Shown: piece by piece, positions 1 through 39,979 of the stretch | Layout: each line of letters begins with the position of its first letter | Position numbering within the stretch: the stretch's first letter is position 1 | DNA from: a virus | Virus record (IMG/VR): IMGVR_UViG_3300025141_000257 | Span: 1-39,979 of that record | Direction: 5' to 3' (one strand) | DNA length: 39,979 nucleotides | The notes under the pieces: generated by a model | Databases searched by the model: none | What the model was told of the DNA's origin: nothing | What the model saw: only the letters and a program-made list of their open reading frames with translations | Made by a program: the position numbers and the translations under genes

Positions 1-158
1 GCAACCGGCGGGAGCATGGGGGCATTTCGCTACCCCGCCACAAGGTATCACTGTTCCATCACCACAACACACCGGGAACCCGCGCCACTGGCCTCCCTTT
101 CCTACAACGCAGTCAGACTGTGGCATCAACTCTCCACTACAATTGTCGTACTGTGGGG
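1..158. repeat. Left copy of terminal overlap
   Basis: Bases 1-158 match bases 39822-39979 with four substitutions and no gaps. The reading frame of the minus-strand tail gene runs through both copies in the same phase, so joining the two ends restores one uninterrupted gene. This is what a circularly permuted or circularised phage genome looks like. All four differences change the encoded amino acid (R to H, G to A, V to M, Q to L, left to right copy). Confidence 0.9.
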
Positions 159-3100
159 GCAAACAGCAATACCCAAGATCAGCCACTGTTGGGCAGCCGT
201 CACCCCCACTACATGAGTATCCGGGCATCCACTGACCACCCGCTGCGTCACAATCACTTTCTGTCAGGTCTTGACACTGATCTGCGCATTCATCTGAACT
301 GGAGGATGTGTAACACGCAGCAGTACATTCGCTTTGACCAGAACCGCCGACACATTCACCGTTCGGGGTGAAGTCGCCCTCGCAGGCCATTTCGTTGACT
401 GAATCCGTACACTCACCACATTCACAACACGAACCGACCACCGGAGGATCGCAACACGGCGGATCGCCGCCCCAAACACCACCGGCGAGTTGGCATGCCC
501 ACTCAGTTGTGTACGATGCCTCGCAACCCAAACAACACAGACCAGTCGTGCCGGTGTTGTTTAGGCAATCTGTAACTTCTTGACAATTGAGCACTCCGAT
601 ATACCACGTTGAATCGTCCAGCGAGTTGCAGTATCTTTCGGTGTAGGCATCCTTACAGTTATACTCCAGAGGATCTTCGGATACCCGGTAGCAACACGGA
701 TTCGTTGGTGGCGGTGTATCGCAGTCAAGATCATCATCATCACAACGCGGGAACCCATCAACAATGGGACCGAACCATGTACCCTCGCATTCCGCCTCCA
801 ATACCTCGGTGCAGTTGAAATCATCATCACAACACGCACCAAGATCGGTTTCTTCATCGTCCGGTACGTCCGGTATGATGATCCCGGTGTACGTCCCATC
901 ACAATCTGGTTCCTCTACGTTCCGCCTCGGACCCACGGGATCAACGACAACCGTCACCCCCTCAAGAACGAATGGGTGACCGCTGGTTTCGGTGGCGAGT
1001 TCATTCACCCCGCCGTCCTTGACACCACGAACACGCACAAACGCAGCCTGCGCCCGAACCCTGCAACGCCTTCGGTTGCCGCGACCGAGTGTCAGGCACC
1101 CAAGGTCAAGAAGTTCAACGCCGGGCATGCTCGCTTGAGCCGTCTTCAGTTTGTCGGCCCTGAAGAACCCGTCGTATTCCGTCCATTCTTGTGTGACTTC
1201 ATCCCACTGGGTTCCGTCTGCTGGGTCTGAGTCAAACGTGCCAAACTCGCCATGGCCCGGGAGCGGGTGGGCATCGTCGGAACCATTGGTAATAGACTGT
1301 GTGACCCCATCGCCATCGATGTAGAACCTGCCGTACCCGTGGAACGTCTGATCCAACAGAGAAAACGGGAACGCACCGTGGTCATCAGGCTGCTGTACAT
1401 ATTGCACCGGGTTCGTGACACCAGTCTCCAAAAGCCCGTCGTAGTGCAATCCGCCCATTGGGGCGCGGAACACCCACCGGAGATCCCCCTCGTCGTTGGG
1501 CCAATACTCGCGGGCGAGGCTCCAACCATTGTCGGATACAGGTTCGTATGTTCGATCGGATGGCTTCACAAACAGATCGTTGGCGGTCCATCGTGGTTCC
1601 GCCCAAGCGCGAACCGAATAGCCACCGTCCACGGCTGTGTCATCAGAAGCCGGATCACCTGTGTCTCCAACCGCGTCACTCTCACAATAGCCGCCATCTT
1701 GCGTTCCGCCGTCAAAAGTGACATCCCATGGCGGCGGCGTCGGGTCGCCGGCATCCCAAAAACCACAGTCGAGGATGATCTCGTCCATTCGCAATATAGA
1801 CACGGCACTCACATCAGAACCGATGGCCGCTTGTGGTGATTCGCCATACACAAGTTCCACTCGGGGGTTGCTTGTTGTCCCCTTTGTGTTTACGTCTGGT
1901 ATGTACTGGTCAACTCCTGACTCAACCGTGACCTCACGGATGAGAATGTTCGTCGGTTCTGGTGGTGCCAGTGGTCCGATCGAAACCCACGACTCAATCC
2001 GCTGCGGAGCCGCTGTCGCCGGAAGCAATCCGGTCAGTTCACCATCTGTGTATGAGTTGCCGGTTGTTATGGACGATTTGTGTCCGTCGCTACCACAAAT
2101 AACCGCTGGATCAAACGTGGCAAGCACACCATCGGTACTCCCGAACAGTGGCATGCTCTGCCCGCCCTCACCGGCACCCTCCGCGACTAATGTGGTGACT
2201 CCAACGCTCGCCCCAGAGAAACGTGGGTGGTGAATCTTGAACGGGAAGAAGCCATTGGTCGTGTATGAATAGAACATGTGTTGTGAAGTCGATGGTGCGT
2301 TGGTATCGGTCATCCAAATCCACACGCCGGTTCGTTCGACATCGTGTACGAGTTGCACCGTAAGGTCTTGCCAAGACCTTGCACCGAAGAAGGAGTCCAA
2401 CCTCCCCTTGCTGACGATGTTGGATTTGTCAACTGCGAACATATTTGGATCAAGGAACAAGAGTCCCTCCGCAGTCAACACGAACACAGATTGACCGGGG
2501 CCGGGACACCACGCATTGGGACTCACCAGTCCCAGTGAACGGCTCATCATCTGGATGGTTCCATTGAAACCGGGGTCACTGGTGAGATACGAGATCGAGG
2601 TGCGGCCACACATCAACAGGCCGCTTTGTCCAAACGGGATCAGTGCCTCGATCGGCTCGCCAATTGTGCCGTATCCTAGTGCTGCTGATGTTCCGCCAGC
2701 AACCGCGTCGAATACTGCTCCATCTCCAGCACTCGGTTCCCAATCATCTGGATTATCAATCGCGGACAGGAACCACGTTTCCTTCGCACCAATAACGCCC
2801 GCCATCGCAAGCCTCGCGCCGAACTTCACCAGAAGATTGGCCTTGTTGTCACCGCTCTCCACACTGCACGGGCCTGTGGGTTCTGCACCATCGCAATCAT
2901 CAAGCCAGTCTTCCAGCGTTGGGGTTACAGTCGAGAGGTCTACTTTTTTGTACGTTGTTCCGTCACAGAAGTACGCCATGCCCTTGAATTGAACACCGCT
3001 GACCTTCCCGGTTGTTATGAATGGCGGGTCACCGTCAACCCTCGTTGCCGCCGCACTGGGAAGTTTCTGCCACAGGTGTCCGTTGATCACTAGGAGCAGT

Positions 3101-3378
3101 CGATCGGTACGAACCGTGGTGCCGCCATCGTCCGCGTAGTTTGAGCAAGGAACAATGCACTGTATTTCTCCAGCACCATTGTTGTCAAAGTCTTCGCCGT
3201 CTCCTGCCGAGAACATGTCGATCGGCGTAAGGCCCGGTCGTGTGCCGAGCCTCAGTCGGCCCTGCCACTGGTCGTGCGGAATCATGTTCTGCATATCCAG
3301 CGTCATGTCTTGAGGCACGTTGTCGTAGGCCGCGTCAGCGGTCCAACCTCGGAGCGGGATGGGGGCGGGGATACGCAT
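1..3378 (-). CDS. Tail nozzle/tube protein with Cys-rich C-terminal repeats (partial in window)
   Basis: This reading frame is open over 1,126 codons and runs off the left edge; through the terminal overlap it continues for 21 residues to a stop at 39756, giving about 1,147 aa. The N-terminus (MRIPAPIPLRGW, then a segment with RLRLGTRPGLTP) follows the pattern of podovirus tail nozzle/hub proteins with a beta-propeller-like body. The region to about residue 500 has typical short segments such as WFLSAIDNPDDWEPSAGD. From about residue 847 (position 840 leftward) the protein changes character: roughly 44 cysteines in about 300 residues, arranged as repeated units starting with CC and containing a later Cys and a G-x-W motif. 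ATG at 3378 overlaps the upstream stop (TAATG) and has no clear Shine-Dalgarno, so translation is probably coupled. Tail assignment is by pattern and position; the Cys-rich part could be a receptor-binding extension. Confidence 0.75.
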   Translation of the reverse strand, partial: MRIPAPIPLRGWTADAAYDNVPQDMTLDMQNMIPHDQWQGRLRLGTRPGLTPIDMFSAGDGEDFDNNGAGEIQCIVPCSNYADDGGTTVRTDRLLLVINGHLWQKLPSAAATRVDGDPPFITTGKVSGVQFKGMAYFCDGTTYKKVDLSTVTPTLEDWLDDCDGAEPTGPCSVESGDNKANLLVKFGARLAMAGVIGAKETWFLSAIDNPDDWEPSAGDGAVFDAVAGGTSAALGYGTIGEPIEALIPFGQSGLLMCGRTSISYLTSDPGFNGTIQMMSRSLGLVSPNAWCPGPGQSVFVLTAEGLLFLDPNMFAVDKSNIVSKGRLDSFFGARSWQDLTVQLVHDVERTGVWIWMTDTNAPSTSQHMFYSYTTNGFFPFKIHHPRFSGASVGVTTLVAEGAGEGGQSMPLFGSTDGVLATFDPAVICGSDGHKSSITTGNSYTDGELTGLLPATAAPQRIESWVSIGPLAPPEPTNILIREVTVESGVDQYIPDVNTKGTTSNPRVELVYGESPQAAIGSDVSAVSILRMDEIILDCGFWDAGDPTPPPWDVTFDGGTQDGGYCESDAVGDTGDPASDDTAVDGGYSVRAWAEPRWTANDLFVKPSDRTYEPVSDNGWSLAREYWPNDEGDLRWVFRAPMGGLHYDGLLETGVTNPVQYVQQPDDHGAFPFSLLDQTFHGYGRFYIDGDGVTQSITNGSDDAHPLPGHGEFGTFDSDPADGTQWDEVTQEWTEYDGFFRADKLKTAQASMPGVELLDLGCLTLGRGNRRRCRVRAQAAFVRVRGVKDGGVNELATETSGHPFVLEGVTVVVDPVGPRRNVEEPDCDGTYTGIIIPDVPDDEETDLGACCDDDFNCTEVLEAECEGTWFGPIVDGFPRCDDDDLDCDTPPPTNPCCYRVSEDPLEYNCKDAYTERYCNSLDDSTWYIGVLNCQEVTDCLNNTGTTGLCCLGCEASYTTEWACQLAGGVWGGDPPCCDPPVVGSCCECGECTDSVNEMACEGDFTPNGECVGGSGQSECTAACYTSSSSDECADQCQDLTESDCDAAGGQWMPGYSCSGGDGCPTVADLGYCCLPPQYDNCSGELMPQSDCVVGKGGQWRGFPVCCGDGTVIPCGGVAKCPHAPAGC

Positions 3379-4574
3379 TAGGACTTTGTATACCGGAGTG
3401 TAAGGATTGATCCCGAATATAGTGATGCGGATGTGTCGTAGGTGTCAGATGACTTGCTGCTGCCATTGAGTACATTCGTACCACTTTGGTAAATACCAAG
3501 GAGGTGGAGGTGGGTGCCGTTGAGCACGTTGTACCGCTGCTCCTGCCAACCCACTTGGCCGTCGCCGAGGCCGAGTTTGATGAGGTGGGGGATAACTTCA
3601 GTAAGAACATCCATGCCGGAAATCGTAATAATCGTGGAACCACCACCGGCGGTTGACTGCAGTTCGATAGTCCGCTGATACAACGTGCCGCCGTCAATCC
3701 ACTTCCCAACAGCAACCTCTGTTCCAAGTCCGGGACTGGCTGGGTCGTATGACGCTTCAAAATCTGTCGGGCTTGGAGCAGCCGCAACATATTCCTCCAC
3801 ATAATCCACAATCTGCTTTCTGGTCGGGACCATCAGGTCGCTGCTCAGACCAACAAGCGTGGCATCCTCAGGCTGGTCGGCGTACTTGATTGGGGTTGGA
3901 GTCTCGCCATCGGCATCTACGGTTCCACCAACTGCAATGGTGAGTTCGGTGGCAGCGATGTATGGCCCTAACTCTCCATCCTTTATAACTTTGCCGACCT
4001 CGCCGCTGTTGCCCAAAAAGGGTCCATTGGCAGCAAAGGCAATGCAGCCCGTGGTCCCCGCCGCACCCCTAAGATGGTGCGTGTCACCTACGTCATCCCA
4101 CAGAGGGATCGTCAACTCGCCGTCTTCAAGAGTGACATCACCGTTCTCTACCGTGACATTTCCATCGTCCAAGTCAGTGTCGGATTCCCTTACCTTCAAA
4201 GATCCGTAGACTGTGAGCGAGTCTTGTGTTGCTGGCTCGTCCGCGATCACCGCGATTTGGCCATTGAATGTGGTGTCCCCTGCGAAGGTGTTGTCGAGAG
4301 CCAACAACGCAATGTCATCATATGAAACGGGAGCCTTCCCGTCGCCCTCTACACCATCGCCATCATCCAATCCCGTCCGTGTTCCGGCGGTTGGTGGCCG
4401 GTTGATCGGCAGACTACCCCATGCGTCAGCCCCGTTCCCCACAACCCAGCCGACAATGGTTTCAGTGTCATCGACTTCATCGTAAATGAGGCCGATCTCC
4501 CCGTGGTCTAGGACGGGATCATCGGAGTCCCAGTTACCGTAGGAGGCTCTCCGTAGTCTAATTCTTGTAGTCAT
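3378..4574 (-). CDS. Tail fibre / receptor-binding protein
   Basis: 398 aa. The first 55 residues (RLRRASYGNWDSDDPVLDHGEIGLIYDE, then VVGNGADAWGSLP) match the pattern of the phage major-tropism-determinant N-terminal domain, which attaches fibres and short tail spikes: R-LRR at the start, P-L--GE-G and a G-G---W--LP end. The remainder is rich in D, G, T and V (for example DDGNVTVENGDVTLEDGELTI, where a VTVENGDVTLEDGE repeat suggests a beta-helical or beta-prism shaft). The C-terminus is Ser/Thr-rich. ATG at 4574 overlaps the stop of the lipoprotein gene (ATGA). It sits directly upstream of the tail nozzle gene, in keeping with a tail-associated role. Confidence 0.6.
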   Translation of the reverse strand: MTTRIRLRRASYGNWDSDDPVLDHGEIGLIYDEVDDTETIVGWVVGNGADAWGSLPINRPPTAGTRTGLDDGDGVEGDGKAPVSYDDIALLALDNTFAGDTTFNGQIAVIADEPATQDSLTVYGSLKVRESDTDLDDGNVTVENGDVTLEDGELTIPLWDDVGDTHHLRGAAGTTGCIAFAANGPFLGNSGEVGKVIKDGELGPYIAATELTIAVGGTVDADGETPTPIKYADQPEDATLVGLSSDLMVPTRKQIVDYVEEYVAAAPSPTDFEASYDPASPGLGTEVAVGKWIDGGTLYQRTIELQSTAGGGSTIITISGMDVLTEVIPHLIKLGLGDGQVGWQEQRYNVLNGTHLHLLGIYQSGTNVLNGSSKSSDTYDTSASLYSGSILTLRYTKS

Positions 4575-4855
4575 TGATCATTCTCCACAAACGAGGGTGG
4601 CACCAAGTACCAGCCCTCTGGCACAAGCACCTTGTTGCTACTAGGAAGCCACTGACCCCCAACCAGCGCGTACACATGTCCCTTCACGTCTTCGCCGGTG
4701 CGGACTGGGCTGTCTTCGCTAACCAGAACCACCCTTGGACCGCACCCAATCAGCAATACGAGAACCAGCACGACGAAGCATGCGAGGACGGCGTTCGCCG
4801 TCCACCGCTCTATTACTTGAACGTGCGTGTGACAGTAACGAATCAGTGATCGCAC
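4571..4855 (-). CDS. Small lipoprotein, possible outer spanin
   Basis: 94 aa. A charged N-terminus is followed by a hydrophobic stretch (LACFVVLVLVLLIGC) ending in a good signal-peptidase-II lipobox, L-I-G-C, so a lipid-modified Cys near residue 38 is likely. The mature part is about 55 aa and contains VLVPEGWYLVPP, a pattern common in small phage lipoproteins next to holins. The start is GTG at 4855, preceded by GGGAGGTGATC, the strongest Shine-Dalgarno in the window. The stop overlaps the tail fibre start. Position after a holin-like gene suggests a lysis role such as outer-membrane spanin; this is inference from the lipobox and the neighbours. Confidence 0.55.
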   Translation of the reverse strand: MRSLIRYCHTHVQVIERWTANAVLACFVVLVLVLLIGCGPRVVLVSEDSPVRTGEDVKGHVYALVGGQWLPSSNKVLVPEGWYLVPPSFVENDQ

Positions 4856-4882
4856 GGATCACCTCCCTTAGCCAAGCCCACA

Positions 4883-5092
4883 TCAGGAGCCATTGGACCC
4901 GGCACCAACGTCTTCGCTAGACCTATCGTTGTCGCGGGAAGCGACGAACCCAAGAGCCACGAACACCGCTGTTACAACCGCGCCCCACTCGGCTGTGGTT
5001 GAAGCATCCCCGTCAAAGTGTGATGCTATTGCTGTAGCGATCACCGCGAGTAGTGCGGCGATGCCAGCCACAGTCGTTTTCCATGATTTCAT
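4883..5092 (-). CDS. Holin-like two-TM membrane protein
   Basis: 69 aa. Two hydrophobic helices are visible (about residues 7-24, VAGIAALLAVIATAIA, and 36-52, GAVVTAVFVALGFVA), separated by a short polar turn (SHFDGDASTTAEW), with a charged C-terminal tail (RDNDRSSEDVG). This is the layout of small class II-type phage holins. ATG at 5092 overlaps the preceding stop by the ATGA arrangement. No endolysin gene is recognisable beside it, so the lysis role rests on topology and on the neighbouring TM/coiled-coil and lipoprotein genes. Confidence 0.6.
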   Translation of the reverse strand: MKSWKTTVAGIAALLAVIATAIASHFDGDASTTAEWGAVVTAVFVALGFVASRDNDRSSEDVGAGSNGS

Positions 5093-5358
5093 TGTTCGTT
5101 CTCCAGTTCGCGCAAACGTGTGTGTAGATCCGCCACCTTTGCGCTGAGGTGGTCGGAGTTCACAGTGAGGTTGATTTGGGTCTTTGTGAGATCCGTTGTG
5201 ATTTCACGCAATGTTTCAACTGTTTCGGCAGTCATCTCGATCTGCTGGTCCCGGCGACCTGTTTGCAACATGACCGCCCCGATGGCGATCAGAAGCACAA
5301 TGGTTTGCAGTACGTTCGTGGTAATGGCGACCTTCTCTCGTCCATTGTTGGTACTCAT
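5089..5358 (-). CDS. Single-TM coiled-coil protein (holin or inner-spanin-like)
   Basis: 89 aa from ATG 5358, which overlaps the stop of the upstream gene as ATGA; a longer reading frame upstream is not needed. After a short polar N-terminus there is one membrane helix (VLQTIVLLIAIGAVML, about residues 15-31), then a charged heptad-like region (TAETVETLREITTDLTKTQ and SAKVADLHTRLRELENEQ) that should form a coiled coil. One TM plus periplasmic coiled coil is the design of inner spanins and of some accessory holins. It forms a tight cluster with the next two genes, supporting a lysis cassette. Confidence 0.5.
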   Translation of the reverse strand: MSTNNGREKVAITTNVLQTIVLLIAIGAVMLQTGRRDQQIEMTAETVETLREITTDLTKTQINLTVNSDHLSAKVADLHTRLRELENEQ

Positions 5359-5618
5359 GGCGTGTACACCGACCATGGTGCTGTGGGTGGTGCCACAAAG
5401 GGCTTCACCTCGCTGCCAGCGATGTAGTCCGTTCCGTTGATCCACACGACCGCGTTCACCAGATACCGCCGTTCGTTTTGATACTGGCCCTCAAGCCGGA
5501 TGTCGCTCGTGGTGGCTGGTGGGTCAAGATCGTCTGGTTCGTAATACGCAGCATCATCGTCAAAACCCACGACCGCGAAGCGGTCGTAGCCTCCCAACAT
5601 CTCTCTGTGTAATGCCAT
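5355..5618 (-). CDS. Hypothetical small structural-region protein
   Basis: 87 aa, not recognised. The sequence is acidic in the first half (GFDDDAAYYEPDDLDPP) and then contains RYLVNAVVWINGTDYIAGSEVKPF, suggestive of a small beta-rich fold. It overlaps the 3' end of the adaptor gene by 59 bases. ATG at 5618 lies directly after GAAGG; the next ATG (5600, MLGGYD) would reduce the overlap but has no better ribosome site. Its place between head-tail adaptor and lysis cluster fits a head-completion or tail accessory protein, without proof. Confidence 0.5.
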   Translation of the reverse strand: MALHREMLGGYDRFAVVGFDDDAAYYEPDDLDPPATTSDIRLEGQYQNERRYLVNAVVWINGTDYIAGSEVKPFVAPPTAPWSVYTP

Positions 5619-6243
5619 CCTTCATCAGAGCGGTCTGAAGGAGTGGTCCCGCGTCAATCTCTGCAATACGTGTTGGAATACCCTCGTCTTCGTACCCCTG
5701 CGCATAGGCTCGCAGGTATGCGGTGAACAGGGAGTCCACATACGGTGGGAATGAAAGTGTTGTGGCATCGATCCAGTCCGTGGTGACTGGGTTCCAATAC
5801 TTGCGATACCGCATGCGGATCGCCGCCGCACTGAAAGAGGTTGGTGTCGGAAAGATTTGAATTTCTTGCTCAAGGTTCTGCCACGGGAATGCAACGTGCG
5901 TTACATAGCCACTCACCGGGGTCCGTGTCGTGGCATCCCGGAGATAGTCCATCTCTGCTGGGGTGATGTTCTCGACTTCGGCACCATCAACCGTGCGGAC
6001 CATGGAGATGAAGTCGCCGCCCTTTTCAAAGTACATGGTGACGGGCTGTGCGACGCTGGGGCGGTTAGTCGTTAGATCAAGAAGAATCGAGTGTTCTCGG
6101 AACCGCCATGGACGGGTGTACAACTGGTCGCCAGCGTGGTTGATCACTTCCAATTTACGACCTTCTACCGTCATTCCCGGCGCAACGGACGGGTCGCCAC
6201 CCACGGCGTGTTCCACATGTGACTTGGCTTGTAAGAGATTCAT
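5560..6243 (-). CDS. Head-tail adaptor/connector protein
   Basis: 227 aa. The early segment VINHAGDQLYTRPWRFRE fits the podovirus adaptor pattern (N-AG--L----W-W), found in proteins that form a ring below the portal. The C-terminal part (FTAYLRAYAQGYEDE) is helical as in that family. ATG 6243 has GGAG seven bases upstream. It follows the decoration genes and precedes lysis and tail genes, where connectors are usually encoded. Between it and the upstream gene lies a GC-rich hairpin cluster (6265-6304). Function is inferred from pattern and synteny. Confidence 0.55.
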   Translation of the reverse strand: MNLLQAKSHVEHAVGGDPSVAPGMTVEGRKLEVINHAGDQLYTRPWRFREHSILLDLTTNRPSVAQPVTMYFEKGGDFISMVRTVDGAEVENITPAEMDYLRDATTRTPVSGYVTHVAFPWQNLEQEIQIFPTPTSFSAAAIRMRYRKYWNPVTTDWIDATTLSFPPYVDSLFTAYLRAYAQGYEDEGIPTRIAEIDAGPLLQTALMKDGITQRDVGRLRPLRGRGF

Positions 6244-6264
6244 ACGCCGACTCCAAGTGGGGAA

Positions 6265-6304
6265 GTAGAGGAGGGGCTGTTAGGCCCCCCCTCTACGAGA
6301 GGGG
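6265..6304 (-). promoter_or_regulatory. Competing hairpins between decoration and adaptor genes
   Basis: Two strong overlapping hairpins are visible. Bases 6265-6296 form a 7-bp stem (GTAGAGG/CCTCTAC), a 1x1 mismatch, a 4-bp GGGG/CCCC stem and an 8-nt loop. Bases 6288-6304 form CCCCTCT-ACG-AGAGGGG. They share 6288-6296 and cannot form together. Read on the minus strand there is no long U-tract after them, so mRNA processing, stabilisation or partial attenuation after the highly expressed head genes is likelier than full termination. Confidence 0.55.
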
Positions 6305-6313
6305 AGAAGAGAA

Positions 6314-6796
6314 TCAGGAGATGGATGCCGTCTTGATTGCAGGTCCGCCAACCATAAAGGCTTTGCCTGTGGGGGCATCGGCGGAAGCGGGAAAGATCAT
6401 CTCCATGGCGTATGCCACGATGATGGCCTTGTCCACGGCACCGATAAGTTGCCCAGAAGCGTTCACCGTCAGAGGCAGCCCGACAATCCAAGCATCAGCC
6501 GCTAAGCCGCCTCCAAGATGGCGGCAGTCGTTGATGCCAGAGAGCGAGATTCTGCCGGAACTGGTCGCCGTGATCTCCGAGGTCACGACCCCGTAGAAAC
6601 CGCATTTCCCTGCGGCTGCTGCCATCTTGGTGACAGCGACCTCGGTAATATTTCCGTTGATCGCCGACATTGCGATCAGGCCAGCGTCGGTGATGTGAAC
6701 CACCTCTCCGACAGCCATGGTTTCAGTCGCCGTAGCCCCTATGGTTTCGGGGTTGAATGTTAGCCCGCCGGGGGGCTGCGTAAGTGCAAGTGACAT
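6314..6796 (-). CDS. Capsid decoration-like protein, paralogue 2
   Basis: 160 aa from ATG 6796 (MSLALTQPPGG). An ATG two codons earlier (6802) is nearer the Shine-Dalgarno, but the paralogue just upstream starts at the equivalent of 6796 with the same GGAG spacing. The protein closely matches its neighbour throughout: ETMAVGEVVHITDAGLIAMS, CGFYGVVTSEITATSSGRIS and a C-terminal GKAFMVGGPAI. The pattern M-VGEVVHIT---L... is typical of the small beta-rich phage head proteins of the DUF2190 type that coat the capsid. Insertions relative to the paralogue lie near residues 50 and 105. Confidence 0.6.
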   Translation of the reverse strand: MSLALTQPPGGLTFNPETIGATATETMAVGEVVHITDAGLIAMSAINGNITEVAVTKMAAAAGKCGFYGVVTSEITATSSGRISLSGINDCRHLGGGLAADAWIVGLPLTVNASGQLIGAVDKAIIVAYAMEMIFPASADAPTGKAFMVGGPAIKTASIS

Positions 6797-6819
6797 GTTC
6801 ATGTCTCCTTCGTATCACA

Positions 6820-7281
6820 TCAGGTAACGGATGCCGTCGTGATTGCAGGTCCGCCAACCATGAAGGCTTTGCCTGTGCCGGTTGTTTCGACATCGACATC
6901 AACAACCTCCATGGCGTATGCCACGATGATCAGTTTGTCAACGGCTGGGATAAGTTGCCCAGCAGCGTTCACCGTCAGAGGTGTACCGGCAGCCCAGTTG
7001 TTCGATCCTGATCCCAGATGGGCGCATTCATGGATGCCAGAGAGCGCGATTCTGCCGGAACTGGTCGCCGTGATCTCCGAGGTCACGACCCCGTAGAAAC
7101 CGCAGGACGATGCGGCTGATACCTGCTTGGTGACAACGACCTCGGTTGGCGATGTCGCGATCAGGCCGGAGTCGGTGATGTGAACCACCTCTCCGACAGC
7201 CATGGTTGCCGCCGCCGTAGCCTCTATGGTTTCGGGGTTGAATGTTAGCCCAGCACCGGGCTGAGTAAGTGCAAGTGACAT
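6820..7281 (-). CDS. Capsid decoration-like protein, paralogue 1
   Basis: 153 aa, directly downstream of the major capsid gene. It shares its start, core and C-terminus with the next gene (MAVGEVVHIT, CGFYGVVTSEITATSSGRIA, VNAAGQLIPAVDK, GKAFMVGGPAI). The two ribosome binding regions are also duplicates (GTGATACGAAGGAGACA upstream of both), so the duplication included the leader. The pattern fits DUF2190-like capsid-stabilising or decoration proteins. Two copies may occupy different capsid positions or be alternative surface proteins. Confidence 0.6.
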   Translation of the reverse strand: MSLALTQPGAGLTFNPETIEATAAATMAVGEVVHITDSGLIATSPTEVVVTKQVSAASSCGFYGVVTSEITATSSGRIALSGIHECAHLGSGSNNWAAGTPLTVNAAGQLIPAVDKLIIVAYAMEVVDVDVETTGTGKAFMVGGPAITTASVT

Positions 7282-7299
7282 GTTTGTGTCTCCTTCGTA

Positions 7300-8586
7300 T
7301 CACATGACCAGCGGTGCCACGATTCCGTGACGCTGGCGAGAGTTGCAGAAAAGGTTCCACCAGCAGTCCACGGGTTGGATATGCGTGAACGGCTGTGCGG
7401 GCGAACGCATGACATCATGCTTCGCAAAGTAACGACGCGAGTGGATGATCGGCGTGAGGTACGATCCGTTGATCCAGTAGTACCTAGCACCCGGATCGAT
7501 CGCAGTCAATTCCGTTCCGGTGTCTGACTCGCATGTGGCTTCGTCATCGTGCTCGGTCCGCTGCCGCCCATTAGCATCAAGCGGGAACAACTGTGCGTCA
7601 TCAAGGTGAGCGCAGTACATCAGTTCGATGCCACTGAACGTCGGGTTGTTGTACGCCGGGTCCGATGGTGATACCAGAAGGTCATTGCTCTCGCGGAGCG
7701 CACGCTTGTACTGAGTCGCGCCGAGGCGTGAACACAGAATCATCTGGCGATTGAGTACCGTGTTCTCAAAGTATTGCTGCTTCGTGCTTGGTGGCACGAA
7801 TTGGCACTTGAGGAACATGTTGTCAAACGCCGGGAAGATCCCGCCGCTGTACCACGTACCCGCGTTGTGGTCGGCATACTCATAATCGTCACGCGCCTCG
7901 TTCGGATCGGGCAGCGTGGGGTCGTAGAACTCGACCTGATTGCTCCAACGGTTTTCTTCTGACGGGTCGATGCCCATGACATCGACCCAGCCAGTTGGTT
8001 CCGAACCACGCTGGGCGAATTCGCCAGTGACCGCATCGCCGCCTGTGTCACCAAGCAGATGCTCGGTGATGAACGCTGGGAGGCTGAATGGACGCTTGCC
8101 GCCAGACCCTTCCATTTGGGCGTAGTTGCCGTCAGTGCCTTGCCACAGGTCAGCCTCAAACCCATTCGTGATCGAAGTCCAGAGACGCTGCTCTTTGATC
8201 CGCTTGAGTTTCTTGTACTGAACCTTGGCCGCTTCCTTTGACGAACCGGCGGAGATGTTGAGTTCCACCTCTTGATCGGTCCACGACATGTGGTCGATCG
8301 TGAAACGCCACGGGGCAGAGATCGTGTCAGTTACCTGCACGTTCTGCCATGTGAACGCCTCGTTCGGGAGGTAGTGGTCGTATGTGTTGCCATCATCGAA
8401 CATGATGACATCGCGGATTTCTGTGCCGCCTTGAATAGTACGCTCAGTCCCCTTCTCTTTGAGAAGGCGAGAGAACGCATAGGTGTTCTTCACGGCTTCG
8501 TTGATCACGGACTCGGCATTCGACAAGTACGTCGGGCCGGTCGTGTTCATAAAGTCGTTGAAGACCGTAATAGGACTGCCAGACAT
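7300..8586 (-). CDS. Major capsid protein
   Basis: 428 aa. It lies between the scaffold gene and the decoration genes and has the size of a HK97-fold capsid protein. The N-terminal part includes a long helix-like segment (AESVINEAVKNTYAFSRLLKE) followed by GGTEIRDVIMFDDG, like the N-arm and E-loop region of podovirus capsids. The middle is Trp/Tyr-rich (GTWYSGGIFPAFDNMFLKC) and the end has HSRRYFAKHDVMRSP. ATG 8586 is preceded by AAGGAG. Assignment is by synteny and overall pattern; no short diagnostic motif exists. Confidence 0.75.
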   Translation of the reverse strand: MSGSPITVFNDFMNTTGPTYLSNAESVINEAVKNTYAFSRLLKEKGTERTIQGGTEIRDVIMFDDGNTYDHYLPNEAFTWQNVQVTDTISAPWRFTIDHMSWTDQEVELNISAGSSKEAAKVQYKKLKRIKEQRLWTSITNGFEADLWQGTDGNYAQMEGSGGKRPFSLPAFITEHLLGDTGGDAVTGEFAQRGSEPTGWVDVMGIDPSEENRWSNQVEFYDPTLPDPNEARDDYEYADHNAGTWYSGGIFPAFDNMFLKCQFVPPSTKQQYFENTVLNRQMILCSRLGATQYKRALRESNDLLVSPSDPAYNNPTFSGIELMYCAHLDDAQLFPLDANGRQRTEHDDEATCESDTGTELTAIDPGARYYWINGSYLTPIIHSRRYFAKHDVMRSPAQPFTHIQPVDCWWNLFCNSRQRHGIVAPLVM

Positions 8587-8601
8587 TGGTCAGGCTCCTT
8601 G

Positions 8602-9519
8602 TTATGTTCTAAGTCTCCGCTGTACGTCCTCTTGGGAACCACCACTCATCAGCACATCAAGGGCCGCATCTTCGACGTTTTCAGGTGTCTTCGCGGGCCT
8701 TCGTGGCTGTGACTTGGGGGCAGAGGGCTGACGTTTCGCGGGCCTACGTTGAACCGGCGGATCACCCGCTAGATTCTTGTAAGCCTGCGTCAGCATTGTT
8801 CCAACGGAGTCAAATGACTTGGGATGGGCGCGGCCCAAACGAGACATCTCAGTGATGACCGCTTCCTTTGACGGAGCGTTGTCTCCGTACAGGGTTCGGG
8901 TCTGGTGATCTGCCGTTTGTATCTGGGACACGACATGTTGAGCAACGGCACGGTGCTGTTGCTGCTGGGTGACCTGCTGGACCGCCTGTTTGGTGGCTTC
9001 AGCAGCGCGTTCGGAAATCATGGTTTGAACAGTCTCTGCTGCATCATCACCAATGATGTCACGCAACGCATCGGGGATTGGCTCGGCTTCAACAGCCGGT
9101 TGCCCGTCTTCCGCCTGTTGGGCGGGTTGTAATCTCTCTTCCATCTCTCGCAAACGGTTCGCGTATTGATCCACATCTGCCTGCCTCTTGCCAGCCCTTT
9201 CGGCCCAGACTTTGGCGGTAGCGGGATCAAGAGACTCGATGACCTCCTGTGGGACGTTGTCACGGCGAAGGATCTGCTCATACGCCGACCTGTCGCCAGT
9301 CTCTGAGGTTGTGTCTATCTCGGGTTCCTCTGCGGGTTCCTCTGTGGGTTCCTCGTCAGATATCAACTCGTTCAGCACATCGTCATCGACCACGTCATCG
9401 TCGGTTGACGGGAACGCTTCATCAGTCGGAACGCTTTCAGCCGCCGGTGCCTCAGTTGGTTCTGCTGCATCGACCGCTTCGGGTGTCTCTTCTACTTCTG
9501 GGTTCATATCATCGGACAT
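8602..9519 (-). CDS. Scaffolding protein
   Basis: 305 aa from ATG 9519 (GAGGAG seven bases upstream); a start at 9525 is possible. The first 85 residues are very acidic and low in complexity (EEPTEEPAEEPEIDTT). The middle is helical and coiled-coil-like (VDQYANRLREMEERLQPAQQ, then EAVQ/Q-rich VTQQQQHRAVAQHV). The end is basic (RRPAKRQPSAPKSQPRRPAK) with a final short helix. An acidic N-terminus, helical core and basic C-terminus directly before the capsid gene are typical of phage scaffolds. Confidence 0.75.
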   Translation of the reverse strand: MSDDMNPEVEETPEAVDAAEPTEAPAAESVPTDEAFPSTDDDVVDDDVLNELISDEEPTEEPAEEPEIDTTSETGDRSAYEQILRRDNVPQEVIESLDPATAKVWAERAGKRQADVDQYANRLREMEERLQPAQQAEDGQPAVEAEPIPDALRDIIGDDAAETVQTMISERAAEATKQAVQQVTQQQQHRAVAQHVVSQIQTADHQTRTLYGDNAPSKEAVITEMSRLGRAHPKSFDSVGTMLTQAYKNLAGDPPVQRRPAKRQPSAPKSQPRRPAKTPENVEDAALDVLMSGGSQEDVQRRLRT

Positions 9520-9530
9520 GTCCATACTCC

Positions 9531-9833
9531 TCAATAGTCACGCTTGTACCCGTGCTTCGCGGCGACGTTCGCCTCGTGAGAACGGGATTGAATAATTGGT
9601 TTGCCTTGCCGGTTTGTCTCGCAGCCCTCAAGGTTGCGGGGCAGTGACTGCGACACATACGGGTACTTCCAGCGAATTGCGCCCACATCGATCTGCATGT
9701 CAGTCTCGGGCAGGCGGCGGAACTTCCGGTCTTCCGTCGAAACGACGCTTCCGATCGACGGTGCATCTACCATGGCGTAGGGGAGCCGGACACGTTCCTC
9801 GGTCGTTACATCCTCAAACAGGTACAGTGGCAT
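9531..9833 (-). CDS. FmdB-like small phage protein between portal and scaffold
   Basis: 100 aa. It begins MPLYLFEDVTTEERVRL, which resembles the start of FmdB-type proteins though the usual Cys pairs are missing. The later part has RWKYPYVSQSLPRNLEGC and KPIIQSRSHEANVAAKHGY, a pattern seen in many phage proteins encoded beside the portal. It overlaps the portal 3' end by 20 bases; ATG 9833 is preceded by GGGAGGAAGCACA. Function unknown. Confidence 0.6.
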   Translation of the reverse strand: MPLYLFEDVTTEERVRLPYAMVDAPSIGSVVSTEDRKFRRLPETDMQIDVGAIRWKYPYVSQSLPRNLEGCETNRQGKPIIQSRSHEANVAAKHGYKRDY

Positions 9834-11535
9834 TGTGCTTCCTCCCGTTGCTCTGGTTTTGGGCTTTGGGCTGCTGCTGCTGCTGCTGCATCTGCTGGAC
9901 CGCCTCCTGTAGTCTCTTGGGATCGAGGATCGTGCCAAGTTCTGGCACGTTGATCGAATCACCGACCGTTGACAGAACACGTTTCCAGTCAACCCACGGT
10001 GAAACGACCATCTGCTGGGCGAGTGTGCCAATCACCTGTAACAACTCTCCCCCCCTTCGTTGTTGCTGTACCTCACTCACTCTCTCCATCGACATCGCGT
10101 CGATCGACACAACGAGATCCTCAAACAGCCCAACACCCGTTCCGCCGACGAACACGCCGTCCGGGCTGAACGCGAGGGCCATGGCTTCGTCCCCGATCGC
10201 GAAGGACACCCGGCCATCGTGGAACATGTACCACATGGCTGCAGACACCACGCGGGAGGCTGCGTCGGCAAACTCTCGCTTGAGGTGGGCGATTCGGAGG
10301 CCCGCCGCTGACTCAGCGATAGCCACCTCGGTGGCCGTGGCAGTGCCGGTCACGTTCCCACGCATTGCATCGTGGATGCCAGAGACGCGATCCAGTCGGT
10401 CTTGGGTCAGGCCCGCATACGTCACCTGCTGGGCGGTGATCCCGCCGACTTCAATCGGGACGATCTGAGATGGGTCCAGACCGTCCACAAGGACAACAGT
10501 CAAATCTTCCCGGTCGCGAATGTCGTTGGCGAGTTTCTGGTTGCGGCTGTCCGTGGCGATGATGTTCTTGTAGCAAGATGCGGAGTGTGTCATGCTCCGC
10601 AGGTGATCGTTCAGGTCTGCAATCTGGGGCAGCAGTGACACCACTGGGCTAAGCGGGTACGGATCATCCGGCACGTTGTAGCACCCGAAAATCACGTATG
10701 GGCCACGGTGGCTCCCGTAGTACGGTCGGGGTTCGCGAGCGAAGCCGTATGAGGCCGTTGTCTCGCTGCTCGCTTGGCCCTTGATCACCGTGATGATGCT
10801 GCCGCTGTGCATGTTGGTGTCGTTGAGGAAGTCCATCACCTCTGCCTCAGTGTCGATCTCAGGCACCCAAATCTCGTACACCGTCACCTGCCTGCGGTCT
10901 GGCCCTTCCCGGCCCGCGAGCATGTCTCGCTTGCTGTCATCGTTGCTGCTGCCAATGGACTCGACCAGATCCAAGTCCCACCCGTCCTCGACCTCTGCTT
11001 TCGCGATCAGGTCATCGTGGTCGATCCGGTACGTGTGAGCCATGTACCTCGCTTCCTCGGCGTGAGTCGCCTGCGGGTCGATGATGAAGTCGTGCGGGTC
11101 CAGACGGTACAGCCGGGGGAGCCATGGCTCGTTGCCGTCGATGGTCCGCATGCTGCGTCTTGGCTCGTTGGCGATCATGCCAACACCGAACCCCAGAAGC
11201 ATGTCCGTTGCGATGCGGGAGAGCGTAGTCCGCAGATCCGTCAACCGCACCCACGAGTTGCAAGCCGCCTCCATCTTGGGCGTGAGTGCAACCTGTGAGA
11301 GCGGTGTTCGGCTTGTGATCGATACCTTCGGATTGTCGTAGACAATGCGGGGAAGAATCAGAGCGATGTACTGGTGGACAAAATTCTCCGGGTCGCCGGG
11401 GCCAGCAGTGTCGCCACGGTAATCGGGTCCGGTAAGCCTGCCAATCAAGTCAGACCACGAGGATAGGTGCTGGTCGCGGAACGCCTCCGCAACCTCTAAC
11501 TCCTCTTGCCAACGTGTTAGATCGAACTCAATCAT
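9814..11535 (-). CDS. Portal protein
   Basis: 573 aa. Follows the large terminase and precedes the scaffold. The N-terminal half has portal-like features: RDQHLSSWSDLIGRLTG, ENFVHQYIALILPRIVYDNPKVSI, then ADLNDHLRSMTHSASCYKN and VSGIHDAMRGNVTGTATATEV, as in portals of podoviruses with N-terminal wing and clip and a long helix. The C-terminus is glutamine-rich (VQQMQQQQQQ), in the position of a barrel or tail. ATG 11535 overlaps the end of the preceding small gene. A 35-bp stretch (10597-10631) encoding PQIADLNDHLR recurs nearly unchanged in a virion protein at 35836-35870. Confidence 0.8.
   Translation of the reverse strand: MIEFDLTRWQEELEVAEAFRDQHLSSWSDLIGRLTGPDYRGDTAGPGDPENFVHQYIALILPRIVYDNPKVSITSRTPLSQVALTPKMEAACNSWVRLTDLRTTLSRIATDMLLGFGVGMIANEPRRSMRTIDGNEPWLPRLYRLDPHDFIIDPQATHAEEARYMAHTYRIDHDDLIAKAEVEDGWDLDLVESIGSSNDDSKRDMLAGREGPDRRQVTVYEIWVPEIDTEAEVMDFLNDTNMHSGSIITVIKGQASSETTASYGFAREPRPYYGSHRGPYVIFGCYNVPDDPYPLSPVVSLLPQIADLNDHLRSMTHSASCYKNIIATDSRNQKLANDIRDREDLTVVLVDGLDPSQIVPIEVGGITAQQVTYAGLTQDRLDRVSGIHDAMRGNVTGTATATEVAIAESAAGLRIAHLKREFADAASRVVSAAMWYMFHDGRVSFAIGDEAMALAFSPDGVFVGGTGVGLFEDLVVSIDAMSMERVSEVQQQRRGGELLQVIGTLAQQMVVSPWVDWKRVLSTVGDSINVPELGTILDPKRLQEAVQQMQQQQQQPKAQNQSNGRKHNATVPV
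10597..10631. repeat. 35-bp segment shared with virion protein gene (copy in portal)
   Basis: Bases 10597-10631 match 35836-35870 at 33 of 35 positions and are read in the same frame in both genes: PQIADLN-HLR in the portal and in the 451-aa virion protein. The two proteins do not otherwise look related. Confidence 0.85.
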
Positions 11536-11707
11536 CGTTCTGCTTCGCCTTATCGCACGACTTGCACTTGCGCTTTCGCTTGTACGGAACCATGCGGTTC
11601 AATGCCTCTTGGCGTTTCTTGCAACCTTCGCATGGCTTGACCTTGCCCGCTGTTGCGGCCTTGATCGCCTTTGCCAGCGTGTCACCGATGCCAGAAGACT
11701 CAGTCAT
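11528..11707 (-). CDS. Small basic zinc-ribbon-like protein
   Basis: 59 aa, ATG 11707 to TGA overlapping the portal start. The sequence contains two Cys pairs, CEGC near residue 26 and CKSC near residue 48, separated by a very basic stretch (VPYKRKRK). That is a likely small zinc-binding fold with nucleic-acid affinity. The preceding gene stops just upstream, and the ribosome site is weak, so translation may be coupled. No family recognised; a packaging or DNA-handling role is possible from the location between terminase and portal. Confidence 0.55.
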   Translation of the reverse strand: MTESSGIGDTLAKAIKAATAGKVKPCEGCKKRQEALNRMVPYKRKRKCKSCDKAKQNDD

Positions 11708-11711
11708 GTCA

Positions 11712-11915
11712 TCAACGGCCCGGTGGCGCGGGGACTTGGCTGCGATGATGATTCGGCTTGTTTCGGCCTCGTGGCGATTTCACCGCGTTGCCCGCCCGCT
11801 TCGCCCGTGATGTCCACCCAGATCGGCCCCTTGTGCGGTTTGCTCTTGGTTGGGCAGCGGGGACTGGCCCCATGCCGCTGGTGTCTGTCAAGAACTTGTC
11901 ATATCCACTAGCCAT
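11712..11915 (-). CDS. Small basic hypothetical protein
   Basis: 67 aa. ATG 11915 lies inside the last codons of the large terminase gene (8-base overlap) and has an excellent ribosome site, GAGGAGG, six bases upstream. The protein is short and strongly basic from about residue 24 (RANRTRGRSGWTSRAKRAG and further R/K residues) with no hydrophobic segment. Composition suggests nucleic-acid binding or disorder. Function unknown. Confidence 0.5.
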   Translation of the reverse strand: MASGYDKFLTDTSGMGPVPAAQPRANRTRGRSGWTSRAKRAGNAVKSPRGRNKPNHHRSQVPAPPGR

Positions 11916-13722
11916 TGAGAACCTCCTCGTGGTTCAGAACCGCGCCGAGACTGAAGTCCGGGAGCCGCTCTGTTGGTTCGGGTCCAAGCCCGCCGTCTTC
12001 AGCGAGCAGTAGTGCAAGTGCCAAGGCGATCACACGGTCGCCGTGTGCCTCCCTCGCACCGCTTGTTTCGCTGCGGAGCCGACCGGGGCCAAGTCCGCCT
12101 GTGTCGTACAAGATGTAGTCGCCCAGTTCAGTCAGAACTTCCTCGCCGTACAGCACGATCTCACCTCGACTCAGTACGGTCGATAGCCGACCAAGCAGGG
12201 CGCGTTTGGTGTGCCTTGTCGATGTCCAGCCGACCCGCTTGGTTCGCTTCTCGTCGATAGTGCCGACGATCCGCTCTTTGAACACAGCGGTCCAGCCCGT
12301 GCGGTCCACGTCGTGTTGCAGGGATGCGCCGGGGCCATTCCGCTCCCAGCCCAGCAGCGTCTGCCGCCGCCCCTTGAATACATGCTTGATCATCCGCACC
12401 AGTTCCGATGCGAGGTCGTGTCCACCGATGAACGGGTCAGCGAACTCTGCCGCAACGCTCATGTCCCTGACGTTCAGGATGCACGCCGCTGAGTTGGCTG
12501 CGCCCGTGCCGTACGCTGGGTCAACGCCGCACACGTACTCAGCCGCTGGGTCCGGGTCTTCCCACACGCGCCAAGGGCCACTTGGACTGTCCACTAGTTC
12601 GCCGCCGTCGTAGATGCATCGCCGGGGCTGCCGGACGTTGCCGCGTTGCCGCTCGATGTCACGGGCTGCGAAGAATCGCTCGCCGCCTGCTGCTTCCTCA
12701 GCGAAGACGTTGATCGCAAGGTCAACGCGGTCACGGCGTGTGACCTGTTCTGCAAGCCACGGAGTCCATGTGTACTCGCTCCCTGCGACCCCGGTGATCG
12801 CGCCGTCAGTGTCAAGGCGTTCCATGGCCCCGCGTGACTTCTCTGGGTGATCCGTGTACAGCATCTCGATAAGCGTCGGCGTGCCTGTTGCCCGGCCCTG
12901 TGCCACGAGCGTAGCGTAGTGCGTTCCCGGCCCGACCGGCGTGCTGACGGCAACCCGACAGGATGTGCAGTCGGCAGCCGATCGCCACGCAGCCTCGGCG
13001 TTCTCAAGTGCAGCGAACTCATCGAACACGACGAGGTTCCGTCGCCCACCGCGTCCAATGTGCGCGGTCGCTGCTTGCCCACTAATCGTCGCGCTGCTGG
13101 CCGGGTGCTGGAGCATCAGGTGGCGGCGGAACCTGCCGCTGCCCTTGACGAACTCCGCAGCCGGGGCGGGGAGTAGCCACGACGGAAGTGCCTCAATCAA
13201 GTAATCGATCTTCCAGAAGAGGCAATCGGGATCGCCTGTGCGATCAACCAAGTCCTCTACTCGGCTCACCAGCATGACCTGCCAGTCGTGCAGGAGCCAG
13301 CCCCATACGGCCATTGCACACAGGAGCCACGAGGCCCCCATGTCACGGCTCTTGCGGAGGATGACATCGTGACCGCCGTCAGCGGCAGCCGCGATCGTGC
13401 GGGCTGCTGCGGCCTGTATGGGCCAAGGATTGAACGGTACATCGGGGCGAGTCGTGGGATGCTCGATTCCATGCTCATCAACATCGCGAACATGGAACGT
13501 CCAGCAGCAGAACCGCATGAACATCACCGGGTCGGCGCGGAACACAGCGATCAGGTCGGCTTGTTCACTGCCGCCTGCGAGCAGCACGTTCCGACGCGCC
13601 GAAGCGAGCCGCTTGTCTTCGTCAGTCAGTTTCAATCCATCGGTCCAGAAGTTCCATCCCGCGTCCTGCTTCACCGGATTCGATCTTGATCGGCCCACCG
13701 CCGGGTCCGGACTGCTCGACAC
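11908..13722 (-). CDS. terL: Terminase large subunit
   Basis: 604 aa as drawn. ATPase: a terminase-type Walker A, LRKSRDMGASW (about residues 122-132), and Walker B, LVVFDEF with D-E at about 234-235. Nuclease: GVDPAYGTG, first acidic residue about D401, followed by later conserved segments including GWERNGPGASL. The size and order of motifs are normal for the motor/nuclease that cuts concatemers and drives DNA into the prohead. It follows the small terminase gene, overlapping it by about 100 bases if GTG 13722 is used; GTG 13674 would shorten this to 53. Neither has a strong Shine-Dalgarno. Confidence 0.9.
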   Translation of the reverse strand: MSSSPDPAVGRSRSNPVKQDAGWNFWTDGLKLTDEDKRLASARRNVLLAGGSEQADLIAVFRADPVMFMRFCCWTFHVRDVDEHGIEHPTTRPDVPFNPWPIQAAAARTIAAAADGGHDVILRKSRDMGASWLLCAMAVWGWLLHDWQVMLVSRVEDLVDRTGDPDCLFWKIDYLIEALPSWLLPAPAAEFVKGSGRFRRHLMLQHPASSATISGQAATAHIGRGGRRNLVVFDEFAALENAEAAWRSAADCTSCRVAVSTPVGPGTHYATLVAQGRATGTPTLIEMLYTDHPEKSRGAMERLDTDGAITGVAGSEYTWTPWLAEQVTRRDRVDLAINVFAEEAAGGERFFAARDIERQRGNVRQPRRCIYDGGELVDSPSGPWRVWEDPDPAAEYVCGVDPAYGTGAANSAACILNVRDMSVAAEFADPFIGGHDLASELVRMIKHVFKGRRQTLLGWERNGPGASLQHDVDRTGWTAVFKERIVGTIDEKRTKRVGWTSTRHTKRALLGRLSTVLSRGEIVLYGEEVLTELGDYILYDTGGLGPGRLRSETSGAREAHGDRVIALALALLLAEDGGLGPEPTERLPDFSLGAVLNHEEVLNG

Positions 13723-14179
13723 TCACGCGATCGCGGTATTCGTCGGGCCGCAGTGCTTGCAGCCTGAACTTGAGCAACTGCGCCTGCGGCGAAGTCAAGT
13801 CATTCTCACCGCACGCGGTCGCATCAAGCACCGCTTCCAAGCGATCAGCCTGATACGCCTTGCAAACAGCGAAGTCCTCGGCGAACTGCTCATCGTGCAG
13901 TCTCCAGTACGTTGGAAGAGCCATCGAAACACCAACATTTGAGCAGGCTTTTCGCCAACCCACATCAACATAAGCATTGAGCCAGTCTTGCTTTAGTTGC
14001 TCTTTCATCGCTTTGCGCTGTTCAGCGGCGATTTTCGCTTCTTTGCCGCTCTGCGCGCCGGTTTTTTTTCTTTTGTTCGATCTTACATCGGTCATACGGA
14101 TCTCTGTAGCAGGGTTTCGGCGCGATTCCAGAACCAGTTGACAAAATCGGGCTATTTTCTCAAGAGATTCACTTGACAT
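13622..14179 (-). CDS. terS: Terminase small subunit
   Basis: 185 aa as drawn. It sits directly upstream of terL. A central helical region (KDW-like QDWLNAYVDVGWRKACSNVGVS followed by YWRLHDEQFAEDFA) fits a small-terminase DNA-binding helix-turn-helix with a phage-style W-R-R/H recognition pattern, and QALRPDEYRDRV follows as in many TerS-like proteins. ATG 14179 has no good Shine-Dalgarno; an alternative ATG at 14095 (MTDVRSNKRKK, 157 aa) follows AGAGAT and begins a basic segment. The DNA encoding MTDVRSNK recurs inside a virion protein gene at 36055-36078. Confidence 0.7.
   Translation of the reverse strand: MSSESLEKIARFCQLVLESRRNPATEIRMTDVRSNKRKKTGAQSGKEAKIAAEQRKAMKEQLKQDWLNAYVDVGWRKACSNVGVSMALPTYWRLHDEQFAEDFAVCKAYQADRLEAVLDATACGENDLTSPQAQLLKFRLQALRPDEYRDRVSVEQSGPGGGPIKIESGEAGRGMELLDRWIETD
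14072..14095. repeat. 24-bp segment shared with virion protein gene (copy in terS)
   Basis: Matches 36055-36078 at 23 of 24 bases. Both copies lie on the minus strand in the same frame and encode MTDV(R/K)SNK. Confidence 0.85.
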
Positions 14180-14288
14180 ACCGATGGGTCATACTGTAGT
14201 TTGCTACACAGTGATCCTTGGAAACCAAAGAGACGCGAGCCTGACGGGACTGACCCGATCTACTCGCACACCTGACCGAACACAATCA
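14180..14288. promoter_or_regulatory. Divergent intergenic region between late operon and plus-strand array
   Basis: About 110 bases separate the start of the late operon (minus) from the first hairpin of the plus-strand array. It contains a dyad at 14193-14212, with arms ACTGTAG and CTAC(AC)AGT around a TTTG centre, a plausible operator. A TTGACA sits at 14173-14178 but no convincing -10 is found at a standard distance. Both divergent promoters are expected here by gene order; none can be fixed from sequence. Confidence 0.4.
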
Positions 14289-14341
14289 CCTGTGGCTGGG
14301 GAAACCTAACCACAGGCTTTCCAGACCGTCAATCATGGCGG
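14289..14341 (+). repeat. Two-hairpin intergenic element, copy A
   Basis: Hairpin 1 (14289-14316): CCTGTGG/CCACAGG, one mismatch, four inner pairs, GAAA loop. Hairpin 2 (14326-14341): CCGTCA-ATCA-TGGCGG. It ends 20 bases before the first start codon of the array. Confidence 0.7.
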
Positions 14342-14361
14342 CTGAACTGAGAGGATGAATC

Positions 14362-14757
14362 ATGGCGCGGATTACAATCGCAACGCTGCGAGCGGCAGCC
14401 AAACCGTTCGGCATCATCGTCGAGAAGGTCGATGAATGCACCCTTGAGATATTCGCGCCAGCGGGCAAAGTCTTCGGCGGCGAAGACGGATTCCGTAGTC
14501 GGTACTTTGAATGGATGAAAGGGTGCGCTGACTGGCGGCGATCCTCTATGGAGGATGCGTTGCACTTCATCACCGAAGGCGGGCCGGATATGTACCGGGA
14601 GCAAGTAGAGGATGAGGAGGACTCTCTTGAGGGTTGCACCGTCTGTCCCGTCTGTCTCTGTTCTGGCATCCGCCTTGGCACGCTTGGCGATAAGACGCAC
14701 TTCCGTTGCAGGGGCTGCGGGATCAACTTCTACGCAGGCATCACGCTCGCTGACTGA
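14362..14757 (+). CDS. Hypothetical protein with C-terminal zinc ribbon
   Basis: 131 aa, first gene of the plus-strand array. ATG 14362 follows GAGAGGATGAATC. The N-terminal half (MARITIATLRAAAKPFGIIVEKVDE) looks like a compact alpha/beta domain, and FRSRYFEWMKGCADW follows. The last 40 residues hold two Cys pairs, CPVC near residue 95 and CRGC near residue 116, with GTLGDKTHF between them, a typical treble-clef or rubredoxin-like zinc ribbon. No function recognised. Confidence 0.65.
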   Translation: MARITIATLRAAAKPFGIIVEKVDECTLEIFAPAGKVFGGEDGFRSRYFEWMKGCADWRRSSMEDALHFITEGGPDMYREQVEDEEDSLEGCTVCPVCLCSGIRLGTLGDKTHFRCRGCGINFYAGITLAD

Positions 14758-14763
14758 CCACCC

Positions 14764-14825
14764 CCACCCGCCAGCCGAAAGGCTCGCGAGTGGTTTCACT
14801 CACAGACCGTCAATCATGGCGGCTG
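14764..14825 (+). repeat. Two-hairpin intergenic element, copy B
   Basis: Hairpin 1 (14764-14793): CCACCCGC, C, AGCC, GAAA, GGCT, C, GCGAGTGG. Hairpin 2 (14807-14822, extended to 14803-14825): CCGTCA-ATCA-TGGCGG, identical to copy A. Seven bases separate it from the stop codon before it. Confidence 0.85.
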
Positions 14826-14840
14826 AACTAAGGCAAACCA

Positions 14841-15035
14841 ATGACTATCAAAGCGAACAACCAACTGTGGATCCCTGCGTGTGGCAAAACGGAAACTTGG
14901 ACTAAAGCCCGCGACGGGCGAGAATATCTATACGTTTGGTGGAGCAACGCCAGCGAGGGCGTTGCCGCCGTGCATCGTCACGGATGGCTCGACCGACAAG
15001 ACGTTATCCACACGACGGACCCCTACAACGCCTGA
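14841..15035 (+). CDS. Hypothetical small protein
   Basis: 64 aa, rich in Trp (KTETWTKARDGREYLYVWWSN). ATG 14841 follows CTAAGGCAAACCA, a moderate ribosome site. No membrane helix, Cys cluster or known domain is seen. Gene size, start signal and its place between two copies of the hairpin element support a real gene; function unknown. Confidence 0.55.
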   Translation: MTIKANNQLWIPACGKTETWTKARDGREYLYVWWSNASEGVAAVHRHGWLDRQDVIHTTDPYNA

Positions 15036-15041
15036 TCCCCA

Positions 15042-15098
15042 CCGCTCCACTACTGAAAGGTACTGGGGCGGTTTCAAACGCCCGTAATTGTGCGGGCG
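15042..15098 (+). repeat. Two-hairpin intergenic element, copy C
   Basis: Hairpin 1 (15042-15071): CCGCTCCA, C, TACT, GAAA, GGTA, C, TGGGGCGG, same geometry but different stem sequence. Hairpin 2 (15079-15098): CGCCCG, 8-nt loop, CGGGCG, a completely different stem from copies A and B. Confidence 0.8.
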
Positions 15099-15117
15099 AA
15101 TACTTGAGGATGAACCC

Positions 15118-15399
15118 ATGGCCATACCGACCTACTTTCAGATGCCCCACAATGAGAACCGCTACGTCAGTTGGGATGGGAGCGCTACATTCCAAACGGG
15201 CTGGTTTGATGGGGATGGTTCATTCGTCCCCACTGAGGAGTTCGAACTCAGCGGGCCTTGCACAGAACAGGAGGCTTGGGAAGTTGCCGAGAGCGTGTTC
15301 AGGGATGACAAAGAAATGAGGCTTGAAGCGGCGATAGAGGACGGGCCAGCCGGGGAGTATGAGAACCAGAACCACATCCGCGGGGATGATCGAGGTTGA
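15118..15399 (+). CDS. Hypothetical protein
   Basis: 93 aa from ATG 15118 (TGAGGATGAACCC upstream). The sequence starts MAIPTYFQMPHNENRYVSWDG and has an acidic middle (EFELSGPCTEQEAWEVAESVF). A longer in-frame GTG start at 15088 lies inside the hairpin element and is rejected. Not recognised; likely a cytosolic protein. Confidence 0.55.
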   Translation: MAIPTYFQMPHNENRYVSWDGSATFQTGWFDGDGSFVPTEEFELSGPCTEQEAWEVAESVFRDDKEMRLEAAIEDGPAGEYENQNHIRGDDRG

Positions 15400-15405
15400 T
15401 CTCCA

Positions 15406-15460
15406 CCGCTCCACTACCGAAAGGTACTGGGGCGGATTCAACACAGCGTCCGCACAGCGG
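15406..15460 (+). repeat. Two-hairpin intergenic element, copy D
   Basis: Hairpin 1 (15406-15435): CCGCTCCA, C, TACC, GAAA, GGTA, C, TGGGGCGG; compared with copy C a T.G pair next to the loop is now C-G. Hairpin 2 (15450-15460): CCGC-ACA-GCGG, followed at once by CAAGGAG. Confidence 0.85.
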
Positions 15461-15474
15461 CAAGGAGAATTGAC

Positions 15475-15597
15475 ATGAAAAACCATAGAACCAAAGCCAA
15501 GCCCACCAAGCCCACCAAGCCCAAGCCCAAGCCCAAGCCCAAGCGTAAGCGCGGCGAACCACTGCCGAAGCGTATGCGGGACTTGCTGACGTTCTGA
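15475..15597 (+). CDS. Small basic Lys-Pro repeat protein
   Basis: 40 aa, ATG 15475 after CAAGGAGAATTGAC, TGA at 15597. After MKNHRTKA it consists of Lys-Pro and Lys-Pro-Thr repeats (KPTKPTKPKPKPKPK), then RKRGEPLPKRMRDLLTF. The DNA repeats AAGCCC units, so the copy number could change by slippage. The protein is certainly basic and unstructured in the repeat; nucleic-acid or RNA binding is a guess. Start, ribosome site and flanking hairpin elements are all as in the neighbouring genes. Confidence 0.6.
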   Translation: MKNHRTKAKPTKPTKPKPKPKPKRKRGEPLPKRMRDLLTF

Positions 15598-15603
15598 CCA
15601 CCA

Positions 15604-15660
15604 CCACCCCTTGGCTTACTGGCCATCGGGTGGCTTCAATCACAGCAGCCGCACAGCGGC
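15604..15660 (+). repeat. Two-hairpin intergenic element, copy E (divergent hairpin 1)
   Basis: Hairpin 1 (15604-15633) keeps the 30-base length but is weaker: six outer pairs (CCACCC/GGGTGG), two mismatches, then GGCT/GGCC with a TACT loop in place of GAAA. Hairpin 2 (15648-15660): GCCGC-ACA-GCGGC, then AAGGAG. Confidence 0.7.
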
Positions 15661-15673
15661 AAGGAGTTCTAAC

Positions 15674-16180
15674 ATGTTCATGTCCCAACCTACCGTACTG
15701 AAAACCATTGGCGAAAACGCCGTCCGCAACGAGGCATCCCACTTCATCAACCTAGTGGAAGGCTATTGTGAAGGCGATGTCAAGAAAGCCACAAACATCT
15801 CCCGCAATCGAACGCGAGAGATCCAAGAGCATGCGATTGAATCGCTCACTGAGTCCGTGACCGAACTTCTCAGTCTGTACCTCACTGCGAACGATGATCA
15901 CTTCTACTTGTACCACTGGTCCCGCGACTGTGACATGGTCGAGGGTAGTCATGTTTCAAAGCATCACTGCAACGACCCAGAAGGTGAGGGGGCTGGCCTC
16001 AATGCCGACGAGTACATCGAATTGCTGATCGCTCAATCGATTGGCGAGGCGGAAGGCCCAGCCGCCTGCCGTCTCATCAGCGAGGCGAAGTACAACTCAC
16101 TACGAGCGAACCCTGAGCCTGTCCGTGACCGAATCATGGAGGCCCGCGACAACGGCAACCCATCGCCCTTCAGTGTCTGA
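15674..16180 (+). CDS. Hypothetical protein
   Basis: 168 aa from ATG 15674, seven bases after AAGGAG. Mostly helical by sequence: ENAVRNEASHFINLVEGYC, REIQEHAIESLTESVTELLSLYL, EYIELLIAQSIGEAEGPAACRLI. No cofactor or metal motif is evident, although the HWSRDCDMVEGSHVSKHHC segment is His/Cys-rich and could bind a metal. Largest gene of the plus-strand array. Function unknown. Confidence 0.6.
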   Translation: MFMSQPTVLKTIGENAVRNEASHFINLVEGYCEGDVKKATNISRNRTREIQEHAIESLTESVTELLSLYLTANDDHFYLYHWSRDCDMVEGSHVSKHHCNDPEGEGAGLNADEYIELLIAQSIGEAEGPAACRLISEAKYNSLRANPEPVRDRIMEARDNGNPSPFSV

Positions 16181-16187
16181 CCACCCC

Positions 16188-16243
16188 CCACCCACCAGCC
16201 GAAAGGCTCGTGGGCGGTTTCAACACAACAGCCGCACAGCGGC
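16188..16243 (+). repeat. Two-hairpin intergenic element, copy F
   Basis: Hairpin 1 (16188-16217): CCACCCAC, C, AGCC, GAAA, GGCT, C, GTGGGCGG. Relative to copies I and H an A-T pair replaces G-C or G.T in the outer stem. Hairpin 2 (16231-16243): GCCGC-ACA-GCGGC. Confidence 0.85.
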
Positions 16244-16256
16244 AAGGAGCATCGAC

Positions 16257-16595
16257 ATGACCGCGAAGACAATGCACCGCATACAAGATGATCGAACCGC
16301 CACCGAATGGCTCACTCATACCTGCTTCGTCAAAGGGCGTGATACCTTCATGTCTGGATGGGGCGGTGCTGAGGGAGGAACGTCCTACGCCGTTTGGTGC
16401 TGCCGGTCACAAGACCTTGGCGCGGTGTTGAAGTGGGTGAAGGCACGAACCGACATGGTGAACGTGACCACCAACTTCAATCCCGATACCTATAAACTCA
16501 AGCGTGGGGACCGCCTCCACATGTACGTCGTGGATGAGGGCCACCCGTCACTCGCGGCGAATGACGATGGCTGTCCCCCGGCTTGGCGAGGCTGA
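16257..16595 (+). CDS. Conserved-looking phage hypothetical protein
   Basis: 112 aa from ATG 16257 (GCAAGGAGCATCGAC upstream). It contains CFVKGRDTFMSGWGGAEGGTSY followed by VWCCRSQDLGAVLKWVKARTDM, a pattern I recall from small phage proteins of unknown role (FMSGWG core, W--C, V--WV--R-DM), then RLHMYVVDEGHPSLA. Probably a compact alpha/beta fold. Function unknown. Confidence 0.6.
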   Translation: MTAKTMHRIQDDRTATEWLTHTCFVKGRDTFMSGWGGAEGGTSYAVWCCRSQDLGAVLKWVKARTDMVNVTTNFNPDTYKLKRGDRLHMYVVDEGHPSLAANDDGCPPAWRG

Positions 16596-16606
16596 CCATC
16601 CCACCC

Positions 16607-16662
16607 CCACCCGCCAGCGGAAACGCTCGCGAGTGGTTTCAACCACAGCAGCCCAATAGGGC
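16607..16662 (+). repeat. Two-hairpin intergenic element, copy G
   Basis: Hairpin 1 (16607-16636): CCACCCGC, C, AGCG, GAAA, CGCT, C, GCGAGTGG. Hairpin 2 (16651-16662): GCCC-AATA-GGGC, a different stem with pairing kept. Confidence 0.85.
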
Positions 16663-16679
16663 AGAGAGCGAGAACGACA

Positions 16680-16970
16680 ATGGGAACACCACGAAAACCA
16701 CACAACGACTACGCTGGGTATGTGTTTGAACGAAAGATCAGGCACAACACAGGCGGCGGAGGTCACATCGTTGTCATCGACCGCAAGAAGGAGGGTGGTG
16801 ACTGGGTTGAGGGACTGGACACCAGCCACCGCTGGGTGGTCTTGTTTGAATTCAAACATTCCGACTGTCGCATCCACTCATTCAAATCATTGAAAGAGAC
16901 TCGACGCGAAGTCTACGCCGCTGCTGCCGATGCGGACTACGACTTGTGGCAATTGGTTCTCTCAGTCTGA
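16680..16970 (+). CDS. Hypothetical protein
   Basis: 96 aa. ATG 16680 follows GCAGAGAGCGAGAACGACA, a weaker ribosome site than its neighbours. A basic N-terminus (MGTPRKPHNDYAG) precedes a likely beta-rich core (HIVVIDRKKEGGDWVEGLD, RWVVLFEFKHSDCRIHSF) and a final helix (KETRREVYAAAADADYDLWQL). Not recognised. Confidence 0.55.
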   Translation: MGTPRKPHNDYAGYVFERKIRHNTGGGGHIVVIDRKKEGGDWVEGLDTSHRWVVLFEFKHSDCRIHSFKSLKETRREVYAAAADADYDLWQLVLSV

Positions 16971-16977
16971 CCCCCCC

Positions 16978-17033
16978 CCACCCGCTAGCGGAAACGCTCG
17001 CGGGTGGTTTCAACCAAGCAGCCGCGCAGCGGC
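16978..17033 (+). repeat. Two-hairpin intergenic element, copy H
   Basis: Hairpin 1 (16978-17007): CCACCCGC, T, AGCG, GAAA, CGCT, C, GCGGGTGG, eight perfect outer pairs. Hairpin 2 (17021-17033): GCCGC-GCA-GCGGC. Confidence 0.9.
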
Positions 17034-17046
17034 AAGGAGAATTGTT

Positions 17047-17346
17047 ATGACCACAGCACACACACCCGGACCTTGGACTGTCGAGAAAGACATCGACAGC
17101 ACGCCGTCCCGCGTCACCTTCCGCATTGGTGGGGATCGGCAAGCGGCGATAAGTAGCGAACAGGGCATCACGGCAACCAACGCCCCTGCACTTATGAGTG
17201 TCGAAGAAGCAGAAGCGAACGCTCGGCTGATCGCTTCTGCACCTGCGTTGCTCACCGCGCTTCAGACACTCGTCTTCGACCCATACGATACCGATCCTGA
17301 ATGTTGGGCAAACGCCATGGCAGCCATCGCCAAGGCGACTGAATGA
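17047..17346 (+). CDS. Small phage protein of the HTPGPW/ARLIAAAP type
   Basis: 99 aa. The start HTPGPWTV and the later EANARLIASAPALLTALQTL are the two signature segments of a small protein found in many tailed phages and prophages; its role is unknown. Between them is a beta-like segment (VTFRIGGDRQAAIS) and NAPALMSVEEAE. ATG 17047 follows AAGGAGAATTGTT. The family match gives good confidence that the array carries standard phage accessory genes. Confidence 0.75.
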   Translation: MTTAHTPGPWTVEKDIDSTPSRVTFRIGGDRQAAISSEQGITATNAPALMSVEEAEANARLIASAPALLTALQTLVFDPYDTDPECWANAMAAIAKATE

Positions 17347-17351
17347 CCCCC

Positions 17352-17409
17352 CCACCCGCCAGCGGAAACGCTCGTGGGTGGTTTCAACACAACAGCCGCG
17401 CATAGCGGC
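17352..17409 (+). repeat. Two-hairpin intergenic element, copy I
   Basis: Hairpin 1 (17352-17381): CCACCCGC, C, AGCG, GAAA, CGCT, C, GTGGGTGG. Hairpin 2 (17395-17409): GCCGC-GCATA-GCGGC, the loop enlarged by two bases and the stem unchanged. Confidence 0.9.
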
Positions 17410-17422
17410 AAGGAGAATTGTT

Positions 17423-17704
17423 ATGACTAAAGCACGTTTGCGTATTAGTGAGCGCAACCGCTGGAACAGGTGCAACTTCACAAAGGGTATCCCCGACCAT
17501 GTGTGTATTGATTGGCTCGCCCGGCAGATAATTGATGCCGATGCGGTCCACTTCTGGATCACATACTTGATCGATAACCTCGGGCCGATAGAAAAAGAAG
17601 GAATCGTGAAGGGGGGAATCCAAGTGTATGACGAGGACGAACTACACAAATCGTATGCAATGGATCTTGAAGAACAGAAAACAGAGGTGACTCGTGAAAT
17701 ATAA
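17423..17704 (+). CDS. Hypothetical protein
   Basis: 93 aa, ATG 17423 after AAGGAGAATTGTT. Basic first 20 residues (MTKARLRISERNRWNR), then a helical segment (DHVCIDWLARQIIDADAVHFWITYLIDNL) and an acidic end (YDEDELHKSYAMDLEEQKTEV). The last 11 bases overlap the next gene, so those two are translated together without a hairpin element between them. Function unknown. Confidence 0.55.
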   Translation: MTKARLRISERNRWNRCNFTKGIPDHVCIDWLARQIIDADAVHFWITYLIDNLGPIEKEGIVKGGIQVYDEDELHKSYAMDLEEQKTEVTREI

Positions 17705-17873
17705 GTTTGATTTGAAATCCGCAGTTGAAGCCGTGCAGCAACAAGTGCAGGCGATGCGCGAATCCAGCAAGCCGGAAGCCGTTGACCCGTGTCCGGGCTG
17801 CGGCGACGAAGCCGGGCCTTGCCCAGACTGCGCCTGTGTCCGCACTGATGATGACCCCAGAACTATGTGGTAG
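17694..17873 (+). CDS. Small zinc-ribbon-like protein (GTG start)
   Basis: 59 aa. GTG 17694 lies inside the previous gene, with AGAGGTGA just upstream as ribosome site. The N-terminal half is helical (LKSAVEAVQQQVQAMRE); the C-terminal half has CPGC, 6 residues, CPDCAC, a likely structural zinc site. TAG at 17873 is within the left arm of the inverted repeat that precedes the next gene. No known function. Confidence 0.55.
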   Translation: MKYKFDLKSAVEAVQQQVQAMRESSKPEAVDPCPGCGDEAGPCPDCACVRTDDDPRTMW

Positions 17874-17952
17874 AGGTGGGGTGGCCCTGAGGGATGTCTC
17901 CGCCGGGGCCACCAGCCACCTACCACAGCGGCACGCATCCCACTCTACCACA
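17866..17952 (+). promoter_or_regulatory. Structured leader upstream of the Cro-like gene
   Basis: TGTGGTAGAG at 17866-17875 pairs perfectly with CTCTACCACA at 17943-17952, and its first eight bases can instead pair with CTACCACA at 17920-17927. Inside lies a 7-bp hairpin, GTGGCCC/GGGCCAC, at 17881-17912. This differs from the two-hairpin elements upstream in the array and offers two alternative structures close to the Cro-like start at 17975. Confidence 0.5.
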
Positions 17953-17974
17953 ATCCGGGGAGATTGGAGGCACA

Positions 17975-18208
17975 ATGCCTGTACTTCCTGACCCAAACGC
18001 ACCGGGGCATGAGTTCCGCCACATCGTCCTTGCCGAACTCGCAAGCCGCGACCTCTCGCGGACTTGGCTGGCAAAGCGGGTCGCTGCCCAGCCGGGTGGC
18101 TGCAGCGTCCACAACGTCTACCACTGGCTTCGCGGCGACCAAGACATCGGATCAAAGTATCTCGCGGTCGTGTTCCGCGTGCTTGGCCTGAACGTAAGTC
18201 GGTACTAG
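17975..18208 (+). CDS. Cro/CI-like helix-turn-helix protein
   Basis: 77 aa from ATG 17975 (GGAGATTGGAGG upstream). Residues about 25-70 form a helix-turn-helix of the XRE type: LSRTWLAKRVAAQ, then SVHNVYHWLRGDQDIGSKYLAVVFRVLGL, with the W-L-A ... YHWL-G ... LGL spacing of phage Cro/repressor proteins. It closes the plus-strand array just before a terminator and is likely a DNA-binding regulator of the divergent or convergent operons. A separate CI-type repressor is not visible. Confidence 0.7.
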   Translation: MPVLPDPNAPGHEFRHIVLAELASRDLSRTWLAKRVAAQPGGCSVHNVYHWLRGDQDIGSKYLAVVFRVLGLNVSRY

Positions 18209-18215
18209 TAGCCCA

Positions 18216-18243
18216 CAGCCCCTCGCTTCACGGCGGGGGGCTG
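18216..18243 (+). terminator. Rho-independent terminator ending the plus-strand array
   Basis: CAGCCCC at 18216-18222 and GGGGCTG at 18237-18243 pair, extended inward by CGC/GCG, with TTTGCGTTTT directly after on the plus strand. It lies between the converging Cro-like and RusA-side genes. The minus-strand direction lacks a U-tract. Confidence 0.75.
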
Positions 18244-18252
18244 TTTGCGTTT

Positions 18253-18330
18253 TCATGCTATCGCGTACAGGATCGGTGAGTACCCCACGATGATTTGGAA
18301 CCTGATATCGATCAGCAGTCTGGCGATCAT
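18253..18330 (-). CDS. Possible 25-residue hydrophobic peptide
   Basis: ATG 18330 overlaps the RusA stop (ATGA); stop at 18253. The peptide is hydrophobic (MIARLLIDIRFQIIVGYSPIL) and ends ten bases before the terminator hairpin. Overlap-coupled starts are normal in this genome, but the length is too short for coding statistics, so it may be chance. If real it could be a membrane peptide. Confidence 0.3.
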   Translation of the reverse strand: MIARLLIDIRFQIIVGYSPILYAIA

Positions 18331-18710
18331 GCTTCAGCCTCCCACGCCCGGATATACACATGCGGCTCCTCGCCCTTGGCAATCCGCTGACGCTCAGTGG
18401 CGAGCCAGACGATGTCGGAATCGTCCTTCCACCAGCCCGGCGAGTCGGACAGTCCATCGATGTACGCTTTGCACCTGCCTGTGATGTTGTCGAGGTCGGG
18501 CAGGCGGCCACGCCCGTGCCATGTGATCTGCACCACGGCCTTGGTGAGATTCTTTGCTTCGATCAAGCCACCAGCAAGCGCGGCATACTCCCGATCACGC
18601 TTGGTCTGCGAGGCGCGTTTGCCCCAGTGGATTCGGGAGTTCAACGCAGCCCCTGTTGGCAACCGCAATTTACACTCCGCATCAGGCTCGCGGACTGGTG
18701 CTTGCATCAT
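18327..18710 (-). CDS. rusA: RusA-type Holliday-junction resolvase
   Basis: 127 aa from ATG 18710 (or 18707, three bases on; upstream AAGAGAA). The catalytic region reads PDLDNITGRCKAYIDGL, then WWKDDSDI: acidic residues about D72 and D74, N75, K81, D85 and the D96-D97 pair, matching the D-x-D-N-x(5)-K-x(3)-D-G-L ... D-D pattern of the phage RusA-like group. It would cleave four-way DNA junctions during recombination and packaging. It is the last large gene of the replication/recombination operon. Confidence 0.85.
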   Translation of the reverse strand: MMQAPVREPDAECKLRLPTGAALNSRIHWGKRASQTKRDREYAALAGGLIEAKNLTKAVVQITWHGRGRLPDLDNITGRCKAYIDGLSDSPGWWKDDSDIVWLATERQRIAKGEEPHVYIRAWEAEA

Positions 18711-18723
18711 TTCTCTTGAATGC

Positions 18724-19050
18724 TCATACGTCAGACTCCATGATGTCGATGATGAAGTCGCCGCCCGGTCCCAGACGGACCAGAGGGATCTCATCGGTCG
18801 ATGGTTCTGATTTGATCTCAGCAGCCTCATCGTGCGCCCGGCTCAGGATCGTGTAGATCCTTCGGATCGCGTTGAGCAGGCTGCCGGTGTTGTGGGGCTT
18901 GTGGCGGTGAAGCGTCCGCTCGATCTTCTCAGTGCAGAACACCACACCCTCATCGAGCGCGGCTGCTGCTGCCGCGTGACGGGACTCCCGATCGAGCGAT
19001 GCAATGTGTTTGTCGATGCAGATCGTTAGTTGTTTCTCGCATTCATTCAT
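18724..19050 (-). CDS. Hypothetical protein of replication operon
   Basis: 108 aa. Helical: QLTICIDKHIASLDRESRHAAAAAALDEG and SLLNAIRRIYTILSRAHDEAAEI; ends GGDFIIDIMESDV. ATG 19050 overlaps the end of the DnaC-like gene by eight bases, and the resolvase gene starts 14 bases after its stop. It lies in a tight operon with replication genes, so an accessory role there is likely; no family recognised. Confidence 0.55.
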   Translation of the reverse strand: MNECEKQLTICIDKHIASLDRESRHAAAAAALDEGVVFCTEKIERTLHRHKPHNTGSLLNAIRRIYTILSRAHDEAAEIKSEPSTDEIPLVRLGPGGDFIIDIMESDV

Positions 19051-19678
19051 GCGTGTCTCCTCTGAGCCTGAAGTCTTCGCCGTCTAGAACTACGATCTTC
19101 CCACACTCTTTGATTCTGGAAGCGACCGATGATCCGCAGTGATTGACGAAATCCTCTGGCGAGTCGTTTCCGATGATGATTGTATCTCGCTTGAAACGGT
19201 ATCGGTAATCAAGCAGCGATTCCATCAATCGCTCTGACCAGTCGGTCTTGTCGGCCCTGTGGAACTCATCGATGACGAGCAGGCTGCACCGCTCAAACCT
19301 GCGGCGACGATCGGTACGATCCTCAACAGTCGCGTGACCAAACGACTTGCGTATGTCGGCGGCGAGTTCCATAGCCGTGGCGTACACGGGTTCGGAGTTT
19401 CGCCAGCACTCGCACCCGACGAGCATCGAGGCCATCGTGGTCTTGCCGCGACCGCGTGGGCCAAGGAAGATGTCGAGCATGCCCGTGTCGAGCCGGTTCT
19501 TTTCTGATTGGAACACGCTCCACCAGTTGGTCTTGGTGTCCCGTTGCTCTTCTTTGGTGAACTGCTCCATCACAAACTCGGCGTGGCGAAGACCAACCCC
19601 AGCCCGGCGCAACCTCGCGAAGAAGACGATATCGTTCTCTGGGGGTTCAGTCGATCTTGATGCCACTGAACTGCTCAT
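19043..19678 (-). CDS. DnaC-like AAA+ helicase-loader ATPase
   Basis: 211 aa from ATG 19678. Walker A is GPRGRGKTT (about residues 73-81), Walker B LLVIDEF with D137-E138, and later SPEDFVNHCGSSVASRI as in DnaC/IstB-like ATPases, with an arginine in the sensor/finger position. Such proteins load the host replicative helicase at the phage origin. It overlaps the initiator gene by 32 bases. A farther ATG (19756, MTHLNGS) has a better Shine-Dalgarno, AGAGGTATAACG, but would overlap by 110 bases. No phage helicase is visible, so the host DnaB would be used. Confidence 0.75.
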   Translation of the reverse strand: MSSSVASRSTEPPENDIVFFARLRRAGVGLRHAEFVMEQFTKEEQRDTKTNWWSVFQSEKNRLDTGMLDIFLGPRGRGKTTMASMLVGCECWRNSEPVYATAMELAADIRKSFGHATVEDRTDRRRRFERCSLLVIDEFHRADKTDWSERLMESLLDYRYRFKRDTIIIGNDSPEDFVNHCGSSVASRIKECGKIVVLDGEDFRLRGDTHE

Positions 19679-20396
19679 CGGCTTCGCCCCACGCCGTTTC
19701 GTCTGGTCGATCAGGTTTGCTATCGGCATCGCCGTGCTGCCATTCAGATGTGTCATCGTTATACCTCTGCTGGTGAAACCATGTGCTGGGGTATGGGGTG
19801 TATACACCACACTTTCCCATCGGTGATGCCGCGAACTCCTTGGTCTTGGCAAGCAGCCACGCGGCTGCCTCGTCTGGAGTCTTCCCCGATTCCGCGATAT
19901 TCCCCAACGCTACCGCGATCTTCTCGACTGCCCGTCCCCGTGCTATTTGCCTCGGATACGCCTTATAAATCTCATTGAGCAACTGTTCTTGCTTCTTGTT
20001 CTCTCTTGTCTTGGTTTTGGGTGCAGAATCTGCATGGGGGGGGGCTACATTCTGTGCAGGGGGGGTGGACCCCATGAGTTTGCTCAGAATCGCCCTTTTT
20101 TCCTCCGGTATCCTATCGATGCACCCCTGCGGGATGATGTCGTACCTGTTCGTCCGCCTCCCCCCATCTGGGCCTTGCCTCTTGACGATCGAGATCATCC
20201 CCTCATCACAGAGTCGCTTGAGAACAGCCACAGCCGTCCGCCGGGAGATCCCCACGCTCGTCGCGATGTACTGGACGGAGGGGGTGACCTCCTTCCAGAC
20301 CCTGCGCCACCGCCCAACAGCGAGCAGGATGAGGCGGTCCTGCGGGCTGTGGACGGTGGCATTCCAGAGTGCGAAATCGATTATTGCAGGGTCCAT
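19647..20396 (-). CDS. Replication initiator with winged HTH (phage O-like)
   Basis: 249 aa from ATG 20396. Residues about 20-90 form a winged helix-turn-helix: QYIATSVGISRRTAVAVLKRLCDEGMISIVKRQGPDGGRRTNRYDI. The C-terminal third, IYKAYPRQIARGRAVEKIAVAL, then GVYTPYPSTWFHQQRYND, carries the YP-x(n)-P-P-tWl pattern of phage O/DnaD-like replication proteins. It sits directly before a DnaC-like gene. Together they fit a lambda-like mechanism of origin melting and helicase loading. The ribosome site is weak (AGAGAAC), with a structured leader upstream. Confidence 0.75.
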   Translation of the reverse strand: MDPAIIDFALWNATVHSPQDRLILLAVGRWRRVWKEVTPSVQYIATSVGISRRTAVAVLKRLCDEGMISIVKRQGPDGGRRTNRYDIIPQGCIDRIPEEKRAILSKLMGSTPPAQNVAPPHADSAPKTKTRENKKQEQLLNEIYKAYPRQIARGRAVEKIAVALGNIAESGKTPDEAAAWLLAKTKEFAASPMGKCGVYTPYPSTWFHQQRYNDDTSEWQHGDADSKPDRPDETAWGEADEQFSGIKID

Positions 20397-20563
20397 GGTC
20401 AGTTCTCTGTTGCCCAACCCTCGGCCCCCCGGCTGTGTTCGTCCGCCTAGACAGGGGCCTCGGGTTGAGCGTGGATGGGCCGGGCGGATTGGGACCACGG
20501 GGCTGGTGTACCGCGCCCCAATCCACGCCGTTCGCCGGAGGCCATCCGGCTACCCAATTTGGA
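20397..20563 (-). promoter_or_regulatory. Structured 167-nt leader before the replication initiator gene
   Basis: No credible gene is present. 20469-20479 pairs with 20517-20528 in an 11-bp stem (GCGTGGAT plus GGG) with a single bulge; an alternative pairing GGATTGGG/CCCAATCC uses the same right arm. A separate hairpin at 20534-20550, GCCGGA-loop-TCCGGC, stands near the preceding stop. Could regulate the initiator or be part of an origin. Confidence 0.45.
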
Positions 20564-21301
20564 TTAGAACGGAATGTTGTGGGCGGGGGAGTTGGTCACT
20601 TCCTTGATTGGTTGTGGGAAATTTCCTTCCTGACGGCCAAGGCATACGGTGATCTCTTCACCCATACTGGCTTCAATCACATCTGCGATTTCCTTTGTCC
20701 AGACCCTGAACTTTCTCCCAAAAGCGTCCTCGACGGTCCACATGGGATCGCCATTCTTCTTGGCTCCCTCATCCATATACTTTGGAATGAGGATGGTTGA
20801 CGAATCACCACGGGCTACTGCCTTCACATCCGGCTCAGGGGCAGGAGCAGCCGCTCTGGGCTTGGGCTTTGCAGCAGGGGGGGTGACGGGGGTCGAAGAT
20901 CCAGACGCAGCACGGGCCGCCTGAGGGGCTGTGGTGGAAGAACCAGATCGGCGGCTGATCGCCTGCTCTACCTCGTCATAGGATGCGACCTCGTTCGATG
21001 CGTTGTACCCAGCAGCGTCGAGAGCGCGGCCCCTCGCCGAGGTAGAGCAGTTCTCCACAGCAGAGGTTTCGTTGATGTAGTTGCTACCGAAAATCTCCTC
21101 GGCAACGTCCTCTCCAAGAACCTTACCGTCGCCGTTCCTCACCTCGCAGGAGCAGCACACCCGAACCTCATCGAGAACCGTGATCATGGTTCGGATGCTC
21201 CCATCCTCATGGTCGTGCCTGAACCGCTTGGTTCTGCTCGCAACCGTTTCGTAGGGCTTCCCCTTGATGTCTTGGAGAATTGGTGTTGGTTTTGTATTCA
21301 T
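20564..21301 (-). CDS. Single-strand annealing / recombination mediator-like protein
   Basis: 245 aa from ATG 21301 (AGAAAGGA upstream). The N-terminal domain contains INETSAVENCSTSARGRALDAAGY, the E-x-(A/C)-x-TSA-GRAL-x-x-G pattern of Erf/Rad52-like annealing and related phage proteins, followed by NEVASYDEVEQAI. A Pro/Ala-rich linker (PVTPPAAKPKPRAAAPAPEPD) leads to a C-terminal domain of about 70 residues (FRVWTKEIADVIEASMGEEITVCL) that could be an OB-like fold. Adjacent to the RecE-like nuclease gene, so both probably act together in recombination. A ssDNA-binding role is the alternative. Confidence 0.55.
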   Translation of the reverse strand: MNTKPTPILQDIKGKPYETVASRTKRFRHDHEDGSIRTMITVLDEVRVCCSCEVRNGDGKVLGEDVAEEIFGSNYINETSAVENCSTSARGRALDAAGYNASNEVASYDEVEQAISRRSGSSTTAPQAARAASGSSTPVTPPAAKPKPRAAAPAPEPDVKAVARGDSSTILIPKYMDEGAKKNGDPMWTVEDAFGRKFRVWTKEIADVIEASMGEEITVCLGRQEGNFPQPIKEVTNSPAHNIPF

Positions 21302-21306
21302 TCTGA

Positions 21307-22359
21307 TCAATCCTTTCTGAAGATCGTCTGGTTTGACTGACGAAGACAATCGGATTGCACCGTTGTATACGTATCATCAACATGTTTATTCAGCGCGTCG
21401 GCAATCGTTGATCCACCGAGAATATCCCGAACGAGCCGCTGATTGCCTTCGGTTTCCAGTTCACGCCTTGCCCACTCGGGAACACCGATCGGGACCGGCT
21501 TCTCTGACCAGCACGGGAACTTGCCCCTGCCGATCGTCATTTTCCACTCGTCAAGCAAACGCTCAAGTAGGGGTCGGTGAGCATCAAGTACCTCCTCATC
21601 AACGTCGAACACACACACGCCGTGAGGCGGTGACTTCTCGACAACAATGAACGAGACACGGGCGACATCCACGCCATTCTCTCGCATCATCTCGCGGTAC
21701 ATGCACATCTGCAATCCGTAGCCGTATCGCCACACATCCTGTTCCACCTCCCGGCGGCTCGCGTGGTTCTTCGTAGATTTGAGATCACAAAACACGGCAT
21801 CACCGAGCGACGGATAGCCGCAGTCATTCGACATCGCGTCGATCCTAGATTTGCAGGGAACACCATGAAGCGTAGCGAGAAGCGTTGCTTCGCGGATAGG
21901 GCAAAACTCCAGAAGTTCCGATGCTGCTGGGTGTGCTTGGATCGCCGCGATCATGTCAGCAACCTGTTCACCCTCTTCTTTTTTCAGAATGGTCCGCTCT
22001 CCAACAGACGTTTCAAACGCAGCGTACTCTTCCTTTCCAGCCTTGGTACGCTTATCAACCTGCGGAGCGGTGGCGTAAAGATCACCGTATAAACCCGGTT
22101 CCAACACACCGCAGTGAAGCGCGCGTCCGACGCGGAACGCCGTGGTGTCCTTCTTGAAATCCAACTGGTGTTTCAAGTGCCTCGCAGTTCCACGGTCAAG
22201 CACTTTGAGTTGGCTGGATGAACAGACACCACGCTGGGCGTGGTATCGCGACTCATCCATATCCAAAATAATTCCAGTAGGGCCGAGGTCTTCCCATGTC
22301 GCTGAGTGCGAGACGGGGGTGAACGGTGTCGAAACATTCGATATGTTCATCTTCTCCAT
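21307..22359 (-). CDS. RecE-like (exonuclease VIII-type) PDDEXK nuclease
   Basis: 350 aa from ATG 22359 (AGAGGA upstream); ATG 22374 overlapping the previous stop is an alternative. The N-terminal part, SRYHAQRGVCSSSQLKVLDRGTARH, then GRALHCGVLEPGLYGDLY, is typical of phage RecE/DUF3799-like nucleases. The catalytic set is visible: E157 (REATL), D174 (KSRID) and D192-x-K194 (CDLKST). Such enzymes chew double-stranded DNA ends to provide single strands. An 11-residue tail-like segment near the C-terminus, ILGGSTIADAL, is encoded by DNA nearly identical to part of the giant virion gene. Confidence 0.8.
   Translation of the reverse strand: MEKMNISNVSTPFTPVSHSATWEDLGPTGIILDMDESRYHAQRGVCSSSQLKVLDRGTARHLKHQLDFKKDTTAFRVGRALHCGVLEPGLYGDLYATAPQVDKRTKAGKEEYAAFETSVGERTILKKEEGEQVADMIAAIQAHPAASELLEFCPIREATLLATLHGVPCKSRIDAMSNDCGYPSLGDAVFCDLKSTKNHASRREVEQDVWRYGYGLQMCMYREMMRENGVDVARVSFIVVEKSPPHGVCVFDVDEEVLDAHRPLLERLLDEWKMTIGRGKFPCWSEKPVPIGVPEWARRELETEGNQRLVRDILGGSTIADALNKHVDDTYTTVQSDCLRQSNQTIFRKD
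21392..21423. repeat. 32-bp segment shared with giant virion gene (copy in nuclease gene)
   Basis: Bases 21392-21423 match 31317-31348 with two differences, including 23 identical consecutive bases. Both copies encode ILGGSTIADAL in the same frame although the two proteins are unrelated. Confidence 0.85.
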
Positions 22360-22370
22360 TGATGATCCTC

Positions 22371-22553
22371 TCATTTGGGGATAAAGGGTTTCAGTTCAGG
22401 GTTTGAATCGACCTGCTCCCGTGCGTATCTCACAACTTGGCGTGTGACCACGGCAGTCCGGGTTCGATCCTCGTGCTTTGCGATCGCGTCAATCAACTGT
22501 TTCGTCTGTGAAGAAACGGCAATAAATGCTTGATCGCGTCGTGCAGATGCCAT
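22371..22553 (-). CDS. Small ribbon-helix-helix-like protein
   Basis: 60 aa from ATG 22553 (AAAGGAG, seven bases upstream). Sequence: a short N-terminal strand-like segment QAFIAVSSQ, then TKQLIDAIAKHEDRTRTAVVTRQVVRYARE. Strand plus two helices is the layout of CopG/Arc-type DNA-binding dimers. It is the first gene after the operator-rich region and may regulate its own operon. The stop overlaps the nuclease start region. Confidence 0.55.
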   Translation of the reverse strand: MASARRDQAFIAVSSQTKQLIDAIAKHEDRTRTAVVTRQVVRYAREQVDSNPELKPFIPK

Positions 22554-22577
22554 TGGCAATCTCCTTTCATTGCCCCC

Positions 22578-22606
22578 ATGGTATCTTCTATCGACCAATT
22601 GCACAA
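22578..22606 (-). promoter_or_regulatory. Candidate promoter of the replication/recombination operon
   Basis: On the minus strand TTGTGC (22606-22601) and TACCAT (22583-22578) are separated by 17 bases, placed about 25 bases before the first ATG. The -35 match is partial. A dyad, AACAC-TAGC-GTGTT (22610-22623), abuts the -35. Confidence 0.4.
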
Positions 22607-22807
22607 GCGAACACTAGCGTGTTTGATAATTCAGCGTGTGTATGTAACCCACTGATAGGGCTTCTGTTACGCCCCATTACGCCGCCGTCAGTGACGATGA
22701 GCAGAATTCTTGCAAGAAAATGTATCGCTTTGCGTGGCAGTGCGCACTGATTCCCCTTCCACCGGCCCGCCGTCACTGCGCCGTCACTGACGAGACTGCG
22801 TAGGGGT
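22607..22807. promoter_or_regulatory. Operator-rich control region between divergent regulators
   Basis: Three copies of a CGTCA-S-TGACG-type dyad: CGTCAGTGACG at 22686-22696, CGTCACTGCGC at 22771-22781 (imperfect) and CGTCACTGACG at 22782-22792, plus a perfect 12-bp palindrome CAGTGCGCACTG at 22738-22749. The last two dyads stand just before the HTH gene start at 22808. Spacing between the clusters is about 85 bases. This fits a binding site set for a repressor or excisionase-type protein; which protein binds is not visible. Confidence 0.6.
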
Positions 22808-23053
22808 ATGAAGAACCCCACCGATGATCGGGCCGCAACCAGTTGCGGCGAAACCCCTGCGGAGCAGCCCTCACTTGCCCTCAGGCCAAAGCATGCCGCC
22901 AAAGCCCTCGGCATTGGCACTCGGAAACTCTGGGAACTCACTGCCGACAGAACAAGCGGCATCCCCCACTTCCGGCTCGGAAAGGCCGTCCTGTACCCAG
23001 TGCGTGAGTTGCAGGACTGGCTCGCCGAACACTCCGCGAAGGGAGGCAAGTGA
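22808..23053 (+). CDS. Excisionase/MerR-like helix-turn-helix regulator
   Basis: 81 aa, the only plus-strand gene outside the array. Residues about 24-72, LRPKHAAKALGIGTRKLWELTADRTSGIPHFRLGKAVLYPVRELQDWL, follow the HTH_17 pattern: A-x-x-LGI, W-L, then a wing with IPhfRlGkavlYp--eL--WL. Such proteins are excisionases or small repressors. ATG 22808 follows TAGGGGT. Its promoter region has the dyads listed above, so autoregulation and control of the divergent operon are likely. No integrase is seen, so excision is not supported. Confidence 0.75.
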   Translation: MKNPTDDRAATSCGETPAEQPSLALRPKHAAKALGIGTRKLWELTADRTSGIPHFRLGKAVLYPVRELQDWLAEHSAKGGK

Positions 23054-23060
23054 TGACCCA

Positions 23061-23933
23061 TTATTGCGCCCTGATGACCTCACAATTCAGGGTTGTGGGG
23101 CGACCACCGCCGTGCCAGACGCGGAGCCAACAGGCTCCCACGGGCTTGGGCGGGCCGCCACGTTCGACATGCCAGCCGCCGCTGCCATCGCCATACTCTT
23201 CCTTGTAAGTACCGCACCGGACGTGGGTCTGCTCGTCAATGAACACTTTCCCGTTCTTCGCGATCCGCTCGCGGGCGATCGGAACAATCCAGTGGTCGTG
23301 CGTGTGGCCTGTGATCACAAGATCCGCATCTGGCAAGAACACGGCCATGCGATTCGTCTGTATCACGCCGCGAGTGACTGGTCCCCCACCGCCGCTACCG
23401 TGAAAGTATTTGCACTGGAGTTGCCGCCGGTGACCGTTATTACCCAACTCAGCAATGAGCCGCACCCAACCACCATACCCACCAGCGTGAACCTTCTTTC
23501 CTGAGATGTGCGACATCAACTCGACAGTACGTTCCGTGAGATCAGTCTCGTGCCGTTTCGTGATCGCAGTCTCGTGGTTGCCCCTTCCGATGATGATGAA
23601 GTTCTCAGAGTATGGAGCGTAGAACTCAGCGGCATAACGGACGAGACAGTCGAGGTACTCACCCTGCTGGTACTCGGGCCGGAGCGCAGAACGATCCGCC
23701 CGCTTGTCCCATTTTCCCTGCATGGCGCAGTGCATGTCACCCACATCGATGATTCCAGCGTTCCGATCTACCGCTTGATCGAGATGCTTTTTCTCAAGCG
23801 AGTGGCTAGTGTGCGCGTTGTCGTGATGGCGATCCGACGAGAGCAGGAACCACTGCTCGTCCCCTGAGTTCTCCAATGAGAATCTCACCGTGTGTACGTT
23901 GTTGCTCGTTGCTTCAATTGTGAACGGGACCAT
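23061..23933 (-). CDS. Calcineurin-like metallophosphoesterase
   Basis: 290 aa. The metallophosphatase signature is complete: SDRHHDN near residue 34, GDMH (D66, H68), GRGNHE (N119-H120), H178 and GHTH (H210-H212). The spacing fits the two-metal calcineurin-like fold. Substrate unknown; phage enzymes of this type may act on DNA ends, nucleotides or signals such as cyclic compounds, but the sequence does not say. ATG 23933 overlaps the preceding stop (TGATG); GTG 23936 is also possible. It ends the late operon, seven bases from the convergent HTH gene. Confidence 0.85.
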   Translation of the reverse strand: MVPFTIEATSNNVHTVRFSLENSGDEQWFLLSSDRHHDNAHTSHSLEKKHLDQAVDRNAGIIDVGDMHCAMQGKWDKRADRSALRPEYQQGEYLDCLVRYAAEFYAPYSENFIIIGRGNHETAITKRHETDLTERTVELMSHISGKKVHAGGYGGWVRLIAELGNNGHRRQLQCKYFHGSGGGGPVTRGVIQTNRMAVFLPDADLVITGHTHDHWIVPIARERIAKNGKVFIDEQTHVRCGTYKEEYGDGSGGWHVERGGPPKPVGACWLRVWHGGGRPTTLNCEVIRAQ

Positions 23934-24202
23934 CACTCAACCCCCTTCACCACCATATCCTCCAACCGGATAATCGAACACCGTGGAATCGATATGACGT
24001 AGTCGTAGGTTGTTCCAACATTGCAGTCGCGTTTGCTCGCGCCGCAAACCACAATGTAGTCCGGCTCGCTGCGAGCCAACCAACCAAGCGATGTGATTAC
24101 CTGTGGCTCTGGAAACTCTTCCGCCAGCACATCGGCGTTGTCCCCCGGCTCACATGAATCGATCCACTCGCACATCACCGACCTGTGCAATTGTTCTCTC
24201 AC
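23933..24202 (-). CDS. Small conserved-looking phage protein
   Basis: 89 aa, GTG start 24202 after AAGGATGCAGCAAC. Pattern: CEWIDSCEPGD, ITSLGWLARSEPDYIVVCG and IPRCSIIRLEDMVV. This resembles a small phage protein recurring in many genomes, with a W-DS motif, a SlG-l-----I-- strand and a terminal IPRC-Ii-L segment, whose function is not established. It overlaps the phosphoesterase start. Confidence 0.5.
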   Translation of the reverse strand: MREQLHRSVMCEWIDSCEPGDNADVLAEEFPEPQVITSLGWLARSEPDYIVVCGASKRDCNVGTTYDYVISIPRCSIIRLEDMVVKGVE

Positions 24203-24220
24203 GTTGCTGCATCCTTGCGT

Positions 24221-27200
24221 TCACCGTAAAGGTGGGGGTGCATACCCCTTGCGTTTCAATTTGGCATTTGTGTCCTTCTGACCCTCAAGCATGAGTAACC
24301 TTCTCTCCTCGGCCTTGGTCATCGGTTCCGCCTCCCGCTTGCGGCGACGAAGTTCCGTGAGAACTTTCTCGATGTCCGGGCCAGCGGCGATCTTGCGAAC
24401 CTTTCGGGCATACCGGCTCGGTGCTTCGGTGGGTACGCCAGTGAGTGTCGCGACATCGTTGAGAACCCGAATAGCACTATCGAGTGTCTTGCCTGACCAC
24501 TCATCGTCACGCTCGGGACCACCCCACGACTCGGGGCGGATTTTTTTGCCAAGCGAGGCCGTGTTCTCAATCATTTCCGACAACTCGGACAACGCGGCAA
24601 TTTCGACCGGGTCACCGCTCTGATACCCACCTTGGATGATCTGATCCACAGAGTAGAACGCGGAAGAGACAAACCAACCCCACACGCCAGTGCTTTGTGC
24701 GACAACATCCTCCAAAGCCCGCCGCTTCGCCTTGTGAAGACTGTGGTCAATCGCCATCTGCCGCTGAATTTCGCGGTCAACCTTGTTCCACTCATCATCA
24801 TCATCGAATAGTGAGAACAACCCGGCGGTGGTGGCAAGTCCCACACCGGAGGACAGCCCAGAGTTCAGCGTAATCGCCACAGCCGTCCTGCCCGCGCGTG
24901 CGGGGTCAACCCAGAAGTCCCTTGCGGCGTGTCTCAATTGATTGTACGCCTTCAGTGGATCGCTGGAGAACATCAACAGGGCGCGGAACGCGCTGTTCCG
25001 TCCCTTGACCCTCGCGGCGTACATGGTGTCATCCATCGCGTCAGATGTGTTCTGGGTCCGGCGGAACGTCATCGCCGCACGGTCAACGGCCTGCTCAAAC
25101 GTCAGCCCCTCGGCCATGTGGCCGCGAACCGCGATCAACATGATCTGTCTATCGATCCCCCGGAGAACATGATCAAGACCACGGACTACCGAGAGCAGGC
25201 CGAGGCCAAGTTGACCACTGGCCTTGATCGAATCAACCACCTTATCCACAGCAGAGGCTGCGTCATCCTGACCAATCTTCTTCATCGACCGAGCGAACGA
25301 AGTGAGCGTTGTGAGAAGTTTGCGGTGGCTTCCTGTGTCTCGCAGAAGGTTTGAGTACCTTCCAATCTGGGATCGCCTGTGCCGCTCGTTGAAGTAACCA
25401 CTCTGCTCCTCGACTCTGCGAATCATCTCGCCCCTCATACCCGGAGTGAGATTTCTGACATCCGCGAACCCCTGAGTCCATGAGAGCATTGGCATCTCCG
25501 ACATCAGTCGGAACGCCCCGCCGAACATGCGGACCCACGTTTCCACACTAGCAACGAGATAGGCTCCGGCGACGTTGCTTTGAATACGATTCAACCAACT
25601 AGAATCAGACTGGGTTCCGGTCAGTCCAACCCCGTATTTGAGCATGTCGCGTATTCGATCGATGGAGTTGTCGCCCATCTTCTCGCTTATGGCGGACGAA
25701 ATATCCTCATCGCGAAGCAACGCATCAAACTCTCGCAGTGGTCTACTCAGGTGAATGACAGAAAGTGATTCTGAAACGTGGTGGTCAAACACACTGAACA
25801 GGTTCGCGATCACAATCGCAGCACCGCCGCCCGTCCGCTTCTGGAGGAATCCAGCGTTGTCGAGCGTGGCGGTACCCGCCTCATTTAGAGATGGTGGCGT
25901 GAGCGGGTCAATAGCAGTTGAACTTTGCCCCGTGAGATCCGTTCCGAGTTCGGCGCGGCGACGAGCGCGGGGCCAATAGTTCTCCACCACCGGCGGCATC
26001 TTCCCGTGCTGTTCGTGATGCACATCAAACGCGCGATCGCGAATATCCTCCTCCAAGATGTTCTTGAGGTCTTGGATAAGTTGCATGTGCTTGGGGCCGA
26101 CCATCTCCCTGACGGCCTCGACCTCATCTTGTGAGGCTTGTATTTTTTTCCGGTTGGCTATTGATCGGAACACGATCCCCGGCCCATCACCATCCTCAAG
26201 GATCGCGGCTTGGTCACGGGGCAGTGTGGAAACTGTTTCATCATCCATCGCGGCGATCGACAGAGCCTCGGACAACTTGATTGTCATCTGTTTGCCACCG
26301 AGTGTCACTGTGAGTGTCGCCGCCGCAGTTTCACCGTACATGTCCGTGGTCTTTGCGAGGAAGTCTTCCTTAGAGGAGTACCCTGCTCGCTCCAGAGCCT
26401 CCCCAACCTTCTCATCTATAGATCGTTGATCCAGCCACATCCGACTCTTCGCGGCACGGATTTTATTCCACGCTCTCCTGAGAACAGAATCTTTGCCCGC
26501 GATGGTTTCAAAGATCCCGTCCGCGTCTTGTGATTCCTGAAACTTCTCACTGATAATCCCCGGCTTGGTGGCAGCAGTATCAGTGCGGCTACCCTGAAGA
26601 CCGTGAGACTGCTGCGTAGCCCAGTTCGCATCCGTGGCACGGATGTTCGCGGCTTCTTCTTCCTTGTCCGCCTGTAGTCGCTCTCGCCTCTGGGCAACAG
26701 CCTCTTTCCAAGAGAGCCGATCCTGCTGGTACACATCGATCGCGATCTCAAGCAGATCGCGGGCGCGGCTGAGACGATCAAGTGTCTCAGTCACTGAGTC
26801 GAGGTTGATGACCCGGTTGTTGCTCCCGGTGAGCAGCCCCTCCGCAAGATCGAGGTTTCGCTTGACCTCGGCTCTTGCTGTGTTTCTCATTCCCCGCTTG
26901 TTGAAACGCTTGCGGATATTCTTGATGTCCACTCTGGTGGCGGCAGCCTCAAACTGTGCGGACACCGCCACAACCTCATGTGCAATCTTGCTGACATCAG
27001 CGAGTGTCTGCGCGGCGAGAGCGCGTCCCATGAAGCGGCCACGCAACTTGCTCGGCAACACGGCCTGAGCCGCCATGACCGCTCTCCTTACCTCCCGAAG
27101 TTCACCCTTCAGTTCCTTGACCGCCCCACTCGCGGCGCGTTCCTCGGCCTTCAGTTTGATCCGCAGGTTCCGTACCTTCTCCTTCTCGGAGCGAGCGTCG

Positions 27201-30200
27201 ATCTTCGCGAGTTTCTCACGGAGTTTCCGGCGACCAACTTCCAGACCCTCCTTGTAACCAACCTTCGCGGCCTTGGCCTTTGCCGATTGCTGGCCCCTGA
27301 GTGCTATGTATTCCTTCCGTGCTTCCTCCGTTTCCTTGGTCATTTCGCGTGCATAAGCGCGCAGGGCTGTGGCAACGACTTTGTCGGAGGTGTTCCGGGC
27401 TTGATCACGCAGACCCTTGACAATCGACCGTGAAGTCCTGTAGTCGAATACCTGATCCCGTGCCGAGCCGATCGGGAGGGGCGCGTCATCGCGGGCGGCG
27501 AGAGTGTCGGCGGTTTGATCCTTGACTTGGTCTGGATCAGATGGTACGATTGCCCCTGAATCGCCCTTGGCCTCTTCTGCGGAGGACGCATTAGATTGCC
27601 GGGGCGGTTCATTTTTTTTCTGGTCAACCGTTCTATTTCTGACATCTGCGATCGTCCAAATGTCTGCTTGTCGCTCCTTGGGCTTTCTTGCGGACTCCAG
27701 CGCGTAGATCACTTTGCCTTCATCCGAGAGTTTGGACAACATGTCCATATTCTCAGGTGCGAAAGCCGTGGTGAGTACAAGTGCATTCGGGCCATGGGGG
27801 GACAATTTCTGAACGGAGATGCCCACCATGATTGGTGCGGAAAAGTCAACGCCGCCTGACTTCCCCTGCGGACCACGACGATGTGGTTGTCGGAGTGCTG
27901 ACCTGATCCAAACACCGATCCCCGCCTTGCCAGTACGGGGGTCGTGGTACTCTGTGATTGCCAGAGGGTCGGAGAGGTATTGCGGAAGATCGTCCCACAC
28001 ATAATCAGGGATGCGGTGTGCTGGATCAACAGCGTCCCTGAACCCTGACGCAGACTTCTCATTGATAAGTTTCGGTCGAACCATGACGGTTGACGGGACA
28101 CCTTCACCACCAAAGATCCCCCTAATTCTTCCAACCTTCGCCCTTCCCAGAACGCTCAGGAACAAATCCGTCGCGTCACCGATCACCGCCGCATGCTTTG
28201 TTTCTCCACGGCGGATCGTTCTGAGAGAATCCGACCAACTGGCCCCTGCTACATCGCCTTCGCGGGCGTTGAGGGTGTCAACCGAATCAACTGTGGACTT
28301 TACTTCTTGGGCGACTCGTCCGACTTCGGTGTTGAACTTGGCTTGCTGCTCGGAGATACGGCTGAGTGCATGACGTATCCGCCAGCCGCGACTTCTGCCA
28401 ACGGCCCCGCCAACGGCTCTCCGATCTTCCGGTGAGGCACGCCCAACCGCTTCAGTTTTTCCGCCAGCCGAGAGAAGTTCACGGAGGTCGGCTTCCGTTG
28501 GGGCGACTTGTTCGATTGCTTGTCGTTGGGCATTGGTCAGTCCGTTCTGCCAGTCAGAATCTGGCGAAGCATCCTCTGCAATTATATCATCAACAAGGGC
28601 TTCGTGACCCCTAGCATAATCGGAATCGAAACTTGCGTCAAGGTATTCCATGTCAGCGTAACCGTCTTGCACGGTTGCACCAATTAGTTGGGCTGACGAG
28701 CCGATGACATCTTCAAACGCCTCGTCCGACATGGACTCCATTGGGTCACTGATGAGAACAACATCCCCAGAGGTGGCTGGGACGATGGTCACAGTTGCCG
28801 AGGGTGCTACCTCGTTCATGTGCTTTGTTAGTTGCTCACGTTCGGTCTGGCTTATGGTGCGGCCAGCGGTGTACAACTGTGCCGAATCGACCGGGTTTGT
28901 CATTCCGGCCTTGTCATCAGCGAATCGAATTGCGCCTTGACCCTCTTGCTGAAGCACAGTTCCAAACAGACGCATAAGAACAAGCCGCTGATCTCTGGTC
29001 ATCCCCGCCATGGAGATGATCATGTTGGGCGACATCACACCACCCCACAACCCCACCGCGCCTTGGCCTTGTTTGTCTACGCCTTCAGACAGCGTGATGA
29101 GCCGGATTGGCTTGTTGGGGTTGTCAATGTCTGCCAACGCCTGAGTAGGGTTGTACCTTCGCCCTGTAATTGCGGAGATTAGTTCTCCCAACATGGGGTG
29201 CGCCAAGGTCTGCTTGGGCAGAACACCTGTGGCGTTCGACAACGCTTGGTTGGCCCCGGTTGTCCCACGAAACCTGTGACCCTTTGGCTTGTTGTCAACC
29301 TCTTCTTGGGTAATCAGGCCGCTGCCCTTTCCCGCAAGCCATTTCATAAACGATGTATGAACCGCATCCAGTTTTGATCTCTGTTCACGAAGAGTCTTCT
29401 TTGTGTCCTCGTCAACACCTTCTTGCTCTAGCCCGACAGCAATACGCTGACGTTGTTCAGACTCCAGTTGGCCCTCGGGTGTCGCAGTTGTTCCAACCTC
29501 TTGGGTAATCGCCTGCTCTTTCCGGGCTGTGGTGCTTGGCTCCAGTGTTTCACTGAACGACTTGGGGGCAACGGCTGCGATCTCTAGGTCGATACCCTTG
29601 CGACCATCCGGCAAATCCACAACCGCTGAGTGGTTTTCGCGTACCAGTTGATCAACAACCTCATCAATCGCGATGGCAAATGAATCGCTTTTACTGAGGT
29701 GTGACCACGGGTAAGCCATGAACTGGCCGGGCGACCAAGGGGTAATCAATACTTCTTCGGACACCGACAGTGGTTGGCCCGCGTCGTACTTGGCCTTTGC
29801 AGACTGATACTCATCAGTAGCCTGCACCTTCTCGTTCATTATTTCGGTCAAGTGACCAAAGTAAACGGATTGATATTGGTAGACGTATGGGTCTGCAAAC
29901 GCCTTATTGTCACCAGTGCCGGGATACTGGTCCGTGTCCTTTGCGTCAGACATGTCTCTAAACTTGGACATGTACGCCACCCAGATGTCGTTTGTGGTCA
30001 GCGGTACATTGGGATCTAGACCAAGTGCATGAAGAAATGCAGGAGCAAACGATCCGGTCTTATAATTATTACCACCACGCAATGTTCCTGACAACGCTTT
30101 GCGAACAAGCGGAGCAGATTGCATTCCAATCCAGTTTGGTCTTTCTGCCAACGCATCTACCATCACACCCAAGGCACGGCGAAAGTTTTGTGACACAGTT

Positions 30201-33200
30201 GCCTGCGGAGATGTGGCTGACAAGAAGTCTGCAAACAATGTCAACCTCTCGGCAGCAATGGGTCCGTTGTCTGGGTTCAAACCGACAAGTCTCTCGGATG
30301 CGGCTAATGCAGATGATTCAAACCAGAACCTGTCACCGTTTGTCCGATCAGGGTCATTGAGTGTGTTGTTGAAAATATCAACGTCAAATAGTGGCAACTC
30401 ACTTCGGTCGCCCTGTTGACTTGCCCCCAACCCACCACTCATCAAATTCCGTACAATTTCGGCGCGACCCTCACCTATTGTTTCCGCCGCCAGCCGACTT
30501 GCTTCTTTCACATCCCCATCATCAAAAGTCACATTGTATTCAGTACGGGATCGCCTAACTTCTTCACTGCCAGCGAGGCGACCACTAATGAGTTCGGATG
30601 GCTTGCCGGGCTGGTACGGGTTTGTTTGTCCACCGAGCCTTACGGACTCTGGGGTTGCGTCCCGAATGTCCTCCGTCTGCACCTTGGACTTTGGCTTTCC
30701 TGCTATCTTTACACCTTCACGGGCGAACAGCGTCCCCTGCTCACCCTCCTCTTTGCCGGGCTTCTGCTCCACTTTCTCTTCGGTGTCTACGACTACAGGG
30801 GCTGCCTCCTCGACAGGGGCTGCCTCCTCGACAGGGGCTGCCTCCTCGACAGGGGCGGTTTCCTCGACAGGGGCGGTTTCCTCGACGGGCATGATCTCTT
30901 GGATCGCTGCTTGAACACGCTGCTCTGCTGACGCGAGGATTCGCATTTGTTGCAGTTGCCTGTACACAGCGAGGTCTGCCGCATCCGTGGAAGGACTCCA
31001 TGCACGGCCACCGCCAAGAGCAGTGGAAGCACGAACCATTTCTATGGTCTTGAGGGCCGCATACACGGCGCGGCCTCGACCTCCGAGTCTGATCCATGCC
31101 CGTCCGATCTTCCCCGCTCTCGCTGCTACGGCGGCTCCGCGTTCCACCGCAACCGCCGTACCCTCAAGACTTGTGTATGTGGCAGCAGCCGCAGCGGCAC
31201 CAGGGGCCATGCTACCGGGATCTTCGCCCCGTTCAATAGCATCGAGCAGAGTTATTGCGTGGTGATCTTCCGCAGTTAGTGTTCCAGCCGCTTCCCCTTG
31301 GCGTACATATTCCCTGAGCGCGTCGGCAATCGTTGATCCGCCAAGAATCTTCTGTATTGCTGCATGCGCGACGGGGTCGGTGACCGATAGATAGTGAGTG
31401 GATTCGTGCAAACCCTTTGAGATGGCCTTGTCAGCGTCCATTGAACCTGTTTGCAGATACACGACATCTGGTGTGGAAGCATTCCACTGCGCTGGGCCGG
31501 GCAAGCCATCCACAAACTGCACCCGCAGTCCCATAACTTCAGTCAAGAATTTTCTGGCCGCTTCGTCGGCTGCCGTGGTAGCCGAGGCTGCGGTGATACC
31601 TTGCTTCCCAAACTTGCCGTCTGCAGCGAGGAGTTTCTCGGGAGATGATGTTTCCCACTTGGACTCGCCCGCAATGGCGGCTTCACCCGCTATCTGTGCG
31701 AACTTGTTCTGAACGACGCGCTCTGTTGCCGCGTAAAGCATCTCCACAGAAGACCTGTAGTCTTGTACCACACGCTCCGCGCTCACGGTGCCAGCCGCAT
31801 CCGCTGCTTCGTTGCGTTGCTGCTCATACGCGGCCTTCGCGAGCCGGATTCCACCAGCGGTTGCCACCACGCTCTCAGCACTCGCATCCATATCTCCAAG
31901 AGCCTCGACCGCTGCGGTGAACCCCTCATGGTTTGCGATCTCAGACACCTCGCTCATGGCACGAAGCGACCCCTTGATCGCGGCCACCGCCTCACCCACC
32001 GCCTCGGGAGATCCGCTCTCAGAGGCAGTCTCAAGAGCCGTCAGGCCAGCGTCCAACGACTGGGCCGCAGCGGCGTATGCCTCGGCTTGTGGTGTGCCGT
32101 GCGTCTTTGCCAGTTTACCCAATGCCCTCGACCGTTTCCCAAGTTCCACTGCTTCGGCAACGGCTTCCTTGGCCCTCCTCGCCAGACCCTTGACAACAGC
32201 CCCTCGGCCCTCTCGCGGTGTGGCTCGCACAGCGTCGAATGCCGCCTGCCCTGTACCAAATGACCGCTCCATGGCTTCTGCCGCCGAGAACAACCCCCGG
32301 CTCACCAGATCATCATGCGCTTTTTCGTATTGTTCTAGAGCCTTCGCATTCACCATTGCCTGCTTGAGCATGAATGCGGGCTGGAACGCGAAACCTGCAG
32401 CCGCTCCCATGTAGAACGAATGGGTCATGTCATCGAGCATTTCCCCCCACGTTCCGCTCACCTCGTTGGTGACTGCTGGCAACAGTGTGTGTTGAAGGGC
32501 CGATGCAAAGGATTCCTCGGTCCCCTCAACCACAGAGGCAGTAAAGAGTCCGGCTACAACCCGCTTCTTCCAGCCAGCCGTGGACCCGGTGATTGCTCTC
32601 TTCGCAACCTCGCCCATGGCACCAAGGCCAATCCTCTCGGTCACCGCCTCAATAGCGGCGGATGTGCTTGCGTACACCAGCGAGTCCCAAGAATCGTAGT
32701 CAAACTCTCCTGTGGCACTCTTTGCGCCATAGGTTTCCCCCGCTCCCGCAAACGCCTGAGATCCCATCAGGGAAGCACCGGCTGTGCCGCCGGTCAGAAG
32801 GGTGAGTCCAATCGCCGGTGCCATGTTCCCAAGCGTGTATGGAATGCCGTGTATAGAGAGTGCGTTTATGCGCGCGATCCTGCCTTGGCGAAACGCCTCG
32901 TCCTCCTCTTCCGATATTCCGGTTACATACTCAAAGATCCCGCTGGGTGTTACTGTCCGAACAAAAGAACCCCACGTACCCCACGCGGTCTGCTTCGCAT
33001 GATCGATACCCGCCCGCCGACGCGGTGCTGGATCACCCGCTAGATCGTAATTCTCGTGGTACAACCGCATGCTATTGGTCTTGTCAACCCCGAGTTGGAA
33101 GGCAGCGTGCTGTTTTCGGGTTTGCTGACCAACTGGCAACTCGTCGGAATATCCAAGCAGGCGCATCCATACTCGGGCCGCCCAGTCTTCTTCGGAGCCT

Positions 33201-33508
33201 TCCCACGCGGTCCCATACATGCCGCCACTTTGTTGGTATCTACCCCGAGCCTCAAAGTTATACTCATTGATCGGAGCAGAGTGCCATGAGGCTCTAAAGA
33301 TCGGCGGCTCGTTGATGAGGCTCTCAAGAGCGGGGCCGTCCAGCGGTGGTCTGGCTGCTGTCGGTTCAGGATCCAACCCAAACCTTTCGTTGTGCGCATC
33401 CTGTTGGGCCGGGCTGAGATTTCTGAAATCAAAGTCGGGATCAAACGGGTCGGATGGGGGTGGGGCAGCCGGTGTACGGAGCCACGGGTTGGTTGGTGTA
33501 GTTGACAC
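24221..33508 (-). CDS. Giant virion protein (3,095 aa), polyvalent ejection-protein type
   Basis: One open frame of 3,095 codons, GTG start at 33508. N-terminal 450 residues: Pro-rich start, helical, with hydrophobic segments such as APAIGLTLLTGGTAGASLM. Residues about 701-705 are HESTH, an HExxH metal-protease-like motif. About 871-906 is an 18-bp-repeat-coded VEEAAP tract. About 1060-1250 carries SPQATVSQNFRRAL ... GGNNYKTGSFAPAFLHALG ... LTTNDIWVAYM, a domain pattern of large phage proteins. About 1760-1950, with IPDYVWDDLPQYLSDP, matches the MuF C-terminal/barnase-EndoU-like fold pattern. A long coiled coil follows (about 2055-2145), then an alpha-helical C-terminus with FRRTQNTSDAMDDTMYAARVKGRNSAFRALLM, as in large polyvalent proteins. 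It is likely ejected with DNA into the host. Confidence 0.75.
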   Translation of the reverse strand: MSTTPTNPWLRTPAAPPPSDPFDPDFDFRNLSPAQQDAHNERFGLDPEPTAARPPLDGPALESLINEPPIFRASWHSAPINEYNFEARGRYQQSGGMYGTAWEGSEEDWAARVWMRLLGYSDELPVGQQTRKQHAAFQLGVDKTNSMRLYHENYDLAGDPAPRRRAGIDHAKQTAWGTWGSFVRTVTPSGIFEYVTGISEEEDEAFRQGRIARINALSIHGIPYTLGNMAPAIGLTLLTGGTAGASLMGSQAFAGAGETYGAKSATGEFDYDSWDSLVYASTSAAIEAVTERIGLGAMGEVAKRAITGSTAGWKKRVVAGLFTASVVEGTEESFASALQHTLLPAVTNEVSGTWGEMLDDMTHSFYMGAAAGFAFQPAFMLKQAMVNAKALEQYEKAHDDLVSRGLFSAAEAMERSFGTGQAAFDAVRATPREGRGAVVKGLARRAKEAVAEAVELGKRSRALGKLAKTHGTPQAEAYAAAAQSLDAGLTALETASESGSPEAVGEAVAAIKGSLRAMSEVSEIANHEGFTAAVEALGDMDASAESVVATAGGIRLAKAAYEQQRNEAADAAGTVSAERVVQDYRSSVEMLYAATERVVQNKFAQIAGEAAIAGESKWETSSPEKLLAADGKFGKQGITAASATTAADEAARKFLTEVMGLRVQFVDGLPGPAQWNASTPDVVYLQTGSMDADKAISKGLHESTHYLSVTDPVAHAAIQKILGGSTIADALREYVRQGEAAGTLTAEDHHAITLLDAIERGEDPGSMAPGAAAAAATYTSLEGTAVAVERGAAVAARAGKIGRAWIRLGGRGRAVYAALKTIEMVRASTALGGGRAWSPSTDAADLAVYRQLQQMRILASAEQRVQAAIQEIMPVEETAPVEETAPVEEAAPVEEAAPVEEAAPVVVDTEEKVEQKPGKEEGEQGTLFAREGVKIAGKPKSKVQTEDIRDATPESVRLGGQTNPYQPGKPSELISGRLAGSEEVRRSRTEYNVTFDDGDVKEASRLAAETIGEGRAEIVRNLMSGGLGASQQGDRSELPLFDVDIFNNTLNDPDRTNGDRFWFESSALAASERLVGLNPDNGPIAAERLTLFADFLSATSPQATVSQNFRRALGVMVDALAERPNWIGMQSAPLVRKALSGTLRGGNNYKTGSFAPAFLHALGLDPNVPLTTNDIWVAYMSKFRDMSDAKDTDQYPGTGDNKAFADPYVYQYQSVYFGHLTEIMNEKVQATDEYQSAKAKYDAGQPLSVSEEVLITPWSPGQFMAYPWSHLSKSDSFAIAIDEVVDQLVRENHSAVVDLPDGRKGIDLEIAAVAPKSFSETLEPSTTARKEQAITQEVGTTATPEGQLESEQRQRIAVGLEQEGVDEDTKKTLREQRSKLDAVHTSFMKWLAGKGSGLITQEEVDNKPKGHRFRGTTGANQALSNATGVLPKQTLAHPMLGELISAITGRRYNPTQALADIDNPNKPIRLITLSEGVDKQGQGAVGLWGGVMSPNMIISMAGMTRDQRLVLMRLFGTVLQQEGQGAIRFADDKAGMTNPVDSAQLYTAGRTISQTEREQLTKHMNEVAPSATVTIVPATSGDVVLISDPMESMSDEAFEDVIGSSAQLIGATVQDGYADMEYLDASFDSDYARGHEALVDDIIAEDASPDSDWQNGLTNAQRQAIEQVAPTEADLRELLSAGGKTEAVGRASPEDRRAVGGAVGRSRGWRIRHALSRISEQQAKFNTEVGRVAQEVKSTVDSVDTLNAREGDVAGASWSDSLRTIRRGETKHAAVIGDATDLFLSVLGRAKVGRIRGIFGGEGVPSTVMVRPKLINEKSASGFRDAVDPAHRIPDYVWDDLPQYLSDPLAITEYHDPRTGKAGIGVWIRSALRQPHRRGPQGKSGGVDFSAPIMVGISVQKLSPHGPNALVLTTAFAPENMDMLSKLSDEGKVIYALESARKPKERQADIWTIADVRNRTVDQKKNEPPRQSNASSAEEAKGDSGAIVPSDPDQVKDQTADTLAARDDAPLPIGSARDQVFDYRTSRSIVKGLRDQARNTSDKVVATALRAYAREMTKETEEARKEYIALRGQQSAKAKAAKVGYKEGLEVGRRKLREKLAKIDARSEKEKVRNLRIKLKAEERAASGAVKELKGELREVRRAVMAAQAVLPSKLRGRFMGRALAAQTLADVSKIAHEVVAVSAQFEAAATRVDIKNIRKRFNKRGMRNTARAEVKRNLDLAEGLLTGSNNRVINLDSVTETLDRLSRARDLLEIAIDVYQQDRLSWKEAVAQRRERLQADKEEEAANIRATDANWATQQSHGLQGSRTDTAATKPGIISEKFQESQDADGIFETIAGKDSVLRRAWNKIRAAKSRMWLDQRSIDEKVGEALERAGYSSKEDFLAKTTDMYGETAAATLTVTLGGKQMTIKLSEALSIAAMDDETVSTLPRDQAAILEDGDGPGIVFRSIANRKKIQASQDEVEAVREMVGPKHMQLIQDLKNILEEDIRDRAFDVHHEQHGKMPPVVENYWPRARRRAELGTDLTGQSSTAIDPLTPPSLNEAGTATLDNAGFLQKRTGGGAAIVIANLFSVFDHHVSESLSVIHLSRPLREFDALLRDEDISSAISEKMGDNSIDRIRDMLKYGVGLTGTQSDSSWLNRIQSNVAGAYLVASVETWVRMFGGAFRLMSEMPMLSWTQGFADVRNLTPGMRGEMIRRVEEQSGYFNERHRRSQIGRYSNLLRDTGSHRKLLTTLTSFARSMKKIGQDDAASAVDKVVDSIKASGQLGLGLLSVVRGLDHVLRGIDRQIMLIAVRGHMAEGLTFEQAVDRAAMTFRRTQNTSDAMDDTMYAARVKGRNSAFRALLMFSSDPLKAYNQLRHAARDFWVDPARAGRTAVAITLNSGLSSGVGLATTAGLFSLFDDDDEWNKVDREIQRQMAIDHSLHKAKRRALEDVVAQSTGVWGWFVSSAFYSVDQIIQGGYQSGDPVEIAALSELSEMIENTASLGKKIRPESWGGPERDDEWSGKTLDSAIRVLNDVATLTGVPTEAPSRYARKVRKIAAGPDIEKVLTELRRRKREAEPMTKAEERRLLMLEGQKDTNAKLKRKGYAPPPLR
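30795..30884 (-). repeat. Five 18-bp tandem units coding VEE(A/T)AP
   Basis: Units of 18 bases from 30795 (ACAGGGGCTGCCTCCTCG; last two with GCGGTTT) encode VEEAAP or VEETAP on the minus strand. A flexible acidic Pro-rich linker in the giant protein, able to change length by slippage. Confidence 0.9.
31317..31348. repeat. 32-bp segment shared with nuclease gene (copy in giant virion gene)
   Basis: Partner of 21392-21423. It encodes ILGGSTIADAL at residues 721-731, 16 residues after the HESTH motif of the giant protein. Confidence 0.85.
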
Positions 33509-33517
33509 GGCTAGTTC

Positions 33518-35287
33518 TTAGTTCCTGAGGTCATCACGCGAAAAACGTCCTCGGCGAAGTCGGTCTGTGAATGAACCCGCTTGGTCATCGGTTCCCCCTG
33601 TTGCCGGACGATCGCTCTGACCAGTCGGATATGGCGGCGATTGGCGGCCCAGCATCTGACCAGCGACCCAACTGTGAAGTTCGTTCAGGGCTGCGACAGT
33701 GCTTTGCTCAAATCCTGATGGGTTCCCGGATTGAACTTCGGCAAGTAGTGAAGTCACTGCCATAACATGGTTCATGCCTTTATCTAGGATGAGGCTCTCA
33801 ATAGCGGCGGCAGCACGCGGGTCGGTACTACGGAAGTCATTGAGCATCTCTCCGACCCTCCGGTTACCTTCTCCGCTGTTGAGGATGTCAATGATTGTGG
33901 TCATCTTGCTTCTCTGCCCCTGATCCTGCGGTGGACCCGGCGGATCGGGGCTGGACCCCGCTGGGTCCGGGGGGCTTTGGTAGAAGACTGGCGTGATGTA
34001 GTCGGTGTGCTTCCTCATATCCTCTATCGAACTAATGAGCGGGATTGCCAGCAACTCGCGTTCTTCTTCGGACAGCGGCTTCCACCCTTGCATCCGAAAA
34101 ATCCGCCCGATTTCGTCAAATGTTGGCCCTGTCGCCGCCATTGCAGCCTCATCTACATCGAAGTATTCCGCGCCCGAATTGTTGTTCCTCTTTTTCCAAG
34201 AACTCATGTCTGGTGGCTTGTATTGGGTGTTCACAAGAGAAGCGACCATTACATAGTGTCCAAGGACATCCCGCATGTCGTTTGAGGTCTTGCCCAGATT
34301 CTTCCAATTTTGGTAGATCGACATGTCCGGTTCCGCCGCCTGCATCGGGAGTCTTTCGTTCTGCGCGACCACATCAATGGATTTCGGAACGGAGTTGAAG
34401 AACGAAGCGGGCTTGGGCAAAGTAGTCACTTGCAACTTGACACTCTTTTGCCATTCCCCGTAGGTGCGGGCGTTGTTGGTGAATCTAATTCCATCACGAA
34501 CGACCCCGACCTTCGCCACAGCGTCAGTGACATCTCGACCCCGGTATCTGTGCAGTGGGTTATCGGTCAATCGGTCTTTCAGTAACATTCCCATGATGCT
34601 GTCTATTTGTTTTGTTGACGTACTCGGCGGCAACTGGGTGATGCCCAGATATTCAAGTTCTGTATTGACCCACGCCGCCGCATCCTCGGACCTTGCCCGC
34701 TCGTCCCCCAACAATTCGGCTTTCTGGTTTGCGACAGTTCTCTGTGCGTGATCTTGTTGTAGTGCCTCTATCGCAGTCTTTGGGGATGCTTGCCACATCA
34801 AACCATAAATCTCTTTGTCGAGATCGGGAATATCCATTTGGGTAATCATGTTGTTCCACTGCGAACTTAGTGCCGCCCGATCCTGCGCTGCGTTGCGGCG
34901 GAACATGAGTTCCTCCCTCGCCTGAGAGCGTTGAGTCAACATCGCGCCCCACTCACGACTGCTGACATTCACATACTGCGACTCACCCTTGGTGTCGATG
35001 AAGTGAACAAACGGAACGCCATCGGACCCCGCACCGAAGTCCAGAGCCTCTAGCAACTGTGGATCACCCGTCTTGATCGCACGGTCCACACCAGAGAGAT
35101 CCAACGCAACGGTCCCGGCGACCCGACGTTGTCCCATAAATTTCTGACGCTCTGGGTCGAGTTCGCCTCCGGGGACTATCTGAGAAACAACCGCACTGGA
35201 GAAAGCCGCGTCACGGCGAGCATTCTCTGGAACGTATGCGGCATCAAAGGCGGCGATCTCCTCCGCTGTGTATTTGTTTGGTGGCAC
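33518..35287 (-). CDS. Internal virion / ejection-type protein
   Basis: 589 aa, GTG 35287 with GAGGAG upstream. Helical and charged; N-terminus MPPNKYTAEEIAAFDAAYVPENARRDAAF, a Pro-rich linker SSPDPPGPPQDQG near residue 450, then a helical end. No catalytic motif seen. It stands between the 451-aa virion protein and the giant protein and reads like a podovirus internal core protein. Function inferred from place and composition. Confidence 0.5.
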   Translation of the reverse strand: MPPNKYTAEEIAAFDAAYVPENARRDAAFSSAVVSQIVPGGELDPERQKFMGQRRVAGTVALDLSGVDRAIKTGDPQLLEALDFGAGSDGVPFVHFIDTKGESQYVNVSSREWGAMLTQRSQAREELMFRRNAAQDRAALSSQWNNMITQMDIPDLDKEIYGLMWQASPKTAIEALQQDHAQRTVANQKAELLGDERARSEDAAAWVNTELEYLGITQLPPSTSTKQIDSIMGMLLKDRLTDNPLHRYRGRDVTDAVAKVGVVRDGIRFTNNARTYGEWQKSVKLQVTTLPKPASFFNSVPKSIDVVAQNERLPMQAAEPDMSIYQNWKNLGKTSNDMRDVLGHYVMVASLVNTQYKPPDMSSWKKRNNNSGAEYFDVDEAAMAATGPTFDEIGRIFRMQGWKPLSEEERELLAIPLISSIEDMRKHTDYITPVFYQSPPDPAGSSPDPPGPPQDQGQRSKMTTIIDILNSGEGNRRVGEMLNDFRSTDPRAAAAIESLILDKGMNHVMAVTSLLAEVQSGNPSGFEQSTVAALNELHSWVAGQMLGRQSPPYPTGQSDRPATGGTDDQAGSFTDRLRRGRFSRDDLRN

Positions 35288-35298
35288 TTGTTATCTCC

Positions 35299-36654
35299 TC
35301 AAGCGAACAAGCCGGTAAGAATCCTGCTGAGAATGTTTTCCTGACCAAGCGTGGAATCACCAAAGATGAACGCGCCGAGGTCGTTGATGAATCCTCGGTC
35401 TGATTCTGGCTGGGCCATTGCTGTGTGTCTGAGTTTCTGTGTGCCACCAGAGTCTACGGGTATTGCCTCTCTGGTCTTGCTGGCAGCAGACACGTTAGAC
35501 CAAGCATCTTTGCCCTGCTTGGAGGGATCGAGTTCGATGCCACCCTTTGGGAGATTATAGTCGCCAAAATCCCACACACCCTCTGGGATATCGCTCATTC
35601 GTGGACCCTCCCGGCCCTCCGCGAACGCCTCCCGCCTTGCTTTTTCGTACCCGAGTGGGTCTTGCCTCTTCCACTTCCGGACATCAAGGACAGGCTGGTC
35701 CCACCCCATGCCCGCGATCTGCCTCTTGTCTGTATCTTGCAAGCCTTCCGAAACACCATCGACGGCTTTCGCGACTTCGCCATACGGACTACCTGTGTCA
35801 GCATTGTTCCCTTGGCGGGGGTCGTTCGTGATGTGCCGCAGGTGAGCGTTCAGGTCTGCGATCTGGGGCATCGGGGAAACCATCGGCTTGTACTCCCCCG
35901 TCTCGGCATCCTTTTTATACCACTCGCCAGTTACAGGACTCTTCCACTCGCCAGTTCGCGACTCGTGTTCGCCTTCTGGCGATTCCTCGTACTGACGCTT
36001 TTTCCACCGGCGGTTGCTTGCTTTGTACCCAAATGGATCGAAGTCGGGTGACCATTTGTTCGATTTTACATCGGTCATGTTGTCGCTTCCGCCGCTGCCG
36101 CCATCGGGTGGATCTTCTTCATTGCTATTATTGATCGATTGCTTGGCAGAACTGGGAGTGTGGCCTCCCTCAAGACCAAGTTCGCCCAGTGGCAAGCCAA
36201 GTTCTTGGGCTTCTTGGTACAGTTGCCACGCCAGCATCGGGTTTTCCCACCCCAACTTTTGGGCTTCATCTGGACATCCCTTCGCGAAGTTGAATGCAAT
36301 CGACGTTCGTTCTTCAGGTGTCTTCGCAGCCCTTATTCGGCCAACAACGTCCTTTGAATCTTCGCAGCCTGAACCGCCGCCACCTTCGATCATGGTGACG
36401 CTTTCGCCCCCGGGAGAGCGCGTTTGGGTTTGGCGACCAGCACTCGCTGGCCTCCCCCCCACAATCCGGTCACCATCGGGAGTGAGATCATCCGCGTAGT
36501 ATGAGCGTTGATTTGATTCACTGAACACCTCGTGCTGGCCGTCCGAAATTCGGCTGCCGGGGATCGACATGTCATGCAACTGGCCGTCCGCTGTTTTTTG
36601 CCAGCGGGCCTGACCTCCGTAGCCGCGTTGTGGGTTTGGTTTTCGCCGTGCCAT
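35299..36654 (-). CDS. Virion protein with segments copied from TerS and portal
   Basis: 451 aa from ATG 36654 (AAGGAAAAGGAAAAC upstream; a longer frame to 36783 lacks support). N-terminus MARRKPNPQRGYGG, a Gly-rich stretch, a 45-residue module (about 125-170: FAKGCPDEAQKLGWENPMLA and beyond) shared with the next protein upstream, MTDVKSNK copied from TerS (36055-36078), three TGE(W/Y)K units (about 35888-35960), PQIADLNAHLR copied from the portal (35836-35870), and a hydrophobic C-terminal helix FINDLGAFIFGD. Probably a minor head or ejection protein; the mosaic composition is unusual. Confidence 0.55.
   Translation of the reverse strand: MARRKPNPQRGYGGQARWQKTADGQLHDMSIPGSRISDGQHEVFSESNQRSYYADDLTPDGDRIVGGRPASAGRQTQTRSPGGESVTMIEGGGGSGCEDSKDVVGRIRAAKTPEERTSIAFNFAKGCPDEAQKLGWENPMLAWQLYQEAQELGLPLGELGLEGGHTPSSAKQSINNSNEEDPPDGGSGGSDNMTDVKSNKWSPDFDPFGYKASNRRWKKRQYEESPEGEHESRTGEWKSPVTGEWYKKDAETGEYKPMVSPMPQIADLNAHLRHITNDPRQGNNADTGSPYGEVAKAVDGVSEGLQDTDKRQIAGMGWDQPVLDVRKWKRQDPLGYEKARREAFAEGREGPRMSDIPEGVWDFGDYNLPKGGIELDPSKQGKDAWSNVSAASKTREAIPVDSGGTQKLRHTAMAQPESDRGFINDLGAFIFGDSTLGQENILSRILTGLFA
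35836..35870. repeat. 35-bp segment shared with portal gene (copy in 451-aa virion gene)
   Basis: Partner of 10597-10631: 33 of 35 bases identical, same frame. Confidence 0.85.
36055..36078. repeat. 24-bp segment shared with terS (copy in 451-aa virion gene)
   Basis: Partner of 14072-14095: 23 of 24 bases identical, encodes MTDVKSNK inside the virion protein. Confidence 0.85.
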
Positions 36655-36673
36655 TTGTTCGTTTTCCTTTTCC

Positions 36674-38392
36674 TTATATGCCAAAGGGAGCCAACGCCAC
36701 TGACGCGATTCCCTGAAGTACCGCTCCAAGTCCAGAGAAGATTCCGCCAAGCACCGGGACACCTGACCCGACTGTGCTGGCAACAGTTCCAGCCAAAGCA
36801 GCGGGCGCGGCTACTGCTGCACTTGCTGCACCGCCACCAACGCCACCAAAGAGTCCGCCGATTCCGCCTATAATTCCTTCAATCACCGCCATTGGTACAC
36901 CGAGAAGTACATCCAGAGGACCGGCAGTTCCAGCCGCACCAGAGGTAACGAGATCAGCGAGTCCACCCGCTATATCTGCCCCCAGCCCAGTGAGTCCTCC
37001 AAGAGCATCTGCGGCTCCACCAGCGAGTCCGCCGAGAGCATCTACGGCTCCACCAGCCACATCCCCAACACCACCACCAAGAGCCTCTGCGGCTCCAACA
37101 CCACCAACAGCACCACCAACACCTGCTGCGGCAGGTGTCCATGGATCACCGCCAAACGCCTTGGTCGGAATGTCCGAGAGGCCACCACCCATACCACCAG
37201 ACTCACCCCCGCTCGGCATCATCTCCATGACTTTCATTGCAGCCGTTGGATTCTCCATCGCCCAGTCCTCTAATGTCCGAGCGGGATCTTCCTCTTGTTC
37301 TTGTGGCGGCGTTACCCCCATCATCCTCATCAACTCGGGCGCGCCTGCTGGGTCCATCCCCATGCTTTGCATGATCCTCTCATATGACTCCACCTCTGTC
37401 GGCATGCCTCCTGACGGAGGAGGTGCCATTGTGGTAGCGGCTGGGGCCGGTCCCTGTGGCCCCAACTGGCCTCCTGACGGTTGTTGTTGTCCCTGTTGTA
37501 CCTGCCCGCCTCCTCCTCCCGTTGGAAGAGTCGCCCCACCCACACCACTCACGGGCGGATTGCGAGGGAGCATGCCACCGGCGCGGTTGGCTGCATCGCG
37601 GAACAGTGCCTTCGCGTTTGCTCCGGTGAGATAATTATCCATCCCAAGGCGGCGTAGGTAACCCCGCCGGGTCATAGCCAAGAAGGCCGCTCCAGCACCG
37701 CGTCCCGGATGCCGTCTATCCCGCGCCACCATCCCAGAGGCAACAGCGTACGCGAAGTCATCCCATGGATCTGTTTTCCCCCAGATCGGCTCGAAGCCAG
37801 AACCTTGTGGTCCGGTTGGTTGTTGCGCCTGTTGGCCGGGTGCTTGTTGCGACCATGGGTTCTTTGCTTGTTGCGACTGTTGCTGTTGGACGGTGGGTTT
37901 TATCAACGCCTGTTGCACAGCACCACTATCAGCGGCAGCAGCCACTCCTTCTGATGATATTCCAAGATCCCCCAACGATAGACCGAGGTCACTGGCTGCG
38001 TTGTAGAGTCTCATTGCCAACATCGGGTTTTCTATTGCCATTGTGCGGGCTTTGGTTGGGTTTCTACGCGCGAAGTCCAACGCAATGCGTACCCCCTCCT
38101 CGTCTGAATCCGCCGACTTTATCTGATCGACAACACTACTAGTTGTCGGTGGTGTCGGCAGTGACTGTGGTGTCGGCAGTGACGGTGGTGTAGGGGGTGT
38201 AGGGGGTGATGTTGACGGTTTGGTCACCGCTTGGGGTGGTTCTGATACTGACTGTGGTGCGGGCGTTGTTGGCGCAGTGTCCGCCTGCTGGCTTTCATCA
38301 CCGGACTCGGCCTCGTCCAACCGGCGGAGTTCCGAATATGCCAACTCGCGAATCCGGTCGCGTTCCGAATCGGTGATCTTTTTGAGTGTCAT
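36674..38392 (-). CDS. Membrane-active ejection-type virion protein
   Basis: 572 aa. ATG 38392 overlaps the stop of the preceding tiny ORF. Layout: charged N-terminal helix (DSERDRIRELAYSELRRLDEAE), Pro/Thr-rich linker, a 45-residue module IALDFARRNPTKARTMAIEN...NLGLSLGDLG-like (about 103-145), a Gln-rich and Gly/Pro-rich middle, and a 140-residue Ala/Gly-rich hydrophobic C-terminus with repeated DALGGL/GLGADIAGG units (from about 430). Long Ala/Gly hydrophobic arrays are typical of proteins that insert into membranes during podovirus DNA ejection; the role is inferred. Confidence 0.55.
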   Translation of the reverse strand: MTLKKITDSERDRIRELAYSELRRLDEAESGDESQQADTAPTTPAPQSVSEPPQAVTKPSTSPPTPPTPPSLPTPQSLPTPPTTSSVVDQIKSADSDEEGVRIALDFARRNPTKARTMAIENPMLAMRLYNAASDLGLSLGDLGISSEGVAAAADSGAVQQALIKPTVQQQQSQQAKNPWSQQAPGQQAQQPTGPQGSGFEPIWGKTDPWDDFAYAVASGMVARDRRHPGRGAGAAFLAMTRRGYLRRLGMDNYLTGANAKALFRDAANRAGGMLPRNPPVSGVGGATLPTGGGGGQVQQGQQQPSGGQLGPQGPAPAATTMAPPPSGGMPTEVESYERIMQSMGMDPAGAPELMRMMGVTPPQEQEEDPARTLEDWAMENPTAAMKVMEMMPSGGESGGMGGGLSDIPTKAFGGDPWTPAAAGVGGAVGGVGAAEALGGGVGDVAGGAVDALGGLAGGAADALGGLTGLGADIAGGLADLVTSGAAGTAGPLDVLLGVPMAVIEGIIGGIGGLFGGVGGGAASAAVAAPAALAGTVASTVGSGVPVLGGIFSGLGAVLQGIASVALAPFGI

Positions 38393-38499
38393 CGGGTTCC
38401 TCCCTCTCCAACCGGGTAGAAGTCAACATCGATGAGGTCGTATCTCACCCACATCATGTCATTAGCCATTCGGTGATTCGCCAACTCGGGTGAGGTCAC
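38389..38499 (-). CDS. 36-residue ORF coupled to two virion genes
   Basis: GTG 38499 overlaps the stop of the preceding gene by GTGA, and its TGA overlaps the next start by ATGA. The peptide, ending DLIDVDFYPVGEGGTR, has no recognisable domain. Tight overlap at both ends favours a translated link; a pure spacer with chance starts remains possible. Could be a regulatory or small structural peptide. Confidence 0.4.
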   Translation of the reverse strand: MTSPELANHRMANDMMWVRYDLIDVDFYPVGEGGTR

Positions 38500-39290
38500 G
38501 GTGGATCCTCCCCGGGGCTGAAGATCCCGCCCAAGAATCCGCCAATTAGACCCTCGCTGATCGATCCGATCAGTCCCTCGCCAAAGGTTTCTTGTCCTGC
38601 GGCTCCATACAACATCTGGCCCTGTTGATTGAGTCCACCAGTCATAATGTTGGCCCAACCACCCATGTTGTTCATGCCCATACCGGCAGCACTTGCAGCA
38701 CCACCCTGTTGCATGTTCGCCAGTTGTGTGGCGTAGCCCCCACTCAAACCTGCGGTTGCGGTGTGGTACTGCGAGGACATATTAGCCAAGCCCTCGGTCT
38801 TGCCTCTCTGGAGAGCCGAGAGTCCGGTTGCGTATTGTTCTTCGACCATTCCCTTCTGCATAGCACCCTGTGTTCCATATGCCCCAACGGCCTGCTGACC
38901 AAATGTCGTGTTGCCCAGACCAGAGAACGCATTGGTTTGAGCCTGCCTCCGTTGGTTTGCCAGTGTGTTTTGATCTATGGCTTGCAGAGTGTTCTGCCGA
39001 CCAACGTCATAGGTGCCGATCGCGGCATCCATACCCTGCGTGTAGTCGGCAACCCTGCTTTCATACCCGGATTCAAATTGCTGCAACAAGTCATTGAAGT
39101 TCGATGAGTATTCATCTTGTGATGCTTGCAGGCTCTGTAGGTATTCCGCGATGATGGCATCGTTCTGGTCGCGGTATGTGTTCGCAACGTCAGTGTATCG
39201 GCCCATCATCGAGTTCGCTACATCGCTCTGACGGCCCGCCGGTCCCTCGCCCATCACGTCAGTCACAAAGTCACTGATAAATTCAGGCAT
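38496..39290 (-). CDS. Internal virion protein (ejection protein A-like)
   Basis: 264 aa, ATG 39290 overlapping the previous gene by eight bases. A coiled-coil-prone middle (QNDAIIAEYLQSLQASQDEYSSNFNDLLQQFESGYESR, then GTYDVGRQNTLQAIDQ) is followed by Met/Gly/Ala-rich segments and the hydrophobic end GLIGSISEGLIGGFLGGIFS. This is the layout of small podovirus internal virion proteins of the T7 gp14 kind. No enzymatic motif. Position in the virion-protein block supports the call. Confidence 0.55.
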   Translation of the reverse strand: MPEFISDFVTDVMGEGPAGRQSDVANSMMGRYTDVANTYRDQNDAIIAEYLQSLQASQDEYSSNFNDLLQQFESGYESRVADYTQGMDAAIGTYDVGRQNTLQAIDQNTLANQRRQAQTNAFSGLGNTTFGQQAVGAYGTQGAMQKGMVEEQYATGLSALQRGKTEGLANMSSQYHTATAGLSGGYATQLANMQQGGAASAAGMGMNNMGGWANIMTGGLNQQGQMLYGAAGQETFGEGLIGSISEGLIGGFLGGIFSPGEDPP

Positions 39291-39756
39291 CTTGTTCGCC
39301 CTCCCGGTGTTGCTGTTCGTGGATAAATTCCTCCAGCGTCTCCCCGTAACATCTCCAGATGTCTACGCCCACGACCGCTGCCCACGCTGAATCAACAGCA
39401 AGAGACGCGATGTACACGAACACCTGATACACGCCAGCGCGGAGCATCCACGCCTTCTCAAGATCGCCCGGCTGCTGGTCGGACTCCAATTGATTTGCCA
39501 CCATCCACTGCAGCATCATGTCGTGCATGAGTGGGGCCAACTCGTGGGCATGGGTGGCGTAGAACGGGTTGGTGGGCATTGTGTAGATCAATCTACGGAA
39601 CGTCTCGGTAATTTCGTCACGCCCAACCTCTCTGTCGCGGTCCACAAGGTCATCCCATATTTGCGCCACCGCGTAAATGTCCAGAGACAACTGCACCGCG
39701 TACTCGTTACCCCTATACCACGCCATCATCCGATCTATGAGGTTCTTGTTACGCAT
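39283..39756 (-). CDS. Helical hypothetical protein
   Basis: 157 aa from ATG 39756, which overlaps the stop of the tail protein (TGATG). All-helical and Trp/Met-rich, containing IWDDLVDRDREVGRDE; D-D-x-x-D superficially recalls metal-binding helices of terpenoid synthases, but no other such motif is seen and the resemblance is probably chance. Likely a tail or head accessory protein given its neighbours. Confidence 0.45.
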   Translation of the reverse strand: MRNKNLIDRMMAWYRGNEYAVQLSLDIYAVAQIWDDLVDRDREVGRDEITETFRRLIYTMPTNPFYATHAHELAPLMHDMMLQWMVANQLESDQQPGDLEKAWMLRAGVYQVFVYIASLAVDSAWAAVVGVDIWRCYGETLEEFIHEQQHREGEQDA

Positions 39757-39979
39757 CAGTGTCCGCCCCCGCAGCAATCACAATCACCGGCGAGTTCGGT
39801 ACATGGGTTGATCACCTCAGGGCAACCGGCGGGAGCATGGGGGCATTTCGCTACCCCGCCACAAGGTATCACTGTTCCATCACCACAACACATCGGGAAC
39901 GCGTGCCACTGGCCTCCCTTTCCTACAACGCAGTCAGACTGTGGCATCAACTCTCCACTACAATTGTCGTACAGTGGGG
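39756..39979 (-). CDS. C-terminal end of the tail nozzle protein (partial)
   Basis: The frame enters from the right edge and ends at TGA 39756 with Cys-rich GDCDCCGGGH. On the circular map it joins the gene ending at base 1. The overlap with 1-158 covers most of it; the last 21 residues plus stop are present only here. Confidence 0.85.
   Translation of the reverse strand, partial: PLYDNCSGELMPQSDCVVGKGGQWHAFPMCCGDGTVIPCGGVAKCPHAPAGCPEVINPCTELAGDCDCCGGGH
39822..39979. repeat. Right copy of terminal overlap
   Basis: Matches 1-158 at 154 of 158 bases. Three of the four differences fall within ten bases at the segment coding VGKGGQW(R/H)(G/A)FP(V/M)CCGDG. Confidence 0.9.

Follow-up and report, generated by a model that had tools for sequence, protein, structure and literature searches.

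Each of the nine small plus-strand genes between positions 14362 and 17704 of the window, the 39,979-base stretch of phage DNA analyzed here (one IMG/VR virus record), is preceded by the same RNA element, in which a 28–30-nt hairpin (h1) is separated by an A/C-rich linker from a second, small hairpin (h2), beyond which lies the ribosome site. The element is a structured RNA absent from Rfam 15, it recurs at the same place in related phages with its pairing retained through compensating changes, and comparison of these phages indicates that the genes have been shuffled between them. We propose, with slightly less than even confidence, that it is a portable module for starting translation, which insulates each gene from its neighbors within a polycistronic operon shuffled by recombination.

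All copies lie on the plus strand. Copy 1 (14289–14341; h1 14289–14316, h2 14326–14341) is found within the leader ahead of gene 1 (14362–14757), and is followed by copy 2 (14764–14822; h1 14764–14793, h2 14807–14822) ahead of gene 2 (14841–15035), copy 3 (15042–15098; h1 15042–15071, h2 15079–15098) ahead of gene 3 (15118–15399), copy 4 (15406–15460; h1 15406–15435, h2 15450–15460) ahead of gene 4 (15475–15597), copy 5 (15604–15660; h1 15604–15633, with a variant loop, h2 15648–15660) ahead of gene 5 (15674–16180), copy 6 (16188–16243; h1 16188–16217, h2 16231–16243) ahead of gene 6 (16257–16595), copy 7 (16607–16662; h1 16607–16636, h2 16651–16662) ahead of gene 7 (16680–16970), copy 8 (16978–17033; h1 16978–17007, h2 17021–17033) ahead of gene 8 (17047–17346, phrog_1273), and copy 9 (17352–17409; h1 17352–17381, h2 17395–17409) ahead of gene 9 (17423–17704). 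All nine window spacers contain a 30-nt tetraloop hairpin in which 11 or more of the 13 positions are paired, compared to 1.0% of dinucleotide-shuffled spacers. The first-pass annotation, which had described one arrangement before every gene of the array, is thus borne out for all nine genes, and its view that the genes are unrelated agrees with the presence of only chance-level short matches among them. Its geometry for h1 needs one exception: eight outer pairs (once seven), a 1×1 mismatch, four inner pairs, and a GAAA loop describe the hairpin well, except in copy 5, where there is a 2×2 internal loop and the terminal loop differs from the GAAA of the other eight copies. Likewise, the stop codon and C-rich stretch said to precede each hairpin are found at the other copies, but copy 1 has neither an upstream stop nor a strong C-rich stretch, because it sits in the operon's 5′ leader. 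The start of the gene after copy 3 was corrected to 15118.

Among the nine window copies, 94.4% of the cells hold a standard pair, compared to 71% in column shuffles, and in 10 of the 12 pairs both partners have changed. Sliding the partners by one to three columns lowers pairing to 33–42%, although this control favors the structure because the structure was read from the same nine copies, a bias from which a test on other phages is free. Around a dozen related metagenomic phage contigs were collected through the terminase gene and one more through a small HTH gene; the sample thus consists of metagenomic contigs of one phage group, several of them truncated, and includes a near-copy of the window (L008, 99.97% identity). 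A covariance model built from the nine window copies alone, searched against 143,851 bases, returned 32 matches with E no higher than 1. Every match at E<0.1 is on the array strand and 5′ of the terminase, the contigs concerned being L010, L011, L015, L016, L017, and L022 as well as the window, L008, and L009; a single match, at E=0.99, falls elsewhere, and searches of whole records had the same outcome. This search had been proposed in the first-pass annotation as a check on whether the element is only a duplicated spacer, which the homologous structures in six other phages make unlikely. Over 24 distinct rows, in an alignment that was fitted to the covariance model and is therefore biased towards it, 96.1% of the cells are paired and double changes occur in 10 of 12 pairs. 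The double-changed cells number 51, against a shuffled mean of 11, counts that do not represent independent events since copies inside one phage are related.

No score of the element reached the gathering threshold in Rfam release 15, and low-threshold searches gave nothing convincing. Annotated phages searched by DNA yielded no match, nor did tblastn with two array proteins. The terminase, used both as a single sequence and as a profile, had no match in the bacterial genomes searched, and no host is therefore assigned. Collection scans with the hairpin and leader patterns returned matches in the same phage group only.

The anatomy of the element was established from 42 gene junctions in nine arrays, curated by hand since the automatic gene chain took some false GTG starts within hairpins. 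In 36 of these junctions h1 is present as a hairpin of 28–32 nt with 11–13 pairs, nearly always one or two irregularities, and a predicted energy of −13 to −25 kcal/mol. Its loop is GAAA or GGAA in 23 cases and UACC in eight, the rest being UACU, UAAC, UGAC, CAAC, or a six-base loop. The stem is followed by YUUY or AUUC, so that UU is present in all 36 copies, while the longest T-run is 3. Spacing is regular on both sides: the distance from the stop codon to h1 is 5–8 nt in 24 of 29 internal copies (mode 6), the first 12 bases past the stop being 72% C and 3% G, and the end of h1 mostly lies 38–47 nt from the start codon. The second hairpin adjoins the Shine-Dalgarno (SD) sequence, most often ending 13–17 nt 5′ of the start codon, and keeps its shape while its stem sequence varies widely; a strict definition of h2 is satisfied at 31/42 junctions, compared to a shuffled mean of 0.9 and a maximum of 5. 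Six junctions, all of L013 or L022, lack h1 and have h2 as their only or almost only component, so that the SD-adjacent part is the more constant one. The first gene has h1 in all seven h1-bearing arrays even though no cistron lies upstream, and the element is missing where the stop and start codons of two genes overlap. The predicted unpaired fraction is 0.77 for the linker and 0.56 between h2 and the start codon, compared to 0.23 for h1 and 0.28 for h2. The strength of the SD is variable, with some sites having only a GAG-type SD. The stop codon is UGA at 32 of 33 internal junctions. Read-through or recoding at UGA was rejected as an explanation, since UGA is also the commonest stop elsewhere in the phage (13/18), the spacer lengths differ, and at copy 8 a TAG lies six codons further on.

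A promoter-like site (TTGACA-18-TAGTTT, plus strand, 14173–14202), which we take as the putative promoter, lies 5′ of the array in the window, and sites of the same kind (TTGAC-type, 16–18 nt, TA-type) are found ahead of the first gene in six of the nine arrays; a stricter promoter scan did not report the window's site. Between this site and copy 1 lies a leader hairpin (plus strand, 14235–14267) with an ACUGA loop and a bulge on its 3′ side, whose fold is shared by five leader variants that differ in their stems. In the window, L009, L010, L011, L016, L017, and L027, the loop is invariant while the stems have changed and yet remain paired; these folds were taken sequence by sequence, because the leader alignment misplaces a gap in L027 and L016. 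The hairpin may be a separate regulatory RNA. The leaders of L009 and L011 have around 90 extra, nearly identical bases before a GGAAACC motif that are absent from the window despite its ~98% identity with L009, so that the leader, too, has been swapped. At the other end, a canonical terminator-like hairpin followed by TTGCGTTTTC (plus strand, 18215–18244), which was picked up by a terminator scan, probably marks the end of the operon. Between the last array gene and a small HTH-like gene (17972–18208) there is also a long GC-rich inverted repeat at 17876–17910 (GGTGGCCCTGAGGG...CCCTCAGGGCCACC) with no T-run after it and with a counterpart in L017. The HTH-like gene lies 3′ of the array in both the window and L017, and adjoins the terminase genes, 5′ of the array position, in L012, L013, and L022.

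The content of the array varies from phage to phage, with some genes recurring in different company and resembling each other more closely than do the cores of the phages that carry them. Window gene 6 and a gene of L013 are 93.3% identical over 285 bases (terminase 76.1%), a block shared by L015 and L027 is 96.5% identical over 346 bases (terminase 88.9%), L015 and L016 share 161 bases at 93.2% (terminase 76.8%), and L010 and L027 share 217 bases, including gaps, at 85.3% (terminase 72.7%). The borders of these blocks vary from case to case: the likeness between L010 and L027 runs from the start codon to just past the stop, with each phage retaining its own type of hairpin around the gene, whereas that between L015 and L027 extends as far as the 5′ arm of the following h1. 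L009 is without gene 1, the h1 of copy 1 being fused to the sequence after copy 2 by a join within a 27–30-base repeat with exact flanks. This join could be an assembly error at the repeat; the pairs with 85–97% identity are not explicable in that way. L012, the terminase of which is 79% identical, has no such array, but the HTH gene followed by a terminator-like hairpin. The gene at 15475–15597, which encodes a 40-residue peptide rich in lysine, arginine, and proline, is common to the array of L011, where its gene context is different.

Genes for an exonuclease VIII-like protein (phrog_412, 8e-60) and for a RusA-like resolvase are present in the phage, which suggests that ordinary homologous recombination is the likely route of exchange. 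Within 20564–22374, the exonuclease VIII-like gene lies beside a phrog_11717 gene, the relatives of which are found in Lactobacillus delbrueckii, Bacillus, and Pelagibacter phages, and the product of which is perhaps its annealing partner. A search of three records, at least one of which is a fragment, revealed neither a tyrosine nor a serine recombinase. The first-pass annotation had suggested the attachment of interchangeable single-gene cassettes; the interchangeable genes are supported, but neither a recombinase nor the motif pairs of integron attC sites were found that would point to a dedicated attachment site. An attC identity was accordingly rejected, as RYYYAAC and GTTRRRY occur together in 0/42 junctions and no integrase was found in the three records. 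The array genes include no members of defence-system families. Elsewhere, a single reading frame of 3,095 codons (24221–33508) occupies almost a quarter of the record and has no PADLOC family match.

Among the roles offered in the first-pass annotation, translation control is the one that we prefer. The association of the element with gene starts, its fixed distances, the conservation of its shape, the openness of the linker and the SD region, and its absence at overlapping genes together favor an insulating translation-start module, as does the occurrence of the same module before unrelated genes. Past the UGA of a gene, a ribosome would encounter a short, C-rich, unpaired stretch and then, ~6 nt beyond the stop, the stable h1, which would halt the sliding of ribosomes that are done with the upstream gene and would also prevent pairing between neighboring sequences and the start region. 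The unpaired A/C-rich linker would be a landing (standby) site for ribosomes, which h2, directly 5′ of the SD, would hold open in a defined context; hairpins flanking an unpaired landing stretch 5′ of the SD are indeed what the folding predicts. Each gene on what we infer to be a single transcript would thus be loaded afresh, whatever its neighbors, and genes could be added, lost, or reordered, for which the repeats would also offer homology for exchange by ordinary recombination. Both aspects of this proposed effect on ribosomes have analogues, as attC stem-loops are reported to block ribosome movement between integron cassettes (PMC8876359) and initiation in E. coli is governed by the geometry of standby sites (PMC3936740); by analogy, the element may act in translation in a similar manner. 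The chief difficulty is the h1 before the first gene, where there are no upstream ribosomes to block, so that h1 must aid initiation itself or separate leader structure from the start site. Other points against the module are that the SD region is predicted to be moderately rather than strikingly open, that the model does not require the conserved YUUY after h1, and that SD strength is variable, down to the GAG-type sites. A stronger version, in which one RNA module is both expression insulator and homology joint and the operon is a recombinase-free cassette platform that accepts single coding sequences into ready-made slots, is conceivable, if rather doubtful.

The alternatives account for parts of these observations. 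An endonuclease might cut in the linker, so that the mRNA of each gene would be protected at its 5′ end by h2 and at its 3′ end by the next h1, a model that would fit the unpaired linker between two hairpins at nearly every junction and the conserved UU right after h1. However, h1 also precedes the first gene, where no upstream cistron needs protection, it is missing from six junctions in L013 and L022, and its 11–13 pairs are short for RNase III, and we consider such processing or stabilization of the mRNA unlikely. A repeated translational operator, bound by a phage or host protein that switches all cistrons jointly, would explain why the same structure precedes every gene, and the variation in hairpin type by phage group would be expected with co-evolving recognition. 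Yet loop and stem sequences vary widely even within one phage (window copies 1, 3, and 5), leaving only the shape, and the analysis turned up no candidate protein. Recognition of the GAAA loop by a protein is less likely because other phages have UACC, UAAC, CAAC, or GGAA there. A protein-binding site is therefore also improbable. CsrA-type GGA loops and boxB-like GNRA recognition were rejected, being not conserved across phages.

The GC-rich h1 with UU after it in all 36 copies, and a conserved structured leader just past the promoter-like site, could instead suggest a transcriptional role, with h1 a pause site or weak terminator that grades expression and is perhaps overridden by a put- or nut-like leader. 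This is quite unlikely, as the T-run after h1 never exceeds three and none of the nine copies was called a terminator by the same scan that calls one at the operon end; a canonical intrinsic terminator was rejected for the same lack of a T-rich tract. Finally, the repeats might be kept only for gene gain and loss, the hairpins having no role as RNA. Genes do travel between phages, the join in L009 lies within a repeat, and internal h1 copies are 79% alike within a phage versus 72% between phages (permutation p 0.0004). Nevertheless, we regard a mere recombination joint as very unlikely: besides the lack of a tyrosine or serine recombinase in three records and of attC motif pairs in 42 junctions, the borders of the shared blocks are inconsistent between cases, compensatory changes cut identity yet retain pairing, which is the opposite of what plain homology needs, and the position of h2 next to the SD is left unexplained.

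The elements belong with the repeats that are associated with gene starts in small-gene operons of phages. PeSL cassettes of T4-type phages, in which an early promoter is joined to a terminator stem-loop, are similar in being repeated regulatory stem-loops among shuffled small genes, whereas the internal elements described here have neither a promoter nor a T-rich tail; three weak internal promoter matches over the nine arrays all lie outside the elements. A passage of PMC4503421 cites these T4-type cassettes. The nearest known arrangement is that of the SAS/ESAS repeats of cluster K mycobacteriophages (PMC3203893, PMC12699233), which lie just 5′ of the start codons of many small non-structural genes, and the function of which is itself unproven; Pope et al. 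saw little evidence that ESAS repeats fold into hairpins in mRNA and favored DNA-binding proteins. In both, the repeats point in one direction and comprise a core next to the start codon (here h2, at nearly all junctions) and, in a subset, an extra upstream inverted repeat (here h1, at 36/42), and they accompany genes of different families. The likeness is one of placement, not membership: the SAS 13-mer GGGATAGGAGCCC has two matches at up to three mismatches, which is below chance, and neither is at an element, and the pairing of the present elements is supported by covariation. Integron attC arrays also consist of mostly single-gene units in one direction, with imperfect inverted repeats forming hairpins between them, and are reported to act on translation, as we propose for the element (PMC8876359), but differ by their integrase and their RYYYAAC/GTTRRRY pair. 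The leader hairpin resembles HK022 put RNA (PMC9378689) and lambda nut in being a structured RNA just past the promoter of a phage operon, although its fold and sequence are different, the intergenic elements are repeated while put is not, and an antitermination role for the leader is conjectural.

Phages have many small genes of uncertain use that are rapidly gained and lost, and how a newly arrived gene comes to be expressed without disturbing its neighbors is seldom visible. Here, a structure conserved through compensating changes is found ahead of nearly every gene of this kind, across phages that differ in content. The array makes the question accessible to simple two-gene reporters, and the covariance model can be used to find further arrays of this kind. 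The element would be a counterpart in nature of the insulated ribosome-site parts used in synthetic biology, and the role of the SAS and ESAS repeats may be approachable by analogy with it.

Follow-up and report, generated by a model that had tools for sequence, protein, structure and literature searches.

A giant phage polyvalent protein with fixed ends, exchangeable middle cassettes, and a private seam motif that its own candidate zincin may cut

The giant open reading frame (ORF) of the viral contig analyzed here (IMG/VR record IMGVR_UViG_3300025141_000257, 39,979 nucleotides, hereafter the window) encodes, judging from sequence homology, a phage polyvalent protein that joins this group as a new member with a private seam motif. 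We propose that this protein has fixed ends and exchangeable cassettes, with the seams cut by its own zincin; the cleavage is putative, and we consider the proposal as a whole evenly poised between right and wrong. It builds on ends shared with relatives, an exchanged middle, ART domains in one relative, motifs placed at the seams, and a matching of motif to zincin in other giant proteins; the virion location, the zinc binding, and the cleavage together with its timing are inferred.

The ORF occupies positions 24221–33508 on the minus strand, runs uninterrupted over 3,095 codons from a GTG start, and takes up 9,288 of the 39,979 bases (23%). The length and the genome share agree with the earlier note on this DNA, in which the strand was absent. 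The ORF is real, as a relative, R, has an open 3,108-codon orthologue (locus L012, 871–10197) in the same gene order. The contig is near a complete genome, since copies of a 158-bp terminal repeat, in direct orientation and with 97.5% identity, lie at positions 1–158 and 39822–39979 and join its ends. With PHROG names, the minus-strand gene order starts with the terminase (11908–13722), the portal (9814–11535), a 310-aa ORF, and the major head protein (7300–8586), and continues through the small head genes, a tail gene (3378–4574), and then, across the contig ends, ORFs of 164, 264, 572, 494, and 589 aa to the giant ORF. The order from the terminase to the giant ORF is kept in R, where the 264-aa ORF (38496–39290, minus strand) is syntenic with an ORF of 270 aa (38% identity, 175 aligned positions) and the upstream 589-aa ORF (33518–35287, minus strand) with one of 588 aa (28% identity, 181 aligned positions). 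T7-type podoviruses encode their internal virion proteins at the corresponding position, after the head and tail genes. The giant protein is thus probably packed in the virion and injected with the DNA; its earlier designation as a virion protein agrees with the place of the gene after the head and tail genes, this order being the sole basis for it. Tandem small head-gene paralogues (6313–6820 and 6819–7305, 80% identical in DNA) lie beside the major head protein gene.

Searches with the giant protein gave zero matches above cut-off in Pfam and in PHROGs and none in tblastn against annotated phages and plasmids, and two stretches searched against viral contigs were likewise without a match. 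Related IMG/VR contigs were reached through the portal, and 2 of the 15 examined carry the giant gene: G003 (38.8 kb), with the complete 3,108-aa ORF of R, and G011 (20.3 kb), where the last 1,612 codons only of a second relative, T, are present, the front being cut off by the contig end. The other 13 contigs, mostly short fragments, gave no match to the gene. The window protein, W, is 30.5% identical to R over W106–933, the homology ending at residue 933, and 66% identical to it over W1997–3094; between residues 933 and 1997 no homology to R is detectable. The identity to T is 65% over W1983–3095. These alignments define a constant rear of ~1,090 residues in all three proteins, a constant front in W and R, and an exchanged middle at ~933–2002. 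The N-terminal conserved part spans residues 1–926 (30731–33508, minus strand) and the C-terminal chassis residues 2003–3095 (24224–27502, minus strand). The chassis has zero matches in Pfam, PHROGs, or PDB sequences, was not found in the GTDB genomes searched, and was found in only two other viral contigs. Just before the first seam described below lies a repeated A-P-V-E-E-A linker (~30779–30871, residues ~880–910), found in R too. At the chassis start, R has an in-frame insertion relative to W and T that resembles a duplicated coiled-coil unit of ~45 residues.

The upstream stretch of T, 528 aa long, scores 134 bits against ART-PolyVal, with a cut-off of 31.2, over four stretches. Because this relative holds ART-PolyVal above the Pfam cut-off in the exchanged middle, the window protein is taken to be a phage polyvalent protein. 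As the shared ends, the exchanged middle, and the ART-PolyVal of T indicate, it is a very large chain of unrelated domains, and the conserved gene order places it among virion genes. It resembles the polyvalent proteins described by Iyer et al. (PMC5512222) in being giant and multidomain, in its virion gene context, in its HExxH candidate, in the ART cassettes of its relative, and in its mosaicism, but differs from them in that no domain of W passes a curated cut-off: no polyvalent domain was found above threshold in W with Pfam or PHROG, and LPD38, DUF7178, and MPTase-PolyVal are silent across the window genome. The earlier suggestion that enzymatic parts are sent into the host cell with the DNA is supported by homology, through the ART-PolyVal in the exchanged middle of T, and by the gene order. 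In picturing a giant protein that carries enzymatic cassettes and is probably injected, that reading was right; it had missed the module exchange, the seam motif, and a possible DUF7178-like nature of residues 1060–1250, as well as the strand.

The exchanged middle of W consists of two cassettes. Cassette A, residues 933–1745 (28274–30712, minus strand), is without homology to the middle of R, and no database relative was found for it. Within it, at residues 1055–1260 (29729–30346, minus strand), hhalign aligns one stretch (SATSPQATVSQN ... TTNDIW) with the equivalent motif of two families found in other polyvalent proteins, one of which is DUF7178 by Pfam in locus L124. The expected stretch is picked, but not significantly: residues 1060–1250 score 19.6 against the family that R shares with DC33 and plasmids (22 members; shuffle maximum 20.1) and 16.0 against the DUF7178-like sequences (4 members; shuffle maximum 22.1), and PF23802 (DUF7178) has no match in the window genome. 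A DUF7178-like domain at residues 1060–1250 is thus possible and is offered as a lead; the region had been described as having no known function, and it resembles this family, but without significance. A T-x-D-x-W pattern in the region presumably resembles endonuclease III; an HhH-GPD glycosylase was considered here and rejected, the hhalign scores falling within the shuffle range against both families. Residues 1499–1617 (28658–29014) form an alpha/beta stretch, ferredoxin-like in a low-confidence model, and the best hit in a structural comparison (Z 5.0) is to a ferredoxin-like design, which is uninformative.

The second cassette, B, contains at residues 1760–1960 (27629–28231, minus strand) a candidate BECR/MuF_C-like region. 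The MuF_C profile matches the giant protein at residues 1830–1854 with 12.5 bits (E 0.16), far below the curated cut-off of 27.6; searched in its own genome it gives 10.6 bits (E 0.017), and the same search gives sub-threshold matches in 3 of 14 control genomes. MuF_C was found in 0 of 49 viral records, the controls being silent too, and the region has no match among PDB sequences. A single-sequence AlphaFold model (mean pLDDT 39) has helices followed by four strands at 1817–1913, with pLDDT 30–40 there, and candidates for the BECR His (N-terminal helix) and Ser/Thr (late strand) can be picked by eye at the same pLDDT of 30–40. Of the MuF/barnase–EndoU pattern proposed earlier, the sub-threshold match is what stands, and a nuclease at residues 1760–1960 is a guess, kept as a lead.

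The middle of R contains a certain member of the first of the two hhalign families (E 7e-26). Among ten GTDB loci, this family occurs in nine giant ORFs (1,386–5,293 aa). Plasmids of alphaproteobacteria carry the domain as well, in single ORFs on L032 and L035 (Bosea; 533 and 518 aa) and on L033 and L034, the Bosea copies lying near an LPD1 protein gene. In one Hydrogenophaga MAG locus (L041), two FSARD motifs and several ART-like ones lie in an open frame of 5,293 codons. A by-eye impression that the middle of R is GNAT-like was dropped, as Pfam gives nothing.

A zincin-type peptidase is likely present, as a candidate, around residues ~640–790 of the window protein. The HESTH at residues 701–705 (31394–31408, minus strand), pointed out earlier as a possible protease site, is indeed there and is the sole HExxH of the giant protein. 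It is a candidate zinc site, and Glu782 (31163–31165, minus strand), in an E-G-x-A context, is a candidate third zinc ligand, its role being deduced from conservation in the W/R alignment. The motif alone is not decisive, because 4.95% of 2,000 composition shuffles of the giant protein contain an HExxH. A window protein free of any peptidase, with HESTH arising by chance, would fit this frequency, and it would also fit an unusable structure model and the lack of any profile-library or PDB-sequence match over threshold for the region; MPTase-PolyVal is silent in W, in R, and in the seven other records searched alongside. We nevertheless consider a chance motif quite improbable, because R, the sole relative covering the region, keeps both the HExxH (HEADH at the aligned place) and Glu782 in a region 36% identical, and because HExxH is common in this class of proteins, the long ORFs examined having it in 71 distinct contexts. 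A two-sequence AlphaFold model of the region (mean pLDDT 39, ~50 locally) has a helix, three strands, and the HExxH helix, and a helix, a three-stranded sheet, and an HExxH helix is the order given for the zincin-like fold by Iyer et al. (PMC5512222). The protease site is plausible from conservation and, at low confidence, from the order of the secondary structure, but it has no profile match over threshold. Compared with the profiles of the two zincin classes defined below, the window zincin scores 18.1 against Z1 (best of 60 column shuffles 19.3) and 20.3 against HAL (shuffle best 18.1), which places any connection to the other zincin classes at the edge of chance and not clearly beyond it.

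The seam pattern, [LF]x[AS]R[ED][DEG], was defined after viewing the three proteins. It occurs exactly three times in each of them: at residues 927, 1746, and 2003 of W, at 961, 1966, and 1978 of R, and at 60, 336, and 524 of T. In shuffled proteins the mean is 0.11–0.19 copies, and three copies were obtained in 0, 1, and 0 of 1,000 trials (T being a fragment); the pattern is found in 0 of 17 other ORFs of the window. In W, seam 1 (LFAREG, residues 927–932, 30713–30730, minus strand) lies at the end of the N-terminal homology at 933, seam 2 (LNAREG, residues 1746–1751, 28256–28273, minus strand) separates the two cassettes, and seam 3 (LAARDD, residues 2003–2008, 27485–27502, minus strand) lies at the start of the C-terminal homology at 1997, so that the outer two are at most 6 residues from the break points 933 and 1997. 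The seams of T are placed in the same manner, one ahead of each of two ART domains and one ahead of the chassis. The codons differ among the seam copies of the W family. Near the ART anchors of other polyvalent proteins the window-type seam, in a related pattern, is not enriched (5 of 61, p 0.51), and in three zincin groups its observed and expected counts are 2/3.1, 4/3.2, and 4/3.0, the last group including a piece of R. With no enrichment of this type outside the window family, the match of zincin to seam there rests on three related proteins.

Seams of other types were examined in 79 viral loci with ART-PolyVal-like domains, which gave 87 anchors, 74 of them in ORFs with a length of 1,000 aa or more and 61 of these 74 non-redundant. 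An [FY][SQ] at most 22 residues before the ART extension is present at 30 of the 61 anchors versus 13.2% of control windows (p 1.4e-11), with a peak at −11. For the zincins, 96 non-redundant giant HExxH ORFs from viral contigs and phage records as well as some bacterial genomes, with the piece of R included, were classed by HMM as Z1 (S-T-F-L-H-E-[S/T]-[G/A]-H; 26), HAL (R-H-E-[A/G]-[I/V]-H-A-L; 41), or other (29). The type of seam motif is matched to the zincin class, xxQ going with one class and [FY]S or [KR][FYL]SLR with others. With one pattern, and counted per classable ORF (n = 27), the ART tails are 14 Q and 0 S with Z1 and 0 Q and 13 S without it (p 5e-8); with a broader pattern, 64 ART tails divide into 19 Q for Z1, 17 S, 1 Q, and 7 unassigned for HAL, and 13 S and 7 unassigned for the others. 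Seams before the ART give 11 Q, 0 S, and 8 without a seam for Z1, 2 S, 1 Q, 1 with both, and 2 without for HAL, and 7 S, 3 Q, and 11 without for the others (overall p 6e-4); 22 of these 46 anchors are without a class and 4 non-Z1 anchors are Q, and HExxH is lacking from the ORFs of 15 further anchors. A first test of the seams (17/0 versus 12/11, p 8e-4) was set aside for its loose pattern, which produced false Q calls, in favor of the ART-tail counts above.

In the 41 HAL proteins, [FYLAQ]SLR is observed 62 times against 8.7 expected, the other groups having 8/5.5 and 4/6.6, counts that are not a blind test because the pattern came to notice in proteins belonging to this set. At least one copy is present in 20 of the 41 HAL ORFs, and [K/R][F/Y/L]SLR recurs at successive joints, up to six times; in the two HAL proteins scanned with Pfam, the SLR seams lie 21–22 residues before and 9–10 after the ART domain. 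An out-of-sample test of HAL tails (n = 36) was underpowered, with 3 S, 1 Q, 7 unassignable, and 25 without a tail, and 369 genomes of one class held too few cases to use (ART-PolyVal in 4 of 369; Z1 zincin in 2 of 369, of which L199 yielded no ORF and L200 no tail).

The seams could alternatively be recombination joints or linker signals that are kept through cassette exchange and remain uncut. The modules are exchanged exactly at the seams, and the DNA is alike around seam 2 of W and seams 1 and 2 of T, as such joints would predict. To ask whether ancestry explains the seam types, 42 ARTs with a classed tail were paired to the nearest ART in another ORF (E ≤ 1e-3, identity ≤ 85%). Both zincin class and seam type are shared in 24 of the pairs, and the seam type differs in 17 of the 18 cross-class pairs, which are not independent, because several are reciprocal; the single exception has the tail DIRYKKG, read as Q further on by the pattern. 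ARTs up to 49% identical (L085 and L104) carry an ILNQ end beside a Z1 zincin and an IRFS end beside another zincin. A neutral joint need not track the zincin class in this way when a similar ART adjoins another zincin. At the DNA level, the codon triplets of the SLR seams within an ORF (11 ORFs) differ in 71 of 80 pairs, including AGY versus TCN serine, which argues for selection on the protein level, and are identical in 9 of 80, where codon usage predicts 0.7, a surplus in line with copied joints. The SLR seams are thus under protein-level selection with some copying, and we regard uncut joints as unlikely, though far from remote.

The reading that we prefer, in which the built-in zincin cuts the seams, has both precedent and counterexample. 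Peptidases of polyvalent proteins were proposed in 2017 to process the polypeptide, by Iyer et al. (PMC5512222), where P1 DdrB, like W a polyvalent protein with an HExxH peptidase, is reported to be cut before packaging. The N4 virion RNAP has such a peptidase domain and, according to the same paper, is packaged unprocessed, which speaks against self-cleavage. No RNAP family surfaced in W in the Pfam and PHROG searches. The preprint PMC12633501 on N4 gp50 describes a giant ejected protein with an HExxH domain (C1) next to a mostly helical C2 of ~1,100 residues; W is alike in having an HExxH domain and a long C-terminal part, the chassis of ~1,090 residues, but differs in that its HExxH is N-terminal to the cassettes, and the likeness is one of description.

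Closer in genome layout are Limnohabitans phage DC33 (3,125 aa) and Podoviridae ctEw122 (2,792 aa), whose giant proteins are likewise encoded late in the structural block of ~39-kb genomes and carry an HExxH (HETAH in DC33). That of DC33 has ART-PolyVal and LPD22 above the cut-off, and both have one domain in common with R. They differ from W in lacking significant similarity to it, including in a profile comparison of the window-family chassis with the DC33 and ctEw122 chassis, and in their Q-type seams (LFNQ, by eye). The DC33 record (L015, PQ492659.1, 39 kb) bears an Inoviridae taxonomy line at odds with its gene content.

It may also be that the seams are cut by another protease, of the phage head or of the host, and that host proteins, or nothing at all, are the targets of the HExxH domain. 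Iyer et al. (PMC5512222) also weigh effector roles for such peptidases; a head protease was not named in the window, yet the PHROG scans covered only 20 of its ORFs besides the giant one. Against this, the seam type follows the class of the zincin carried on its own chain, and we consider this reading improbable.

In the mechanism that we propose, the giant chain would comprise a constant front bearing the zincin, a variable effector middle (933–2002), and a constant rear of ~1,090 residues, probably serving packaging or ejection. Short seams, L-x-[A/S]-R-[E/D], would link the cassettes, and the built-in zincin would recognize this motif of its own chain and cut there, before or after injection, freeing the cassettes; a cassette would be exchangeable if it ends in the right seam. 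More generally, polyvalent proteins may be polyproteins made programmable by a seam code, in which every class of zincin reads a short cut site of its own, an extension that we hold to be a little less probable than its opposite. The sites of such a code would be x-x-Q, [K/R][F/Y/L]-S-L-R, and here L-x-[A/S]-R-[E/D], present at every joint, and a moving cassette would adopt the local site, which we again judge plausible but somewhat short of an even chance.

Neither the seam motif nor the matching of seam to zincin was found in the open-licence literature searched, and the excerpts of PMC5512222 name neither a cleavage motif at domain joints nor a link between such a motif and the class of zincin. 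Concrete seam sites matched to a peptidase class make the processing proposal of 2017 directly testable. If the proposal is true, the seams would also mark the borders of effector domains of unknown kind, such as residues 933–1745 and 1752–2002, and would explain how the cassettes stay exchangeable.
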